Origin: Parietaria judaica
Lineage: Eukaryota; Streptophyta; Magnoliopsida; Rosales; Urticaceae
Assembly (NCBI GenBank): GCA_954871525.1
Contig: OX940866.1
Location: 16,329,001-16,393,000, forward strand
DNA length: 64,000 nucleotides
Direction of reading: 5' to 3'
Made by a program: the position numbers and the translations under genes. Position 1 is the stretch's first letter, and each line of letters begins with the position of its first letter. Shown here in pieces: positions 1 to 64,000 of this stretch. The notes under the pieces were generated by a model. It searched no databases, was not told where the DNA came from, and saw only the letters and a program-made list of their open reading frames with translations.

Positions 1-117
1 TTTATTTTCCGTTGAGATGCAAAACTATGGAGATATGTATTAGATTTGTACGTTTTTTTCCTGGTTGAGACTCGGTACAATGTATTTTCCTATGTATAAA
101 AAAAACGAATGCGGATA

Positions 118-290
118 AAAATAAGGATATCCGGATTCTCAAAACAGATTTGGATGATAAACCCGGGTCTTAAAAAATAGGTATCCGAATTTCTGGATAT
201 CTGGATCCGGATAGTGATTTGTGATTATACGGATTCCGGATCCGAATACCGGATATTCCAAAAAAAAAAAACAAAGGATATCCGCTCCGG
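118..290. repeat. Degenerate GGATATCCGG-type palindromic repeats
   Basis: Short variants of GGATATCCGG, ATCCGGAT and CCGGATAT recur about every 15-30 bases in an AT-rich stretch. They look like the remains of a small repeat or transposon end. I could not find its borders or a target duplication, so no element family is claimed. No gene is visible in bases 1-420. Confidence 0.3.
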
Positions 291-421
291 TTTCAGACCT
301 AATTAATTGTGAATTTTTTTTCCTGCAATTCTACGAATCTCGGTAATTTATCGGTAACCTCGATATTTCTGACCTAAAATATGTCATATGGTAAGTTCAT
401 TAATATATTGTAAATATAAAA

Positions 422-533
422 TGGGCTCGCAATACGGGCCTCTAATAAAAGCTCTAATTAGGTAATAGGCCTTGAGCCCAAAAACAGGCAAGCTGAAATT
501 ACCAATCATAATAAAGTCGTCCACAAACCCTAA
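422..533 (+). promoter_or_regulatory. RPS30 promoter motifs: site II elements and telo-box
   Basis: TGGGCT lies at 422-427, AGCCCA (its reverse complement) at 475-480, and a telo-box AAACCCTAA at 525-533, about 70 bases before the RPS30 start codon. The combination of site II (TGGGCY) elements with a downstream telo-box is well established for plant cytosolic ribosomal protein genes, which are co-expressed in dividing cells. No convincing TATA box is seen, which is also usual for this class. Confidence 0.65.
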
Positions 534-601
534 CCCTAGAGTTTTCGCAGCAACACAGAACAGAAAGACCTTCGCTTTCGCAGCTCGTCTCGCAATCAGC
601 C

Positions 602-1179
602 ATGGGTATGTCTTTCGAGCTTTCTGATCTTGATTCTTTCTGTACATGTTTGTTTATGCATTGCGAATTCTCGCAGGAAAGGTTCACGGATCGTTGGCTC
701 GTGCCGGTAAGGTGAGAGGACAGACGCCCAAGGTGGCCAAGCAGGACAAGAAGAAGCAGCCCCGTGGACGCGCCCACAAGCGCATCCAGTACAATCGCCG
801 ATTCGTCACCGCCGGTATCTGATTTTCGCCCTATCATTCGATCGTGTGATTTTCATGTCGGCCTAGGGTTTAGTGAAAGTAGGCAAATTTGAGGAATTTT
901 CTGTTTTTTCTCTGGTTAATTCAGTATGAAACTAGGGAATTTGTTGAATATTTCTAGGGTTTGGCGTTGTATGAAATATTTTGATATAGATTCATAGGGT
1001 TCGGAATGCAATAGGTTTGAATTTTTGGTGATGCCTTAACCGATCCTACATTCGGTTTTGGATGGAATCGTTGGATATAGATTCGCAGGGTTTGGATTGC
1101 AAGTTGATTGATATTGTGGTGATTTGTTGCAGTGGTCGGATTCGGGAAGAAGAGAGGCCCTAACTCGTCCGAGAAGTAA
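602..1179 (+). CDS. RPS30: 40S ribosomal protein S30 (eS30), three exons
   Basis: This encodes a small basic protein of the cytosolic 40S ribosomal subunit. Exons are 602-605, 677-814 and 1133-1179, with GT-AG introns (donors GTATGT and GTATCT). The spliced frame is 189 nt, giving 62 residues, the normal length of plant S30. The protein starts [20 protein letters not shown] and ends with [10 protein letters not shown]. The lysine/arginine-rich core and the conserved GFGKKRGPN tail are characteristic. Unlike the animal FAU gene there is no ubiquitin-like fusion; the plant form starts directly at the mature protein. The ATG is followed after one base by the first intron. The upstream site II and telo-box motifs fit constitutive growth-linked expression. 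All splice sites and the frame are intact, so it is probably functional. Confidence 0.96.
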
Positions 1180-1861
1180 GCTTAAGCGAGTGTTACCAGA
1201 AGACAGAGTTTTTGGGTGGTTTTGACACTTTGTCATGGGATTTTGATGTCGTTATTTTAGACTTATTTCACTACTTCGTGTTACTTTTTTCACAAGTTGA
1301 ATAGAATCAATGTGAATTTTGATTTATTTGAATCAGCGAATTGAATTTCGAACTACCTTTATAATTTCCGCAGTGCAGCTTCCTAAACTGATTTCATTTT
1401 TTTTACTTGTTTGCTTGGAGCTTTTAAATGTCAATTATAACTGATTTTCGGATTGTGATACAAGTATTGCAGTAATTTTCGGGTTGTGATAGAAATTTGC
1501 CATAATTCATTATTCATGGTTACAAGAAAAAGAAAATTTAATTGTTTTTATTTTCCTACCAATAAAGCTCAGATTACGGTCTAAAATGATAAGAAATGTT
1601 ATGGTTTGATATCTGTGATTGATATCTTAAACACTCTTATTATGCCAATAAAGAGAAGTAATCAATAAATTCAATAATGGAAAGACGTAACTTATATTAC
1701 TTGCAGTAAGAATTTCCGAAGACATCAATGACCTTTGAAGAAAAGAAAAACTAAATCTACAAAATCCCTCGTTGCATGCAATTTACAACAAATTTGATTG
1801 AGAAAGCTGAAACCTCATGATATCACGGTGAACTTGTTCGGGTAGATAACCGTGAAGTTGG
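1180..1861. other. RPS30 3' flank and convergent gene 3' flank; no gene seen
   Basis: AT-rich sequence between two convergently transcribed genes. It should hold the 3' UTR of RPS30 and that of the minus-strand gene ending at 1862. No open frame, RNA gene or repeat was recognised. Confidence 0.5.
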
Positions 1862-2254
1862 TCAGCTTGAAGAGTTCTTGCAATACTGGACAACAGCGTT
1901 CAGATTCTCTTCGCGTTCTTCGGCGCTCATCGTGCTGTAACATGTGGTCAGAGCATTAGACTTCGGCGAGGGGCTGGTACAGGTACAAGGCGCAATCTTC
2001 ATTATTGATTGACGGGGAGGATGATCGTGATGATGTTCACTATGGCTGTCATCTGTTGAAGGGCTGAAGCAAGTCAAGTACTTCTTCGAGGACTTCCAGA
2101 ATCCGCCATTGCCGCTCTTCCGCAGCCGCATCTTCCACGTGGCGGCCGAGGAGGCAAAGCTCTCGGCGGAGGAGTGCCTCAGGTTGGAGGCTGGTTTTGG
2201 CTCCAAGACCCAGCTATCATTCACAACATCATATCTTAACTCTAGACCATCCAT
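1862..2254 (-). CDS. Small serine-rich plant protein of unknown function
   Basis: An intronless frame of 130 codons. I chose the ATG at 2254 (protein start MDGLELRYDVVNDSW) rather than the upstream in-frame ATG at 2362. A TATA box lies at 2321-2329 on the same strand, and the upstream extension would lie partly in its own core promoter and has an unlikely composition. The protein has an acidic/aromatic N-terminus, a basic middle (WKMRLRKSGNGGFWKSSKKY), a His-rich stretch (about residues 72-78), a Cys/Ser patch (CTCTSPSPKS) and a C-terminal charged helix ending EEREENLNAVVQYCKNSSS. No signal peptide or membrane segment is seen. The basic core followed by an amphipathic C-terminal helix recalls short plant-specific proteins annotated as uncharacterised, but I do not recognise the family. 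Codon use and the undisturbed frame suggest a real gene. Confidence 0.6.
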   Translation of the reverse strand: MDGLELRYDVVNDSWVLEPKPASNLRHSSAESFASSAATWKMRLRKSGNGGFWKSSKKYLTCFSPSTDDSHSEHHHDHPPRQSIMKIAPCTCTSPSPKSNALTTCYSTMSAEEREENLNAVVQYCKNSSS

Positions 2255-2320
2255 TCGAAATTTTCTGTATTTTTTTTTTTCCTTCAGATTTTTTGGAATA
2301 TGAAGATGTAATGGTGTGAG

Positions 2321-2329
2321 TTTTATATA
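2321..2329 (-). promoter_or_regulatory. TATA box of the small minus-strand gene
   Basis: Read on the minus strand this is TATATAAAA, 67 bases upstream of the chosen ATG at 2254. That implies a 5' UTR of roughly 35-40 bases and is the main reason for choosing the shorter start. Confidence 0.5.
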
Positions 2330-2452
2330 GCAAGAGAATTTTTTGCCAATCATTTTACACATGATTTGTTTCTCTTTTTCTAAACAATATTACATATATG
2401 AGAAGAATCATGGTTTGATTTTGTTTCCCTCTATATACTAATGTGATCTTTG

Positions 2453-3316
2453 TTACCAGGAAGCTTCATAACTCATCTCTGGAGCGGCTCCGTAAGGGAG
2501 GATGTCTTCGTTGACTCTGAAGAGCGGGGAGTGTCCCGCTTCGGAAAATTCATTTTCCCCATTTCTCATTCCGACGGAAAAGAAGCAGCCCGGAATCGTT
2601 TCTTGATAGAACGAGAAGTCCTCTGCGCCTATGAGAGGCTGCACTTCTATGACGTTGGCGGGCCCCACCATTTGGCCGGCGACTTTCCGGAAGTGGTTGT
2701 TTAGACGCTCGTCGTTCACGGTCGGAGCATAGTACGGGTATGAATCGAACGTCACGGTTGCGTTGCATCTATGCACACTGGCTTAATAACCTGTCATTTC
2801 AGAGCTGGGTATCGTTTTATGAATAAAGTGTTCTCGTGTCTCTTGAATTTCTACTTGAGGTCGTAACAAAATACCTCCTCGATTCGTCGTTTGAGTCGGG
2901 AAAAGCTCTCTTTCGAAAATGCCCGGAAAGTCCCCCCGACCTCGACAGAATCTGGGATAACATTGTAAGCACCACCTCCCCGGAATTTAGCCACAGTTAC
3001 TACCTACAAGGTGTAGTGTCGTCCGATAATTCAAATGTTTTGCCATAAAGAGACGATACTAAGAACAAAGTGAAAACCTGGGAATCCAAAGGATCGGCTT
3101 CCCGGGAAACGAGATTTTGCAGACTGATTATCACACTCAAAGCAGCCAAAATCGGATCAATCGCGAGAGGAATTGCGGCATGACCACCTTTACCGCCGCA
3201 GCCAGAATCGGGCCGGGCCAAGAAGCCACCGACCTGATCGGAACCTCAGTATTGACGTGTATGCCAAAGATCGCGTCAATGTTGTTCAACACACCGGTTT
3301 CCAGGATCTTCTTCAA
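2453..3316 (-). pseudogene. IAA-amino acid hydrolase ILR1-like pseudogene (M20 amidohydrolase), 5'-truncated
   Basis: Members of this family release auxin from amino-acid conjugates. Three exon blocks read in order on the minus strand. Block 1 (about 3316-3078) has KILETGVLNNIDAIFGIHV, then GKGGHAAIP and SLQNLVSREADPLDSQ. Block 2 (3003-2875) has VVTVAKFRGGGAYNVIPDS and GGTFRAFSKESF. Block 3 (2790-2453) has HRCNATVTFD, PPTVN-like YAPTVNDERL, the metal-site motif GAEDFSFYQ and LPYGAA. Splice sites GT-AG join blocks 1-2 and 2-3. It is broken: block 1 loses roughly ten codons with a frame change near 3198, and block 3 has a frame change right after its acceptor near 2782. The N-terminal third with the first metal ligands is absent, because the sequence turns into AT-rich DNA beyond 3316. 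The C-terminus ends early compared with the family. Confidence 0.85.
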
Positions 3317-3329
3317 AGTGATTTTATAA

Positions 3330-3745
3330 TTATTTATGAAATTTTATATATTGAATTATTAATTTATATATCACTTGGAACCTATATACTTTCCAAAAAA
3401 ATATTATCTTATAAATTTATCGAATTATTAATTTAGCTAATTAGGCCCAAGTAGGGACCGAACAAAAATATTATTTAATCGCGACTATTAATTTATAGAA
3501 GTTCTTTGTAATAAAATAAAGTCAAAATAACTACATTAAACCCAACGCAAATACAACAATCGTTAAGTTAATCAGCTAATATTATTTTTAATGCTTATTA
3601 AATATGAATAGATTACTATACATAGAAATAACTGACATGTAAAAATAAAATAGTTCGTCCAAATTTTGAAATAAAATACCTAACTAAATTACTAAACCCA
3701 ATCTCCCGCCTCAAACTCTATAAACCGGTGGTTGTTATCGTACGT
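3330..3745. other. AT-rich spacer, no gene seen
   Basis: Low-complexity AT-rich DNA between two pseudogene remains. It may include decayed introns of the ILR1-like gene, but nothing is recognisable. Confidence 0.4.
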
Positions 3746-3749
3746 GTCC

Positions 3750-3826
3750 TTCATGGGCCTCCAAAAGCCACAACAGAACTGTTGATGCTTTGCGAACTGG
3801 CCAATGAAGGCAATGCAGAAAGCCAC
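3750..3826 (+). pseudogene. Orphan exon resembling ESCRT-III subunit SNF7/VPS32
   Basis: Read with one frame correction the plus strand gives KATTE, then VDALRTG, then AMKAMQKA, followed by a GTAAG splice donor at 3827. ATTE-TVDALRTGA-AMKAMQKAT is a conserved internal stretch of SNF7/VPS32, the ESCRT-III filament protein, and a donor just after AMQKAT is plausible for that gene. One base is missing in the Glu-Thr-Val region and a few bases around the Gly-Ala step, so the exon is dead. No other SNF7 exon was found nearby, which suggests a gene fragment left by deletion or transposon capture. The assignment rests on about 20 residues. Confidence 0.5.
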
Positions 3827-4164
3827 GTAAGTCTTCGTTATCTTTTATTTGGTATTAACATATCTCCCCTGAACTTATTGTATTGTCTAAGTTTACCTTC
3901 TTTTTATCATTTTCCCCCTTAAAAGACATTGTTTCTTTAAAGTCAATCCGACACGCATCGGTAGTTCATACACAAAAAAGATTATGTCATTCAAGACCCG
4001 GTATTCTAATGAGTTAAAACCAGCTGATAAGTTTGATGATAAACGATTCAGCTACTATTAAAGAATACAGATGATAAACCACAATCATGTTGCTCTTTTT
4101 GGTTGGCAGTTGGCATGTTAATATTTACCACGGTTGCCCTTGAGAAACTGATGCTCTCACGCCT
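3827..4164. other. Spacer before the MND1 3' end, no gene seen
   Basis: AT-rich sequence with no recognisable frame. Its right part should contain the former 3' UTR of the minus-strand MND1 gene that ends at 4165. Confidence 0.4.
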
Positions 4165-4677
4165 CTAATCGGTCACCGTACTGAGGGGCGTTGGCGACAT
4201 TTCCAGGTAGTCGAAGTCATCAGATATTCCTGTCTGCAATGTCAAAGTAAAGAGAAGCCTTTGAAACACCGACAACTGATGGGTTTAGATAAACCATCAA
4301 CTAATCTTATTCTGAAATCGTAACAATATGTGAGCTAAGAAATAGATTGAGCTTATATCGAGTTCAAGGATTTAGCAAACCGACCTCTAAGCTATCGAGC
4401 TGCTCTTTCGCCTGTGGGAAAGTGTTGGCGCACCACTGCCGCAACGTGAAGATGTTATCTGCACAGTTTTAGCCATTTATGGGTAAACCTGTCCATCGTT
4501 TAGCCGATGAGTGAGCAACTTCAATAGCGTTCTCTGCAAAATTCAAAAAAAAAAAAAAATTAAGTTTACATGAAGATTAGCAAATGAAATTAATAAATAA
4601 AATATTAGCATCCGAAATCCGCAACTCATCGCTTCAAAGGCTGCTGGGTCATTATCTGCATATTGCTCCAATTCTTT
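4165..4677 (-). pseudogene. MND1: MND1 pseudogene, 3' half (exons 7-10)
   Basis: MND1 pairs with HOP2 to help DMC1/RAD51 strand invasion in meiosis. Four exons read on the minus strand. Exon 7 (4677-4626) encodes KELEQYADNDPAAFEAM. Exon 8 (4533-4489) encodes NAIEVAHSSAKRWT. Exon 9 (4458-4385) encodes DNIFTLRQWCANTFPQAKEQ. Exon 10 (4233-4165) encodes GISDDFDYLEMSP and ends at TAG. The phases (1, 1, 0) join correctly and all introns are GT-AG (the exon 7 donor is GTTGCG). RWTDNIF...FDYLE is the diagnostic C-terminal signature of MND1. These four exons are intact. The gene is separated from its 5' half at 10975-12135 by a 6.2-kb LTR element inserted in intron 6, only 7 bases (plus the duplicated GATCA) from the exon 7 acceptor. 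Confidence 0.88.
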
Positions 4678-4689
4678 CTACAATGATCA

Positions 4690-5152
4690 TGTTACTGACG
4701 TTGCGGTTGATAAGAGGTTCGGGAAAGCGTACTCAAGGCTCGTCACAAAACCGAGCACAAGTGGCACGAAGAATTAATAGTCGAGTTCGGCATTTCTTTT
4801 ATTTTCGTTTTTTTATACAAGAAAATAATACAAACCCTTAAATAGCCTTTTGTGAAAGGAAGAGGGGTATGCAGAGATTAGTCTAGAGTTCCCGGAGAGG
4901 GGAATTAGGGCTAAACGCTGCTCTTGTGTATCGTGTTTGTGTTCGTTCGTTTCCCCAGTGTGGAGATTGAAATCGATCTCCTTGAATCCATACTCTTCGT
5001 TGAATTGCTATCTCTCTCTGTGTGGATTGGATCTGGAACCTTATTGCGTGCAGGTTGAGAGTGGAAGCCATCATCGAACACGGCTCGGGGAAGGTGGAAC
5101 TTCGTGAGAACTACGCCGCCAATCACGAGGGCTGGATCTCGGGGTCGTAACA
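4690..5152 (+). repeat. 5' LTR of the Ty3/gypsy element
   Basis: 463 bp, TG...CA ends. It differs from the 3' LTR by substitutions near bases 7, 16, 36 and in the ATACAAG/ATACCAG stretch. A weak TATA-like TTTTTTTATAC lies around 4808. The first 88 bp correspond to coding sequence in the 3' copy. Confidence 0.95.
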
Positions 5153-5155
5153 TCT

Positions 5156-5168
5156 TGGTATCAGAGCC
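5156..5168 (+). other. Primer-binding site, initiator tRNA-Met type
   Basis: TGGTATCAGAGCC begins three bases after the 5' LTR and is complementary to the 3' end of plant initiator methionine tRNA, the usual minus-strand primer of plant LTR elements. Confidence 0.9.
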
Positions 5169-5178
5169 ACCTCTCGTG

Positions 5179-7674
5179 ATGGAAGAAGCTCCGGCGACAG
5201 AAACGGCGACTGTAGACATGGACGTTGTGGCAGCGTTGATGAATAGATTGTTGGACGAACGATTTGCGAAGTTTGAAGAAGGGAGAGCTCGCCGTATATC
5301 TCAGCCAAACAGTCCCGGAAGAGTGGATAAAAGCTACGGCGATCGGAACCCTAGGTCAGACGACGACGACGGACGCCGGCGAAGGTCCGAGAGTCACCGC
5401 GGTGGCGATCGGAAGAAGGGAAGAGGTTCATCGGTGGAGTCAGACGCCAGATCGGGAACGAAGGAGAGGAGAAGGAGATCTGGTTCGCGTGGGTCCACAT
5501 CGAGGAGGGGATCTGGAGTTCGCCGTCGTCGATCGAGCTCACGCAGCAGCGAGAGAAGGAGGTCCGGTGACCAGTACACCAGCGACAACAATCGGCGAAG
5601 GGAGAAGGACCGGGAACAACGGAAATCGCGAGAACACCGTGGCAACTCACGGGAAAGCCAAAGATCACAGCGATCAACTCGTGATCGGGATCGGGATCGA
5701 CACGACTCCGGCGGAACAGACAAAGGAAGAAAGGAAAGAGAGCGATCACGCGAATCGACGAGGCATCGGACAAGCCCGGAGCCGCCAAAACGGAACGTGA
5801 ATCGTGACAAGGAGAAACAAACGCTAGAAGATGACCGTATACGTCTCGAGCAAGAATGGCGAGGAATGGGTCACGACGGGCCGAGCCGCGAAGGCAGAAC
5901 CGCGCAAGGACTTGAGAAGCGGACGAACATGACTCGGTGGAGTCCGGCCGATCCAAGATACGCCGAGATGACTAAAAACGGGAGCATCGACAAGGAAAGA
6001 CAAGGCGAGGCAGCGGGAGTCGGGAACGAGAACTTGAACCACGGCGTAAGGTTCGGGTCCGAGTTTAGAGGAGAGTGGCCGGTCAAACCGTTGGGAATAA
6101 CCGAGAATCCAAGAAGCCGGGAGCATGCGAGTAACATCGGAAGGAACGAAGTAGAGCGTACAAAAGCGGAGGTGCAACCGGGACGGGCGGAGTGTCCGGC
6201 TTATGATGGAACCACCGACCCCGAACTTTGGTTACAACGATGTGAGGAATACTTCCACGACCAAAGAATCCGAGACGAAGAGGTGAAGGTCCAACAAGCG
6301 AGGGGAGTGCTCAACGGAAAAGCCTACGAGTGGTGGAATAACATCCGAAGGTTAGTTCTCGAAAACTTAGAGTGGGTTGCATTTAAGAAATTATGTTCCG
6401 CACGTTTTGGGATAGTTTCGGCCGCTAATCCTATTTCGGAACTTTCAAATTTGCGACAAACCGGAGACATCGAGGAGTATTGCTCACGGTTCAAGGAGAT
6501 TACGGGAAGGCATGGGAAGTTGTCCAACCAACAACAAACGTGGCAATTTTGTGTCGGTCTTTCCGATGACCTTCGCCGTATTGTGGAGTACTACCGACCC
6601 ATTGACATCTCGCAAGCGATGCAACTCGCCCGCGATAACGGGTTTCAAACTCCGATCGATAGAGGACCACGGACTTTCGGTGGATTCTTGGCACCCGTGC
6701 TCTCTCGGGGAGCTACCCCGGCACGGTTCGGAGGCGGTTCGTCAACGGCAAGCTCGGTTGTGTACAAACCAAGTCCAAATCCGACGGGAGTGGGAAAAGT
6801 GACGGAAGCGAAAACCGGAGAAGGAAAAAAAGTATACAAGAAATTGAACGACACGGAGTATCGAGACCGGAAGGCCAAGAATCTATGTTTCAATTGCGAT
6901 AGCTTGTATACTCCGGGACATGTGTGCAAACCGGTACTTTTTCACCTAGAGCTTACGAACGAGCATGTGTATGGCGGAGAGGAGGCCAATGGCGAGGACG
7001 ACAATCCCGGAACGATCACCGTTAACGCCATTAGCGGCCAACAATCCGAGGATACATTTCAAGTAACGGCATCGTTTGGAGGAGGAAGCGGTCGTACGTT
7101 ACTCGATACGGGAAGCAATCGAAATTTTATCAAGTCAAGCCTAGCCGTAGCTATCGGTATTTTCGTCCGACGAAAGCCCGAGTTATTTGCTTCACTTCCC
7201 GATGGAGGTAAGGTGGCCGTTGAAGGACATTGTCGGGGTGTCATGATGACTATCGAAGGCTTCACGTTCGTAACCGATTTCTTCATAATAGAACTTGCCG
7301 GTTTCGACGTGATAATCGGCATGCGTTGGCTTAACGCTTTGGGTAAGGTCATATGGAACGGGATTACAAGAACCGTTGAGTTCAAAGCCGAAGGAAAAGA
7401 CGTGGTATGGAAGGCCGACGAGATGAGTAAAGAAGCGACGAACGTAGCCGTAAACGCTATTGGAAATGGGGAGATTGACATGGAAGAATGGTTCGATGAC
7501 GCCGAGGAAATCTTCGTCACGACATCCACACCCTCGACCACATCGGCCCGAAACGAGAAGCAAAGCCGGATCGCCCTTTGGGCCATTGAAAACGGCGGGG
7601 CTCGAACAACTCATTACCGAGTTCGTGGATGTGTTTGCCGAACCGACGGACCTACCTCCGGAAAGGTCGTGTGA
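5179..7674 (+). pseudogene. Gag-protease frame of the Ty3/gypsy element
   Basis: The frame is open from 5104, but the first ATG after the primer site is at 5179 (MEEAPATETATVDMD), which I take as the start; 831 codons. Residues about 30-240 are extremely rich in Arg, Ser and Glu with many RS/RE dipeptides (SRRGSGVRRRRSSSRSSERR), unlike typical gypsy Gag. The capsid-like domain lies at about nt 6180-6660 (CPAYDGTTDPELWLQRCEEY, then AYEWW). A zinc knuckle variant CFNCDSLYTPGHVC is at about nt 6886-6930. The aspartic protease site LLDTGSNRNFI is at about nt 7096-7130. Near 7595 the homology passes to another frame, so this frame runs off into an unrelated tail and stops at 7674. Whether that is a lost base or a programmed shift cannot be told from one copy. 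Confidence 0.85.
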
Positions 7675-10510
7675 CCACCGAATTCGCCTCCTCACCGGGT
7701 CGAATCCGGTCGCCGTACGTCCTTATCGTTATCCTCATTTACAAAAGGATGAGATTGAGAAGCAATGTGCCGAAATGCTTCGCCACGGGATCATTCGCAA
7801 GAGCACGTCACCATTCTCGTCTCCGGTTTTATTGGTGAAGAAACCGGATGGCTCGTGGCGATTTTGCATCGATTTCCGTGAACTTAACAAAGTCACCGTG
7901 AAGGATAAATATCCTATTCCGGTGGTCGAGGAACTACTTGACGAGCTTCATGGCGCACGGTTCTTTACGAAGCTTGATTTAACGTCCGATTATCACCAAG
8001 TGCGGATGAACGCCACCGATGTCGAGAAGACCGCTTTCCGAACACATCACGGACACTTTGAGTTTCTCGTGATGCCGTTTGGCCTTACCAACGCCCCATC
8101 TACCTTCCAAGGACTTATGAATGACATATTTGGAGAATTCCTCTGGAAGTTCGTCCTTGTTTTCTTCGACGACATTCTCATTTATAGCTGGACGTGGGAG
8201 GAGCATGTTATTCATCTACGGGAAGTCTTTGATAAGGTACGCCAACACGGTCTCTTTCTAAAAAGGAAGAAATGTTCTTTCGCCCAATTGGAAGTAGGTT
8301 ACCTTGGACACGTGATTTCACATCAAGGCGTGAAGGTGGATAACTCCAAAATTTGCGCTATAACCGAGTGGCCGACTCCGACAACTTCTCGAGGTATTCG
8401 GGGATTTCTCGGGTTGTCCGGGTATTATCGCAAGTTCATTCGAAACTACGGTGTCTCCGCTGCCCCGTTAACAGTTTACTTCGCCGAACACGTTTTGAAT
8501 GGGACGGGTCGGCGAGCGAGGCGTTTTCGGCATTAAAAGGCGTTGTCCGAGTCACCGGTTCTCTCGTTACCGGACTTTACAAAGGAGTTTGTAGTGGAAT
8601 GCGATGCATCCGGAAGTGGGATTGGGGCCGTTCTTCAACAAGACGGACACCCAATTGCGTTTTTTAGTCGTAAGCTAGCCGATCGACACCTAAAGCTAGC
8701 TGCGTATGAACGCGAGTTGATTGGTCTTGCAAAGGCCATCATCCATTGGCGACCGTATTTGTGGGGGAGTCGGTTTCTAGTTCGCACGGATCATTCGAGT
8801 CTAAAGCACTTGCTTGAACAACGGCTCACGACCTCTCCGCAACTCCATTGGGTGAGCAAACTCTCTGGCTACGATTTTGCGGTCGAGTTCCGAGCGGGGA
8901 AGTTGAATAAAGTCGCGGATGCCCTTTCTCGGCGAGAAGAGGATACGGACTTACATGGTATGGAGCTCAACGCGGTTTCGGTCGAACCGAGGCTGCTTGA
9001 TTGTCTTCGCACCGAGACCGCGTCCAACGAAGAGACGAGAGAGCTAATGGAGCGAATTCGGTCGGGGGGGGAAGGTTCGGAGTGGTCGATTCTTGACGGG
9101 TTGGTGCTCTATAAAGGAAAGGCTTTTGTGCGCGCCTCCTCTCCACTTGTACCAATCATTGTGGGTAGTTTTCACCGACTCGGGCACGAGGGTGTTACGA
9201 AGACGTTAGAGCGAATTCGCGGGGAGTTCTATTGGCGAGGGTGGAAGAAATCGGTTCAAGAGCATATTGCCGAATGTTTAACTTGCCAACACAATAAATG
9301 GGAAACGCTTCAACCAAATGGGCTTCTTCAACCTTCACCGGTACCGCACCACGTGTGGGCGGATATATCTTTGGATTTTGTGGAGGGGTTACCGAGTGCT
9401 TCCGGGAAGTCCGTCATTTTAGTGGTGGTCGATCGCTTCCCAAAGGCCGCTCATTTCCTTCCTCTTAGCCATCCATATACGGCGTCGTCCGTGGCGGAAG
9501 TATTCTTCCGCGAGATCGTTCGTCTACATGGGTTTCCGGAATCTATACTCTCCGACCGTGACAAGGTCTTTCGGAGCAACTTTTGGAGGGAATTATTCCG
9601 GCTCGCCGGGACTCACTTGGCCTTTTCGACGGCTTTTCACCCTCAAAGTGACGGGCAAACCGAGATCGCCAATCGCACGTTGGAGATGTACTTGCGATGT
9701 GTGACCGGTGACAACCCCCGCAAGTGGACGTCATGGCTTCCGTGGGTGGAGTATTGTTACAATACTTCTTACCACTCGGCTCTCAAAACCACCCCGTTTC
9801 GGGTCGTGTACGGTCGCGATCCACCGCGTTTGTTGGACTATGTGACGGGTAGTGCGCGGGTGGATGACGTGGATGTTGCCCTCACTAAACGCACGGAGTT
9901 TTTGGACGTCATTCGGGGTAATTTGCTTGTTGCCCAAGCACGCATGAAAGCCGTTTACGATGGGCGACATCGCGAGGTAGAGTTCGCCGTGGGAAGTTGG
10001 GTGTGGCTTAAGCTCCAACCGTACCGGCAACTCTCCGTCGCGCGCAAGAGTTTCTCCAAGCTTTCCCCACGATTTTACGGTCCCTTCAAGGTGTTGGAAC
10101 GGATTGGCAAAGTCTTGTACCGCCTTCGTCTTCCACCCGAGAGCCGGATTCACGATGTGTTCCATATTTCTCTCCTCAAGGCGCACAAAGGACCGCTTCC
10201 TGCCGGGGACATCGCCTTGCCGAAGGTCTTTGATGGCAAGACCATTCCTACACGGCCGTGTAAACTTCTCCGCGTTCGTAGGCACCTTGGGGAGCGCGAG
10301 GTCCTCGTGTTGTGGGACGGGGCAGATTCGGCGAGCGCTCTTTGGGAGAATTTTGAGGCTCTTATCGACGCATTTCCGGACCTGGAGCTTGAGGTCAAGC
10401 TCCTTTTGGAGGAGGGGAGAATTGTTACCGACGTTGCTGTTGATAAGAGGTTCGGGAAAACGTACTCAAGGCTCGTCACAAAACCGAGCACAAGTGGCAC
10501 GAAGAATTAA
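7595..10510 (+). pseudogene. Pol (RT, RNase H, integrase, chromo-like tail) with frameshifts
   Basis: Reverse transcriptase reads from LEQLITEFVDVFAEP (about 7600) through LVKKPDGSWRFCIDFRELN and the catalytic VFFDDILIYS (about 8158-8190). At about 8480-8540 the frame slips twice: FEWDGSASEAFSALK is in a different frame from its neighbours. RNase H follows (VVECDASGSGIGAVLQQDG, 8590-8640; ADALS, about 8920). Integrase has the zinc motif H-x-H...CLTCQ (about 9170-9290), DISLDFVEG, SDRDKVF and HPQSDGQTEIANRTLE with the catalytic triad. The chromo-like end is at about 10230-10400. The stop codon at 10508-10510 lies 88 bp inside the 3' LTR, so the polypurine tract and LTR start are part of the coding frame. 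Confidence 0.9.
10408..10422 (+). other. Polypurine tract of the Ty3/gypsy element
   Basis: GGAGGAGGGGAGAAT directly abuts the 3' LTR and would prime plus-strand synthesis. It is read through as codons for the end of Pol. Confidence 0.85.
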
Positions 10511-10885
10511 TAGTCGAGTTCGGCATTTCTTTTATTTTCGTTTTTTTATACCAGAAAATAATACAAACCCTTAAATAGCCTTTTGTGAAAGGAAGAGGGG
10601 TATGCAGAGATTAGTCTAGAGTTCCCGGAGAGGGGAATTAGGGCTAAACGCTGCTCTTGTGTATCGTGTTTGTGTTCGTTCGTTTCCCCAGTGTGGAGAT
10701 TGAAATCGATCTCCTTGAATCCATACTCTTCGTTGAATTGCTATCTCTCTCTGTGTGGATTGGATCTGGAACCTTATTGCGTGCAGGTTGAGAGTGGAAG
10801 CCATCATCGAACACGGCTCGGGGAAGGTGGAACTTCGTGAGAACTACGCCGCCAATCACGAGGGCTGGATCTCGGGGTCGTAACA
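10423..10885 (+). repeat. 3' LTR of the Ty3/gypsy element
   Basis: 463 bp, the partner of 4690-5152, followed by the target duplication GATCA at 10886-10890. It contains the last codons of Pol up to the stop at 10508-10510. Confidence 0.95.
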
Positions 10886-10974
10886 GATCACAGATTAAAA
10901 TTAGAAGCTTATTATATAAACATTAAACAAAATATTATTTGGCTACATTTTATATTATTGACTAGTGTTTAAAC

Positions 10975-12135
10975 CTTCAGCTCGGCATATCTTTGTTCGG
11001 TGGCTTTTAACCCGGCTAAAGCTTCCTCTCTTTCATCCTGGGAAAAACTCAAAACAAAAGAACAAAAATAGTTTAGTTTATATTAAGTTTATTCGAGACT
11101 CGGGTCTTTGACAACACTCACCGACACCTCTCGTCCATCCTTTAATGATTAACACTGGTCAACGAGTTCGGCAAAACACTTCTTACTGGTTTGAAGATCA
11201 GATTCTAGTTTTCGATATACATTTCTCAGCTGCCCAAAAGAAAAAATATTTAGCACAACTGTATAAGATAAGGTTTCTGTAAGATTCAGAGAGAACCCGA
11301 TTCTTCACCTGATTTCCGGCGCAGCTCGGAAGACTCCAAAAATAGATCTGTAATTACAGAAAATAAATTCTATAAATCCTATGTGTATATACTCTGATTC
11401 AAATCTATGAAGACTATTGACTCACAGAGGTTCCAATCTTGTCTTTCAAGACAAGATTATCGTCCATGAGACTTTGGATAACATCTTTACAGACTGACTA
11501 ATTACGCCCTTCTTCGGCCCCCCGATTTCTCAAGTTCCTTAAGCTGAAATTCATTGCCAAATACTTTCATAAGCAAGAAAGCTTTCAGCAAGCACAAATT
11601 AATTTCAAAATCACTAATGGATGAGATTACAGAACTACAAATGAATAATTGTACTCACGAGGAAGAAGTCCTGCGAATCGTAGAAGATCTGAAGCATCTT
11701 CTCACGCTTCTCTTCCAACGAAAGACCTCGTTTCTTCGACTATAAATAAAAAACCGAAACCAATAAATCGGCAAATCATGGAGTAAATTGGACTGTCAAC
11801 ACTAGTTTTATTTTTTTTCTTCACAAAAGAGATACTTTAGCAAAAAATAGGAAGAAACTGCCAAAACTCGCTGGAAAGCAGGAATTAAATTAAAACACCC
11901 AAATGTAGATCGTTTCTCAACTCCATGAACGATCTGGAAACTAAGCTATTCAAACATTGGAAATCGATCGAAGTTCCTTGTACGATCATTCTTTGATCTC
12001 TATTTTCATCGTTTTAACAAAACAAAAAAAACTCAAACCCTAGAAACGTTGATGAATAACGAAAGAGTATGTATAATAAGAAGAATCGAAAGCTTGGAGA
12101 TTGTTGAAGAGAAATGGAAAGACAGAGCTTACCAT
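10975..12135 (-). pseudogene. MND1: MND1 pseudogene, 5' half (exons 1-6)
   Basis: Exons on the minus strand: exon 1 (12135-12133) is just the ATG. Exon 2 (11739-11659) encodes SKKRGLSLEEKREKMLQIFY and SQDFFL. Exon 3 (11543-11426) covers the LKELEK...GVISQSV...DDNLVLKDKIGTS region. Exon 4 (11347-11309) is IYFWSLPSCAGNQ. Exon 5 (11229-11122) is LRNVYRKLESDLQ...LKDGREVS. Exon 6 (11037-10975) is DEREEALAGLKATEQRYAEL. All borders are GT-AG. This is the conserved MND1 N-terminal winged-helix part followed by its coiled coil. Damage independent of the transposon: exon 3 has two extra bases after LKELEKSG and one missing base before DVIQSL, a net frameshift. Exon 5 has an in-frame TAA (complement of 11149-11151) after DQC. 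The gene is therefore a pseudogene even without the 4690-10885 insertion. Confidence 0.88.
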
Positions 12136-12348
12136 TGTAGAAGATTCAGCGATGAAGGAAGCAGATTTCAGAACTGATTCGATTTCACTCTCAAAGAAAG
12201 CTTTGGTCACCTACCTTTTTGGCGTGCTTAAGTGACAAGATTACCCTCCAAATGTCATCTGAAAGAAAAATAAATCTTGTCGTTTTTCCTTTCAAACGAC
12301 TAATTATTTAATTTACAGAGTTACGGATTAATTGAGGGATATATTATA

Positions 12349-13156
12349 GGGAAAATTACGGCAAAAATACTCAACCTTTGGTCAACCTGCCTCCCGTGTA
12401 CTCAACCTTTAAAACTGGCGGTAAAAATACCCAACGTGCGTAGACCGCGACTTTGGCATGAAAACGTTAATTTTTCCGTTAACCTCCGCCATGTGGCCGT
12501 TAGCGGCAAAAATACCCAAACTTTTTTTTTTGAATTTTTTGAATTTATATTTTTTTTCTTTACTTGATTAGTGATAATTACTTGAACTCCAAATACATGG
12601 AATAACACAAAAGTTAGTCAAAACATCAATTGATATGTGCTTGTTTAAGCTACATTTGCTGATAAAAATATTATTATTATGAGAAATTTAAAACATAATG
12701 TTATGGGTATTTTAAGTAATTGATTTTTAATAAATTAATAAAAGGAAAGTTATATAATTAATTTTTTTATGATATTCACCGGAAGTCCGTTTTCGCGAAA
12801 TAAAGTGTCCAAATGTTTCCAAAAATATCAACATACTCAAAAAGTCACAAAGTTTGAAAGAAATGGCTTCGGGAGCACGTTGGGTATTTTTGTTATATTC
12901 CATGTATTTGGAATTCAAGTAATTATCACTAATCAAGTAATGAAAAAAAAATATAAATTCAAAAAAAAAAATTCAAAAAAAAACGTTTGGGTATTTTTGA
13001 CGCAAACGGCCACATGGCGGAGGTTAACGGAAAAATTAACGTTTTCATGCCAAAGTCACGGTCAACACACGTTGGGTATTTTTGCCGCCAGTTTTAAAGG
13101 TAAGTACACGGGAGGCAGGTTGACCAAAAGTTGGGTATTTTTGCCGTAATTTTCCC
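12349..13156. mobile_element. Mutator-like MITE with long terminal inverted repeats
   Basis: 808 bp. The left end GGGAAAATTACGGCAAAAAT is mirrored by ATTTTTGCCGTAATTTTCCC at the right. Inverted similarity continues for about 250 bp (12349 to about 12608 and about 12888 to 13156), with substitutions and A/T-tract length changes. The flanks are TATATTATA (12340-12348) and TAAATTATA (13157-13165), 8 of 9 identical. A 9-bp duplication plus long inverted ends is the Mutator pattern. There is no transposase, so it is non-autonomous. Confidence 0.75.
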
Positions 13157-13165
13157 TAAATTATA

Positions 13166-14239
13166 TGTTTTTGGAAATTTTCACTTATATAAAACTAAAT
13201 TTTGACATTTTATATAAATAATCGGGATTAGGTGAATATAGTGTTTATTATTATATAGAGTTTATGGTGTAGTTAGTCACCTTTTCATATATTCTTATTT
13301 TACAAAGAAACGACAGTAAGTTCAGAAAACTTCATGAGTGGGGGCGAAAAATAACATAACGTAACTTTTAAAATAAGATGGAATGTTAAAACGCGTAATA
13401 TATTGACATATATTGCATTACAATTGTCATTTATGAATTTTTATCAATTAAAAATAATTTATTATAATCTCTATATTAATACAATAAAATATATATTTCT
13501 TGATATACACATATAAAATATTATTTTGTAATTAATCTCAGTCCTATTACGTATATGTTTGCGCAAAATCTACAAAATATAATAACTAGATATTTTGCTT
13601 ATATATCATAATTAATTATATAAAAGAATTTTTAACTATAATAATAGTGTTCACACATTAAGCTATTATTATCAAAATAATATCTCAAAGTTTTATATAA
13701 TTATCTTATACTTAATTCTTAAATTTTTATTTTACGAATGAGAATTTTTTAAAAATTGTCGAATATTCAGTCATGATAAATTAATATTTGAATAACGTGA
13801 ATATGGAATAGTTTAATGATGTATGTGTTAAAATAATATTTTAATAATGGAGACTTAAATAAAATGTGTGAGATTTGTTAAAATATATATTAGTTATGAC
13901 AGATAGTATTTTTTTTTTGGGCTCTATGGCTATATAGCTAAATATGAAAAATTATTTTGCAAAATAACCAACCTTTGACTAATATTGCTAAATAGCCAAT
14001 CAACCATATTAATAAATCACAAAAGACCTTATCACCCTTATAATTAATTATTTAATTTCTTAATCAATTAAATGTGATTAATGTTTCAAACGTGATTAAT
14101 GCTTGACTAGTCTTTTCAAATTGCCAAAATCAAAGCCTAAATAATAGTGGCTATATTTTCGTTATTAATTAAAAAAGAAATAAATTAATTGTGGCTAATT
14201 AATGCTAATCACGATTTGTTTTTCAAAAAATATATTTTC
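13166..14239. other. AT-rich intergenic DNA, no gene seen
   Basis: Very AT-rich. A phrase at about 13919 (GGGCTCTATGGCTATATAGC) resembles one at about 15300 (GGGCTCTATAGCAAAATAGC) in the same orientation, perhaps ends of an old element, but no inverted ends or duplication could be defined. Confidence 0.4.
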
Positions 14240-15070
14240 AAAAGTTAAAATTGAAATACTTAAATATAGGGGTTAATCACGTTACCAAATTTTAACTAAT
14301 TTGCTATTAATGTGGATTATATTTTGTGTGCTAAAATAATGTGAATGCTAACTATTTTGCCTATAAATTTGGATAGTATTTTGAAATTAATTATAAATAA
14401 GCAATAAACCAATTGAACGTGTTATTCATCACAATAATAATTTTCTTTATTGACAAAATATTAACTTTGTTAATACAAGTTAATGACGATTTTAAAATGT
14501 ATTAACTTTGTTAATACAAGTTCATTTCAAAAAGTTGAAGCCGATTTGACAATATATTAACTTTGTTAATACAAGTTAATGCCGATTTTACAATGTATTA
14601 ACTTTGTTAATACAAGTTTATTTCAAACAGTTGAAGCCGATTTGACAATATATTAACTTTGTTAATACAAGTTAATGCCGATTTTACAAAGTATTAACTT
14701 TGGGGGGCAAAAATTGAAATACTAAAAAATAGAGGCTAATCACGTTATCAACTTTTTAAGTAGTTAGGTATTAATGTGGATTTTATTTTGCGTGCTAAAA
14801 TCATGTGAATGCTAACTATTTTGCCTTATATATGGATAGTATTTTGTAATTAATTATTAAATAAGCAATCAACCAATTGAACGTGTTATTCATCACAATA
14901 ATAATTTTCTTTATGGAAAATATATTAACTTTATTAATAATAAAATGTATTAACTTTGTTAATACAAGTTAATGCCGATTTTACAATGTATTAACTTTGT
15001 TAATACAAGTTCATATCAAACAGTTCGAATGTCGATTTGACAATATATTAACTTTGTTAATACAAGTTAA
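14240..15070. repeat. Nested tandem repeat with ATTAACTTTGTTAAT cores
   Basis: Two levels of repetition. A unit of about 40-55 bp containing the imperfect palindrome ATTAACTTTGTTAAT followed by ACAAGTTAATGCCGATTTTA occurs at least eight times between 14458 and 15065. Around it, a block of about 460 bp is itself duplicated: the stretch with ATTGAAATACT...GTGTTATTCATCACAATAAT at 14240-14455 recurs at 14705-14920. Confidence 0.75.
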
Positions 15071-15972
15071 TGCCCAGACCATGGACGACGCCAATGGGAT
15101 CTTCCTCGCCGCCGCGTCGTGGCCTTCACCATCGCTGGAGGCTGGAGCCACCGTACATCGCCAATAAACTAAATCACCGTGATATATAATGGACACAGTA
15201 GCTAAATATGGAATATATTTAGATAGGAAAAAAATAACGTTTGTTATGTGAAATATAAAGGGATAATCTTGCAAAATTTTCTCAAGATGATAAAAAAAAG
15301 GGCTCTATAGCAAAATAGCCAAAATCATTTTGAGATCTGAGCTTTCACGTGCTCTGGTTCCGGTGAACCACCGTCACTATCGCCGTGGCTCCGATCGCCA
15401 ACAATTGTAGTGATGGAGTTCAAGATCCGAGTGCCGCGCCATTGATGTCGCTGAAAAATCGAACCGGCGAGAATCGACATTAATGATCGATCGTCGTGGA
15501 TCAAGCTGGAGAAAGAGAAGGAGAGCTCCATGGCGACATAGGCGGCAAAGGGTATGTCGTAAGGATAAAGAGAGATATGATGATTATGATAAATTCTTCT
15601 CTGTATGCCGAGAGAAAGAGAAGGAGAGATAAAATAAATTACGATAATTATCCATAATAATAGCAAATTATGTATATATTTGAACGTGGCAAAGAATCAG
15701 GGAAATTTTGTTCTTATTTTTTGAAAATTAATTCGATAATAGCTACGTACGAGCTGTATTTTGGTACGAACTATTTTAGTATATTAAAACAAAATTTATG
15801 GACGAAAATTAATAATCAAATAGCTAAGTAAAAGGGTAATATACGGATGAGATTTCACATTAAAATGCCACATTATTCAAATTGGCTATTTTACAAAAGT
15901 AATAAAAGGATGACTATAACGCAAAATAATAATTTGAAATTGGCTATTAGGTGTCATTTCTCTCTCTCGTTG
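15071..15972. other. Intergenic DNA with short GC-richer patches, no supported gene
   Basis: Two patches (about 15075-15175 and 15335-15550) are richer in GC and could be old exon or transposon pieces. Frames through them are short and show no recognised motif, so no gene is called. Confidence 0.35.
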
Positions 15973-16125
15973 TTGTTTTTTTTTTTTTTTTACTTTTTAG
16001 TAATTTATATAAGATTTGCCATTGAAAATAAAAAAATAATGAAGAAGGAAAAAAATGCATATTTATGCTTATGGTGGGAATTGAACCTTGGACCTCTTAT
16101 TAAAAAGTAAAGTTAAGTTGTACAC
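15973..16125 (-). mobile_element. Possible SINE remnant
   Basis: On the minus strand a tRNA-like B-box GGTTCAATTCC (plus strand near 16076-16086) lies upstream of an A-rich 3' end (plus-strand T tract at about 15976-15991). A B-box upstream of a poly(A) tail suggests a tRNA-derived SINE. A good A-box and target duplications were not found. Confidence 0.25.
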
Positions 16126-16987
16126 CTTTTTTCACAATACCACAATGCAAGATTGACAATGTAATGAGTAATGTTCTAATATTACTGATCGTATAAATAT
16201 TTTAAAATATTAAAAAAATTGACTCGGAATCTCGGATTGAGTGGGGGCGGCCGATCCCGCTTGGCCCAATGTAAAATTGCCCCTGGTTGCTGGGTCAAAG
16301 CCAAACAAATGTCTTAACAATATGGAATATAATAGTGGCCTCGTGAAATTGTTGGTTAACCGCTTGTTGATGGTGATCGGAAATATAATGTTTATTGTTT
16401 TATAGGTTTCGATGAATTTTTAACAAATTTCATAAAATATTCATGGTTTATCGATAATTTTTTTTTAGAAACAATCATCAAATATTTAATGATAAGTTAA
16501 AAAAAATCAAAATATATCTTACTAATCATAATAATATAATTTGTTAGATTATTTAGAAATGAATAACTATACATATTGATATTATTTAAAAGTGTAAATT
16601 GTATGTAATATAAGCTCATGCTATGGTTTGACTTTTGCTAATGCAAGAAAACTCAACAAATTGCTTAATCCAACTTAGACTCTTTTGTTGACTTCTTTTT
16701 TTTTTTTTATAGAAATAATAATCCATGTCTTGCTTCCACTTAAATCATAATCAGCAACGATGTAAATTCTTGAATAAGCTAAACTTGTAGTCTATATAAT
16801 ACCAGATTATAACCATTTTCGAAATTTGATTTTCAAATAAAAAATTGATCGATATATATTATATTTCCACACATAGAAAATACATTTTCTATCTTTGTTA
16901 ACTTTTTTATTTAACTATATGAAATTTTGTTAACTTGTAATATTCCTTGTAATATTTAACCCTTGTAATATTCCTTTGCTTTTTTAG
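16126..16987. other. AT-rich DNA, no gene seen
   Basis: No recognisable gene. The 3' end has a pyrimidine-rich stretch and TTTTTTAG that could be the splice acceptor of the exon-like piece at 16988. Confidence 0.4.
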
Positions 16988-17245
16988 GAAACGAGGTCGA
17001 GGAACCAATCCAAAAGCCCCGATGGCGGCGATGATGATGATGAGAACGATGATGCAGAAGACCCGAACTACATTCAAGGCGAGGAGGAGGAAGTCGAAGA
17101 AGTTGAGGAAGTTCTACCAGCACTACGTGGTGAACAACGCTTGGTTACAGGTGTGGGCAGTCTACCCCCCCATCCGCCGCCGAGGAAGCGAAAGAAATTA
17201 ACGGGAGCAGTTTGGCAGAACGACTTCAGAGCCGAGTACAGATAC
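16988..17245 (+). pseudogene. Exon-like fragment encoding an acidic region, cut by an LTR
   Basis: After TTTTTTAG an open frame runs about 86 codons with SPDGGDDDDENDDAEDP, then GEEEEVEEVEEVLP and RKRKKLTGAVWQNDFRAEYR. It ends abruptly where the copia LTR begins at 17246. The sharply higher GC content than the flanks and a plausible acceptor suggest a genuine exon of a gene interrupted by the retrotransposon. A second frame through the same bases is also open and strongly basic. I do not recognise the protein and see no continuation elsewhere in the window. Confidence 0.35.
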
Positions 17246-19976
17246 TGTTGGACATGTGTGTCCTTAAACAAGATATTTTATCCATTTGTAAAAGATTATG
17301 ACAAGTCGTTGAATAAAGATGATGCTTATTATGATAATCTTAGTATAGTTTCTGGTAGAGTAAAATAGAATATTTGATCCTTAGTTCATAAAGGATGCAA
17401 TTATGTTATTATTATCACAACAGAGTCAATGTGAGGAAGAATTAATAATCATAATAAATGAAATTAAAATGTCTGTGACCTGATCAACTGTGTGGGAGCC
17501 CATTAATCGTATAAGGTCATTAATGTGACTAAGTGACAATCCTATTCTGGACTTTGTGTGTGTCACACTCACTAGAAGTGCATTAAGTATGAAGTATCTT
17601 CATACTGGACTGGACCTGACTTAAACTCCGGAAGTTATCATATAAGACCCTCACTGATAACTTGGAGTTGAGTCACTAGTAGATGATCAAATGGATATTC
17701 GATCTAAGTCCCGAGTGATCTTGAGTCCGAGCTGCTGACTTGATTGTTCTTTGATTTAACTGTTAAAGAACACAAATATTACCGTTGTTCCCAACACTAT
17801 TATTTTGGGAACATGATAGTCAGCAGTAAGGGTAGCTTGGTCATAGCCATGGGCATCACACAACTCTCTTCAGATTCATGATGATTCCATTGATTATCGG
17901 TGGTGAGAAGTGACAGGTACCCGTGCGCAACTTATGAATCGAAACCATAAGTGGGTTACTCATGATATTACTGACTGAGTCGAGGATGAAAATGTAATGA
18001 GGGGCATAACGGTAGAAACCGCCTGCTCATGTGTGGATCATCAAGTGAAAGATCAATAACCCGAATTTGATTGTATCAATGGACACCCTGCTGTAATTAA
18101 GGGAATAATATATAATATATCACTAAAGAGTGCAGCCTCGGGTTTATAATGGAATAACACCGAAGTTTGACGAACACCCTAGCAGTTCGTTGGAGCTTAA
18201 GTGATACGGGTCCATGGTCCCCATGATAGCTCCGTAACGGATGATACGTACGTGATAAAAATATGTTGAAATGTTTTTAAGATCATTTGGCAAGACTCAT
18301 AAAACTGAAGTCTGTGACAGACATCAGATAGTTTTATCAGTAGCGTGGCAAAAGTACCATATCTTGGTAACCGAAATTAACTGACAAAAGAAAGTAGAAT
18401 TTGGATTTTCTGCCAACATAAAAGTTGTTGGAAATTAAATTCTAAGAAACTTTCATTTTGGAACCGAGTCATTTCGACGTACGGTTTGTGATTTAGAGAA
18501 TTTCTAAGTTTGTGATCATTTCGGTAAACTATGAAATTAAATCACATGTCACGAATTTAAATGCTGGTGTGCACCATGACATTTGAATGTGCGATATTGA
18601 GATCAGAGAATATTAATATAACTTAATTATTCGAATTTAATTATTAATATATTATTAATAATCATTCAATAATTAATATATTTATATTAATATGTAAATA
18701 ATATATTTTCATATATATTATAAGTGTAGAAATCGAATTATTCCTTTGAATGTGGAACAATATGCATTCGAATGCATAGACTTTGGTCTTTTCATAATTG
18801 CGGCGTAAGTACCAAATATTTTGGTATTTGAGAAAAACCCTAAAATCGATTTAATCCATTGGATCGGTTATTATTTAATATCAACCGTTGGATTAGGATA
18901 ATTAATTTATTCGAAATCAATAACTTGGTGACCAAGTTTTGATTTTTGAATTTACCTAATTAATTATATCTGTTAGATCGGTCTAAGATTTAATCTTTAC
19001 CGTCGGATTGAAAATTAATTAATTATATATATTATATATTATTTTCGAATTATAATTTTGGATAAATTCGATTTTGATTCTTATTAAATCTTTTAGTATT
19101 TGATTTTATCCTAAACTAATTTGATCCATTAGATCGGTTTAAAGATTTATCTCAACCGTTGGATCTAAATAATATGAATTCGAATTTTAATATATATATA
19201 TTTGAATTTTATAAAGATAAGATTGGATTTTTGATTTTATCCTAATCTTTCTTATTTAATTAAATCCCTAATTAATTATATCCATTGGATTTAGATAAGA
19301 TTAAATCTAGACCATTGGATTGAAATAATTAATTATATTTAATATATAGAATTCGAAATTAGGTAGTGAATTTCTCTAATTCGGTTACAGTCTGAGCCTT
19401 TAAATAGGAGGCTCATTCTACACATTTTTCACACCTCTCCCCAGAGAAAAATTCGAACTCTCCCTCTCGTTCAGGGTCTGCGAATTTTCTCTCTGATCTC
19501 TTCTTGTGGTTCGGCTTAAGAGACTAAGTTCTCCGGAAGTTTAAAAAGAACCATCAGTTTAAATTTTGCGATAGAGTCCTGCCGACGAAGCCCATGCTTC
19601 GGTACGAGGAATCCAGGAGAATATCCCGGAAGATAATGGGAGTTTCCCTCAGCACCGGCGGAGCCCTGCCCGATTCAGAACAGCACCCGGAAGTCGTCAA
19701 TAGAGGTACGGCCTTATGCATTGGGTTAAAAAATACAACCATTTACTGCTTTCTATTTATTTCCTATAACGACTAGATTATTAATAATGATTTATGAATA
19801 TTAAATTACATAATATTTATCAGATCTTATTATATGGTCATTATCCGATATCCGGACCGTTGAACGGATAACAAGTTTTCCGCTTTAAAATATATATATT
19901 TTTTAAATGTTACCCGGACGGTTCGGTGGTACAATTCGTGATAATTTACATGGAATCCGAGACGTGATTCCCAACA
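17246..19976 (+). repeat. Copia element 1: 5' LTR (2.73 kb)
   Basis: Starts TGTTGGACATGTGTGTCC and ends GATTCCCAACA, followed two bases later by a primer-binding site. Such a long LTR is unusual for Ty1/copia. The TATA position (about 19396) reads TTTAAATAG, while other copies have TATAAATAG, so this promoter looks damaged. U3 holds four spaced copies of a CCATTGGATCGG...AACCGTTGGAT motif. It lies next to GATAC (17241-17245); no matching right-hand duplication was found because the 3' side is rearranged. Confidence 0.9.
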
Positions 19977-19978
19977 AT

Positions 19979-19991
19979 TGGTATCAGAGCC
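19979..19991 (+). other. Primer-binding site of copia element 1
   Basis: TGGTATCAGAGCC, complementary to the initiator tRNA-Met 3' end, two bases after the LTR end. Confidence 0.9.
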
Positions 19992-21829
19992 ATGGTTCAA
20001 GGATAAATAATTACGTAATTTAATTAACGGTTTAAGAACGAATTATTTGATGAATAAAATTAATTATTTAAAATTGCTTGATATTTTAAATATTAATTTA
20101 AAATTATAAATATTACCCGACCCAAAAAATCGGACCGGGTGGTTGAACGGGGCTGCACGTTGGCAGCCCAGTCCGTGGTGGGCGCCAAAGGGGCTGCCCT
20201 GCAGCCCCAGGATTTGGGCCGCAGAGCCCACGGGCAGGCCCACGCCAAGGCCCCTCGGCCAGGGCAAGGGCGCCCTTACGGGCCCAGCGCGCGGGCCACG
20301 AGCCACGCTCCCTGGCAGCGTAATGGGCCTGCACGCCCAGCCCGAGGACGCGCGCTGCCCTGGCCAGCCCGTGGGCTGACCCTGCCCTTTCCACGGGCAA
20401 GTGGGCCCGGGCTTAACGCCGGAGTGCCCACGTGCAATTTTTTTAAAATAGGGCCGGATTTTTATTCCTACCCGGATTTCGTTGATTAAATATTAATTAT
20501 TATTAATGAAATTAAAATTTATGAATTAAAATTAATTATGTTTGATTAATTAATATAAATTAAAATATGGATGTTATTTCCGGATAAATAACATTGTCTT
20601 ATTTTAATAATTCATAAAATTAAATATGGATGTTATTTAATAATTAAATAACATTGTCTTATTTAATAAATTAAAATATGGATGATAATATTCGAATAAT
20701 AATACCATTGTCTTATTTTAATATTTCATAAATAATAATTAATGGGCATTAAAATGTTTAATGATAATTCTTAGAGAATAAGTATCATTAACATAAGATT
20801 ATAAATATTCATCATAGATATAATTTGTTATAACCTATTTTCATAACCATCAAACATAGTGTCTATGTTTAGATCATTATTAATATGTCTATATAGGATA
20901 GATATAAATAATAAAGAGTAAATGTAAAAGTGTTTATTATTAGTCAGAAAAATTTCAACCGTACAATCTTGCCTAAGGAAGAGGGAATTAAAAGTGGGGC
21001 CGGTTCACCATCCACTTCTGGGTGACCGGTTAGGAACCCTCCCATCAACCTGGAGAGCGTACAGATTGATCTATCACTACCGACGAAATAATAAATACAT
21101 TTCTTAGGCTTATTTAAAATTACGTGTCGTAATGATTAAAGCAAAAAATATAAACTTTTAATGTGTCATTAATAGACAGTTTATATAATAAGTTTTTATA
21201 ACTTAGAAATTTAAAACGTTATTTTCCTAAAAACAACGGCAAGTGTAGAATAAAACAAAGGTCTCCATTATTACTGTCTCAACGTCTGCTGACCACACCG
21301 CCTCGAGTCACCTTAGTGTGTCCATTCCCCAAGGAAGGTGTGCTTGTGGAAGGTTTGACACCGTGATAGTTCCAAAATAATATGGGGACGGAGGAATCTT
21401 GGAAATGGACCGCGAGTCACCCTAGTGTGACCATTCCCTAAGGACGATGTTTCCAAGAGGATCCCGAGAACCGAAAATAATGGGTTAAGCTTGCACGGAA
21501 GTTGGTGCTTCCCGACCATCTATGGTGATAGTTAATAATCATAGAGAACTTTGGTGGTTCTTGTTATGAATATTAATTAAGTTTATGACTAAAACTTAGT
21601 TTAACCAAACTACACGGTTGATACCGCGAGTCACCCTAGAGTGATCATGCCACTAAGGACGGCAACAACGTGTACAGTCGGTTAAATCATCACGAATTAG
21701 TTAAAGGGTTTATTTAACGTTTTCCCAGAACATGTTTGCATCATGTAACTATTTCAAACAAATTTTTCAAAAACATTCTACCTATAGTAAAGTTTAATAA
21801 GTTTCTTTTTCAATGCCAGTTAAATTGTC
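19992..21829 (+). other. Long structured leader of copia element 1
   Basis: About 1.8 kb without a credible coding frame. It has a GC-rich island (about 20118-20440, full of GGGCC/GGCCC) in otherwise AT-rich DNA. Four hairpins follow: ATGTTATTT...AAATAACAT at 20570-20594, the same type at 20629-20653 and 20681-20708, and one at about 20758-20795. A motif CCGCGAGTCACCCTAGTGTG...CCTAAGGAC is present three times, starting at about 21300, 21410 and 21624. The same order recurs in copia elements 2 and 3. It ends at TTTCTTTTTCAATGCCAGT, just before the gag position. Confidence 0.7.
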
Positions 21830-23406
21830 TTTCGACAAACAAGAAATGGAACTCTCTGCTCTGACGCTCAAGTCTCAAAACCAAAGCGATCTGGCAAAAG
21901 TCACGAAATCCCTAAGCAAGCTGGCTATGAGTGGATCCTTAAAGAAACTCCGAATGGCAGATCAGAAGCATCAAACTCAATGAACAAGAGGAAGCGAATA
22001 ATTGTAAACCTGGAAGAAACTTTCCAGAATGGGAGTACAAACAATGTTGATTATTCAGTATTGGAATCATGCTTCGTTGACAACTCATCCTTCAACTGGA
22101 TCTTGGATTCAAGAGCAAACGATCATGCATGTAATTCTCTTCAGTCCCTTGATTCATTAGAAGAAATAAATGAAGGACCAGCTTTATAAGTAGGAACAAA
22201 TGAGTTTCTACAAGCAAAAGTTGTGGGAAATTTGCGACTGACATTTGAGAATAAATTCTTATTCGTTAATAATGTATATTATTACCCAAATGTCAGCAGG
22301 AATATACTATCGGCTTTTCTGTTGTACGAACAAGCTAAACCTTAAATTTTTGTGGGTCCCATTGGGTCATCACGAAAGACGGTGTATACATTTGTACTGC
22401 CAAAGCAGAAAATGGATTGTATATTCTGAGACCAGATTATGGGAGTTGCATGAATGCTGAAATGTTCAAATTGGCTATGCCAAGGTCAATTAAGAAACCC
22501 AAAATTGATAATGATGTCCAAACATATATGTGGCACTTAAGATTAGTCATATTAATCTAGACAGGATAAACAGGCTGGTAAAGGAGGGACCCCTTAAAGA
22601 ACTAACAATCGGTTCTTTGCCTGTTTGTGAATCCTGTATAGAGGCTAAAATGACAAAAAGACCTTTTTCTGTAAAAGGTCAAAGAGCCACAAGACCATTA
22701 GAACTCGTCCACACAGATGTATGTGGCCATATGAACATACAGGCGAGGGGTGGAATTGAATATTTTGTCACCTTCATTGATGACTATTCAAGATATGGTT
22801 ATGTTTACTTAATGGCTAAGAAATCTGAAACCTTGGGTAAGTTCAGAGAATTTCTAGCAGAAAGTGAAAATCAACTTGGACTATCATTGAAATCTCTTCG
22901 GTCAGATCGAGGAGGAGAATACCTTGATCATGAGTTTAGTGATCTCTTGATTGAAAAAGGTATAGTATCTCAATTGACTGCTCCTGGCACACCAGAACAA
23001 AATGGTGTTGCAGAAAGGAGGAACATGACCCTACTAGAAATGGTAAGGTCCATGCTGAGCTATTCATCACTACCCAACTCATTCTGGGGATATGCTTTGT
23101 TGATGGCAACCAACATTTTAAATGTTGTGTGCTCTCAAAATCTGTTTCAAAAACTCCCCTTGAATTATGGAATGGCAGAATACCAAACCTGCGACATTAC
23201 AGAATTTGGGGCTGTCCAGCACATGTGCGGACATGAAACAGGAATAAACTGGAATCACGAACTGAAGTATGTCTGTTCGTAGGATATTCCAAAGAGACAA
23301 ATTGAGGTTTGTTTTATAGTCCACAAAGCAAGAAAGTATTTTTTCTACAAATGCTACATTTCTGGAAGAAGACTATATGATGAACTTCAAACTTCGAAGC
23401 AAAATA
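21830..23406 (+). pseudogene. Copia element 1 pol fragment: protease and integrase
   Basis: Gag is missing: the leader joins directly to sequence before the protease. The protease site reads WILDSRANDHACN where active copia has DSGA, so the catalytic Gly is lost. Next come a pre-integrase zinc region (the conserved HLRLGHIN is degraded; PVCESCIEAKMTKRPF) and the integrase core 22530-23282 with HTDVCGHMNIQ, FIDDYSRYGYVYL, SDRGGEYLD and GTPEQNGVAERRN. Several stops and frame changes are present (for example TAA at about 22188 and 23280). Integrase preceding reverse transcriptase identifies Ty1/copia. The region is interrupted at 23407 by a solo LTR and continues at 26136. Confidence 0.85.
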
Positions 23407-26135
23407 TGTTGGGGAAATATTTAATGTCCCCTCCGTCATATCTCGGGATGGGCCCTCGATCCATCGGGGTAACCTTTAAAAAATTTCTTTTACACGGAGA
23501 GGCCCATTTTACACTTTCCGAAGTTACTTCCTTTTCTAGAATCGAGCACCAAGATAACGGAGACTCGATCGGTTAAGTAATTAGTTATTTATTCAAACAC
23601 GTAATTATTAATTCTAGTCAAGGAAATAAATAAAGCAATAAAATGGTTTTGCATTTATTTACCCAATGCATAAGGCCGTACCTATTTCTCACAATGACTT
23701 CCACTGCGCTTTCTAAATTTGGGCAGAGCTTCCGCCGGCTTTTGAGAATGCGCCTAGGGAGGTTGAGCAGAGCTTCCGCACGACTTCTAAAACGACAAGG
23801 AAACTCCCAAAGCCTTCCGGGATATTCTCTAGAACTTCCTCGTACACAAAGCGTGAGCTTCGTTTGACGGAACTTCATTGCTTCTAGCTTAGCCGATTTC
23901 TAGAGAGAGAGAGAGAATACGCGAGCTTCTTTTACAGAGAGAGCTCGAATTTTGCATGTGAGAGTGTTATTGAAATGTGATGCTTAAGGCTTGTATTTGT
24001 AGTAAAAGGCATGCACACATAACTTCCAATTTTAGATAAATCAATTAACCTTAATTAGTGTCAATTACAAATAAATCAACCCTAATTAGTGTTAATCATA
24101 AATCAATCAAGAATCAATTCCAACCTTCCCATTTAGATAGGAGTTCGAAATTATGATGATTGAAATACCTAAGATTTAATTTCATATGATTTAAATATGT
24201 ATCATGAAAATCAAATACCTACCATATTAGGTAAAATTGGATTTCATCATATTTTAATCAAGGGAATGCATTTTTCTTTAATTAAAATAAATACCAAGAA
24301 ATCCAATCCCATTCCATGAATAGGTGTTGTCAATTTCTAACATTATTTTTAGTCAAAAATTAATTCCAATTAAATCAAATTAGGTGACACATGATTTATC
24401 AATCTTTCCCTTATTTGTAAATAACCGATCAATTAAATAATGTCATGAATCAATCAATATTAATTCTCATGCATTATAAATCTTTATTTAAAACTTGCAA
24501 ATCAAGTTCTTATGATTCATGCATAATTAATATTCATGATATGATTCTTACTTGTCTAATTTAGATTAATACCATATTTGTATATAATTAATTAGTATCA
24601 CAAATTATCATAACATATAAATTTCGATTTCATTCATGCTTGAAATCACCATCTCTTGCTTGGTAACCAAGCTTGGTAATTTCCATGATTCAAAATCTTG
24701 CCTTATATGTTTATCATGATAATTAACATAATTAATCTTTTATTAAAATATGATAAGGAAAATACCTAGTGGGCTTATCCACCAAGGCTCGGTCGAATTT
24801 CCTCTCTTACTATTAGCTAAGATTAAACCCAATGGACCTTGCCCATTAATTTTATCTTTAAGTAATTCTCATGAATTAACATAACCTTTTGTTATGATAT
24901 ATAATTCATATCTTTTTCTCTGTAGATTTTACACATAAAATCATAGAAGAAAAAACTCTTAGAATTAAATTTACTACAACATTGATGTTGACAATTTATT
25001 CCAGTTTTGACTTTTTCCGATCAGCTATTTCTTTGGCAAAACTTTAGGTACTTTTGCCGCAACTTTTTGAAACTTTCCTAAACTTGACAAAAGCTCCATT
25101 TTCAATTGTTCTATCATAAATTAGAATAACAAATATTCTAATTGTACGATTGGTCCTTTACAGAGCTATCCTAGGGACCATGGACCCACATCACTTAAGC
25201 TCCAACGGATTAATCCGTTAACTCCGGTGTTACTCCACTAAAAACCCAAAGCTGTACTCTTTAGTGATGCGAATAATATATTCCTTATATCTTAAGGTGT
25301 CCAGTGATATAATCAAATTCCAGTGATTAATCTTTCACTTGATGATTCACACTTGAGCAGGCGTTTTACCGTTTAGCCCCTTAGTGCTTTTCTTCCTGAA
25401 TTCCATCGGTGGTATTGTAGATGACTCACTTACGATTTCGAGACGTAAGCTGCGCATGAGTCCCATACTACTTCTCACGACCGACAATTCCGGGAATCAT
25501 CTTGACTTAGTAAAAAGCTATGTGATATCCATATATGTGATCGAGCTACCCTTCCCTGTCGACTATCATGTTCCCAATATAGCGGCTTTGGGAACAACGT
25601 TACGTTTTGTTCTTTAACTAGCAAATCAAAGAACAATCAAGCTAACAGTCAGGGTTGAAGATCACTTCAGGATTGAGATTAATTACCATTTGATCATCTT
25701 TTACGACTTAGTTCAAAGTTGCCAGTGACGGTCTTAGTTGAGCAGCTTTCAGAACTTAGTCAAGTCCTATCCAGTACAAATACACTTCGTACTTAATACA
25801 CTTAATGGGTATGACACACATATCTATCCAGAATAGGATTTTCTCCATTTAGTCGTATTAATGACTTTATCAATTAAGAGGCTCCCACCCGCTTAATTAA
25901 GTCACGGATACATTTAAGTTCATTTATTGCATCTATCAATTCTTCCTCACATTGACTCTTGTGTGATGGATAGATTACAATTGCATTCCATTATGAACTA
26001 TGGATAAACATTCGATTATACATAAAGAACTATAAAAAAAAAATTATCATAATAAGTGCCTTCTTTATTAAGAGTGACGTCATAAACTTTTACAATGGGT
26101 AAATAAAACATTGTTTAAGGGCAATATGCCTAACA
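23407..26135 (-). repeat. Solo LTR of a related copia subfamily, opposite orientation
   Basis: 2,729 bp; plus-strand ends TGTTGGGG and GCCTAACA. Flanked by AAATA at 23402-23406 and 26136-26140, a perfect 5-bp target duplication. No internal sequence is present, so it arose by recombination between the two LTRs of a full insertion. It shares phrases such as CCCAATGCATAAGGCCGTACC with the other LTRs in inverted form, but is clearly more diverged. Confidence 0.88.
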
Positions 26136-26530
26136 AAATAGTGCTTGAGGAATTGTCAGGTGACAAAGTCACAACGCCGATAACAGTGTTTGTTGTCGAA
26201 GAGAGTGTGGAAACCACGGTCCCAAATCAGAACCAAGGGGTACTCAGACGTAGTGGGAGGTTCAAAAGACCTGTTGAAACCTTCAAGGCTAGACTAGTGG
26301 CTAAGGGTTTTACCCAGAGGGAAGGTATTGATTTTGATGAGACCTTCGCTCTAGTCGCTAAGTATAAGTCCATCCGGATTCTCATGGCCATAGCCTGTAG
26401 TCTCAATTACGAGATTTGGCAGATGGACGTCAAAACCGCCTTCCTGAACGGGTACATTGACAAAAACATCTATATGGACCAACCAGAAGGGTTTGTGCAG
26501 AAGGGTCAAGAAGGAAAAGTTTGCAGATTA
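26136..26530 (+). pseudogene. Copia element 1 pol fragment: start of reverse transcriptase
   Basis: This continues the frame broken by the solo LTR: IVLEELSGDKVTTPITV, VPNQNQGVLRRSGRFKRPVE, then TFKARLVAKGFTQREGIDFD, WQMDVKTAFLNGYIDKNIYM and QPEGFVQKGQ. Between RPVE and TFKARL 82 codons are missing compared with element 2. The deletion ends lie in two GTTGAA copies, a microhomology deletion that kept the frame. The fragment ends at KVCRL. About 30 unrelated bases then lead to the next LTR, so the YVDD part of RT and all of RNase H are absent. Confidence 0.85.
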
Positions 26531-26563
26531 GAGTCCCATACCAGCAATCTCAATACACTATCC

Positions 26564-29308
26564 TGTTGGACATGTGTGTCCTTAAACAAGATATTTTTAT
26601 CCATTTGTAAAAGATTATGACAAGTCGTTGAATAAAAGATGGTGCTTATTATGTTAATCTCATTATAGTTTCTGGTAGAGTAAAATAGAATGTTTGATGC
26701 TTAGTTCATAAAGGATGCAATTATGTTATTATTATCACAACAGAGTCAATGTGAGGAAGAATTAATAATCATAATAAATGAACTTAAAATGTCCGTGACC
26801 TGATTAACTGGGTGGGAGCCCATTAATCGTATAAGGTCATTAATGTGACAAAGTGACAATCCTATTCTGGATTTTGCGTGTGTCACACTCACTAGAAGTG
26901 CATTAAGTATGGAGTGTCTTCATACTGGACTGGACATGACTTGAACTCCGGAAGTTATCATATAAGTCCGTCACATATAACTTGGAGTTGAGTCACTAGT
27001 AAATGATCAAATGGATATTCGAACTAAGTCCCGAGTGATCTTGAGTCCAAGCTGCTGGCTTGATTGTTCTTTGATTTAACCGTTAAAGAACACAATATAT
27101 TACCGTTGTTCCCAACACTATTATTTTGGGAAAATGATAGTCAGTAGTAAGGGTAGCTTGGTTATAGACATGGGCATCACACAACTATCTTCAGAGTCAA
27201 GATGATTCCATTTATTGTCGGTGGTTAGAAGTGAGAGGTACCCGTGCGCAACTTATGAATCGTAATCAAAAGTGGGTTACTCATGATATTACTGACTAAG
27301 TCAAGGATGAAAATGCAATGAGGGGCATAACGGTAGAAACCGCCTGCTCATGTGTGGATCATCAAGTGAAAGATCAATAACTCGAATTTGATTGTATCAA
27401 TGGACACCCTGTTTTCATTAGAGGAATAATATATAATGTATCACTAAAGAGTGCAGCCTCGGGTTTATAGTGGAATAACACTGAGGTTTGACGAACACCC
27501 TAGCAGTTCGTTGGAGCTTAAGTGATACGGGTCCATAGTCACCAGGATAGCTCCGTAATGGATGATACGTACGTGATAGAAACATTTTTTGAGATGTTTA
27601 ATCATTTGGCAAGACTTATAAAACTGAAGTCTCTGACAGGCATCAGATAGTTTTATCAGTAGCGTGGCTAAAGTACCATATCTTGGTAACCGACATTAAA
27701 TGACAAAATAAAGTAGAATTTGGATATTCTGTTAATGTGAGAGTTGTTGGAAATTAAATTCTAAGAAACTTTGCTTTTGAAACCGAGTCGTTTCGACGCA
27801 CGGTTTGTGATTTAGAGAATTTCTAAGTTTGTGATCGTGTCGGTAAACTATGAAATTAAATCACATGCCACGAATTTAAATGATGGTGTGACACCATGAC
27901 ATTTGAATGTGTGATATTGATATCAGAGGATGTTAATAAAATTTAATTATTCGAATTTAATTATTAATATCTTATTAATAATTAATTAATAAGTAATAGA
28001 TTTATATTAATATATAAATAATATATATTTATATATATTATATGTGTAAAATCGAATTATGCCTTGGAATGTGGAACAATATGACAATTGAATGGATAGG
28101 CCTTTGTCTTTGCATAATTGCTGCATAAGTACCAAATGTTTTGGTATTTGAGAAAAACCCTAAAATCAATTTAATCCATTGGATCGGTTATTATTAAATA
28201 TCAACCGTTGGATTAAGATAATTGATTTTAACCCTAAATATAATTCAAAATTAATAGCTTGGTGACCAAGCTTAGTTTTTCGAATTTATGTAATTAATTA
28301 TACCCGTTGGATCGGTTTAAGATTTAATCTTTACCGTTGGATTGGAAATTAATTAACTATATATATAATATATATTTTTCGAATTATATGAAAGGATAAA
28401 ATCGAATTAAGTTTTATTAAATCTTTAGATATTTGATTTTATCCTAAATTAATTTGATCCATTAGATCGGCTTAAAGATTTATCTCAATCGTTGGATTTA
28501 GATAATTACAATTCGAATTTTGATATATATATATATATAAATTCGAATTTGATAAAATAAGAGGATAATATTGGTTTTTGATTTTATCCAAGTCTTTTCT
28601 TATTTAATTAAATCCCTAATTAATTATATCCATTGGATTTAGATAAGATTAAATCTAGACCATTGGATTGAAATAATTAATTATATTTAAATTAAAGAAT
28701 TCGAAATTAAGGGAGAGAATTTGTCTAATTCGGTTACAGCCTGAGCCTATAAATAGGGAGCTCATTCTACACATTTTCACACCTTTCCCCATAGAAAAAT
28801 TCGAACTCTCCATCTCCCTAAGGGTCTGCGAATTTTTCCTCTGATCTCTCTTTGGTTCGGCTTTAGAGACTTAGTTCTCCGGAAGCTTAAAAAGAACCAT
28901 CAGTTTAAATTTTGCGACGGAGTCCTGCCGGCGAAGCCCACGCTTCGGTACGAAGAATCCAGGAGAATATCCTTGAAGATCACGGGTGTTTCCCTCAGCA
29001 CCGGCGGAGCCCTGGCAAATTCAGAACGCGCAGCCAGAAGTCGACAATAGAGGTACGGCCTTATGCATTGGGCTAATAAATGCGACCATTTACTGCTTTC
29101 TATTTATTTCCTATAAAGACTATATTATTAATAATAATTTATGAATATTAAATTACATAATATTTATCAGGTCTTGTAATATGGTTAATATCCGATGTTC
29201 GGACCGTTGGTCGGTTAACATGTTTTCCGCTTAAAATAAAAATTTTAAATGTTAACCGGACAATTCGACGGTATAATTCATGATAATTTGCAAGGTTTTT
29301 ACCCAACA
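26564..29308 (+). repeat. Copia element 2: 5' LTR (2.75 kb)
   Basis: Starts TGTTGGACATGTG, ends TTACCCAACA, and is followed by a primer-binding site at 29311-29323. The TATA box TATAAATAG at 28748-28756 is intact. It differs from the LTR at 17246 by several percent over the first 260 bases, so the two are not a recent pair. Element 2 therefore looks like a separate insertion. Confidence 0.88.
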
Positions 29309-31160
29309 ATTGGTATCAGAGCCATGGTTCAAGGATAAATAATTTCGTAATTTAATTTAACGGTTTAAAGAACGAATTATTTGATGAATAAAATTAATTA
29401 TTTAAAATTGAAATTTTGAATTTCTAGATATTTGAAATATTAATTTAAAATAAGAAAATTACCCGACCCGAAAATTCGGACCGGGTAATGTAGCCGGGCT
29501 GCATAGTGCAACCCAGCCTGTGGTAGGAAAGAACAGGGGCTGTGGAAACAGCCCCAAGGAATTCACCAAGCAAGGCCCACGAGCAAGCCCACGCCAGGGC
29601 CTTTCGGCCAGCGCTAGCGCGCAGCGTGCGGGCCTAGCTGCGTGGCAACGTAATTGGCCTACAGGCCCAGCCCAGGCAGCGCGCTGCCCTGGCCTTCCTG
29701 TGGGCTAGGCGTACCCAATCCACGGGCACGTGGGCCCAAGTTTAAGCCCGGAAGGCCCACGTGCAATTTTTTTTTAAATTAGGCCGGATTTTTATCCGAC
29801 CCGGATACCCGTGGATTAAATAAATTTAAATATTAATTATTAATGAAATTAATAGTTATGAATTATAATTAATTATGTTTAATTATTTTAAATTAAAATA
29901 TGGATGCTATTTCTGGATAAATAACATTGTCTTATTTTAATAATTCATAAAATTAAATATGGATGTTATTTAATAGTTAAATAACATTGTCTTATTTAAA
30001 GATTAAAATATGGATGATAATTCTTAGAGAATATAATCATTATCTTATTTTAATGTTTCATAAATAATTATTTAAAGGGCATGGAAATGATTAATGATAA
30101 TTCTTAGAGAATAAGTATCATTAACATAAAATTATAATTATTCATCATAGATATAATTTGTTGTAACCTATTTTCATAACCCTTAAACATAGGGTCTATG
30201 TTAGGATCATTATTAATATGTCGATATGAGATAGACATAAATAATAAAGAGTAAATGTAAAAGTGTTTATTACTAGTCAGAAAAAATTCAACCGTACAAT
30301 CTTGTCTAAGGAAGAGGGAATCAAAAGTGGGGACGGTTCACCATCCACTTCTGAATGACCGGTAAGGACCTCTCCCATCTACCTAGAGAGCGTACGGATT
30401 GATCTATCACTACTGACGAAATAATAAACACGAATCTTAGGCTTATTCAAGATTACGGAACGTAATAAATAAAGTCAAAATATAAACTTTTAATGTTTCA
30501 TTAATAGATAGTTTATATATTAAGTTTTTATAACTTAGAAATTATAAACGTTATTTTCTAAAACAATGGCAAGTATAGAATAACACAAAGGTCTCCATTA
30601 TTACTGTCACAAGGTCTGCTGACCACACCCTCTCGAGTCACCCTAGTGTGTCCATTCCCCAAGGAAGGTGTGCTTATGGAAGGTTTGACAAAGTGATAGT
30701 TCCAAAAGAATATGGGGACGGAGGAATCTTGGAAATGGACCGCGAGTCAACCTAGTGTGACCATTCCCTAAGGACAACGTTTCCAAGAGGATCCCGATAA
30801 CCAAAACTAATGGGTTAAGCTTGCACAGAAGTTGGTGCTTCCCGACCGTCTACGGTGATAGTTAATAATCATAGGGAACTTTGGTGGTTCTTATTATGAA
30901 TATTAATTAAGTTTATGACTAAACCTTAGTTTAACCAAACTACACGGTTGATACCGCGAGTCACCCTATAGTGACCATGCCACTAAAGACGGCAACGACG
31001 TGTACAGTCGGTTAAATTATCACGAAATAGTTAAAGGGTTTATTTAACGTTTTTCCCTGAACATGTTTGCATCATGTAACTATTTCGAATAAAATATTTT
31101 TCCATAAACATTCTACCTATAATAAAGTTTAATAAGTTTCTTTTTCAATGCCAGTCTAAA
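29309..31160 (+). other. Leader of copia element 2 with primer-binding site
   Basis: The primer-binding site TGGTATCAGAGCC is at 29311-29323. The leader repeats the organisation of element 1: GC-rich island at about 29475-29770, hairpins at about 29900-30120, and the triplicated GAGTCACCCTAGTGTG motif at about 30632, 30740 and 30954. It leads into the gag start at 31161. Confidence 0.75.
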
Positions 31161-32000
31161 ATGTCGAATCCCATCATGTCACTGCTTTCGAACAACACTC
31201 TCGCCAGAAGTAACTTTCTGAAATGGAAGAGCAATATAAATATTGTCTTAATCAGTGAAAACATACGCTTTGTTCTCACTGAGGAATGTCCCCCTGCACC
31301 GGCTGCTAGCAGCGCCAGAGGTGTAAAGGAACTCTATGACTCTTGGGTTCATGCAAATAATCGTGCTAAGGCATATATGCTGGCTAGCATGTCTGATTCA
31401 ACGATAATCAAACTAGAGGAAAAGGACACTGCTTATGAGATCATGGAATCTCTCCAAGGAATGTATGGAAAGCAGTCTGAGCAAGCTCAACATGAAGCGA
31501 CTCGTTGCTACATGAATGCCAAAATGAAACTAGGAACATATGTCTGTGACCATGTCATGAGCATGACCAATTGGTTTAATGAGGCTGAGCTGCATGGGGC
31601 CGTGGTGGATGAGAAGTCTCAGATCAGCATTATTCTTAATTCACTGTCACCTAAGTTTGCTACATTCACCAGCAACTACATTATGAACAAACTGAAATAT
31701 GGTTTGACACAGTTGATTAATGAGTTGCAAACCTATGAGGACATCTCGGGTTTGGTGAAGAAAAAATCTGAATTGAACGTAATGTTCAAGAAAGGATCTT
31801 CATCTAAGAACCCGAGAATGAAGAAAAAGCCCATTCCTAAGAAAAAGTGGGGAAGGAATTTCCAGCCGAAGACCGCAGACAAGAAAGCCGCTGAGAAAGG
31901 AAGACGCTTCCTTTGCAAGGAAAATGGACATTGGAAAAGAGATTGTCCCAAGTTCCAAAATGAAAAGAAGAACGAAACTGATGAGTGTATCACCCGATAA
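31161..32000 (+). CDS. Copia element 2 Gag
   Basis: 279 codons from ATGTCG, directly after the leader's CAATGCCAGT. N-terminal MSNPIMSLLSNNTLARSNFL and FLKWKSNINIVLISENIRFV, then a helical copia Gag (UBN2-type) domain with AYEIMESLQGMYG, AKMKLGTYVCDHVMSMTNWF and PKFATFTSNYIMNKL. The C-terminus is lysine-rich and ends in a nucleocapsid knuckle reading LCKENGHWKRDCP. The first cysteine of the usual C-x2-C-x4-H-x4-C motif is replaced (RRFLC), so zinc binding is doubtful. The frame is otherwise intact. This is the only complete gag of the family here and shows what the gag position normally contains, which matters for the foreign gene in element 3. Confidence 0.85.
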   Translation: MSNPIMSLLSNNTLARSNFLKWKSNINIVLISENIRFVLTEECPPAPAASSARGVKELYDSWVHANNRAKAYMLASMSDSTIIKLEEKDTAYEIMESLQGMYGKQSEQAQHEATRCYMNAKMKLGTYVCDHVMSMTNWFNEAELHGAVVDEKSQISIILNSLSPKFATFTSNYIMNKLKYGLTQLINELQTYEDISGLVKKKSELNVMFKKGSSSKNPRMKKKPIPKKKWGRNFQPKTADKKAAEKGRRFLCKENGHWKRDCPKFQNEKKNETDECITR

Positions 32001-32431
32001 GTTTCCCACACACATTTGTTTTAGAAAGTATGTTTCTCCAAAGATCTAAAACTGAAAATATGTGATATTCTTTGTTTTTCAGCAGCAGCTAAGGAGTGAT
32101 TGTCTGTGGTCATCCGAGAGTCTCGGAGATCCTAGTCGGCAGCAGTGGAAGAGACTCATTTTTAATTTATTTACTCAATTCATGTATTGATCTATATTAT
32201 GTTAAAGGGTGATTTGAAAAACCCTTCGACCTTTTTCTCAACAATATTAAGTTTTATTTAATAAAGTTTATTTTCGATCCTATGAAATTTTGAGTAAATA
32301 TACGAGCTCTTCATTGATACATAAACCTTGACGTGCCATAAGCACTGACTTGCTAAATCACGAAGGTTGATATCTAATCATAGTAATAAGTTTACTATGA
32401 TGGAAATAAGAAGACAATAGGTTACCCTGCT
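32001..32431 (+). other. Non-retroviral insert between gag and RT in copia element 2
   Basis: Protease and integrase are absent. In their place are about 430 bases with a plant-like intron (GTATGT near 32029 to TTTTTCAG near 32092), a short exon ending in TAA (CAGCAGCTAAGG), then AT-rich sequence with an AATAAAG polyadenylation-like signal near 32260. It looks like the last exon and 3' UTR of a gene. It ends at GTGACAAAGTCAC, where pol resumes. Confidence 0.45.
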
Positions 32432-32928
32432 ATCAAGTGACAAAGTCACAGCACCGGCAGCAGTGCCTGTTGTCAAAGAGAGTGCGGAAACCGCGGTCCC
32501 AAATCAGAACCTAGGGGTACTCAGACGTAGTGGGAGGTTCAAAAGACCTGTTGAACGCTACGAGCACACCCAGTTGAAATATCACCTAGCTGTTACAAAC
32601 ACTAGTGTTGAAGATCCCATAGGCTACAAGCAAGCTATGATGGATCCTGATCAGGGAGAATGGCAGGAAGCCATGAACTAAGAAATAGAATCAATGGATT
32701 CTAACAAAGTCTGGGAACTTGTAGACTTACCGGATGGTTTCAAAATCATTGGCTGTAAGTGGGTATACAAGAGAAGAAGAGGAGTGGACGGGAAGGTTGA
32801 AACCTTCAAGGCTAGACTAGTGGCTAAGGGTTTTACCTAGAGGGAAGGTATTGATTTCGATGAGACCTTTGCTTTACTCGCTAAGTAAATTCTAGTGGCT
32901 AAGGGTTTTACCCAGAGGGAAGGTATTG
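32432..32928 (+). pseudogene. Copia element 2 pol fragment: start of reverse transcriptase
   Basis: Reads DKVTAPAAVPVVKESAETAV, VPNQNLGVLRRSGRFKRPVE, then YEHTQLKYHLAVTN, ESMDSNKVWELVDLPDGF and CKWVYKRRRGVDGKVETFKA. It contains stops at about 32680 and 32838. The phrase CTAGTGGCTAAGGGTTTTAC is duplicated (32817 and 32892). At 32929 it switches into the middle of an LTR, so the rest of pol is lost. Confidence 0.8.
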
Positions 32929-33300
32929 GATTTTCTGTCAACATAAAAGTTGTTGGAAATTAAATTATAAGAAACTTTGCTTTTGGAACCGAGTCGTTTC
33001 GACGCACGGTTTGTGATTTAGAGAATTTATAAGTTTGTGATCATTTCGGTAAACTATGAAATTAAATCACATGTCACGAATTTAAATGATGGTGTGACAC
33101 CATGACATTTGAATGTGTGATATTGAGATCAGAGGATGTTAATATAATTTAATTATTCAAATTTAATTATTAATATCTTATTAATATTTAATTAATAATT
33201 AATATATAAATATTAATATATAAATAATATATATTTATATATATTATATGTGTAAAATCGAATTATGCCTTGGAATGTGGAACAATATGACATTCGAATG
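32929..33300 (+). repeat. Internal fragment of the 2.7-kb copia LTR
   Basis: Corresponds to about 18407-18775 of the first LTR (AAGTTGTTGGAAATTAAATT, then GAACCGAGTCGTTTCGACG). It is cut at both ends, on the left fused to pol and on the right to a different LTR. Confidence 0.8.
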
Positions 33301-34141
33301 TATATATATATATTTGATATATATTAAATCGATATTAGGGAGATATTATATCTTGGAAGATTTATTTCCAGAAAATATTTGTTATCTTATCTTTAGATTT
33401 AAATATTTCTTGAAAGATTTAATAAGATTTGATATTATTCATTATCTTTAAGGATAATGAGTAAATATCTCCAGTTGGTTAAGATTTGGTTTACACCTAT
33501 AAATAGGCTAGACCTGAATTCAGAAAACACACTCGCACAATTTCACAAGTAGAATTCGAATTTTCTCTCAAAATTCTCTCTAGAATTCGACTTTGATAAG
33601 TCTAGGAGAATCTGATTCCGGTTAAGGCCTCAAGAGTTCTTGGTCACCTTAGGAGCCCACACTTCCTAGCGGTCTAGCTCCGAAGAATACATCGGAAGGC
33701 TACTGGGAGAATCCGCAGACACAAAAATCGCAGAAAGCATCTTCAGATTCAGAAAACGCTGTGAGGAACTTCGTGTCAGGTACAATTCGATTTTATTGAT
33801 GATGATAATTATCTATATGCTCAAGAACCCTAAATCGAATTCATGTTTGTGATTGAATTGATTTTGATTGATTGAAATCGAAAAATCTAAAGATCGGGAT
33901 TAAGAAAATTATTTGTATTATGTATACCGGATAGAATCATTAATTATAGCCCATAATATAATTTTTCTAGTTTTGTTGTGGTATAGGACGCAACAAAAGA
34001 TTATTCTACGTGTTACATAATTTGTTTATCCGCTATAAAATTTTCGTTACCTATTCTTTATCGGTTTAGACCAGTTAGACGAGACCCTAGGTGAATTAAT
34101 CCACTGACAATCGGTATCAGAGAGATATACGATTCCCAACA
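33301..34141 (+). repeat. 3' part of an LTR from a second copia-type family
   Basis: Not similar to the 2.7-kb family. It has TATAAATAG near 33500, a pyrimidine-rich transcribed start (CACACTCGCACAATTTCAC), and ends GATTCCCAACA, followed after three bases by a primer-binding site. The 5' part is missing at the junction with the preceding LTR fragment. Confidence 0.65.
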
Positions 34142-34144
34142 GAA

Positions 34145-34284
34145 TGGTATCAGAGCAAAATATATTTGACCCTCTTACAATACAAGCGGCATTAGCATCT
34201 GAATTATAGGGCATACTAATCAGGTACGTCCAACAGCAAAGGCAATAAATCAGTAGGTAACATAAACAGTAGAGAAGAGAATAA
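34145..34284 (+). other. Primer-binding site and start of leader, second copia-type family
   Basis: TGGTATCAGAGC at 34145-34156 matches the initiator tRNA-Met 3' end. About 130 bases of leader follow before the minus-strand gypsy LTR begins at 34285. Confidence 0.6.
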
Positions 34285-34776
34285 TGTTATTGCTCGATCG
34301 CAAGGTGAATACAGAGTATGATTGCCAAAGAATGTGTGTCCAAGAGTTCGTGCTTTGCTATTTCATCGTAAACATATTTATAACGCAGAATGTAACGTTC
34401 CTATTCCTAATTCTATGCAACGGCTACATGACTGAGCCTTCTCCTTTGGGCTTTGCTTCGAGTGTCGCGTGTAAAGGTGATCCTGTGGTGCTAGGTCGTC
34501 TCTGACGTGGCAGTAGCTCAGGTTGGTCAGCATGGGAGAATTTCACCTGGTTTTAGGGGCTGATGGGTCTTTGACGAATGGCCCATAAACCGTGTGGTCT
34601 TCGATTGGGCCTTCCTCGTCGTGATGGGCTTTCTTCGAGTTGAAGCCCACATCATGCATTTGTGGAGGATGGGTTTTCTTGTCGTTTTATCATGGTGTCG
34701 TTTCGAGGTGTTGGTTAAGCTTGATGTCGTATGCCATGTCTTGTCGTTTTTTGAGGGGAAAAAGTCCCACATCAAC
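34285..34776 (-). repeat. 3' LTR of the Tat-like element
   Basis: On the minus strand it starts TGTTGATGTGGGACTTTTTC and ends GCAATAACA, about 492 bp. A purine-rich CTGGGGGGCTCAC precedes it, and TATAAATATG lies about 95 bases before its end, where U3/R should be. The start is well supported. The inner end is inferred from TGTT/AACA symmetry, since the partner LTR is absent. Confidence 0.6.
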
Positions 34777-35348
34777 AGTGAGCCCCCCAGTGCACAAAGT
34801 GAATATCACTTGGTCGACTTTAGTGTGTTGATGATCGAAATCTATCTTCCCAAATTTATCTCAATTATTTCTAATAATATTTTTCATTATTTTGAAATTT
34901 TGGAGCGAGATTGAATGAGATCGGGCGGGCAAAATTTTAAATTTTTGCAATTTTAGAATTAATCCCGTTGAGATGTAACTGAATCTGTTTGACTGGGATT
35001 CGATTTTGTGCAAGGCATGGACACGTGTAGGCTCGGGATTGGAGTGGCGTGTGCGAGTTTGGCTTCGATCCTTCACGCCGAGTAGTGAGCCTATAGGGAG
35101 GTCGACTTGACAACGGTCAGAGTTTCTTCGACTTCTAGCTGCCACGCTTTTTTCGGACGTGATGGGGGTTATTAAACCCACTAACTCTGCGATTATCATC
35201 ATTACTCGCAGGCTATCGGAGATCGTCAAAGGAGAAGCGGGAGGCTTGTTGAGGTAAGATTTCTTTATAAACTTTACGTTTCATTCACATTTCATTCTCG
35301 TTGACTCTGTACCATCTTCTTCCCTTCCTTTTTCTCTGATTTCACAAA

Positions 35349-37813
35349 ATGTCTTCCTCCTCAAAAGAACCCTAGATGTTGGATGTCTCTGCTCCTTCTG
35401 TGCTTACTTCAGATTATCTTAGGGAGCTGCGTACTGTGTACGATATCCCTGAGTTCATAGAGCTCGAGGCTCCTGAGAGGAAAGATCACCCATTCTTGGC
35501 GAAGGAGGGGTGGACAGTTGCTTACGTGGCCTTTTTGGAGGCAGGGATCGAGCTGCCGGTTCCAGAGGTCATCGTAGAGTATCTCCATCACCTGCGTTTG
35601 GCCTTAGGCCAGCTCGTCCCTAACGTTTATCGTAACTTGGTTGCTTTGGGCGTCGTGGCATGGGAAAACGAGGTGGTGCTCTACCAAGACGACCTGGCTT
35701 GTTTGTACCATCCCAAGGGCTCCGGGAAGGCATTTGGAAAGCACTACCTCAACGGTAGGAGCGGGAAGATTCTCCATGGTACCCCCGACGTGAGTGGTGG
35801 CTGGACGGAGAGATACTTCTGGTTTCGGGATACCCGAGCTGGGGTGGCGAGGTCGACCGAGTGGAACTCTACCGGTGGTGGGCTTCAGGCCCTTGTTTTA
35901 GGATGTTCTTCGCAGATTTCAAGGTGTGAATATTTTTTACTGACTTCGTCTTGCTTTTTGCTTGTTTTCCAGGTAGGTCAACTCATCTCAAGACGGATTC
36001 GAGGTTCCGTATCATCAAGAAGAAGCTCATCCCCAAGGGTGGGCTCAACTGGGCGGATTTCCCTGTCGATAAGATCAAGAGTTTGGGCTACTGGCGGTAT
36101 TGAAGCGCGAGAGGGCAACTATTTACAACTTTCCCCCTGAACGTACAAGGTAAATCCCTTCTTAACGAAGTGATGAAAAATGCTAAGAGGTGATTCCACC
36201 TCATTGCTAGGTTCGATAAGCCTTTCCATGGTCGCTCTGTATCGTGTAGGTCCTGAGGAATCTATGAAGTCTTCAACCGGGACGAGTGACACTCCAAAAC
36301 AGCGACGTGACTCTTCCATCACTGTCGTGAAGGTACTTTCCTCTCCAAGTGATGAGACTCCCAAGGATGCCTCGCTCGAGACCCTCGTGGCCAAAGCTCA
36401 GGAGGCGCAATCCGCTTGCCTCATCAAGATTGAGGGCGAGGTGGCGTATGCTGCCAAGCCACGTGCTGAGACTGTTGTTGAGGAGAAGATGGAGCTGTCT
36501 GATGCACTAGAGGTCCAGGCGGCGCATGCTATGAAGCGTGGTCGCTCTGCTGAGCGTATCGAGGTCTCCCGTGCCCGCCAAGAAGAGCAAAGTGACCCCG
36601 GAGCGATCTGCACCTCACACCAGGTCGAACCTGCAAGGGTACCCTGTAGCGCTCAAACGCTCCGACGAGAAAAGGAAGGCGCCGGTGGCGGCCGAGGGGA
36701 GCAGTAGTCGCTTCGTTTCTAGCGAGGAGAATGTCCAGCATATTTTGCATCAAGTTCTCGACCGACAAGTCTCTCGTTGACTCGGCGCGTGCCTCTTCCC
36801 GGTACGTAGCCTGCTCGACTCATCTCGGTCGCCCTTTTGACGTGGTGGAGCTTGCCCCCGGAAAAGAGTATGAGTGTATGGCTCAGCCTTGTGTTAGGGT
36901 ACGTAACTCAGCTTTTCCTGCTCGTTAATTTCTCGTGGATTGCGCGTTTGAGTAACATTTGTCATTTTCAGTTTCTGACGTATCTGAAAGAAATGGTTTT
37001 GTGGTACGAGAAAGATCCGGCAGGGCTTAACTCCGAGCTAGCCGAGGTGGCTCGTCGGGGTCTGGGGGCCAAGTAAAGGAGCTGGAGGCCAGCTTGAGCG
37101 AGAAGAGGAAGGAGCTGCACAAACTTAGGGGGCAGCTCAAGAAGGCTGACGAGGAGCTGTTTGGTGCTAAGATAACCATGGAGCATCTGAGGCAGGCAGA
37201 GATGAGTCTGCGAGGTCAACTGCACGAGAAGCGCCAGCGCGCGGGGGCCCTTACTGAAGAGGTGTCTGGCCTCCGGGCTGACGTTTCTCAGGTGGAGATC
37301 TTGAAGGAGAACGTTGAAAAGGTTCGGGCCCACTCCATGACCACCTCGGCCGAACTCCAGGAAGCACAAAATGAAGTGATCATATCATCTCGTCTCGCCG
37401 TGAAGAAGGCTTCCAAGAAGCTCCAAAAACGAATCGACTGCAGGGACAAGACCATTGCTAAGTTGGGGGCCCAGTTGAAGAAGCAAGTTGCCCTCGACAC
37501 CTCCCGAGGTAAGTGTTCGAACTATCTCGGATGCTTTTGTAAGCTCGTCGATGTTGGCGGAGTTGCTGTAGGTTTGAGCGTGCTGGGTTTCATCTCCCAG
37601 GTGGTCATGCGGCTGGTGCATCCTCAGCTCATGCTGCCCATGCCGGAGGCACTGCTCCAATTGGCTCCTCCAGACAAGGTCTCCGAGGCTGAAGAGACCC
37701 TAGAGGAAGGAGTAGGGGGTGATGCGGCCAAGGACGAGGTCGATGGTGAGGAGGAGGCGGACCGAGAAGACAACGCGCACGATGAAGCTATTGAGGAAGA
37801 AGAGGATGTTTAG
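35349..37813 (+). pseudogene. Antisense gene of the Tat-like element ('putative gypsy type transposon' domain, coiled coil)
   Basis: The first ATG is at 35349, but codon 9 is TAG (35373-35375); an ATG follows immediately at 35376. Then LRELRTVYDIPEFIELEAPE, FLEAGIELPVPEVIVEYLHH and LALGQLVPNVYRNLVALGVV match the plant domain known as 'putative gypsy type transposon' (Transposase_28). An intron of about 47 bases (GTGTGAA...TTTTCCAG, 35924-35970) follows, then FRIIKKKLIPKGGLNWADFP in another frame. The middle (36200-36800) is Ser/Ala/Glu-rich and changes frame. From about 37080 a long coiled coil reads KRKELHKLRGQLKKADEELF and onward, and the protein ends with a very acidic tail (about 37690-37813). 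Stops and frame changes make it a pseudogene. Its function in the element is not known. Confidence 0.7.
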
Positions 37814-38570
37814 TTTCACTCTTTTTATTTTGTTTTTGTTTCGGGGTGTTGGTATCACATGTTTCTTTTGTCAAGTACATTCTGCCTTTTTTGGTTAGGA
37901 GTCCAACCTGGGCGTTTATTTTATGTAATGCTTGAATTTCCACCTCGCTTGTTCGAGGTATACTTTTGCAGTTGGTAGTCCAATTGTTTTTCCCTTTTGC
38001 CGGTCCTTTATGGCGTAAATAATATCCTGGCTTTCCTTCGTTACTTCGTGTTGTCTTCATTTGATCTCGTTCCACCTCGTATGATATCCGTATTTCGTCT
38101 CTACTTTGTTCACCCTTGTTGTTTGTTGGTTTATGTGTACCGAACGACCTGACCTTTAGGCGAGATGTTTTCTTTCTAAGTAGTTCTCCTCAGATGGGAG
38201 TTAGACTTGCACTAGATCAAAATCTAATCTTTCCTCGGGCTTGGGGTTTGTATTTTGAGGAAAACGGCTTATCACTTCAGCAAGATGTTGCTGAGTGCTT
38301 CAATGAGCATTTCGTACTTATCATTGCGCGGTGAGAGTCTGAGAAAATGAGGTGGTTTCTGAGAGCATGGGTGCTAAACCTATGCTCCCATTCGCCCTCT
38401 TTACAAAAAGGGACAACAATGCAGTAAACGTTCGTTGCCCGGGCTATTATGCCTCGGGTGTCCTTGGACTTTTGGGAAAATAGGATTGGGGGTTGTGCCC
38501 TTGTCGGGCTGCCTATGTACCCATGTTTGCTGGGATCAAGCCACTACGTAGTTCCGGGGGGTACCTCCCT
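37814..38570. other. Spacer between convergent antisense gene and integrase
   Basis: About 760 bases between the stop of the plus-strand gene and the stop of the minus-strand integrase. T-rich, no recognisable frame. It should contain the terminators of both transcripts. Confidence 0.5.
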
Positions 38571-39399
38571 TTAGGAGTAATACCTTTTGAGGTGTTGGGT
38601 GTTCCAACTTCGGAGGACTTTTAGCTCTTCCGAATTCATTAGCCTATACATGCCGGGTTTTACTATCTCGGACATTATAAACAGTCTTTCCCAGTTTATC
38701 CCAAGTTTTTCGGCATTTAGTTTCGCCGTGTTTTGAAATACTTTGCGTAGTACTAGGTTTCCTACTTCGAAGAATCGTGGTTGGACTTTTGCATTGTAGT
38801 ATCTTGCGATTACCCTTTGATAATTTTGATTCTACATAGTGCGCGGTCTCTTCGTTCCTCTATGTAGTCGAGATCGTCGAGCAGCATTTCGTTGTTCTTT
38901 TCCAGTTTTTTCGAGCAATATTCTCGTCTCAAACTTACTGATTCGGCTTTTGCCGGGACCACTACTTCTATTCCGTGGACTAGTGCAAAAGGCGTCTCGC
39001 CGGTTGCTCTCCGAAGTGTGGTTTGGTATTCCCATAGTACCCTGATGAGCTCTTCAGGCTATCTTCCTTTCGTAGCATCCAGCCTTTTCTTGATCTCGTC
39101 GATGATGGTTCTGTTTGCCACCTCGAAGTGTCCGTTTTCTTGTGGATACCTCGGTGACGAGGTATTTAAGGATATCCCTAGGTCTGCGCAGAAGTTTTTG
39201 AACCTGTTCGAGATGAATTGTGGACCGTTGTCTGCTATGATCTCTTTGGGGACACCAAATCTACAAATGATGTCTTTCCATACAATTTTCTCCACGTCAA
39301 TGTCCTTGATGAGGACGTATGCGTTTGCTTCTACCCACTTCGTGAAGTAGTCGGTGGCGATCAGGAGGAACCTCGTTAAGCCTTTGGCGGCCAGCATGG
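38571..39399 (-). pseudogene. Ty3/gypsy integrase, C-terminal part
   Basis: Reads AAKGLTRFLLIATDYFTKWV, ICRFGVPKEIIADNGPQFIS and RYPQENGHFEVANRTIIDEI, giving the Asp, Asp and Glu of the catalytic core. Then comes a stop in place of the usual Trp after ATKGR, ATGETPFALVHGIEVVVPA, and near the end LGINWE and RSWNTQHLKRYYS before TAA at 38571-38573. This is the gypsy-specific integrase C-terminal domain. Frame changes occur in the second half. The upstream part of pol is cut off by the copia LTR starting at 39400. Confidence 0.85.
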
Positions 39400-41854
39400 T
39401 GTTGGGAAGTTCATTACGTTTCCCGATAATATTATCACGATTTATGCCGTCAAGCCGTCTGGGTAACATTTAAAAAATATTTAAAGCGGAATAACTTGTT
39501 ACCCATACAACGATTTGAACATCGGATAACAACCAAAGTCAATATCTGATAAATTATTACTAATTTAACTTTTCATATATTCATTATTAATAATCTAGTC
39601 TATAGGAAATAAATAAACTGTAAATAAAGGTTTCCATTTATTGACCCAATGCAAAAAGCCGTACCTCAGGTGATTACGATTCCGGCTGCGCGTTCAGAAC
39701 TGGGCTGGGCTTCGTCGATTTTGAGGAAAACTCCAGTGATCTTATGGGATATTCTCCTAGACTCCTCGTACCGAAGCGTGGGCTTCGCCGGCAGGACTCC
39801 GTCGAAAAAACCTTATGTGATGGTTCTTTTGAAGCTTTCGGAGAACAACGTCTCACTAAGCCGAACCAGAAAAGAGAGATCAAAGGCTAAGAAATTCGCG
39901 GACTCTAGAAAGAGAGAGATAAAGATTGAATTCTTGCTCTAGGGAAGGTGTGTGAAATGTGTAGAATGAGCCTTGTATTTATAGGCACATGGAGAAGCCA
40001 ATAAGGGAAGCTTCCATGCATGAATTTCGAATTCTATAATGGGCAAATATAAGTAATCACTCCAAACCAATGGCCAAGATTGAATCACCAACGATCCAAT
40101 GGTTATGATTCATTAGGGATTTAACCAAATAAGGAAACCATGAATAAATCAATTATCCAATCACTTCCTTATATAAGAGAATTCGAATTCCCTATGCATG
40201 CATATGGAAATTTCGAAATCAATAGTCTAGATCCAATGGTTGGAATTAATTCCATAACCAATCTAATGGACCATATTGGTTTAGCATAAAGTCAAGCCTC
40301 ATTACTTGTTCACCAAGCAAAAATTCGACCTCCATTATAAAGAATTCGAATTTTGCATTTCCATATATACATGTTAATTAATTTCCAATCGAATGGTTAA
40401 GATTAAATCTTAAACTAATCTAATGGATATAATTAATTAAGCAATTTGAAATCCATGCTTGGTCACCAAGTCATTTTCGAATTTAGCTTTCTAAATTAAT
40501 TATCATGATACAACGGTTAAGATCAAACTTGACCGATCTAATGAACCAAATGAATTTCAAGGTTTTCCATTAATACCTAAACATAGGTACATATGCCGCA
40601 TATTTGGAAAGTCTAAATCCAAGTAAATTCATGTAAGCCCAACTCACACATTTACTTGGGCCGCATTATTTCTAAACATTTATATATATACCAAATATAT
40701 ATTTTTATTTAAATAACATAAATCTACTAATTATTAATTAATTATTAATAAGACTATTAATAATTAAATCCAAATAATGAAATTATATTATTAACCTTTA
40801 ATCTCAATATCACACATTAAATGTCGTGGTGCAACACCACCATTTAATGTCGTGACATGTGATTAAATTTCACCTATTTACGAAAACGATCATAAACTTG
40901 GAAATTCTCTTAATCACAAATCGTACGTTGAAACGACTCGGTTCCAAAAGAAAAGTCTCTTAGAATTTAGATTTCAACAACTTTGAAGTTGATGAAAAAT
41001 CTAAATTTAACTTTCTTTTATAAGTTAAATTTCCAGCACCAAACTTTGGTACTTTTGCCACGTCAAAAATAAAACTTCCAAAGTCTGACACAGACTGTAT
41101 ATTTATGAATCTTGACAAGTGATAAAACATGCCGAATGTTTAAATCACGTATGTATCATCTGTTCCGGAGCTATCCTGAGGACCATGGACCCGTATCACT
41201 TAAGCTCCAACAAACTGCTAGTGTTTCGTCAAACCTTGGTGTTATTCCACTATAAACCCGAGGCTACACTCTCTAGTGATACAATATATATTATTCCCTT
41301 TATAGCAAGGTGTCCATTGATACAATCAAATTCGGGTTATTGATCTTTCACTTGATGATCCACACACAAGCAGGCGGTTTTTACCGTTTTGCCTCTCATT
41401 GCATTTTCAACCTCAACTCAGTTAGTAATATTGTGAGTTAACCACTTATGGTTTCGATTCATAAGTTGCGCACGGGTACCTCTCACTTCTCACAACTAAC
41501 AATCAAGGGAATCATCATCACTCTGAAGAGAGCTATGTGATGTCTGTGTCTATGACCAAGCAACCCATCTGTTGACTATTATGTTCCCAAAATAGCAGCA
41601 TTGGGAACGACAATAAATGTGTTCTTTAACAGTTAAATCAAAGAGCAATCAAGTCAACAGTCCAGGCTCGAGGTCACTCAGGAATTAGATTGAATATCCA
41701 TTTGATCATCTCCTAGTGACTCAACTCCAAATTGTCAGTGACGGTCATATATAACAACTTTCGGTGTTTAAGTCAGGTCCAGTCCAGTATGAAACCGCTT
41801 CATACTTAATGCACTTCTACTGAGTGTGACACACAAACACCAAACACAAACACA
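39400..41854 (-). repeat. Truncated copia LTR, minus orientation
   Basis: Starts TGTTGGGAAG and runs as a reverse-complement copy of the 2.7-kb LTR, including inverted TATA region and CCGTCTGGGTAACATTT. It belongs to a diverged subfamily shared with the fragment at 54513-55302. Its last roughly 390 bp (the LTR 5' end) are missing at an inverted junction near 41854. Confidence 0.8.
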
Positions 41855-44224
41855 AACCGCTTCATACTTAAACTCCGGAAGTTATCATATAAGACCGTCA
41901 CTGATAACTTGGAGTTGAGTCACTAGTAGATGATCAAATGGATATTCGATCTAAGTCCTGAGTGATCTTGAGTCCGAGCTGCTGGCTTGATTGTACTTTG
42001 ATTTAACCGTTAAAGAACACGAAATATTACCGCTTTTCCAAACACTATTATTTTGGGAACATGATAGTCAGCAGTAAGGGTAGCTTGGTCATAGACATGG
42101 GCATCACACAGCTCTCTTCAGAGTGATGATGATTCCCTTGATTGTCAGTGGTGACAAGTGAGAGGTACCCGTGCGCAACTTATGAATCGAAACCATAAGT
42201 GGGTTACTCATAATATTACTGACTGAGTCAATGATGAAAATGCAATGAGGGGGCATAACGGTAGAAACCGCCTGCTCGTGTGTGGATCATCAAGTGAAAG
42301 ATCAATAACCCGAATTTGACCGTATCAATGGACACCCTGCTGTTATAAAGGGAATAATGTATATTGTATCACTAAAGAGTGCAGCCTTGGATCTATAGTG
42401 GAATCACTTCAAGGTTTGACGAACAACTAGCAGTTTGTTGGAGCTTAAGTGATACGGGTCCATGGTCCCCAGGATAGCTCCGTAACGGATGATACGTACG
42501 TGATAAAGACATTGAAATGTTTTTAAGATAATTTGGCAAGACTCATAAAACTGAAGTCTGTGACAGACATCAGATAGTTTTATTAGTAGCGTGGCAAAAA
42601 TACCATATCTTGGTAACCGAAATTAACTGACAAAATAAAGTAGAATTTGGATTTTCTGTGATCATGAAAGTTGTTGTAAATTAAATTCTAAGCAACTTTG
42701 CTTTCGGAACCGAGTCGTTTCGACGTACAGTTTGTGATTTAGAGAATTTCTAAGTTTGTGATCGTTTCCGTAAACTATGAAATTAAATCACATGTCACGA
42801 ATTTAAATGATGGTGTGTCACCATGACATTTAAATGTGTGATATTGAGATTAGAGAATATTAATATAATTTAATTATTCGAATTTTATTATTAATGTATT
42901 ATTAATAATTATTCAATAATTAATAGATTTATATTAATATGAAAATAATATATTTTATATATATTATAGTGTAGAAATCGAATTGGGCTTTTGGAATGTG
43001 GATCCATTCACATTCGAATGGATAGACTTTGGTCTTTCCATAAATGCGGCAAAAGTACCAAAAGTTTTGGTATTTGAGAAAAACCTAAAATCAATTTAAT
43101 CCATTGGATCGGTTATGATTTATTATCAACCGTTGGATTAGGATATTGATGAATTCGAATTTAATGACTTGGTGATCAAGTTTCATTTTTCGAATTTGAT
43201 TAATTAATTATATCCGTTAGATCCGTCTAAGATTTAATCTTTACCGTTGGATTGGAAATTAATTAATTATATATAATTATATTATTTTCGAATTATAGTT
43301 TAAGGATAAATTTGAAATTGTTTTTATTAAATCTTTTTATATTTGATTTTATCCTAAACTAATTTGATCCATTAGATCGGTTTAAAGATTTATCTCAACC
43401 GTTGGATCTAGATAATGATAATTCGAATTTTAATATATATATAATTCGAATTTATAAAGATAAGAAGATAAGATTGAAATTTTTATTTTATCATAATCTT
43501 TCTTATTTAAATAAATCCCAAATTAATTATATCCATTGGATTTAGATGAGATTAAATCTGGACCATTGGATTGAGATAATTAATTATATTTAATAAATGA
43601 AATTCGAAAATAAGAGAGGGAATTTCTCCAATTCGGTTACGGTTTGAGCCTATAAATAGGAGGCTCATTCTACACATTTTTCACACCTTTCCCCAGAGAA
43701 AAATTCGAACTCTCCCTCTCCTTTAGGGTCTGCGAATTGTCTCTCTGATCACTCTCTCTGGTTCGGCTTAAGAGACTTAGTTCTCCGGAAGCATAAAAAG
43801 AACCATTAGTTTAAATTTTGCGACGGAGTCCTGCCGGCGAAGCCCACGCTTCGGTACGAGGATTCCAGGAGAATATCCCGGAAGATCACAGGAGTTTCTC
43901 TCAGTACTGGCGGAGCCCTGCCCGATTCAGAACGCGCAGCCGGAAGTCGTCAATAGAGGTATGGCCTTATGCATTGGGTTAATAAATGCAACCATTTACT
44001 GCTTTCTATTTATTTCCTATTATGACTAGATTATTAATAATGATTTATGAATATTAAATTACATAATATTTATCAGATCTTGTTAAATGGTTATTATCCG
44101 ATATCCGGACCGTTGCATGGATAACAATTTATTCCACTTTAAATTAATTTTTAAATGTTACTCGGACTGTTCGGAGGTATAATTCATGATAATTTTCATG
44201 GAATTCGAGACGTGATTTCCTACA
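41855..44224 (+). repeat. Copia element 3: 5' LTR, 5'-truncated
   Basis: Begins within the LTR at the phrase AAACTCCGGAAGTTATC and runs to TTTCCTACA at 44224. TATAAATAG is at 43651-43659. It closely matches the 3' LTR at 51801, and both belong to the same subfamily. The first 377 bp are replaced by the inverted junction with 39400-41854, with the phrase AAACCGCTTCATACTTA present on both sides. Confidence 0.85.
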
Positions 44225-46081
44225 ATTGGTATCAGAGCCATGGTTCAAGGATAAATAATTACGTAATTTTATTAATGGGTTTTAAGAATGAATTATTTGA
44301 TGAATAAAATTAATTATTTAAAATTGAAATTTTGAATTTCTAGATATTTTAAATATTAATTTAAAATAAGAATATTACCCGACCCAAAAAAATTGGACCG
44401 GGTAATTGGACCGGGCTGCCCTTGGCAGCCCAGCCCGTAGGAAGGAACGAACAGGGTGTTCGCCCAGCAAGCCCACAAACAAGGCCCACGAGCAAGGCCC
44501 ACGCCAAGGTCACTCGGCAAAGGCAAGGGCACCCGTGTGGGCCTGGCGCGCGGGCCGCAGGCCACGCTGTCTGGTAGCGGAATGGGCCTGCAGGCCCAGC
44601 CCGAAGGGCCCGCGTGCTGCCCTGGCTCACCCGTGGGCTGTCCCTGCTCATTCCACGGGCACGTGGGCCCGGGCTTAACCCCGGAGGACCCACGTGCAAT
44701 TTTTATAATGGGTCGGATTTTTATTCCGACCCGGATACCGTGGATTAATTATTAATTATTAATAATGAAATTAATATTTATGAATTAAAATTAATTATGA
44801 TTAATTAATATAAATTAAAATATGGATGTTATTTTCGGATAAATAACATTGTCTTATTTTAATAAATTCATAAAATTAAATATGGATGTTATTTAATGAT
44901 TAAATAACATTGTCTTGTTTAATGAATTAAAATATGGATGATAATATTCGAAGAATAATATCATTGTCTTATTTTAATATTTCATAAATAATTATTAAAG
45001 GGCATTAAAATGTTTAATGGTAATTCTTAGAGAATAAGTATCATTAACATAAAATTATAAATATTCATCATAGATATAATTTGTTATAACCTATTTTCAT
45101 AACCCTCAAACATAGTGTCTATGTTTAGATCATTATTAATATGTTTGTATAGGATAGATATAAATAATAAAGAGTAAATGAAAAAGTGTTAATTATTACT
45201 CGAAAAAATTTCAAACGTACAATCTTACCTAAGGAAGAGGGAATCAAAAGTGGGGCCGGTTCACCATCCACTTCTGGGTGACCGGTTAGGACCCCTCCCA
45301 TCGACCTGGAGAGCGTACGGTTTGATCTATCACTACCGATAAAATAATAAACACATTTCTAGGGCTTATTTAAAATTACGCGTCGTAATAAATAAAGCCA
45401 AAATCTAAAGTTTTAATGTGTCATTAATAGACAGTTTATATAATAAGTTTTTATAACTTAGAAATTAAAAATGTTATTTCCTAAAACAATGGCAAGTATA
45501 GAATAAAACAAAGGTCTCCATTATTACTGTCACAACATCTGCTAACCACACCGCCTCGAGTCACCCTAGTGTGTCCATTCCCTAAGGAAGGTGTGCTTGT
45601 GGAAGGTTTGACACCGTGATAGTTCCAAAAGAATATGGGGACGGAGGAATCTTGGAAATGGACCGCGAGTCACCCTAGAGTGACCATTCCCTAAGGACGA
45701 CGTTTCCAAGAGGATCCCGAGAACCAAAAATAATGGGTTAAGCTTTCACGGAAGTTGGTACTTCCCGACCGTCTATGGTGATAGTTAATAATCATAGAGA
45801 ACTTTGGTAGTTCTTGTTATGAATATTAATTAAGTTTATGACTAAAACTTAGTTTAACCAAACTACACGGTTGATACCGCGAGTCACCCTAGAGTGACCA
45901 TGCCACTAAGGACGGCAACGACGTGTACAGTCAGTTAAATTATCACGAAATAGTTAAAGGGTTTTATTTAACGTTTTCCCGGAACATGTTTGCATCATGT
46001 AACTATTTCAAATAAAATATTTTTCAAAAACATTCTACCTATAATAAAGTTTAATAAGTTTCTTTTTCAATGCCAGTTAAA
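44225..46081 (+). other. Leader of copia element 3 with primer-binding site
   Basis: Primer-binding site TGGTATCAGAGCC at 44227-44239. It has the same layout as in elements 1 and 2: GC-rich island at about 44395-44700, hairpins at about 44822-45060 (for example ATGATAATATT...AATAATATCAT near 44938-44965), and the triplicated GAGTCACCCTAG motif at about 45554, 45663 and 45878. It ends CAATGCCAGTTAAA directly before ATGTC. Confidence 0.75.
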
Positions 46082-47007
46082 ATGTCTAAAGCTATTAATG
46101 TCACGGATGATGAAAAAGATTCGGTCAACTCTGGTCCTCCATCTGAGTTTGAGCTACCGATATTTGAAGAAGTGTCTAAAGCTATTAATGTCACGGATGA
46201 TGAAAAAGATTCGGTCAACTCTGGTCCTCCATCTGAGTTTGAGCTACCGATATTTGAAGAAGGCAGTGCTTGGTTCAAGTCTGATAATGAATATGAGTTA
46301 CTCAGTTTCTTATTAGACCAGTATCCAAACAAGAGTCAATCCTTCAAAGATTCGGTACTCAAAGCCTCGATGGGTGAAATTGAGAGACTAATGAAAAAGG
46401 TGAACAAAGTACGGCTTTTGTCACTCAAGCAATGGCAAAAGATAACAAACGAAAGACTGAATCGAAAGCTGAACCCGGAAGAAAAGAAAGAAAAGTTGGT
46501 TTATCTGCAATGTGCTTCCAATGTGGAACAAGGAAGAGAGTGCCAGGTCAGCTGCGATGCAGACTGCACATCAATTCACAAAAGGGTAAGACCTTTTCTG
46601 AATAAGAAATTAGTTTTTTATTGGAGAGATTCAAATCTCAGATCCATAGATTAAAATTCTAAACATTGCAAATATTTTTCATTACAGAAGTTGCTTCTGC
46701 TAAGAAGAAAAACGGAAATGGAGCTTTATGCATTGAATGCTGGCTCAAACCAAGAGCAAAGGGGAACACGATGTGCCGAGAACATCTGCGGGCTTGGAGA
46801 GGTAATAACTCTTCTGTTAACCCCGAAATTAGTTTTTATTGGAGAGATTCAAATCTCAGATCCATAGATTAAAATACTAACGCTTGTTCATTTTCTTTTC
46901 AGGATTCAGCAGGAGCTCTGTTGATGAGAACTCAGCAGAGAACGAAAGCGGCTAGTACTCGAGTGTCTCGAAGAAGGAAGCATGCTTTAAGTTTATATTC
47001 GATTTAA
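46082..47007 (+). CDS. Three-exon gene of unknown function in the gag position of copia element 3
   Basis: Exons 46082-46585, 46688-46801 and 46903-47007 with GTAAGA...TTACAG and GTAATA...TTTCAG introns give one frame of 240 codons. The start ATGTC coincides with the gag start of element 2. Residues 1-30 (MSKAINVTDDEKDSVNSG to PIFEE) are repeated exactly as residues 31-60 by a perfect 90-bp duplication. Next come an acidic-to-basic helical part (FLLDQYPNKSQSFKDSVLKA, NPEEKKEKLVYLQC) and a Cys-rich stretch CASNVEQGRECQVSCDADC. In exon 2 a second frame is also open and reads CIECWLKPRAKGNTMCREHL, a C-x2-C-x11-C-x2-H pattern, so the true frame of exons 2-3 is uncertain. The two introns share about 50 nearly identical bases. 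I do not recognise the family. Host-gene capture is my inference. Confidence 0.5.
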
Positions 47008-47258
47008 GTTTATTGTTATCATTAATTTTGCATTGTTAAGACCTCGATTTATTTTTGGATATTAATTGCATGGAATAATTCTTAATTAATAAAGGTTTTA
47101 TATGTTTCGAATTATTTTGCAATATCCAGATAAATATAGTGACAGTTATTTTTGTTTCATCTATAGTCTTTAATTGCCCTAATTGATTAAATTAAATCAA
47201 ATGTCATTTTTAATCATGATGGTTAATAGAGAATGAAATTAGAGGAAATTATTCACAA
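47008..47258 (+). other. 3'-UTR-like stretch between the foreign gene and pol
   Basis: AT-rich, with AATAAAGG near 47090. It fits the 3' flank of the captured gene. It ends at TGTGACAAAGTCACAAC, where pol sequence resumes at the same palindrome as in element 2. Confidence 0.4.
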
Positions 47259-48828
47259 ATGGGATCTTGTGACAAAGTCACAACGCCGACAACAGTGCAT
47301 GTTGTCGAAGAGAGTACGGAAACCACGGTCCCAAATCAGAACCAAAGGGTACTCAGACGTAGTGGGAGGTTCAAAAGACCTCTTGAGCGCTACGAACATA
47401 CCCAGTTGGAATTTCACCTAGCTGTTACAAACACTAGTGTTAAAGATCCCATAGGCTATGAGCAAGCTATGATGGATCCTGATTAGGGAGAATGGCAGGA
47501 AGCCATGAACCAAGAAATAGAATCAATGGATTCTAATGAAGTCTGGGAACTTGTAGACTTACCGGATGGCTTCAAAACCATTGGCTGTAAGTGGGTATAA
47601 AAGCGAAAGAGAGGAGTGGACAGGAAGGTTGAAACCTTCAAGGCTAGACTAATGGCTAAGGGTTTTACCCAGAGGGAAGGTATTGATTTCGATGAGATCT
47701 TCGCTCCAGTCGCTAAGTATAAGTCCATCCGGATTCTCATGGCCATAGCCTGTAGTCTCAATTACGAGATTTGGCAGATGGACGTCAAAACCGCCTTCCT
47801 GAACGGGTACATTGACGAAAACATCTATATGGACCAACCAGAAGGGTTCCTGCAGAAGGGTCAAGAATGGAAAGTTTGCAGACTTCTCAAATCCATTTAT
47901 GGATTGAAGCAAGCTTCCAGATCCTGGAATCTAATGTTTGATGAAATCATCAAATCCTATGGATTCATACAGAACATCACTGAGGCCTGCATATACAAAC
48001 TCAATGATGAAACCGTGGAGATATTTCTAGTTCTATACGTCGACGATATTCTTCTCATTGGAAACAGTGTGAAGAGGCTATCGGACGTGAAAGCGTGGCT
48101 ATCTACGCAATTCCAAATAAAGGACATGGGAGAAGGCAGTTATGTTCTTGGGATCCGTATCTTTAGGGATCGCAACAACAGACTTCTAGCCTTATCACAA
48201 GCAGCTTACATTGATAAGGTGCTTGATCATTTTGCAATGGCAAACTCCAAGGGAGGTAATTTACCGACCAGGCATGGAGTATTCCTTAACAGGAAACAGT
48301 GCCCTACTTCTCCGGAAGAGCAAGATGAGATGAGGAGAGTACACTATGCTTCAGCAGTGGGAAGTCTGATGTATGCTATGTAGTGTACTAGGCCAGACAT
48401 CTGTTACGCTGTGGGAATTGTTAGCAGATACCAATCCAACCCAGGTATGGCTCACTGGACAGCAGTGAAGAACATTCTCAAGTATCTTCGGAGAACGAGA
48501 GACTATATGTTAGTGTTTTCAGGATCAGAACTGAATCCACTAGGTTACACTGATTCAGACTTTATGTCTGATAAAGACGCGAGAAAATCGACGTCGGGAG
48601 CAGTGTTCACCCTTGCTGGTGGAGCGATATTCTGGAGAAGCGTAAAGCAATCCTGTATCGCAGATTCCACAATGGAAGCTGAATACGTGACAGCTTGTGA
48701 GGCAGCCAAAGAATCATTTTGGCTCAAGAATTTCTACATAGAGCTGGGAGTTGTTCCAGATGTAGATGGGCCCCAAACACTATACTGTGACAATAGTGGT
48801 GCGGTGGCAAATTCTAAAGAGCCCAGAG
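47259..48828 (+). pseudogene. Copia element 3 pol: reverse transcriptase and RNase H
   Basis: From DKVTTPTTVHVVEESTETTV it passes through GRFKRPLERYEHTQLEFHLA, CKWV, KARLMAKGFTQREGIDFDEI, WQMDVKTAFLNGYIDENIYM, LLKSIYGLKQASRSWN, the catalytic LVLYVDDILLIGN (about 48029-48065) and VLGIRIFRDRNNRLLALSQA. RNase H shows GYTDSDFMSDKDARKSTSG, ADSTMEAEYVTACEAAKE and LYCDNSGAVA. In-frame stops: TAG at about 47485, TAA in the CKWV region (about 47598) and TAG at about 48381. Otherwise this is the best preserved RT of the family here. A solo LTR interrupts it at 48829, and the last codons resume at 51587. Confidence 0.9.
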
Positions 48829-51586
48829 TGTTGGAGATCACGTCTCGGATTCCTTGAAAAATTATCACAAATTGTACCTCCGAACCGTCCGGGTAACATT
48901 TAAAAAATTATTTTAAAGCGGAAAACTTGTTATCCTTACAACGGTCCGAATGTCGGATAATATCCATATCCCAAGATCTGATAAATATTATGTAATTTAA
49001 TGTTCATAAATCATTATTAATAATCTAGTCATAATAGGAAATAAATAGAAAGCAGTAAATGGTTGCATTTATTAACCCAATGCATAAGGCCGTACCTCAA
49101 TTGACGACTTCCGGCTGCGCGTTCTGAATCGGGCAGGGCTCCGCCAGTGCTGAGGGAAACTCCCGTGATCTTCCGGGATATTCTCCTGGAATCCTCGTAC
49201 CGAAGCGTGGGCTTCGCCGGCAGGACTCCGTCGCAAAATTTTAACTGATGGTTCTTTTTAAGTTTCCGGAGAAATAGTTTCCTAAACCGAACCAGAAAAA
49301 AAAGATCAGAGAGAAAATTCGCAGACCCTGAGGAAGAGGGAGAGTTCGAATATTTCTCTGGGGAAAGGTGTGAAAAATGTGTAGAATGAGCCTCCTATTT
49401 ATAGGCTCAAACCGTAACCGAATTGGAGAAATTCCCTCCCTAAAATTCGAATTCTATTAATTAAATATAATTAATTATTTCAATCCAATGGTCCAGATTC
49501 AATCTCATCTAAATCCAATGGATATAATTAATCATGGATTTAATTAAATAATAATACAAGATAAGATCAAAAAATTTAATCTTATCATTATATTATAATT
49601 ATTCGAATTATATTATACATATATATTTAAATTCGAATTTGATAATGATTATCTAGATCCAATGGTTAAAAATAAATCTTAAACCAATCCAATGGATCAA
49701 ATCAATTAGGGATAAAGTCAAATACCCTAGGATTTTACAAAACCCTAATTCGAAATCTTATCCACAATATTATTCGAATTATATATCATATATATAATAT
49801 TAATTAATTTCTAATCCGACGGTTAAAGATTAAATCTCAAAACCGATCCAACGGACATAATTAATTAAGCAAATTCGAAATACCTAAACTTGGTCATCAA
49901 GTTTCAATTTCGAATTACATTAGGTTTCAAATCAATTATCTCAATCCAACGGTTGATATTAAATCACAACCGATCCAATGGATTAAATTGATTTTAAGGT
50001 TTTTTGCCAAAATACCAAACAATAGGTACTTATGCCGCAAAAATAAAAATCTTCAATTCATAGATTCGAATTTAGCTAGGGTTTGTTATCACCAAACCCT
50101 AATTCGATTTTACACATGTAACAATATATAAAAATATATTTTTATTTATTAATATAAATCTATTAATTATTAATTAATTATTAATAATTAAATCCAAATA
50201 ATTAAATTATATTAATATTACCTGATCTCAATATCACACATTCAAATGTCATGGTGCCACACCATCATTTAAATTCGTGACATGTGATTTAATTTCAAAG
50301 TTTATCGAACCGATCATAAACTTAGAAAATCCATAAATCACTAACCGTAAGTCGAAATGACATGGTTCAAAAAGCAAAGTTGCTTAGAATTTAATTTCCA
50401 ACAACATGATGCTGATAGAAAATCTAAATTCTAACTTTCTTTTATCAGTTAATTTCGTGTACCAAAATATGGTACTTTTGCCACGCTAACGATAAAACTA
50501 TCTGACGTCTGCCACAGACCTTTCAGTTTTATAAGTCAAGCCAAATGATTAAACATTATCCAGAATCTATTTTAATCACGTACGTATCATCCGTTACGGA
50601 GCTATCCTGGGGACCATGGACCCGTATCACTTAAGCTCCAACGAACTGCTAGTTGTTCGTCAAACCTCGAAGTGATTCCACTATAGACCTGAGGCTGCAC
50701 TCTTTAGTGATACGCTATATATTATTCCCTTTATATCAGCAGGGTGTCCATTGATACAATCAAATTCGGGTTATTGATCTTTCACTTGATGATCCACACA
50801 CGAGCAGGCGGATTCTACCGTTATGCCCCTCATTGCATTTTCATCCTTGACTCAGTCAGTAATATTATGAGTGACCCACTTATGGTTTCGATTCATAAGT
50901 TGCGCACGGATACCTCTCACTTCTCACCACCGACAATCAAGGGAATCATCATCACTCTGAAGAGAGCTGTGTGATGCCCATGTCTATGACCAAGCTACCC
51001 TTACTGCTGACTATCATGTTCCCAAAATAATAGTGTTGGGAACAGCGGTAATATTTCGTGTTCTTTAACGGTTAAATCAAAGAACAATCAAGCCAGCAGC
51101 TTGGACTCAAGATCACTCAGGACTTAGATCGAATATCCATTTGATCATCTACTAGTGACTCAACTCCAAGTTATCAGTGACGGTCTTATATGATAACTTC
51201 CGGAGTTTAAGTCAGGTCCAGTCCAGTATGAAGATACTTCATACTTAATGCACTTCTAGTGAGTGTGACACACACAAAATCCAGAATAGGATTATCACTT
51301 AGTCACATTAATGACCTTATACGATTAATGGGCTCCCACCCAGTTGATCAGGTCACGGACATTTTAAGTTCATTTATTATGATTATTAATTCTTCCTCAC
51401 ATTGACTCTGTTGTGATAATAATAACATAATTGCATCCTTTATGAACTAAGGAATCAAACATTCTATTTTACTCTACCAGAAACTATAATAAGATTATCA
51501 TAATAAGCATCATCTTTATTCAACGACTTGTCATAATCTTTTACAAATTGATAAACTATCTTGTTTAAGGACACATATGTCCAACA
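48829..51586 (-). repeat. Solo copia LTR inserted in RNase H, opposite orientation
   Basis: 2,758 bp, plus-strand ends TGTTGGAGATCACGTCTCGG and ACACATATGTCCAACA. The target duplication CAGAG at 48824-48828 and 51587-51591 is perfect. It is the same subfamily as the element it sits in. The inverted TATA region (CTATTTATAGG) lies near 49395. Confidence 0.92.
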
Positions 51587-51785
51587 CAGAGACCATAACA
51601 AGGCGAAACATATAGAGAGAAAATACCATCTCATTAGAGAGATAGTACGTCGAGGCGATGTACGGGTTGTGAAAATAGCTTTGGAAGACAATCTGGCTGA
51701 TCCATTCACCAAGACGTTGCCAGAGAAAATATTCAGGAGGCATCTGGAGAGTATAGGTCTGAAAGACATGGGTCATCTTCTTTAA
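51587..51785 (+). pseudogene. Copia element 3: C-terminal end of pol
   Basis: This continues the RNase H frame across the solo LTR: DHNKAKHIERKYHLIREIVR, RGDVRVVKIALEDNLADPFT and KTLPEKIFRRHLESIGLKDM, ending GHLL and TAA at 51783-51785. HIERKYHLIRE...NLADPFTK is the conserved end of copia Pol. Confidence 0.88.
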
Positions 51786-51800
51786 GTACAAGTGGGAGAT
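51786..51800 (+). other. Polypurine tract of copia element 3
   Basis: Purine-rich CAAGTGGGAGAT (51789-51800) immediately before the 3' LTR, three bases after the pol stop codon. Confidence 0.8.
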
Positions 51801-53695
51801 TGTTGGACATATGTGTCCTTAAACAATATATTTTTATCCATTTGTAAAAGATTATGACAAGTCGTTGAATAAAGATGATGCTTATTATGATAATCTTATT
51901 ATAGTTTCTGGTAGAGTAAAATAGAATGTTTGATCCTTAGTTCATAAAGGATGCAATTATGAATTATTATCACAACAGAGTCAATGTGAAGAAGAATTAA
52001 TAATCATAATAAATGAACTTAAAATGTCCGTGACCTGATTAACTGGGTGGGAGCCCATTAATCGTACAAGGTCATTAATGTGACTAAGTGACAATCCTAT
52101 TCTGGATTTTGTGTGTGTCACACTCACTAGAAGTGCATTAAGTATGAAGTGTCTTCATACTGGACTGGACCTGACTTAAGCTCCGGAAGTTATCATATAA
52201 GACCGTCACTGATAACTTGGAGTTGAGTCACTAGTAGACGATCAAATGGATATTCGATCTAAGTCCTGAGTGATCTTGAGTCCGAGCTGGTGGCTTGATT
52301 GTTGTTCCCAACACTATTATTTTGGGAGCATGATAGTCAGCAGTAAGGGTAGCTTGGTCATAGACATGGGCAGCACACAACTCTCTTTAGAGTGATGATG
52401 ATTCCCTTGATTGTCGGTGGTGAGAAGTGAGAGGTACCCGTGCGCAACTTATGAATCGAAACCATAAGTGGGTTACTCATAATATTACTGACTGAGTCAA
52501 GGATGAAAATGCAATGAGGGGCATAACGGTAGAAACCGCCTGCTCGTGTGTGGATCATCACGTGAATGATCAATAACCCGAATTTGATTGTATCAATGGA
52601 AACCCTGCTGTTATAAAGGGAATAATGTATACCGTATCACTAAAGAGTGCAGCCGCTGGTCTATAGTGGAATCACTTCGAGGTTTGACGAACAACTAGCA
52701 GTTCGTTTGAGCTTAGGTGATACGGGTCCATGGTCCCCAGGATAACTCCGTAACGGATGATACGTACGTGATAAAGACATTGAAATTTTTTTAAGATCAT
52801 TTGGCAAGACTCATAAAACTGAACTCTGTGAAAGACATCAGATAGTTTATCAGTAGCGTGGCAAAAGTACCATATCTTGGTAAACGAAATTAACTGACAA
52901 AATAAAGTAGAATTTGGATTTTCTGTGATCATGAAAGTTGTTTGAAATTAAATTCTAAGCAACTTTGCTTTTGGAACCGAGTCGTTTCGACGTACGGTTT
53001 GTGATTTAGAGAATTTCTAAGTTTGTGATCGTTTCGGTAAACTATGAAATTAAATCACATGTCACGAATTTAAATGATGGTGTGTCACCATGACATTTAA
53101 ATGTGTGATATTTAGATCAGGGAATATTAATATAATTTAATTATTCGAATTTTATTATTAATGTATTATTAATAATTATTCAATAATTAATAGATTTATA
53201 TTAATATGAAAATAATATATTTTATATATATTATAGTGTAGAAATCGAATTGGGCTTTTGGAATGTGGATCCATTCACATTCGAATTGATAGACTTTGGT
53301 CTTTCCATAATTGCGGCAAAAGTACCAAAAGTTTTGGTATTTGAGAAAAACCCTAAAATCAAATTAATCCATTGGATCGGTTATGATTTAATATCAACCG
53401 TTGGATTAGGATATTGATGAATTCGAATTTAATGACTTGGTGATCAAGTTTCATTTTTCGAATTTGATTAATTAATTATATCCGTTAGATCGGTCTAAGA
53501 TTTAATCTTTACCGTTGGATTGGAAATTAATTAATTATATATAATTATATTATTTTCGAATTATAGTTTAAGGATAAATTCGAAATTGTTTTTATTAAAT
53601 CTTTTTATATTTGATTTTATCCTAAACTAATTTGATCCATTAGATCGGTTTAAAGATTTATCTCAACCGCTGGATCTAGATAATGATAATTCGAA

Positions 53696-53734
<39 letters not shown>

Positions 53735-54510
53735 CGAATTTATAAAGATAAGAAGATAAGATTGAATTTTTTATTTTATCCTAATCTTTCTTATTTAATT
53801 AAATCCCAAATTAATTATATCCATTGGATTTAGATGAGATTAAATCTGGACCATTGGATTGAGATAATTAATTATATTTAATAAATGAAATTCGAAAATA
53901 AGAGAGGGAATTTCTCCAATTTGGTTACTGTTTGAGCCTATAAATAGGAGGCTCATTCTACACATTTTTCACACCTTTCCCCAGAGAAAAATTCGAACGC
54001 TCCCTCTCCTTTAGGGTCTGCAAATTTTCTCTCTGATCTCTCTTTCTGGTTCGGCTTAAGAGACTTAGTTCTCCGGAAGCTTAAAAAGAACCATCAGTTT
54101 AAATTTTGCGACGGAGTCCTGCCGGCGAAGCCCACGCTTCGGTACGAGGATTCCAGGAGAATATCCCAGCAGATCACGGGAGTTTCCCTCAGCACCGGCG
54201 GAGCCTTGCCCGATTCAGAATGCGCAGTCGGAAGTCGTCAATAAAGGTACGGCCTTATGCATTGGGTTAATAAATGCAACCATTTACTGCTTTCTATTTA
54301 TTTCCTATTATGACTAGATTATTAATAATGATTTATGAATATTAAATTACATAATATTTATCAGATCTTGTTAAATGGTTATTATCCGATATCCGGACCG
54401 TTGCACGGATAACAAGTTATTCCGCTTTAAATTAATTTTTAAATGTTACCCGGACGGTTCGGAGGTATAATTCGTGATAATTTTCATGGAATCCGAGACG
54501 TGATTTCCTA
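51801..54510 (+). repeat. Copia element 3: 3' LTR
   Basis: Starts TGTTGGACATATGTGTCC directly after the polypurine tract. TATAAATAG is at about 53939-53947. A TA-repeat expansion lies at about 53702-53730. It ends GTGATTTCCTA at 54510, where CA and the target duplication are expected; instead it runs into another LTR piece. Confidence 0.85.
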
Positions 54511-54512
54511 TA

Positions 54513-55302
54513 AGAGGTACCCGTGCGCAACTTATGAATCGAAACCATCAATGGGTTACTCATAATATTACTAACTGAGTTGAGGTTGAAAATGCATTGA
54601 GAGGCAAAACGGTAAAAACCGCCTGCTCGTGTGTGGATCATCAAGTGAATGATCAATAACCCGAATTTGATTGTATCAATGGACACCTTTATATAAAGGG
54701 AATAATATATACTGTATAACTAAAGAGTGCAGCCTCGGGTTTATAGTGGACTAACACCGAGGTTTGACGAACCACTAGCAGTTCGTTGGAGCTTCAGTGA
54801 TACAGGTCCATGGTCCCTAGGATATCTCCGGAACGGATGATACGTATGTGATTTAAACATTTGATATGTTATATCATTTGTCAGGATTCATAAAACTAGA
54901 GTCTATGTCAGACTTTGGAAGTTTTATTTTTGACGTGGCAAAAGTACCAAAGCTTGGTGCTTGAAATTTAACTAATAAAAGAAAGTTGAATTTAGATTTT
55001 TTATCAACTTCAAAGTTGTTGGAAATTAAATTCTAAGAGACTTTGCTTTTGGAACCGAGTCGTTTCGACGTACGGTTTGTGATTTAGAGAATTTCCAAGT
55101 TTACGATTGTTTTCGTAAATATGTGAAATTTAATCACATGTCACGAATTTAAATGGTGGTGTTGCACCACGACATTTAATATGTGATATTGAGATCAGAG
55201 GTTAATAATATAATTTAATTATTTGGATTTAATTATTAATATTCTTATTAATAATTTATTAATAATTATTAATATATGGAAATGAAAAATTCAAATTCTT
55301 TA
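54513..55302 (+). repeat. Internal fragment of a diverged copia LTR
   Basis: From AGAGGTACCCGTGCGCAAC to about TTCTTTATAA, matching in sense the subfamily of the inverted LTR at 39400-41854 (shared phrases with GTACCAAAGCTTGGTGCTTG). Truncated at both ends. Confidence 0.75.
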
Positions 55303-56071
55303 TAAAACGGGAAATATCCCGTTCCGTGAGATTTGCTTTAGAGCACTTGAAAGCTTAACCGGAAACAATTTGGAGTTGTTTTGTGGTCTTATTTGGGCGG
55401 CGTGGTTGGATCGGAACACTAGCATGTTCGAGGAATAGCACCGGAGACTTGGGTTGACGAAGTTTCTTCTTGGTTCGAGAAGTTTAAAAAGTGCAACCAA
55501 CACACGGAGTCGAGTGTGAAACCTTGCGAGGCGAGACGATCTGGGTGGTCTAGGCCGGATGACGGAAATTTCAAGCTCAACGTGGATGCGGCGTGGGACC
55601 CGGGAACAAGGCGGGCCGGCGTCGGAAGAATTATAAGAGACCATAGGGGTATTGTGATGGGAGTCACGGCCGCCCTCTTTGATGATGTTGACTCGGCTCT
55701 TACGGCGGAATGCAAAGCCATTCACCACGGCTTACTCTTCGCCCACAACCGGAGTTGGACCGTCTCGGATGGAATCCGATTGTCTTAGGGCGATCAAACT
55801 TGTTGGTGGAGGAAGCTTCCAAAGCCTCCAAGGTTCTATTATTGCTAGTATCGGTAACATCATTAGCACAGGTGTTTTGTTCGGGATTTGTCGATGGACC
55901 CCGAGAGTTTGTAACGAATCGGCGAATTTCATCGCAAAGTACCGCCTCTCGAGCTCGATCTCGGTTTTGTCGATGATTGAATGCCCTGATTGGCTTCTTC
56001 CTTGTACTGCTAGTGCTAGGGATTTGATTCCCATTTAATGATATACCTCTGTTTTATTAAAAAAAAAAAAA
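55303..56071 (+). mobile_element. LINE 3' end with RNase H domain and poly(A)
   Basis: A 5'-truncated non-LTR retrotransposon. It reads DDGNFKLNVDAAWDPGTRRA, GVGRIIRDHRGIVMGV and LTAECKAIHHGLLFAHNRSW, then in the next frame ESDCLRAIKLV and RVCNESANFIAKY, ending with a stop at about 56036-56038 and 13 A at 56059-56071. The Asp, Glu and Asp of plant LINE C-terminal RNase H are present. One frameshift lies near 55765. The left edge merges into LTR sequence and no target duplication is visible. It could also be called a RNase H-like pseudogene, but the poly(A) tail supports a LINE. Confidence 0.75.
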
Positions 56072-56125
56072 CTCCCCAGATATTCAATTACCGAAATATA
56101 CCCTAGGTAGAGCTGGGGGCGGCGA

Positions 56126-56255
56126 CGTCGCGGCGAGTCGCGACCAAATCGCCAGACGTCGCGACTGTTCACGTCGCGACTGTTCACGTCGCGACGCGTC
56201 GCGACTCGTGCGGTCGCGATGGCTCGCGATTTTGTCGCGACTCGCCATGCGATCT
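56126..56255. repeat. Left subterminal TCGCGA repeats of the hAT element
   Basis: Eight copies of TCGCGA in about 115 bases, partly in the larger unit CACGTCGCGACTGTT. The right end (about 60440-60560) has seven more. Subterminal short repeats are where hAT transposases bind. Confidence 0.75.
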
Positions 56256-56738
56256 TTGCGGTATAAGTACCTGTTTTCTTGAAATGTTTTATTTTTTAAA
56301 CTTTTTACCCTAATTTAATTCTAAAACTTTATTAATTATTTCAAAATTATATGTAAGTAACTTAATTATTAATATTTATTATCTATAATTTATGTTGTTC
56401 AAAATTAATATATAAGTATGTTATAACTTATTATTTTGTAACATATAAATAATCTTGCTTTTTATTATTAATTTTTAAGTTTTAATGTTAATAAATATTA
56501 GTTTGTAAAATATTAATAATTTTTACAAATTTACTTAACATATAAATAAATATGATAAGACGAGATATATAAAAAAAAGTTGTATTATTCATTGTGAATA
56601 TTACAATAAGGTGGAAGAAAGCTGTAAATATTCAGTGTAAATATTACAAGATGCCTCACTAAAACCTCTCTTGTAAAACCCTCCTTAGGGACATAAAACC
56701 AAGAGAGGAGAGAGCACATCATTGGCGGTTACATTGCG

Positions 56739-59700
56739 TCACTCGGGGAACAAGGCGTTAAACCTTTCAGTCATTAGCTCCAGTTCGGTTTGGTCGGACC
56801 GTTCGGCAATCACGGGGTTGTGGTACAACAAATCATTCAACACCACTATTTGCTCGACATGTGTGTTGGTGGTTGACGCCCTCCGGTCGTTTATGACGTA
56901 ATGAGCCGTACTGAATGTGCTCTCCGAAGCAACGCTTGAAATGGGGATGGACAGTATATCCCTCGCCATTCTCGCCAATATCGGGAATCTGTCCCGTTGA
57001 TTCTTCCACCACTTTATCACATCGAACTCCGCTGAATCGTCGTCGAACCGAAGGCCGTAGTACCGCTTAACTTCTTCCGGTGCGCCCTCCGGTATGTCCG
57101 CCCGTGCCGGTCCCGTGCTGGATTCCCCTGCTTCCCCGCGATCTATCCGTTGGCTGAGTCTCCGGCTAAACGCTAGTCCCGTCTTCGTTGGGCTCTCCAT
57201 CACTGTCCTTTGCTCTTCCTGTGCGTTGAACTGTGGGAACCGGGCGTCGTATTCACTGTACAATGCAAAAAAGGCTTCGTTGACAACGTTAATATAATTC
57301 TGGTAATCCACCCCGAGGTTTTCCCCGCAGGCTAACATCATTGCCCCCCAAGTAAACGAAAAACGAGGATCAAGTATAGCACCGAAGAAAAACGAAAACG
57401 GGGGTGGATCCCAGTAAGTTTGGTATTTTGTAATCATCCCCGGAATAATGGGAGAAATAATAGGGTCATTTTCAAATTCTTTGAAAGCACACGTAATTTG
57501 GTAAAGACTCGAAAGACCGTGGTTTAAAGAGGGTCTTTTTTGGTTTGAAAAATTTAGCGTAATAGCGCAAAATGGTTTAAGAAATTGGGTAAATTTTTGG
57601 GCCGTTTCCCATTCCGCCTCCGTGATCCGGTTCTGTGGCTCGAGTTCCATCCCGAGGAAGTGGTCTAAAGGCAGCTGCTGTCTACAAACAACTGAAACCA
57701 TTAGATATGTAGAGTTCCAACGTGTATTATTATCTAAACCAAACTTGTTAGCTCGATGATTGTGGTCTTTACAAAACTTTCTCCACCTACCGGTGGTTTG
57801 AGGATGCCGGATCCAATCAACAATGCCGCGTACTTTATCAAGATGGTTAGCAATTTGATGTTCGCCGGTTCGTGCAATTAAATTTATAATGTGACAAGCA
57901 CAGCGTTAATGTAAAATATTTTTAAACGGCGAACCGGGCAAACTAGATTCCAAGATTAAAATGGCGGCGTTGTTGTTTGCGGCATTGTCTAAGGTAATGG
58001 AAATTACCCAGTTTTGTAAACCTCAATCATTAAATAATGCAATTAATTTTTCGGCAATGTTTTGCCCGGTATGACGACCCTCGAATGGCGATAGATTTAA
58101 AAGCCTTTGACATGGATTCCACTCGTCGTCTACGTAATGGGCGGTCAGACTCAAATAGTCGTTTAAACTTGGACCGCTCCACAGGTCGGTGGTAAAAGCG
58201 ACGTTTATGCTAGACATTTTAAAAAAATTGACCAAAAGGTTTTTTTGCATAGCATATGCGGTTTCCATGTCTTGGGTATAAGTTGTACGGGAAAACTGCT
58301 GGTACGTCGGATTAATCCTTTGCATATATCGGGTATGGTTGGGATTTTCGACAAAACTCAGCGGCACGCCCGTAGAAATTATCCATTCGAGGGTCCATTT
58401 CCGTAAATTAACTGCAGAAAGGGCACTTACCTGTGCTGTGTTTACCTCTTCAAGCTCCCCGGTCGGGAAGCATGCTCTTGCGTGTCTTTTCAAGTAGCCG
58501 GTTCCGAGGTCACCCATCGCGTCTAGTACTTTGCCGCATTTTTTGCACGTGGCGAGTTTAATGCGTTCGCCATTCTCCAACCGCCGATCTTCGTGGAAAA
58601 ATTGCCACACTGGGGCCGTGTTTGGTCGTCCCCACACCAAGGTCGAAGGAGTTGCGTTGTTAAAACAAAGGAATATTACATCGGATTAATAATAAATTAA
58701 ATATTACAAAAAATATTACATTTATTAAATCTTAATATTAATCATATTAATTTAATTAAATTTCATATAGTTAATTAAAAGAGTTAACGAAATTAAAAAT
58801 GGTATTTTCTATGTGTGGAAATCATTATCAAGCTCTTTTTGACGGAACTCCCCGAGGTTCCACGGCCAGATCGACTGGAAAGGATGCTATGATCTCGCTT
58901 TAGGCCCAAGCTTTTCTAGACAGAACTCCCCGAGGTTCCCAGGCTAGCTTGGAGGAGATTGCAAAGCAAACCTTATTTAAAAACCAATCTTTATAAGACA
59001 CCGTATTCCATTAAGAACTTTATAATAATCACCACACATATAAATTACCATTTTTAATCCCGTTAACTTAAAAATTCTCAAGAAAATCGTTTCTCATGTG
59101 GAAGATCAGTCGGAACCGCAACCACAGAGCATACAAAAACTTTCAAGAGACGTGACAAATTAATTAATTAAACTAAAATAATTAAACTATAATATTTAAG
59201 GTAAAAAAATTAAACGAAATTAATTAATTAAGATAATATGATTAAATGATTATTAAATCTCAAGAAAATCGTTTCTGATGTGGAAGATCAGTCGGAACCG
59301 CAACCACAGAGCATACTAAGACTTTCAAGTGATTATTATTTAATAATTATTAATTATTAAAAATTAATTATTATTTATTAATTATTATTTATTATTTATT
59401 ACTTATTAATTTTTAATTTTTAATTATTATTTATTACTAAGTACTAACTTATTAATTAATAAAATTAATAATTAATGAAATAATTAATATGATTAAAGGT
59501 TATTACCCGGTAAAAGGACGTCGAGCACGTCGAGGACGGGCAACAGAGGCTTCACCGCTATCTTGATTGGAAGGTAGAGGAGAACCGCGGTTGTAAACCC
59601 CAACATTTGAACCATAGACCGAGGGCGGCGTTTCAAAGTCGTCAGGATCGGCATCGTTGGGACGTTGAGTTTCGTCGGGATCGGGACCTTCGGGACGTTG

Positions 59701-60031
59701 AGCTCTGTAATCGGCGTGTTGATCAAACATGAGATTGAAAAAATGATCGTTATTTCCCCCTAGATTGAGCCACCGCGTCGACCAATTCTCGGGATACACG
59801 TTGGGGATTCGCGTCGTGCTGGCCCATCGCCCGGACTAGACTAGGTCTTAGAGACCGTACTGTATCATCGGGATTATTTGGGTTGGGCTGGGAGGGAAAT
59901 ATTTCTTCGGGTAGCATAACGGGAATGTAGCCCTCGGGCGTAGGCTGCGATGTTCCCCCGAGTTGAAATTGGGGTTGCAAATTCCTAGCCGTCCTCCGAC
60001 CCCCGGAACTACCGCCGCTTCTTCGAGACAT
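56739..60031 (-). pseudogene. hAT transposase with BED zinc finger, inactivated
   Basis: Catalyses cut-and-paste transposition of hAT elements. The N-terminal exon region (60031 to about 59505, start MSRRSGGSSGGRR) contains a frame change around 59760-59790 and ends at a possible donor GTAATAACC. A spacer of about 850 bases follows. The main exon (58640-56739) begins with the BED finger: VWQFF, CKKC, GTGYLKRHARAC. Next come NVAFTTDLWSGPSLNDYLSL and the central RNase H-like region. The C-terminal dimerisation domain reads DVIKWWKNQRDRFPILARMA and LSIPISSVASESTFSTAHYV. Stops at 58023-58025 (TGA after LFND) and 57906-57908 (TAA before RCACH) break the main exon. TATAAATAT lies about 140 bases upstream of the ATG on the minus strand. 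Confidence 0.88.
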
Positions 60032-60439
60032 AATGATAGAACTTTAGAAATTTAGAAAATTGGAACTTTGGAACTTTGGAGCTTGAGAGTGGAAAAAAGT
60101 TAGAGAGTTGAGAGAATTTGAGAGAGAGTTGAGAGATTGTTGGTGAAGAAATGAGGGAGGAAGATGTGATATTTATAGGGTTTGAGGAGAGAGTGGAGTG
60201 GGTGAATAATTATTGTGGTGGGGGAAGTGGGTGAATAATTGTGAGGGGAAAGTGGGTGAAAGTTATTTTAAATTTGAAATTTTTGGGTTGAAATTCGAGT
60301 AAAGTGGGTAGGAATTGTGGTTGGGTAATAAAATTCGGGTAAAAAGTGTGTTATTATTGCCTCAAACAAACACAAATTCGCACCTCCCTCGGATCGATGA
60401 CGTGGCGAGATCCTGGCCATCCATTTCTTCACGCGGATC

Positions 60440-60560
60440 GGCACTATTCACGTCGCGATTAAGCCACGTGTCGCGACTGATCGCGATTTCGGCCTTGCGA
60501 TCGCGACGCGTCGCGATTCCAGCCCACCTCGTCGCGACGATCGCGACTCCCGAGGAGGCG
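60440..60560. repeat. Right subterminal TCGCGA repeats of the hAT element
   Basis: Seven copies of TCGCGA in about 110 bases, matching the left end in density. They include CACGTCGCGATT and GATCGCGACGCG. Confidence 0.75.
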
Positions 60561-60612
60561 ACGCCAGCTGCAGCTCTAACCCTAGGCCAATAACCTAAAT
60601 ATATTATATTCA

Positions 60613-60620
60613 TATAAATA
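60613..60620 (+). promoter_or_regulatory. TATA box of the coiled-coil protein gene
   Basis: TATAAATA at 60613-60620 with a second TATAAAT at 60625-60631, about 170 bases before the ATG at 60788 and only 35-47 bases from the right end of the hAT element (60578). Everything upstream of the core promoter is now transposon. Confidence 0.5.
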
Positions 60621-60787
60621 CACATATAAATCATTACGCAAATTTAAACCCCCAGATATTCAAATGCCAAGATACCTTACATAGCAAACAACCTCTTTCA
60701 AACGCCTCTTCGAATCTTCATCAAACCCCAAATCTCCTCAAACACGCTTCGAGCTTCCCCTCCATCGCCAGAGCTCCGATCGCTGCC

Positions 60788-61933
60788 ATGGACGATTCAT
60801 CGGAGCAACTCAATGTCGATGATTTCTTGAGGAGTCAGTCTCTTCAGACTCTTGAGAGGGATTCTTTGAAAGAAAAGGAGAGATTAGCCAGAGAAAAGGC
60901 TGAGAAGCTGAAAGAGAAATGTGAAGCGCTTTCACTTGAGAAAGTGAAGAACGATGAAGCGGTCAAGGATTTGAAGGAGAAGAACGGTGACATTGCTCGG
61001 AATTTGTCGGATTTGAACTGGATGATGGACGCTTTGAAGGCAGATTACAAGAAATTTCTGAAGGAGAAGAGCGAATTGGCGGCGAGAATCGGCGCTTTGG
61101 AGAGCGAATTGGGAGCCGACAGTGAAGCTTCGTCGCGTTTGAGAACGGAATTGCAGGAGAAGGAGAAACTTATCGAGAATCTGCAGTTCAAATTGAGCGA
61201 AACGGGGGCCCAATTGAAAAGAAGCTCGATCGAAGCGGACGAGAAGCCGGCCAAAATTGAAGAACTTGTTCGAGCGAAATCGGAGGCCGAGAAAGCTAGG
61301 GTTTCCCAAGAAAGAATTCTCGAAACAAAGTCCAGATGCGAAGTTGATCTTGCTGGGCTAAAGAAGGAAATGGGAATTTTGAATGAGAAAAACTCGAAGC
61401 TAATGTCGGATTTCAAGAAGAAAGTCAAAGACTTGAGGGAGAAGGAGAAGAGTCTCAAGAAGGCCGTTCAAGAATTAAACTCTGCGAAGGAAGAGAAGCA
61501 GATATCCATTGAAAAAGCCAGGACCTTGGTGAAGGAGAGAGATTCAGCCGAGGAGAAACGAGTCACAGCCGAGGAGAAACGAGTCGCAGCCGAGAGAAAG
61601 TCAGAAGAATCGAGACTAAACGAGGAGTCAACGAAGATCAAATACGAGCGAGCGTTGACGGAAGTGAAAAAAACGGCTTTGATGATATTAGACGGGAAAG
61701 AGGTTAAACTTAAGCAAAAGAAGAAAAAGAAGAAGGCGGAGGAAGCTCTGCCATACGTCTCCGAGCTTGAATCGATTCTTAAAGCTTTCAGCGAGAAACA
61801 AAAGGCCATGGAAGCCATGGAAGGACAGCTCGAAGCTCTGAAACAGTCGATGGCCGAGGCGAATGAGAAGAGCTTTTGGAGTTCTGTCTCGTCGGCGCTT
61901 GGGTGGCTCACAAAGTTCTTTCGTGTTCGCTAA
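60788..61933 (+). CDS. Long coiled-coil protein, possibly PMD1/PMD2-like organelle division factor
   Basis: A single intact frame of 381 codons starting MDDSSEQLNVDDFLRSQSLQ; the ATG is the first in frame after the TATA box. Nearly the whole protein (about residues 20-355) is a charged coiled coil (EKERLAREKAEKLKEKCEAL, RTELQEKEKLIENLQFKLSE, VKDLREKEKSLKKAVQELNS). It has a tandem EEKRVTAEEKRVAAE repeat and a lysine run KQKKKKKKAEE. The C-terminus SFWSSVSSALGWLTKFFRVR is short, aromatic and moderately hydrophobic. Architecture and the FWS-VSSA tail recall the plant tail-anchored peroxisomal and mitochondrial division factors, but the tail is less hydrophobic than a normal membrane anchor, so this name is tentative. 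No introns. The hAT element about 210 bp upstream may influence expression. Confidence 0.75.
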   Translation: MDDSSEQLNVDDFLRSQSLQTLERDSLKEKERLAREKAEKLKEKCEALSLEKVKNDEAVKDLKEKNGDIARNLSDLNWMMDALKADYKKFLKEKSELAARIGALESELGADSEASSRLRTELQEKEKLIENLQFKLSETGAQLKRSSIEADEKPAKIEELVRAKSEAEKARVSQERILETKSRCEVDLAGLKKEMGILNEKNSKLMSDFKKKVKDLREKEKSLKKAVQELNSAKEEKQISIEKARTLVKERDSAEEKRVTAEEKRVAAERKSEESRLNEESTKIKYERALTEVKKTALMILDGKEVKLKQKKKKKKAEEALPYVSELESILKAFSEKQKAMEAMEGQLEALKQSMAEANEKSFWSSVSSALGWLTKFFRVR

Positions 61934-62556
61934 CGAGCTGGGTTTTGCTGCCATGAATATTTCTTCTTTTTTGTGAATTTGAACAGCTCATGTTTTCATG
62001 CTTGTATGTACATCGAGCTTTTGATTCATTCTAACGATTGTTTGCGAAGATTAGGGGTTGGTGTGTACTGTGTAGTATTTTCGGAAACAAATCTTCGGTT
62101 AGTGACACGTGGCTGATAGAATTTATGACATATTGGAGGTCTTTTTCCATCAGTCAACCCTTTTCTCTTCGTAGTTCTTCTATAATGGTCAGGCCCGGCC
62201 CCGAGGCAAGCCGTGCAAGGCGACGGCCTTGGGCCCCTGATTTCAAGGGGCCCCTTCGCCGGTCACCGATCGCCAGAAGTGAATATGACGCCATTAGAGA
62301 GTGTCGCTATTTTCTGCAAATAAGAGAGCGAGCGGTTAGAGAAGAAAGAAGTTTAATAACCTATTAATATTGATTAGATGAAAATGGAGGCCCACATTAT
62401 TACTCATTTAGTTTGTTTTATTTGTTTCTCTTTCTCATTTTTTATTTGATAATTTAATTATGTGATGGGCCCAATATAACTCTCGTCACTCGTAAAAGTG
62501 AAATTGCAATGTTTATAATTGTCTTTTTTTTTTCTTGAAATTTGAATATATTTAAG

Positions 62557-63157
62557 TTAGGGGTGAGCGTGGGTTGGGTTGGGCCGCCCCGATGCTTTTT
62601 ATGGACCCGACCCGATCACTTCGGGTCCCCAAATAAATGTCCGATCCGACCCAAAAAAATTTAATGCCCGAACCAAACCGACCCAATAAAAAATCGGGTT
62701 GGATTGGTTTGGGTCGCCATGGCCCGATTAATTAAAATTTAATCTTATATAACACAAAATAATATGAAAAAAATGCATCAATGTAACTCAAAATTCAAGT
62801 AAAAATACCCCAAACAAATGTAATCAAACAAATGTACACTAAATAATGTAAAACATGAAAATGAGAGATTGAAGGGTCTTTGAATGTAAATAAAATTGAG
62901 GATGAGAAATTTTAAAAGACTATAGATTGCACTACTTGAATAAAAAATCAATATGAAATATATATTAATTATAATGGTCGGGTCGAAGACCCCGACCCGA
63001 CCCAAGGTTTTGGACCCGACCCCGACCCGAATAATAGTCGGGTCCGGCCCGATCCGACCCAATTTTGAGCGGGTTAGATTGGGTGGATTTGATTGGGGTC
63101 GGGTCTATAACGGATTGGGTTGGGCCATCGGGTTGGGTCTAAAATGCTCACCCCTAA
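62557..63157. mobile_element. Small inverted-repeat element rich in GGGTCGGGTC
   Basis: Ends TTAGGGGTGAGC and GCTCACCCCTAA are perfect inverted copies over 12 bases. The interior next to both ends is made of GGGTTGGG/GACCCGACCC-type motifs. About 600 bp, no coding capacity. The target duplication is unclear, so the superfamily is left open. Confidence 0.5.
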
Positions 63158-63186
63158 TTTATGTTTTCCAGTTAAATATGCAAGTA

Positions 63187-63242
63187 ATATGTGCATAATG
63201 TATGTTTGTACATCTTTATTCAAACATACATTATGCACATAT
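63187..63242. repeat. Perfect 22-bp hairpin within a direct repeat
   Basis: Arms 63187-63208 and 63221-63242 are perfect reverse complements over 22 bases with a 12-base loop. In addition a 33-base phrase beginning CCAGTTAAATATGCAAG occurs at 63168-63200 and again at 63254-63286, so three copies of ATATGTGCATAATG lie in about 120 bases. Confidence 0.7.
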
Positions 63243-63752
63243 TCATGGCATATCCAGTTAAATATGCAAGTAATATGTGCATAATGCATTGTATTTGTTG
63301 ATTGTTTTAGTTCTTATCAAACAATACTGTTTTGTTTGAGTAAAGATAAATTTATTAATTCATATGACATATAATAACTTTTTCTATTCATTTCAAATAA
63401 ATTTATAAAAATAATTGCATTTTAATTTAATCTCACATTTAATTTAACACAGTCATTTTATGATTTTATGATACCATGTTACCTCTGGTTTAGAGTTTTC
63501 TTATTTAATACTATTTAATCTAAAATAGAGTTATTATAAATAATTTATAATTTTCTTAGATTTTTCAGTGTTATACATTAAAATATCATTAGTAATTAAT
63601 GTAAAAATGTCATAGACTAATAATTACTATTAAAAATATATAAATAAGAATATTACTTCTAAAATATATAAATATATATCTTTTTAGGGGCCTTCAATAA
63701 AATATTTTATCACCTAGCCCCCCATAATATTAGGGCCGGCCCTGAAAATGGT

Positions 63753-64000
63753 GAAAAGAATCAAGGCTTAACATTAAACCTAAGTCGGTATAATGTATTT
63801 TAATTTACTAACATATAGTGAAAGACAAGTAAATACTGTACAGATTATTATGAGTTATGACAGTGAAAAACTTATTTCTCTAACTAGGGACTGATGTCAA
63901 AGTTTCTAGAAACCAGCTAAAAATGATACAAGGTAACATAAAACAGGATACAGGAAATATTATTTGACTTAATCCCCAAAGCATTAAAATTGTACTTCTC
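63753..64000. other. AT-rich flank, nothing recognised
   Basis: Short terminal stretch right of the hAT-like element with no frame, repeat or RNA gene that I could identify. Confidence 0.5.

Follow-up and report, generated by a model that had tools for sequence, protein, structure and literature searches.

A decayed copia-type retrotransposon of Parietaria judaica with an apparently intron-containing, gene-like segment in place of gag

The capture of genes by plant LTR retrotransposons is well documented (PMC13317346, PMC3726574, PMC2774510, PMC7264820). In the published accounts drawn on here, 672 genes captured by LTR retrotransposons were reported for rice and 1,343 for sorghum, with a higher share of pseudogenes in rice and with most of the captured genes being expressed in sorghum (PMC3726574); for maize, 425 intact elements with gene fragments were reported, 36 of them Copia (PMC2774510). 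For the expression of copia elements, the account of the Arabidopsis element EVD describes an shGAG product from a spliced, early-terminated mRNA next to an unspliced full-length RNA, and the unspliced full-length RNA of plant copia elements is described as the template for reverse transcription (PMC8892269); introns located in a gag slot therefore need not vanish on transposition. A literature search returned no publication on a host gene that replaces gag in a LARD, by which no absence from print is claimed.

The window, i.e. the whole 64-kb stretch of DNA that was analysed, is crowded with transposons. Three copia-type elements of one family (elements 1, 2 and 3; starts at 17242, 26560 and 41866) lie in the same direction, and in this family the LTRs are long (about 2.7 kb) and the leader measures about 1.8 kb. 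At 39428-44196 two LTRs, each without its first 0.3-0.4 kb, face each other head to head and form an imperfect palindrome with 77% identity; long ORFs at 4690-10885, which we take to be of gypsy type, are enclosed by direct repeats of 463 bp with 99% identity. The features of element 3, and the corresponding filling of element 2, are summarized in Table 1.

Table 1. Coordinates of the features of element 3 and of the corresponding slot filling of element 2
Feature	Position	Strand	Basis and remarks
Element 2, slot filling	31161..32436	+	Pfam; Gag ORF 31161-32000 plus 436 bp
Element 3, 5' LTR	41866..44224	+	self-BLAST; lacks about 373 bp at its 5' end
Primer binding site ATTGGTATCAGAGCC	44225..44239	+	sequence; presumably of initiator-Met tRNA type
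Leader, common to elements 1 and 2	44240..46081	+	sequence comparison
Exact 90-bp tandem duplication	46083..46262	+	Tandem Repeats Finder; 100% match, 2.0 copies
Exon 1	46082..46585	+	leader-ATG frame open to stop at 46652; module in other frame at 46513-46569
Intron 1, predicted	46586..46687	+	GTAAGA...TTACAG; 75% A+T
Exon 2	46688..46801	+	second C-x2-C-x11-C-x2-H module at 46729-46785
Intron 2, predicted	46802..46902	+	GTAATA...TTTCAG; 69% A+T
Exon 3	46903..46955	+	module-frame stop TAG at 46953-46955
Foreign segment, A+T-rich 3' part	46956..47268	+	75% A+T; ends at border GTGACAAAGTCAC, 47269
pol remnant: RT and start of RNase H-like region	47269..48828	+	
Solo LTR, family of elements 1-3	48829..51586	-	reverse insertion in the RNase H-like region of element 3
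End of RNase H-like region and polypurine tract (both presumed)	51587..51800	+	sequence
Element 3, 3' LTR	51801..54512	+	

Element 3 has the attributes of a Ty1/copia element in its LTR pair (95.6% identity over 2,209 bp and 97.7% over 129 bp), its primer binding site and its RVT_2-type RT (Pfam RVT_2, E 4e-63); an intact gag-PR-INT-RT-RH order is not present in the element. The original prediction had credited it with LTRs, primer binding site, RT and RNase H, and with the lack of gag, protease and integrase. This description is accurate for the LTRs (the 5' copy being truncated), the primer site, the RT, and the lack of a recognisable gag or integrase; the RNase H-like region is only presumably such, and a Pfam search of 48411-48857 gave no match. 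The whole of element 3 had no match to element 2 Gag at E<=1, and the best match to the integrase of element 1 had an E-value of only 0.73. Three in-frame stops are located in the RT (47484, 47598 and 48381), and the solo LTR is flanked by CAGAG on either side. With E 0.73 as the best value for any Gag or integrase match, and in view of the RT stops and the solo LTR, element 3 is a non-autonomous derivative; the copy is probably no longer working.

The leader of element 2 ends ...CAATGCCAGTCTAAA and is followed by ATGTCGAAT, and the leader of element 3 ends ...CAATGCCAGTTAAA and is followed by ATGTCTAAA; when the sequence was re-read, both leader ends proved to have been quoted correctly. The string TTTCTTTTTCAATGCCAG closes the leader in all three elements (3/3) and resembles a 3' splice site, with the leader of element 3 running out in a pyrimidine tract and CAG directly before the ATG. 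Upstream of this junction elements 3 and 2 are 89-94% identical in four 100-bp blocks, vs 47-54% in three 100-bp blocks downstream of ATGTC, the identity falling from 94% to 54% directly past ATGTC; between elements 3 and 1 the values are 88-92% upstream and 46-47% downstream. The foreign segment in element 3 comprises 1,186 bp (46083-47268) and is present as a single copy in the window. The multi-exon gene that had been placed at 46082..47007 is thus correctly positioned in the gag slot; its end is not, as the foreign DNA reaches to about 47268. The 90-bp duplication begins at the leader junction and makes up the first 180 bp of the segment. The four nucleotides TGTC follow directly on the leader in elements 1, 2 and 3, so that a match of 4 nt would be enough to account for the left junction.

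The right border is marked by the 13-mer GTGACAAAGTCAC, by eye a short perfect hairpin; each of the three elements contains it once (26160, 32437 and 47269), and the window has no further copy. In element 1 it falls inside an open frame, which we take to be the integrase-RT linker. In elements 2 and 3 it forms the same right border (32437 and 47269, respectively), directly 3' of fillings between which no similarity was established. This coincidence of the border with differing contents is not accounted for by one chance event, and in this respect counts against the capture reading given below; it suggests recombination between element copies and not random insertion. Element 1 carries about 175 unrecognised bases directly after the common leader (21826-22000; TTG in place of ATG), and the match to Gag-Pol relatives resumes at about 22001 (7/106 queries, E<=1e-3). 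The resemblance of these bases to element 2 gag is weak (2/200 shuffles and 1/780 placements as good), as is that to the element 3 segment (6/200 shuffles as good).

An assembly or cloning artefact, by which a gene piece was joined to the element, would fit with the one copy seen in the window; both borders are at places that element 2 uses, however, and element 3 runs on normally on either side of the segment, and we consider such an artefact extremely unlikely. No terminal inverted repeats were found at the segment borders, the best edge match being 11 bases with one mismatch and lying off the borders; the cargo of a DNA transposon (Pack-MULE type) nested in element 3, being without inverted repeats at its borders, was rejected as a candidate.

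The slot of element 2 contains a Gag ORF of 279 aa (Pfam Retrotran_gag_2, E 4.8e-20), for which a search of a database of about 5.8 billion proteins, plant proteins included, gave 106 proteins; the best matches were Zingiber proteins with about 70% identity over 77% of the length, and the named relatives are all from plants, bar one metagenome record. Two Zingiber proteins (P0078 and P0083) join a related Gag to P450-type and methyltransferase-type domains, possibly as gene-model fusions or as captures. None of the 106 Gag relatives matched 46083-47268 at E<=1e-3, and 44 matched it weakly (up to E 10; best E 0.26); the element 2 segment is matched by 106/106 by construction, as element 2 Gag was the query, and does not constitute an independent control. 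The Retrotran_gag_2 domain of copia Gag (PF14223) and the CCHC knuckle were not found in the element 3 segment, and in the protein of the module frame described below zf-CCHC had no match at E<=10 (Pfam). The view taken by eye in the original prediction, that the segment is unrelated to Gag, is thereby supported in so far as no Gag is recognisable in it.

A highly diverged or scrambled Gag, in which introns and modules would have arisen by chance, gains some support from alignments with loose gaps, in which 46262-46902 scores 100 against the element 2 gag region (equalled by 0/792 other window placements, best 97, and reached by 3/500 shuffles), and 187 when the 3' part is included (maximum of 136 in 200 shuffles). 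With strict gaps, however, the alignment of 46262-46902 is equalled by 87/500 shuffles, and exon 1 on its own does not stand out (153 and 364 of 500 shuffles as good); the loose-gap alignment is not taken as homology. For the 3' part of the segment against the post-gag region of element 2, none of 200 dinucleotide shuffles scored as high, 3/822 placements equalled it with loose gaps and 131/822 with strict gaps, and for the last part of the segment alone 27/830 placements were as good; this homology was dropped, since ordinary window sequence scores equally. The exon-3 part alone scored 52 against element 2 (best control 48; 0/836 placements). A divergence of this degree is hard to credit between flanks that are about 90% identical, and the module repeat is far beyond chance. 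Along with the missing matches to Gag relatives, this makes a diverged Gag unlikely as the identity of the segment, and we give it very little weight.

The two GT-AG introns that had been predicted fit the sequence at 46586-46687 and 46802-46902 and its composition: the A+T contents of the exonic stretches 46262-46585, 46688-46801 and 46903-46955 are 59, 53 and 49%, respectively, below those of the introns (Table 1), and the A+T content climbs from 49% to 75% directly past the stop at 46953. One module type, C-x2-C-x11-C-x2-H, is encoded both at the end of exon 1 and in exon 2; it occurs twice in the six frames of the window, both times in the segment, and in 60 mononucleotide shuffles of the window with a mean of 0.05 (maximum 1). 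Over 21 residues the module pair has a BLOSUM score of 49, reached by 1 of 20,000 shuffles, and in the module frame the differences at codon positions 1, 2 and 3 are 12, 8 and 14 of 20, i.e. fewest at position 2. The DNA likeness of the two module exons is at chance level (26/60; best chance match 30), so that the case for the modules is made at the protein level. The introns share 57 bp at 96% identity (46606-46662 and 46825-46880), which may go back to a recent local conversion event or to the copying of part of an intron. By its composition and module repeat, and with no Gag match, the segment presents itself as non-element coding sequence between the LTRs of element 3, and that it is, or once was, a gene is well supported by these features. 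Intron loss, as in copies of spliced mRNA, is not seen, two predicted introns being kept; such loss is not demanded of every captured gene.

The original prediction had the gene opened by ATGTC. The corresponding frame is open; its first in-frame ATG, however, is at 46070 (MPVK...), upstream of 46082 and still within the common leader. From either ATG the leader-ATG frame is stop-free until 46652, and the spliced frame as originally predicted is open to a stop at 47005-47007. The modules and the stop at 46953 are not in the leader-ATG frame. In the module frame, which ends at 46953-46955, the nearest stop upstream is at 46381, and one continuous protein would therefore have to shift frames somewhere from 46384 to about 46510. 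The module frame is likely the coding one for the end of exon 1 and for exons 2 and 3. We prefer it because the modules are repeated, because their differences follow a codon-position pattern, and because the A+T content changes at its stop; when the module DNA is read in the leader-ATG frame, the score is 1 (2,295 of 20,000 shuffles as high). Of the predicted spliced frame, its openness is retained, but the end of exon 1 and exons 2-3 are likely coding in the other frame. Codon usage speaks against this choice: a score trained on ORFs from the window, mostly those of transposons, ranks the leader-ATG frame above that of the modules for exons 1 and 2, but we give it less weight. Across 16 kb of LTR and leader sequence from elements 1-3 no stop-free run exceeds 142 codons, so that the leader-ATG frame, too, was probably coding at its start; 30 of its codons are a duplicate (90-bp repeat). 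The simplest reading is that of a gene broken between 46384 and about 46510.

The expression of a captured gene from the element's own leader and start codon, as proposed originally, is not supported: the leader-ATG frame is not the module frame, 34 ATGs lie in the leader upstream of 46070, the RT has three stops, and the RNase H-like region is split by the solo LTR; the 90-bp duplication likewise argues against the expression of a whole protein. A working protein from the segment is unlikely today, judged by these features. A spliced leader may be able to deliver an ATG, given its 3'-splice-site-like end.

The protein search of the spliced and the alternative frame, which had been named as a check, gave no relative in either reading among the about 5.8 billion proteins, within a range of 0.55-1.75 times the query length; since the search depends on common 5-residue words and passes over proteins that greatly exceed the query in length, it would miss a piece of a long gene. 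Searches of Pfam, PDB, NCBIfam and PHROGs gave no significant match to the segment proteins, and searches of viral and prokaryotic contigs gave no relative of the segment. Weak profile matches that were below the cut-off or insignificant, and were rejected, comprise Cas9 WED (E 0.0038), CB_ParB_C (E 0.75), GATA (E 0.032), HGG_STG (E 1.3), phrog_19644 (E 0.36) and phrog_1507 (E 0.062), as well as an insignificant PDB match (E 0.97); 15 matches to RNA families at 63170-63296, all to microRNA families and under their gathering scores, were also rejected. Two single-sequence structure models had mean pLDDT values of 61.5 and 65.6, too low for use.

We regard it as probable that element 3 is dead and non-autonomous, a copia derivative whose sequence between the gag start codon and a point shortly before the RT gave way to about 1.2 kb from a cellular gene with introns. 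The captured piece apparently comprises the last exons and the 3' flank of a gene with two C-x2-C-x11-C-x2-H modules. The sharp borders, the lack of a recognisable Gag, the exon/intron pattern, the module repeat, the duplication and the frame conflict are read directly from the DNA; the cellular origin is what we infer, because no donor or relative was found in the searches. Thus, of the captured host gene of the original prediction, the foreign, intron-containing, gene-like DNA in the gag slot is upheld, and the host as its source would be a plausible reading of it.

The capture mechanism we infer from the same marks, and we consider template switching in reverse transcription most likely. 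An unspliced cellular pre-mRNA would have been packaged together with the element RNA; reverse transcription would have switched templates at the GTGACAAAGTCAC hairpin onto the pre-mRNA, and would then have returned to the leader by way of the four matching nucleotides TGTC, where a slip may have copied 90 bp twice; the captured segment would have decayed afterwards. The retained introns had been taken to imply capture at the DNA level or of unspliced RNA; the latter fits, and the former is not forced by the introns, as full-length copia RNA is described as unspliced and serves as template in the account available (PMC8892269). Capture of the same gene at the DNA level, by break repair or gene conversion in a resident element via the TGTC microhomology and without an RNA step, appears rather unlikely, and is still to be taken seriously: the kept introns, the short microhomology and the tandem duplication at the junction all fit with it, but the right border lies where that of element 2 does, at a hairpin within element sequence, and this is easier to reconcile with recombination between copies of the element than with a break at a random site. 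DNA-level repair would leave marks identical to those of template switching, so that the marks cannot tell the two routes apart.

The common borders also bear on two readings in which the slot itself is a property of the family. One is that the stretch from the leader ATG to GTGACAAAGTCAC is an exchangeable cassette slot, filled by Gag plus spacer in element 2 and by a split zinc-module gene in element 3, and extending to the about 175 unrecognised post-leader bases of element 1; we consider this improbable. If true, the 3'-splice-site-like leader end would allow the expression of any content via a spliced leader. The other, which appears a shade more doubtful still, is that the segment belongs to the element family as one of its genes, an alternative cassette in the Gag slot whose zinc-type modules perhaps replace the nucleocapsid. 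It fits exactly between the borders used in element 2, is in sense orientation, has no relative among the searched proteins, and an intron is normal in copia gag expression as far as the EVD account goes (PMC8892269); against this, the segment is a single copy in the window, it shows the frame conflict and the duplication, and its module protein lacks a zf-CCHC match. Capture of a cellular gene by template switching is the reading that we prefer. If confirmed, element 3 would represent a clean example of an LTR element that took up a gene with introns precisely at the gag slot, and would be useful for asking if unspliced transcripts are a normal substrate of capture; the right border common to two copies with differing contents would make a route by cassette exchange testable.

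Compared with the described systems, element 3 is one decayed copy of a capture process that is already documented, and what it adds is a segment with introns that occupies precisely the gag slot, together with a right border common to a different filling. The surveys of rice, sorghum and maize, as reported, start from annotated genes, whereas the segment of element 3 is without a recognised donor, and unlike the captures described there, its borders coincide with those of another filling. Bs1 of maize resembles element 3 in carrying pieces of host genes in an LTR element (PMC13317346, PMC7264820). The donors given for Bs1 are known (ATPase, xylan endohydrolase and beta-1,3-glucanase; PMC13317346), whereas that of element 3 was not found, and the Bs1 hybrid gene is reported as transcribed and translated (PMC13317346), whereas element 3 has introns and a broken frame. 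In EVD, according to its description, the exon is Gag, in contrast to the non-Gag segment with two predicted introns in the slot of element 3. BARE-2 and Veju are described as having obtained novel sequence through abnormal template switching (PMC13317346), and in this they are like element 3; they differ in what was obtained and where, i.e. Wis-2 sequence in the LTR of BARE-2 and unknown DNA in a TRIM for Veju, vs a split gene in the gag slot of element 3.
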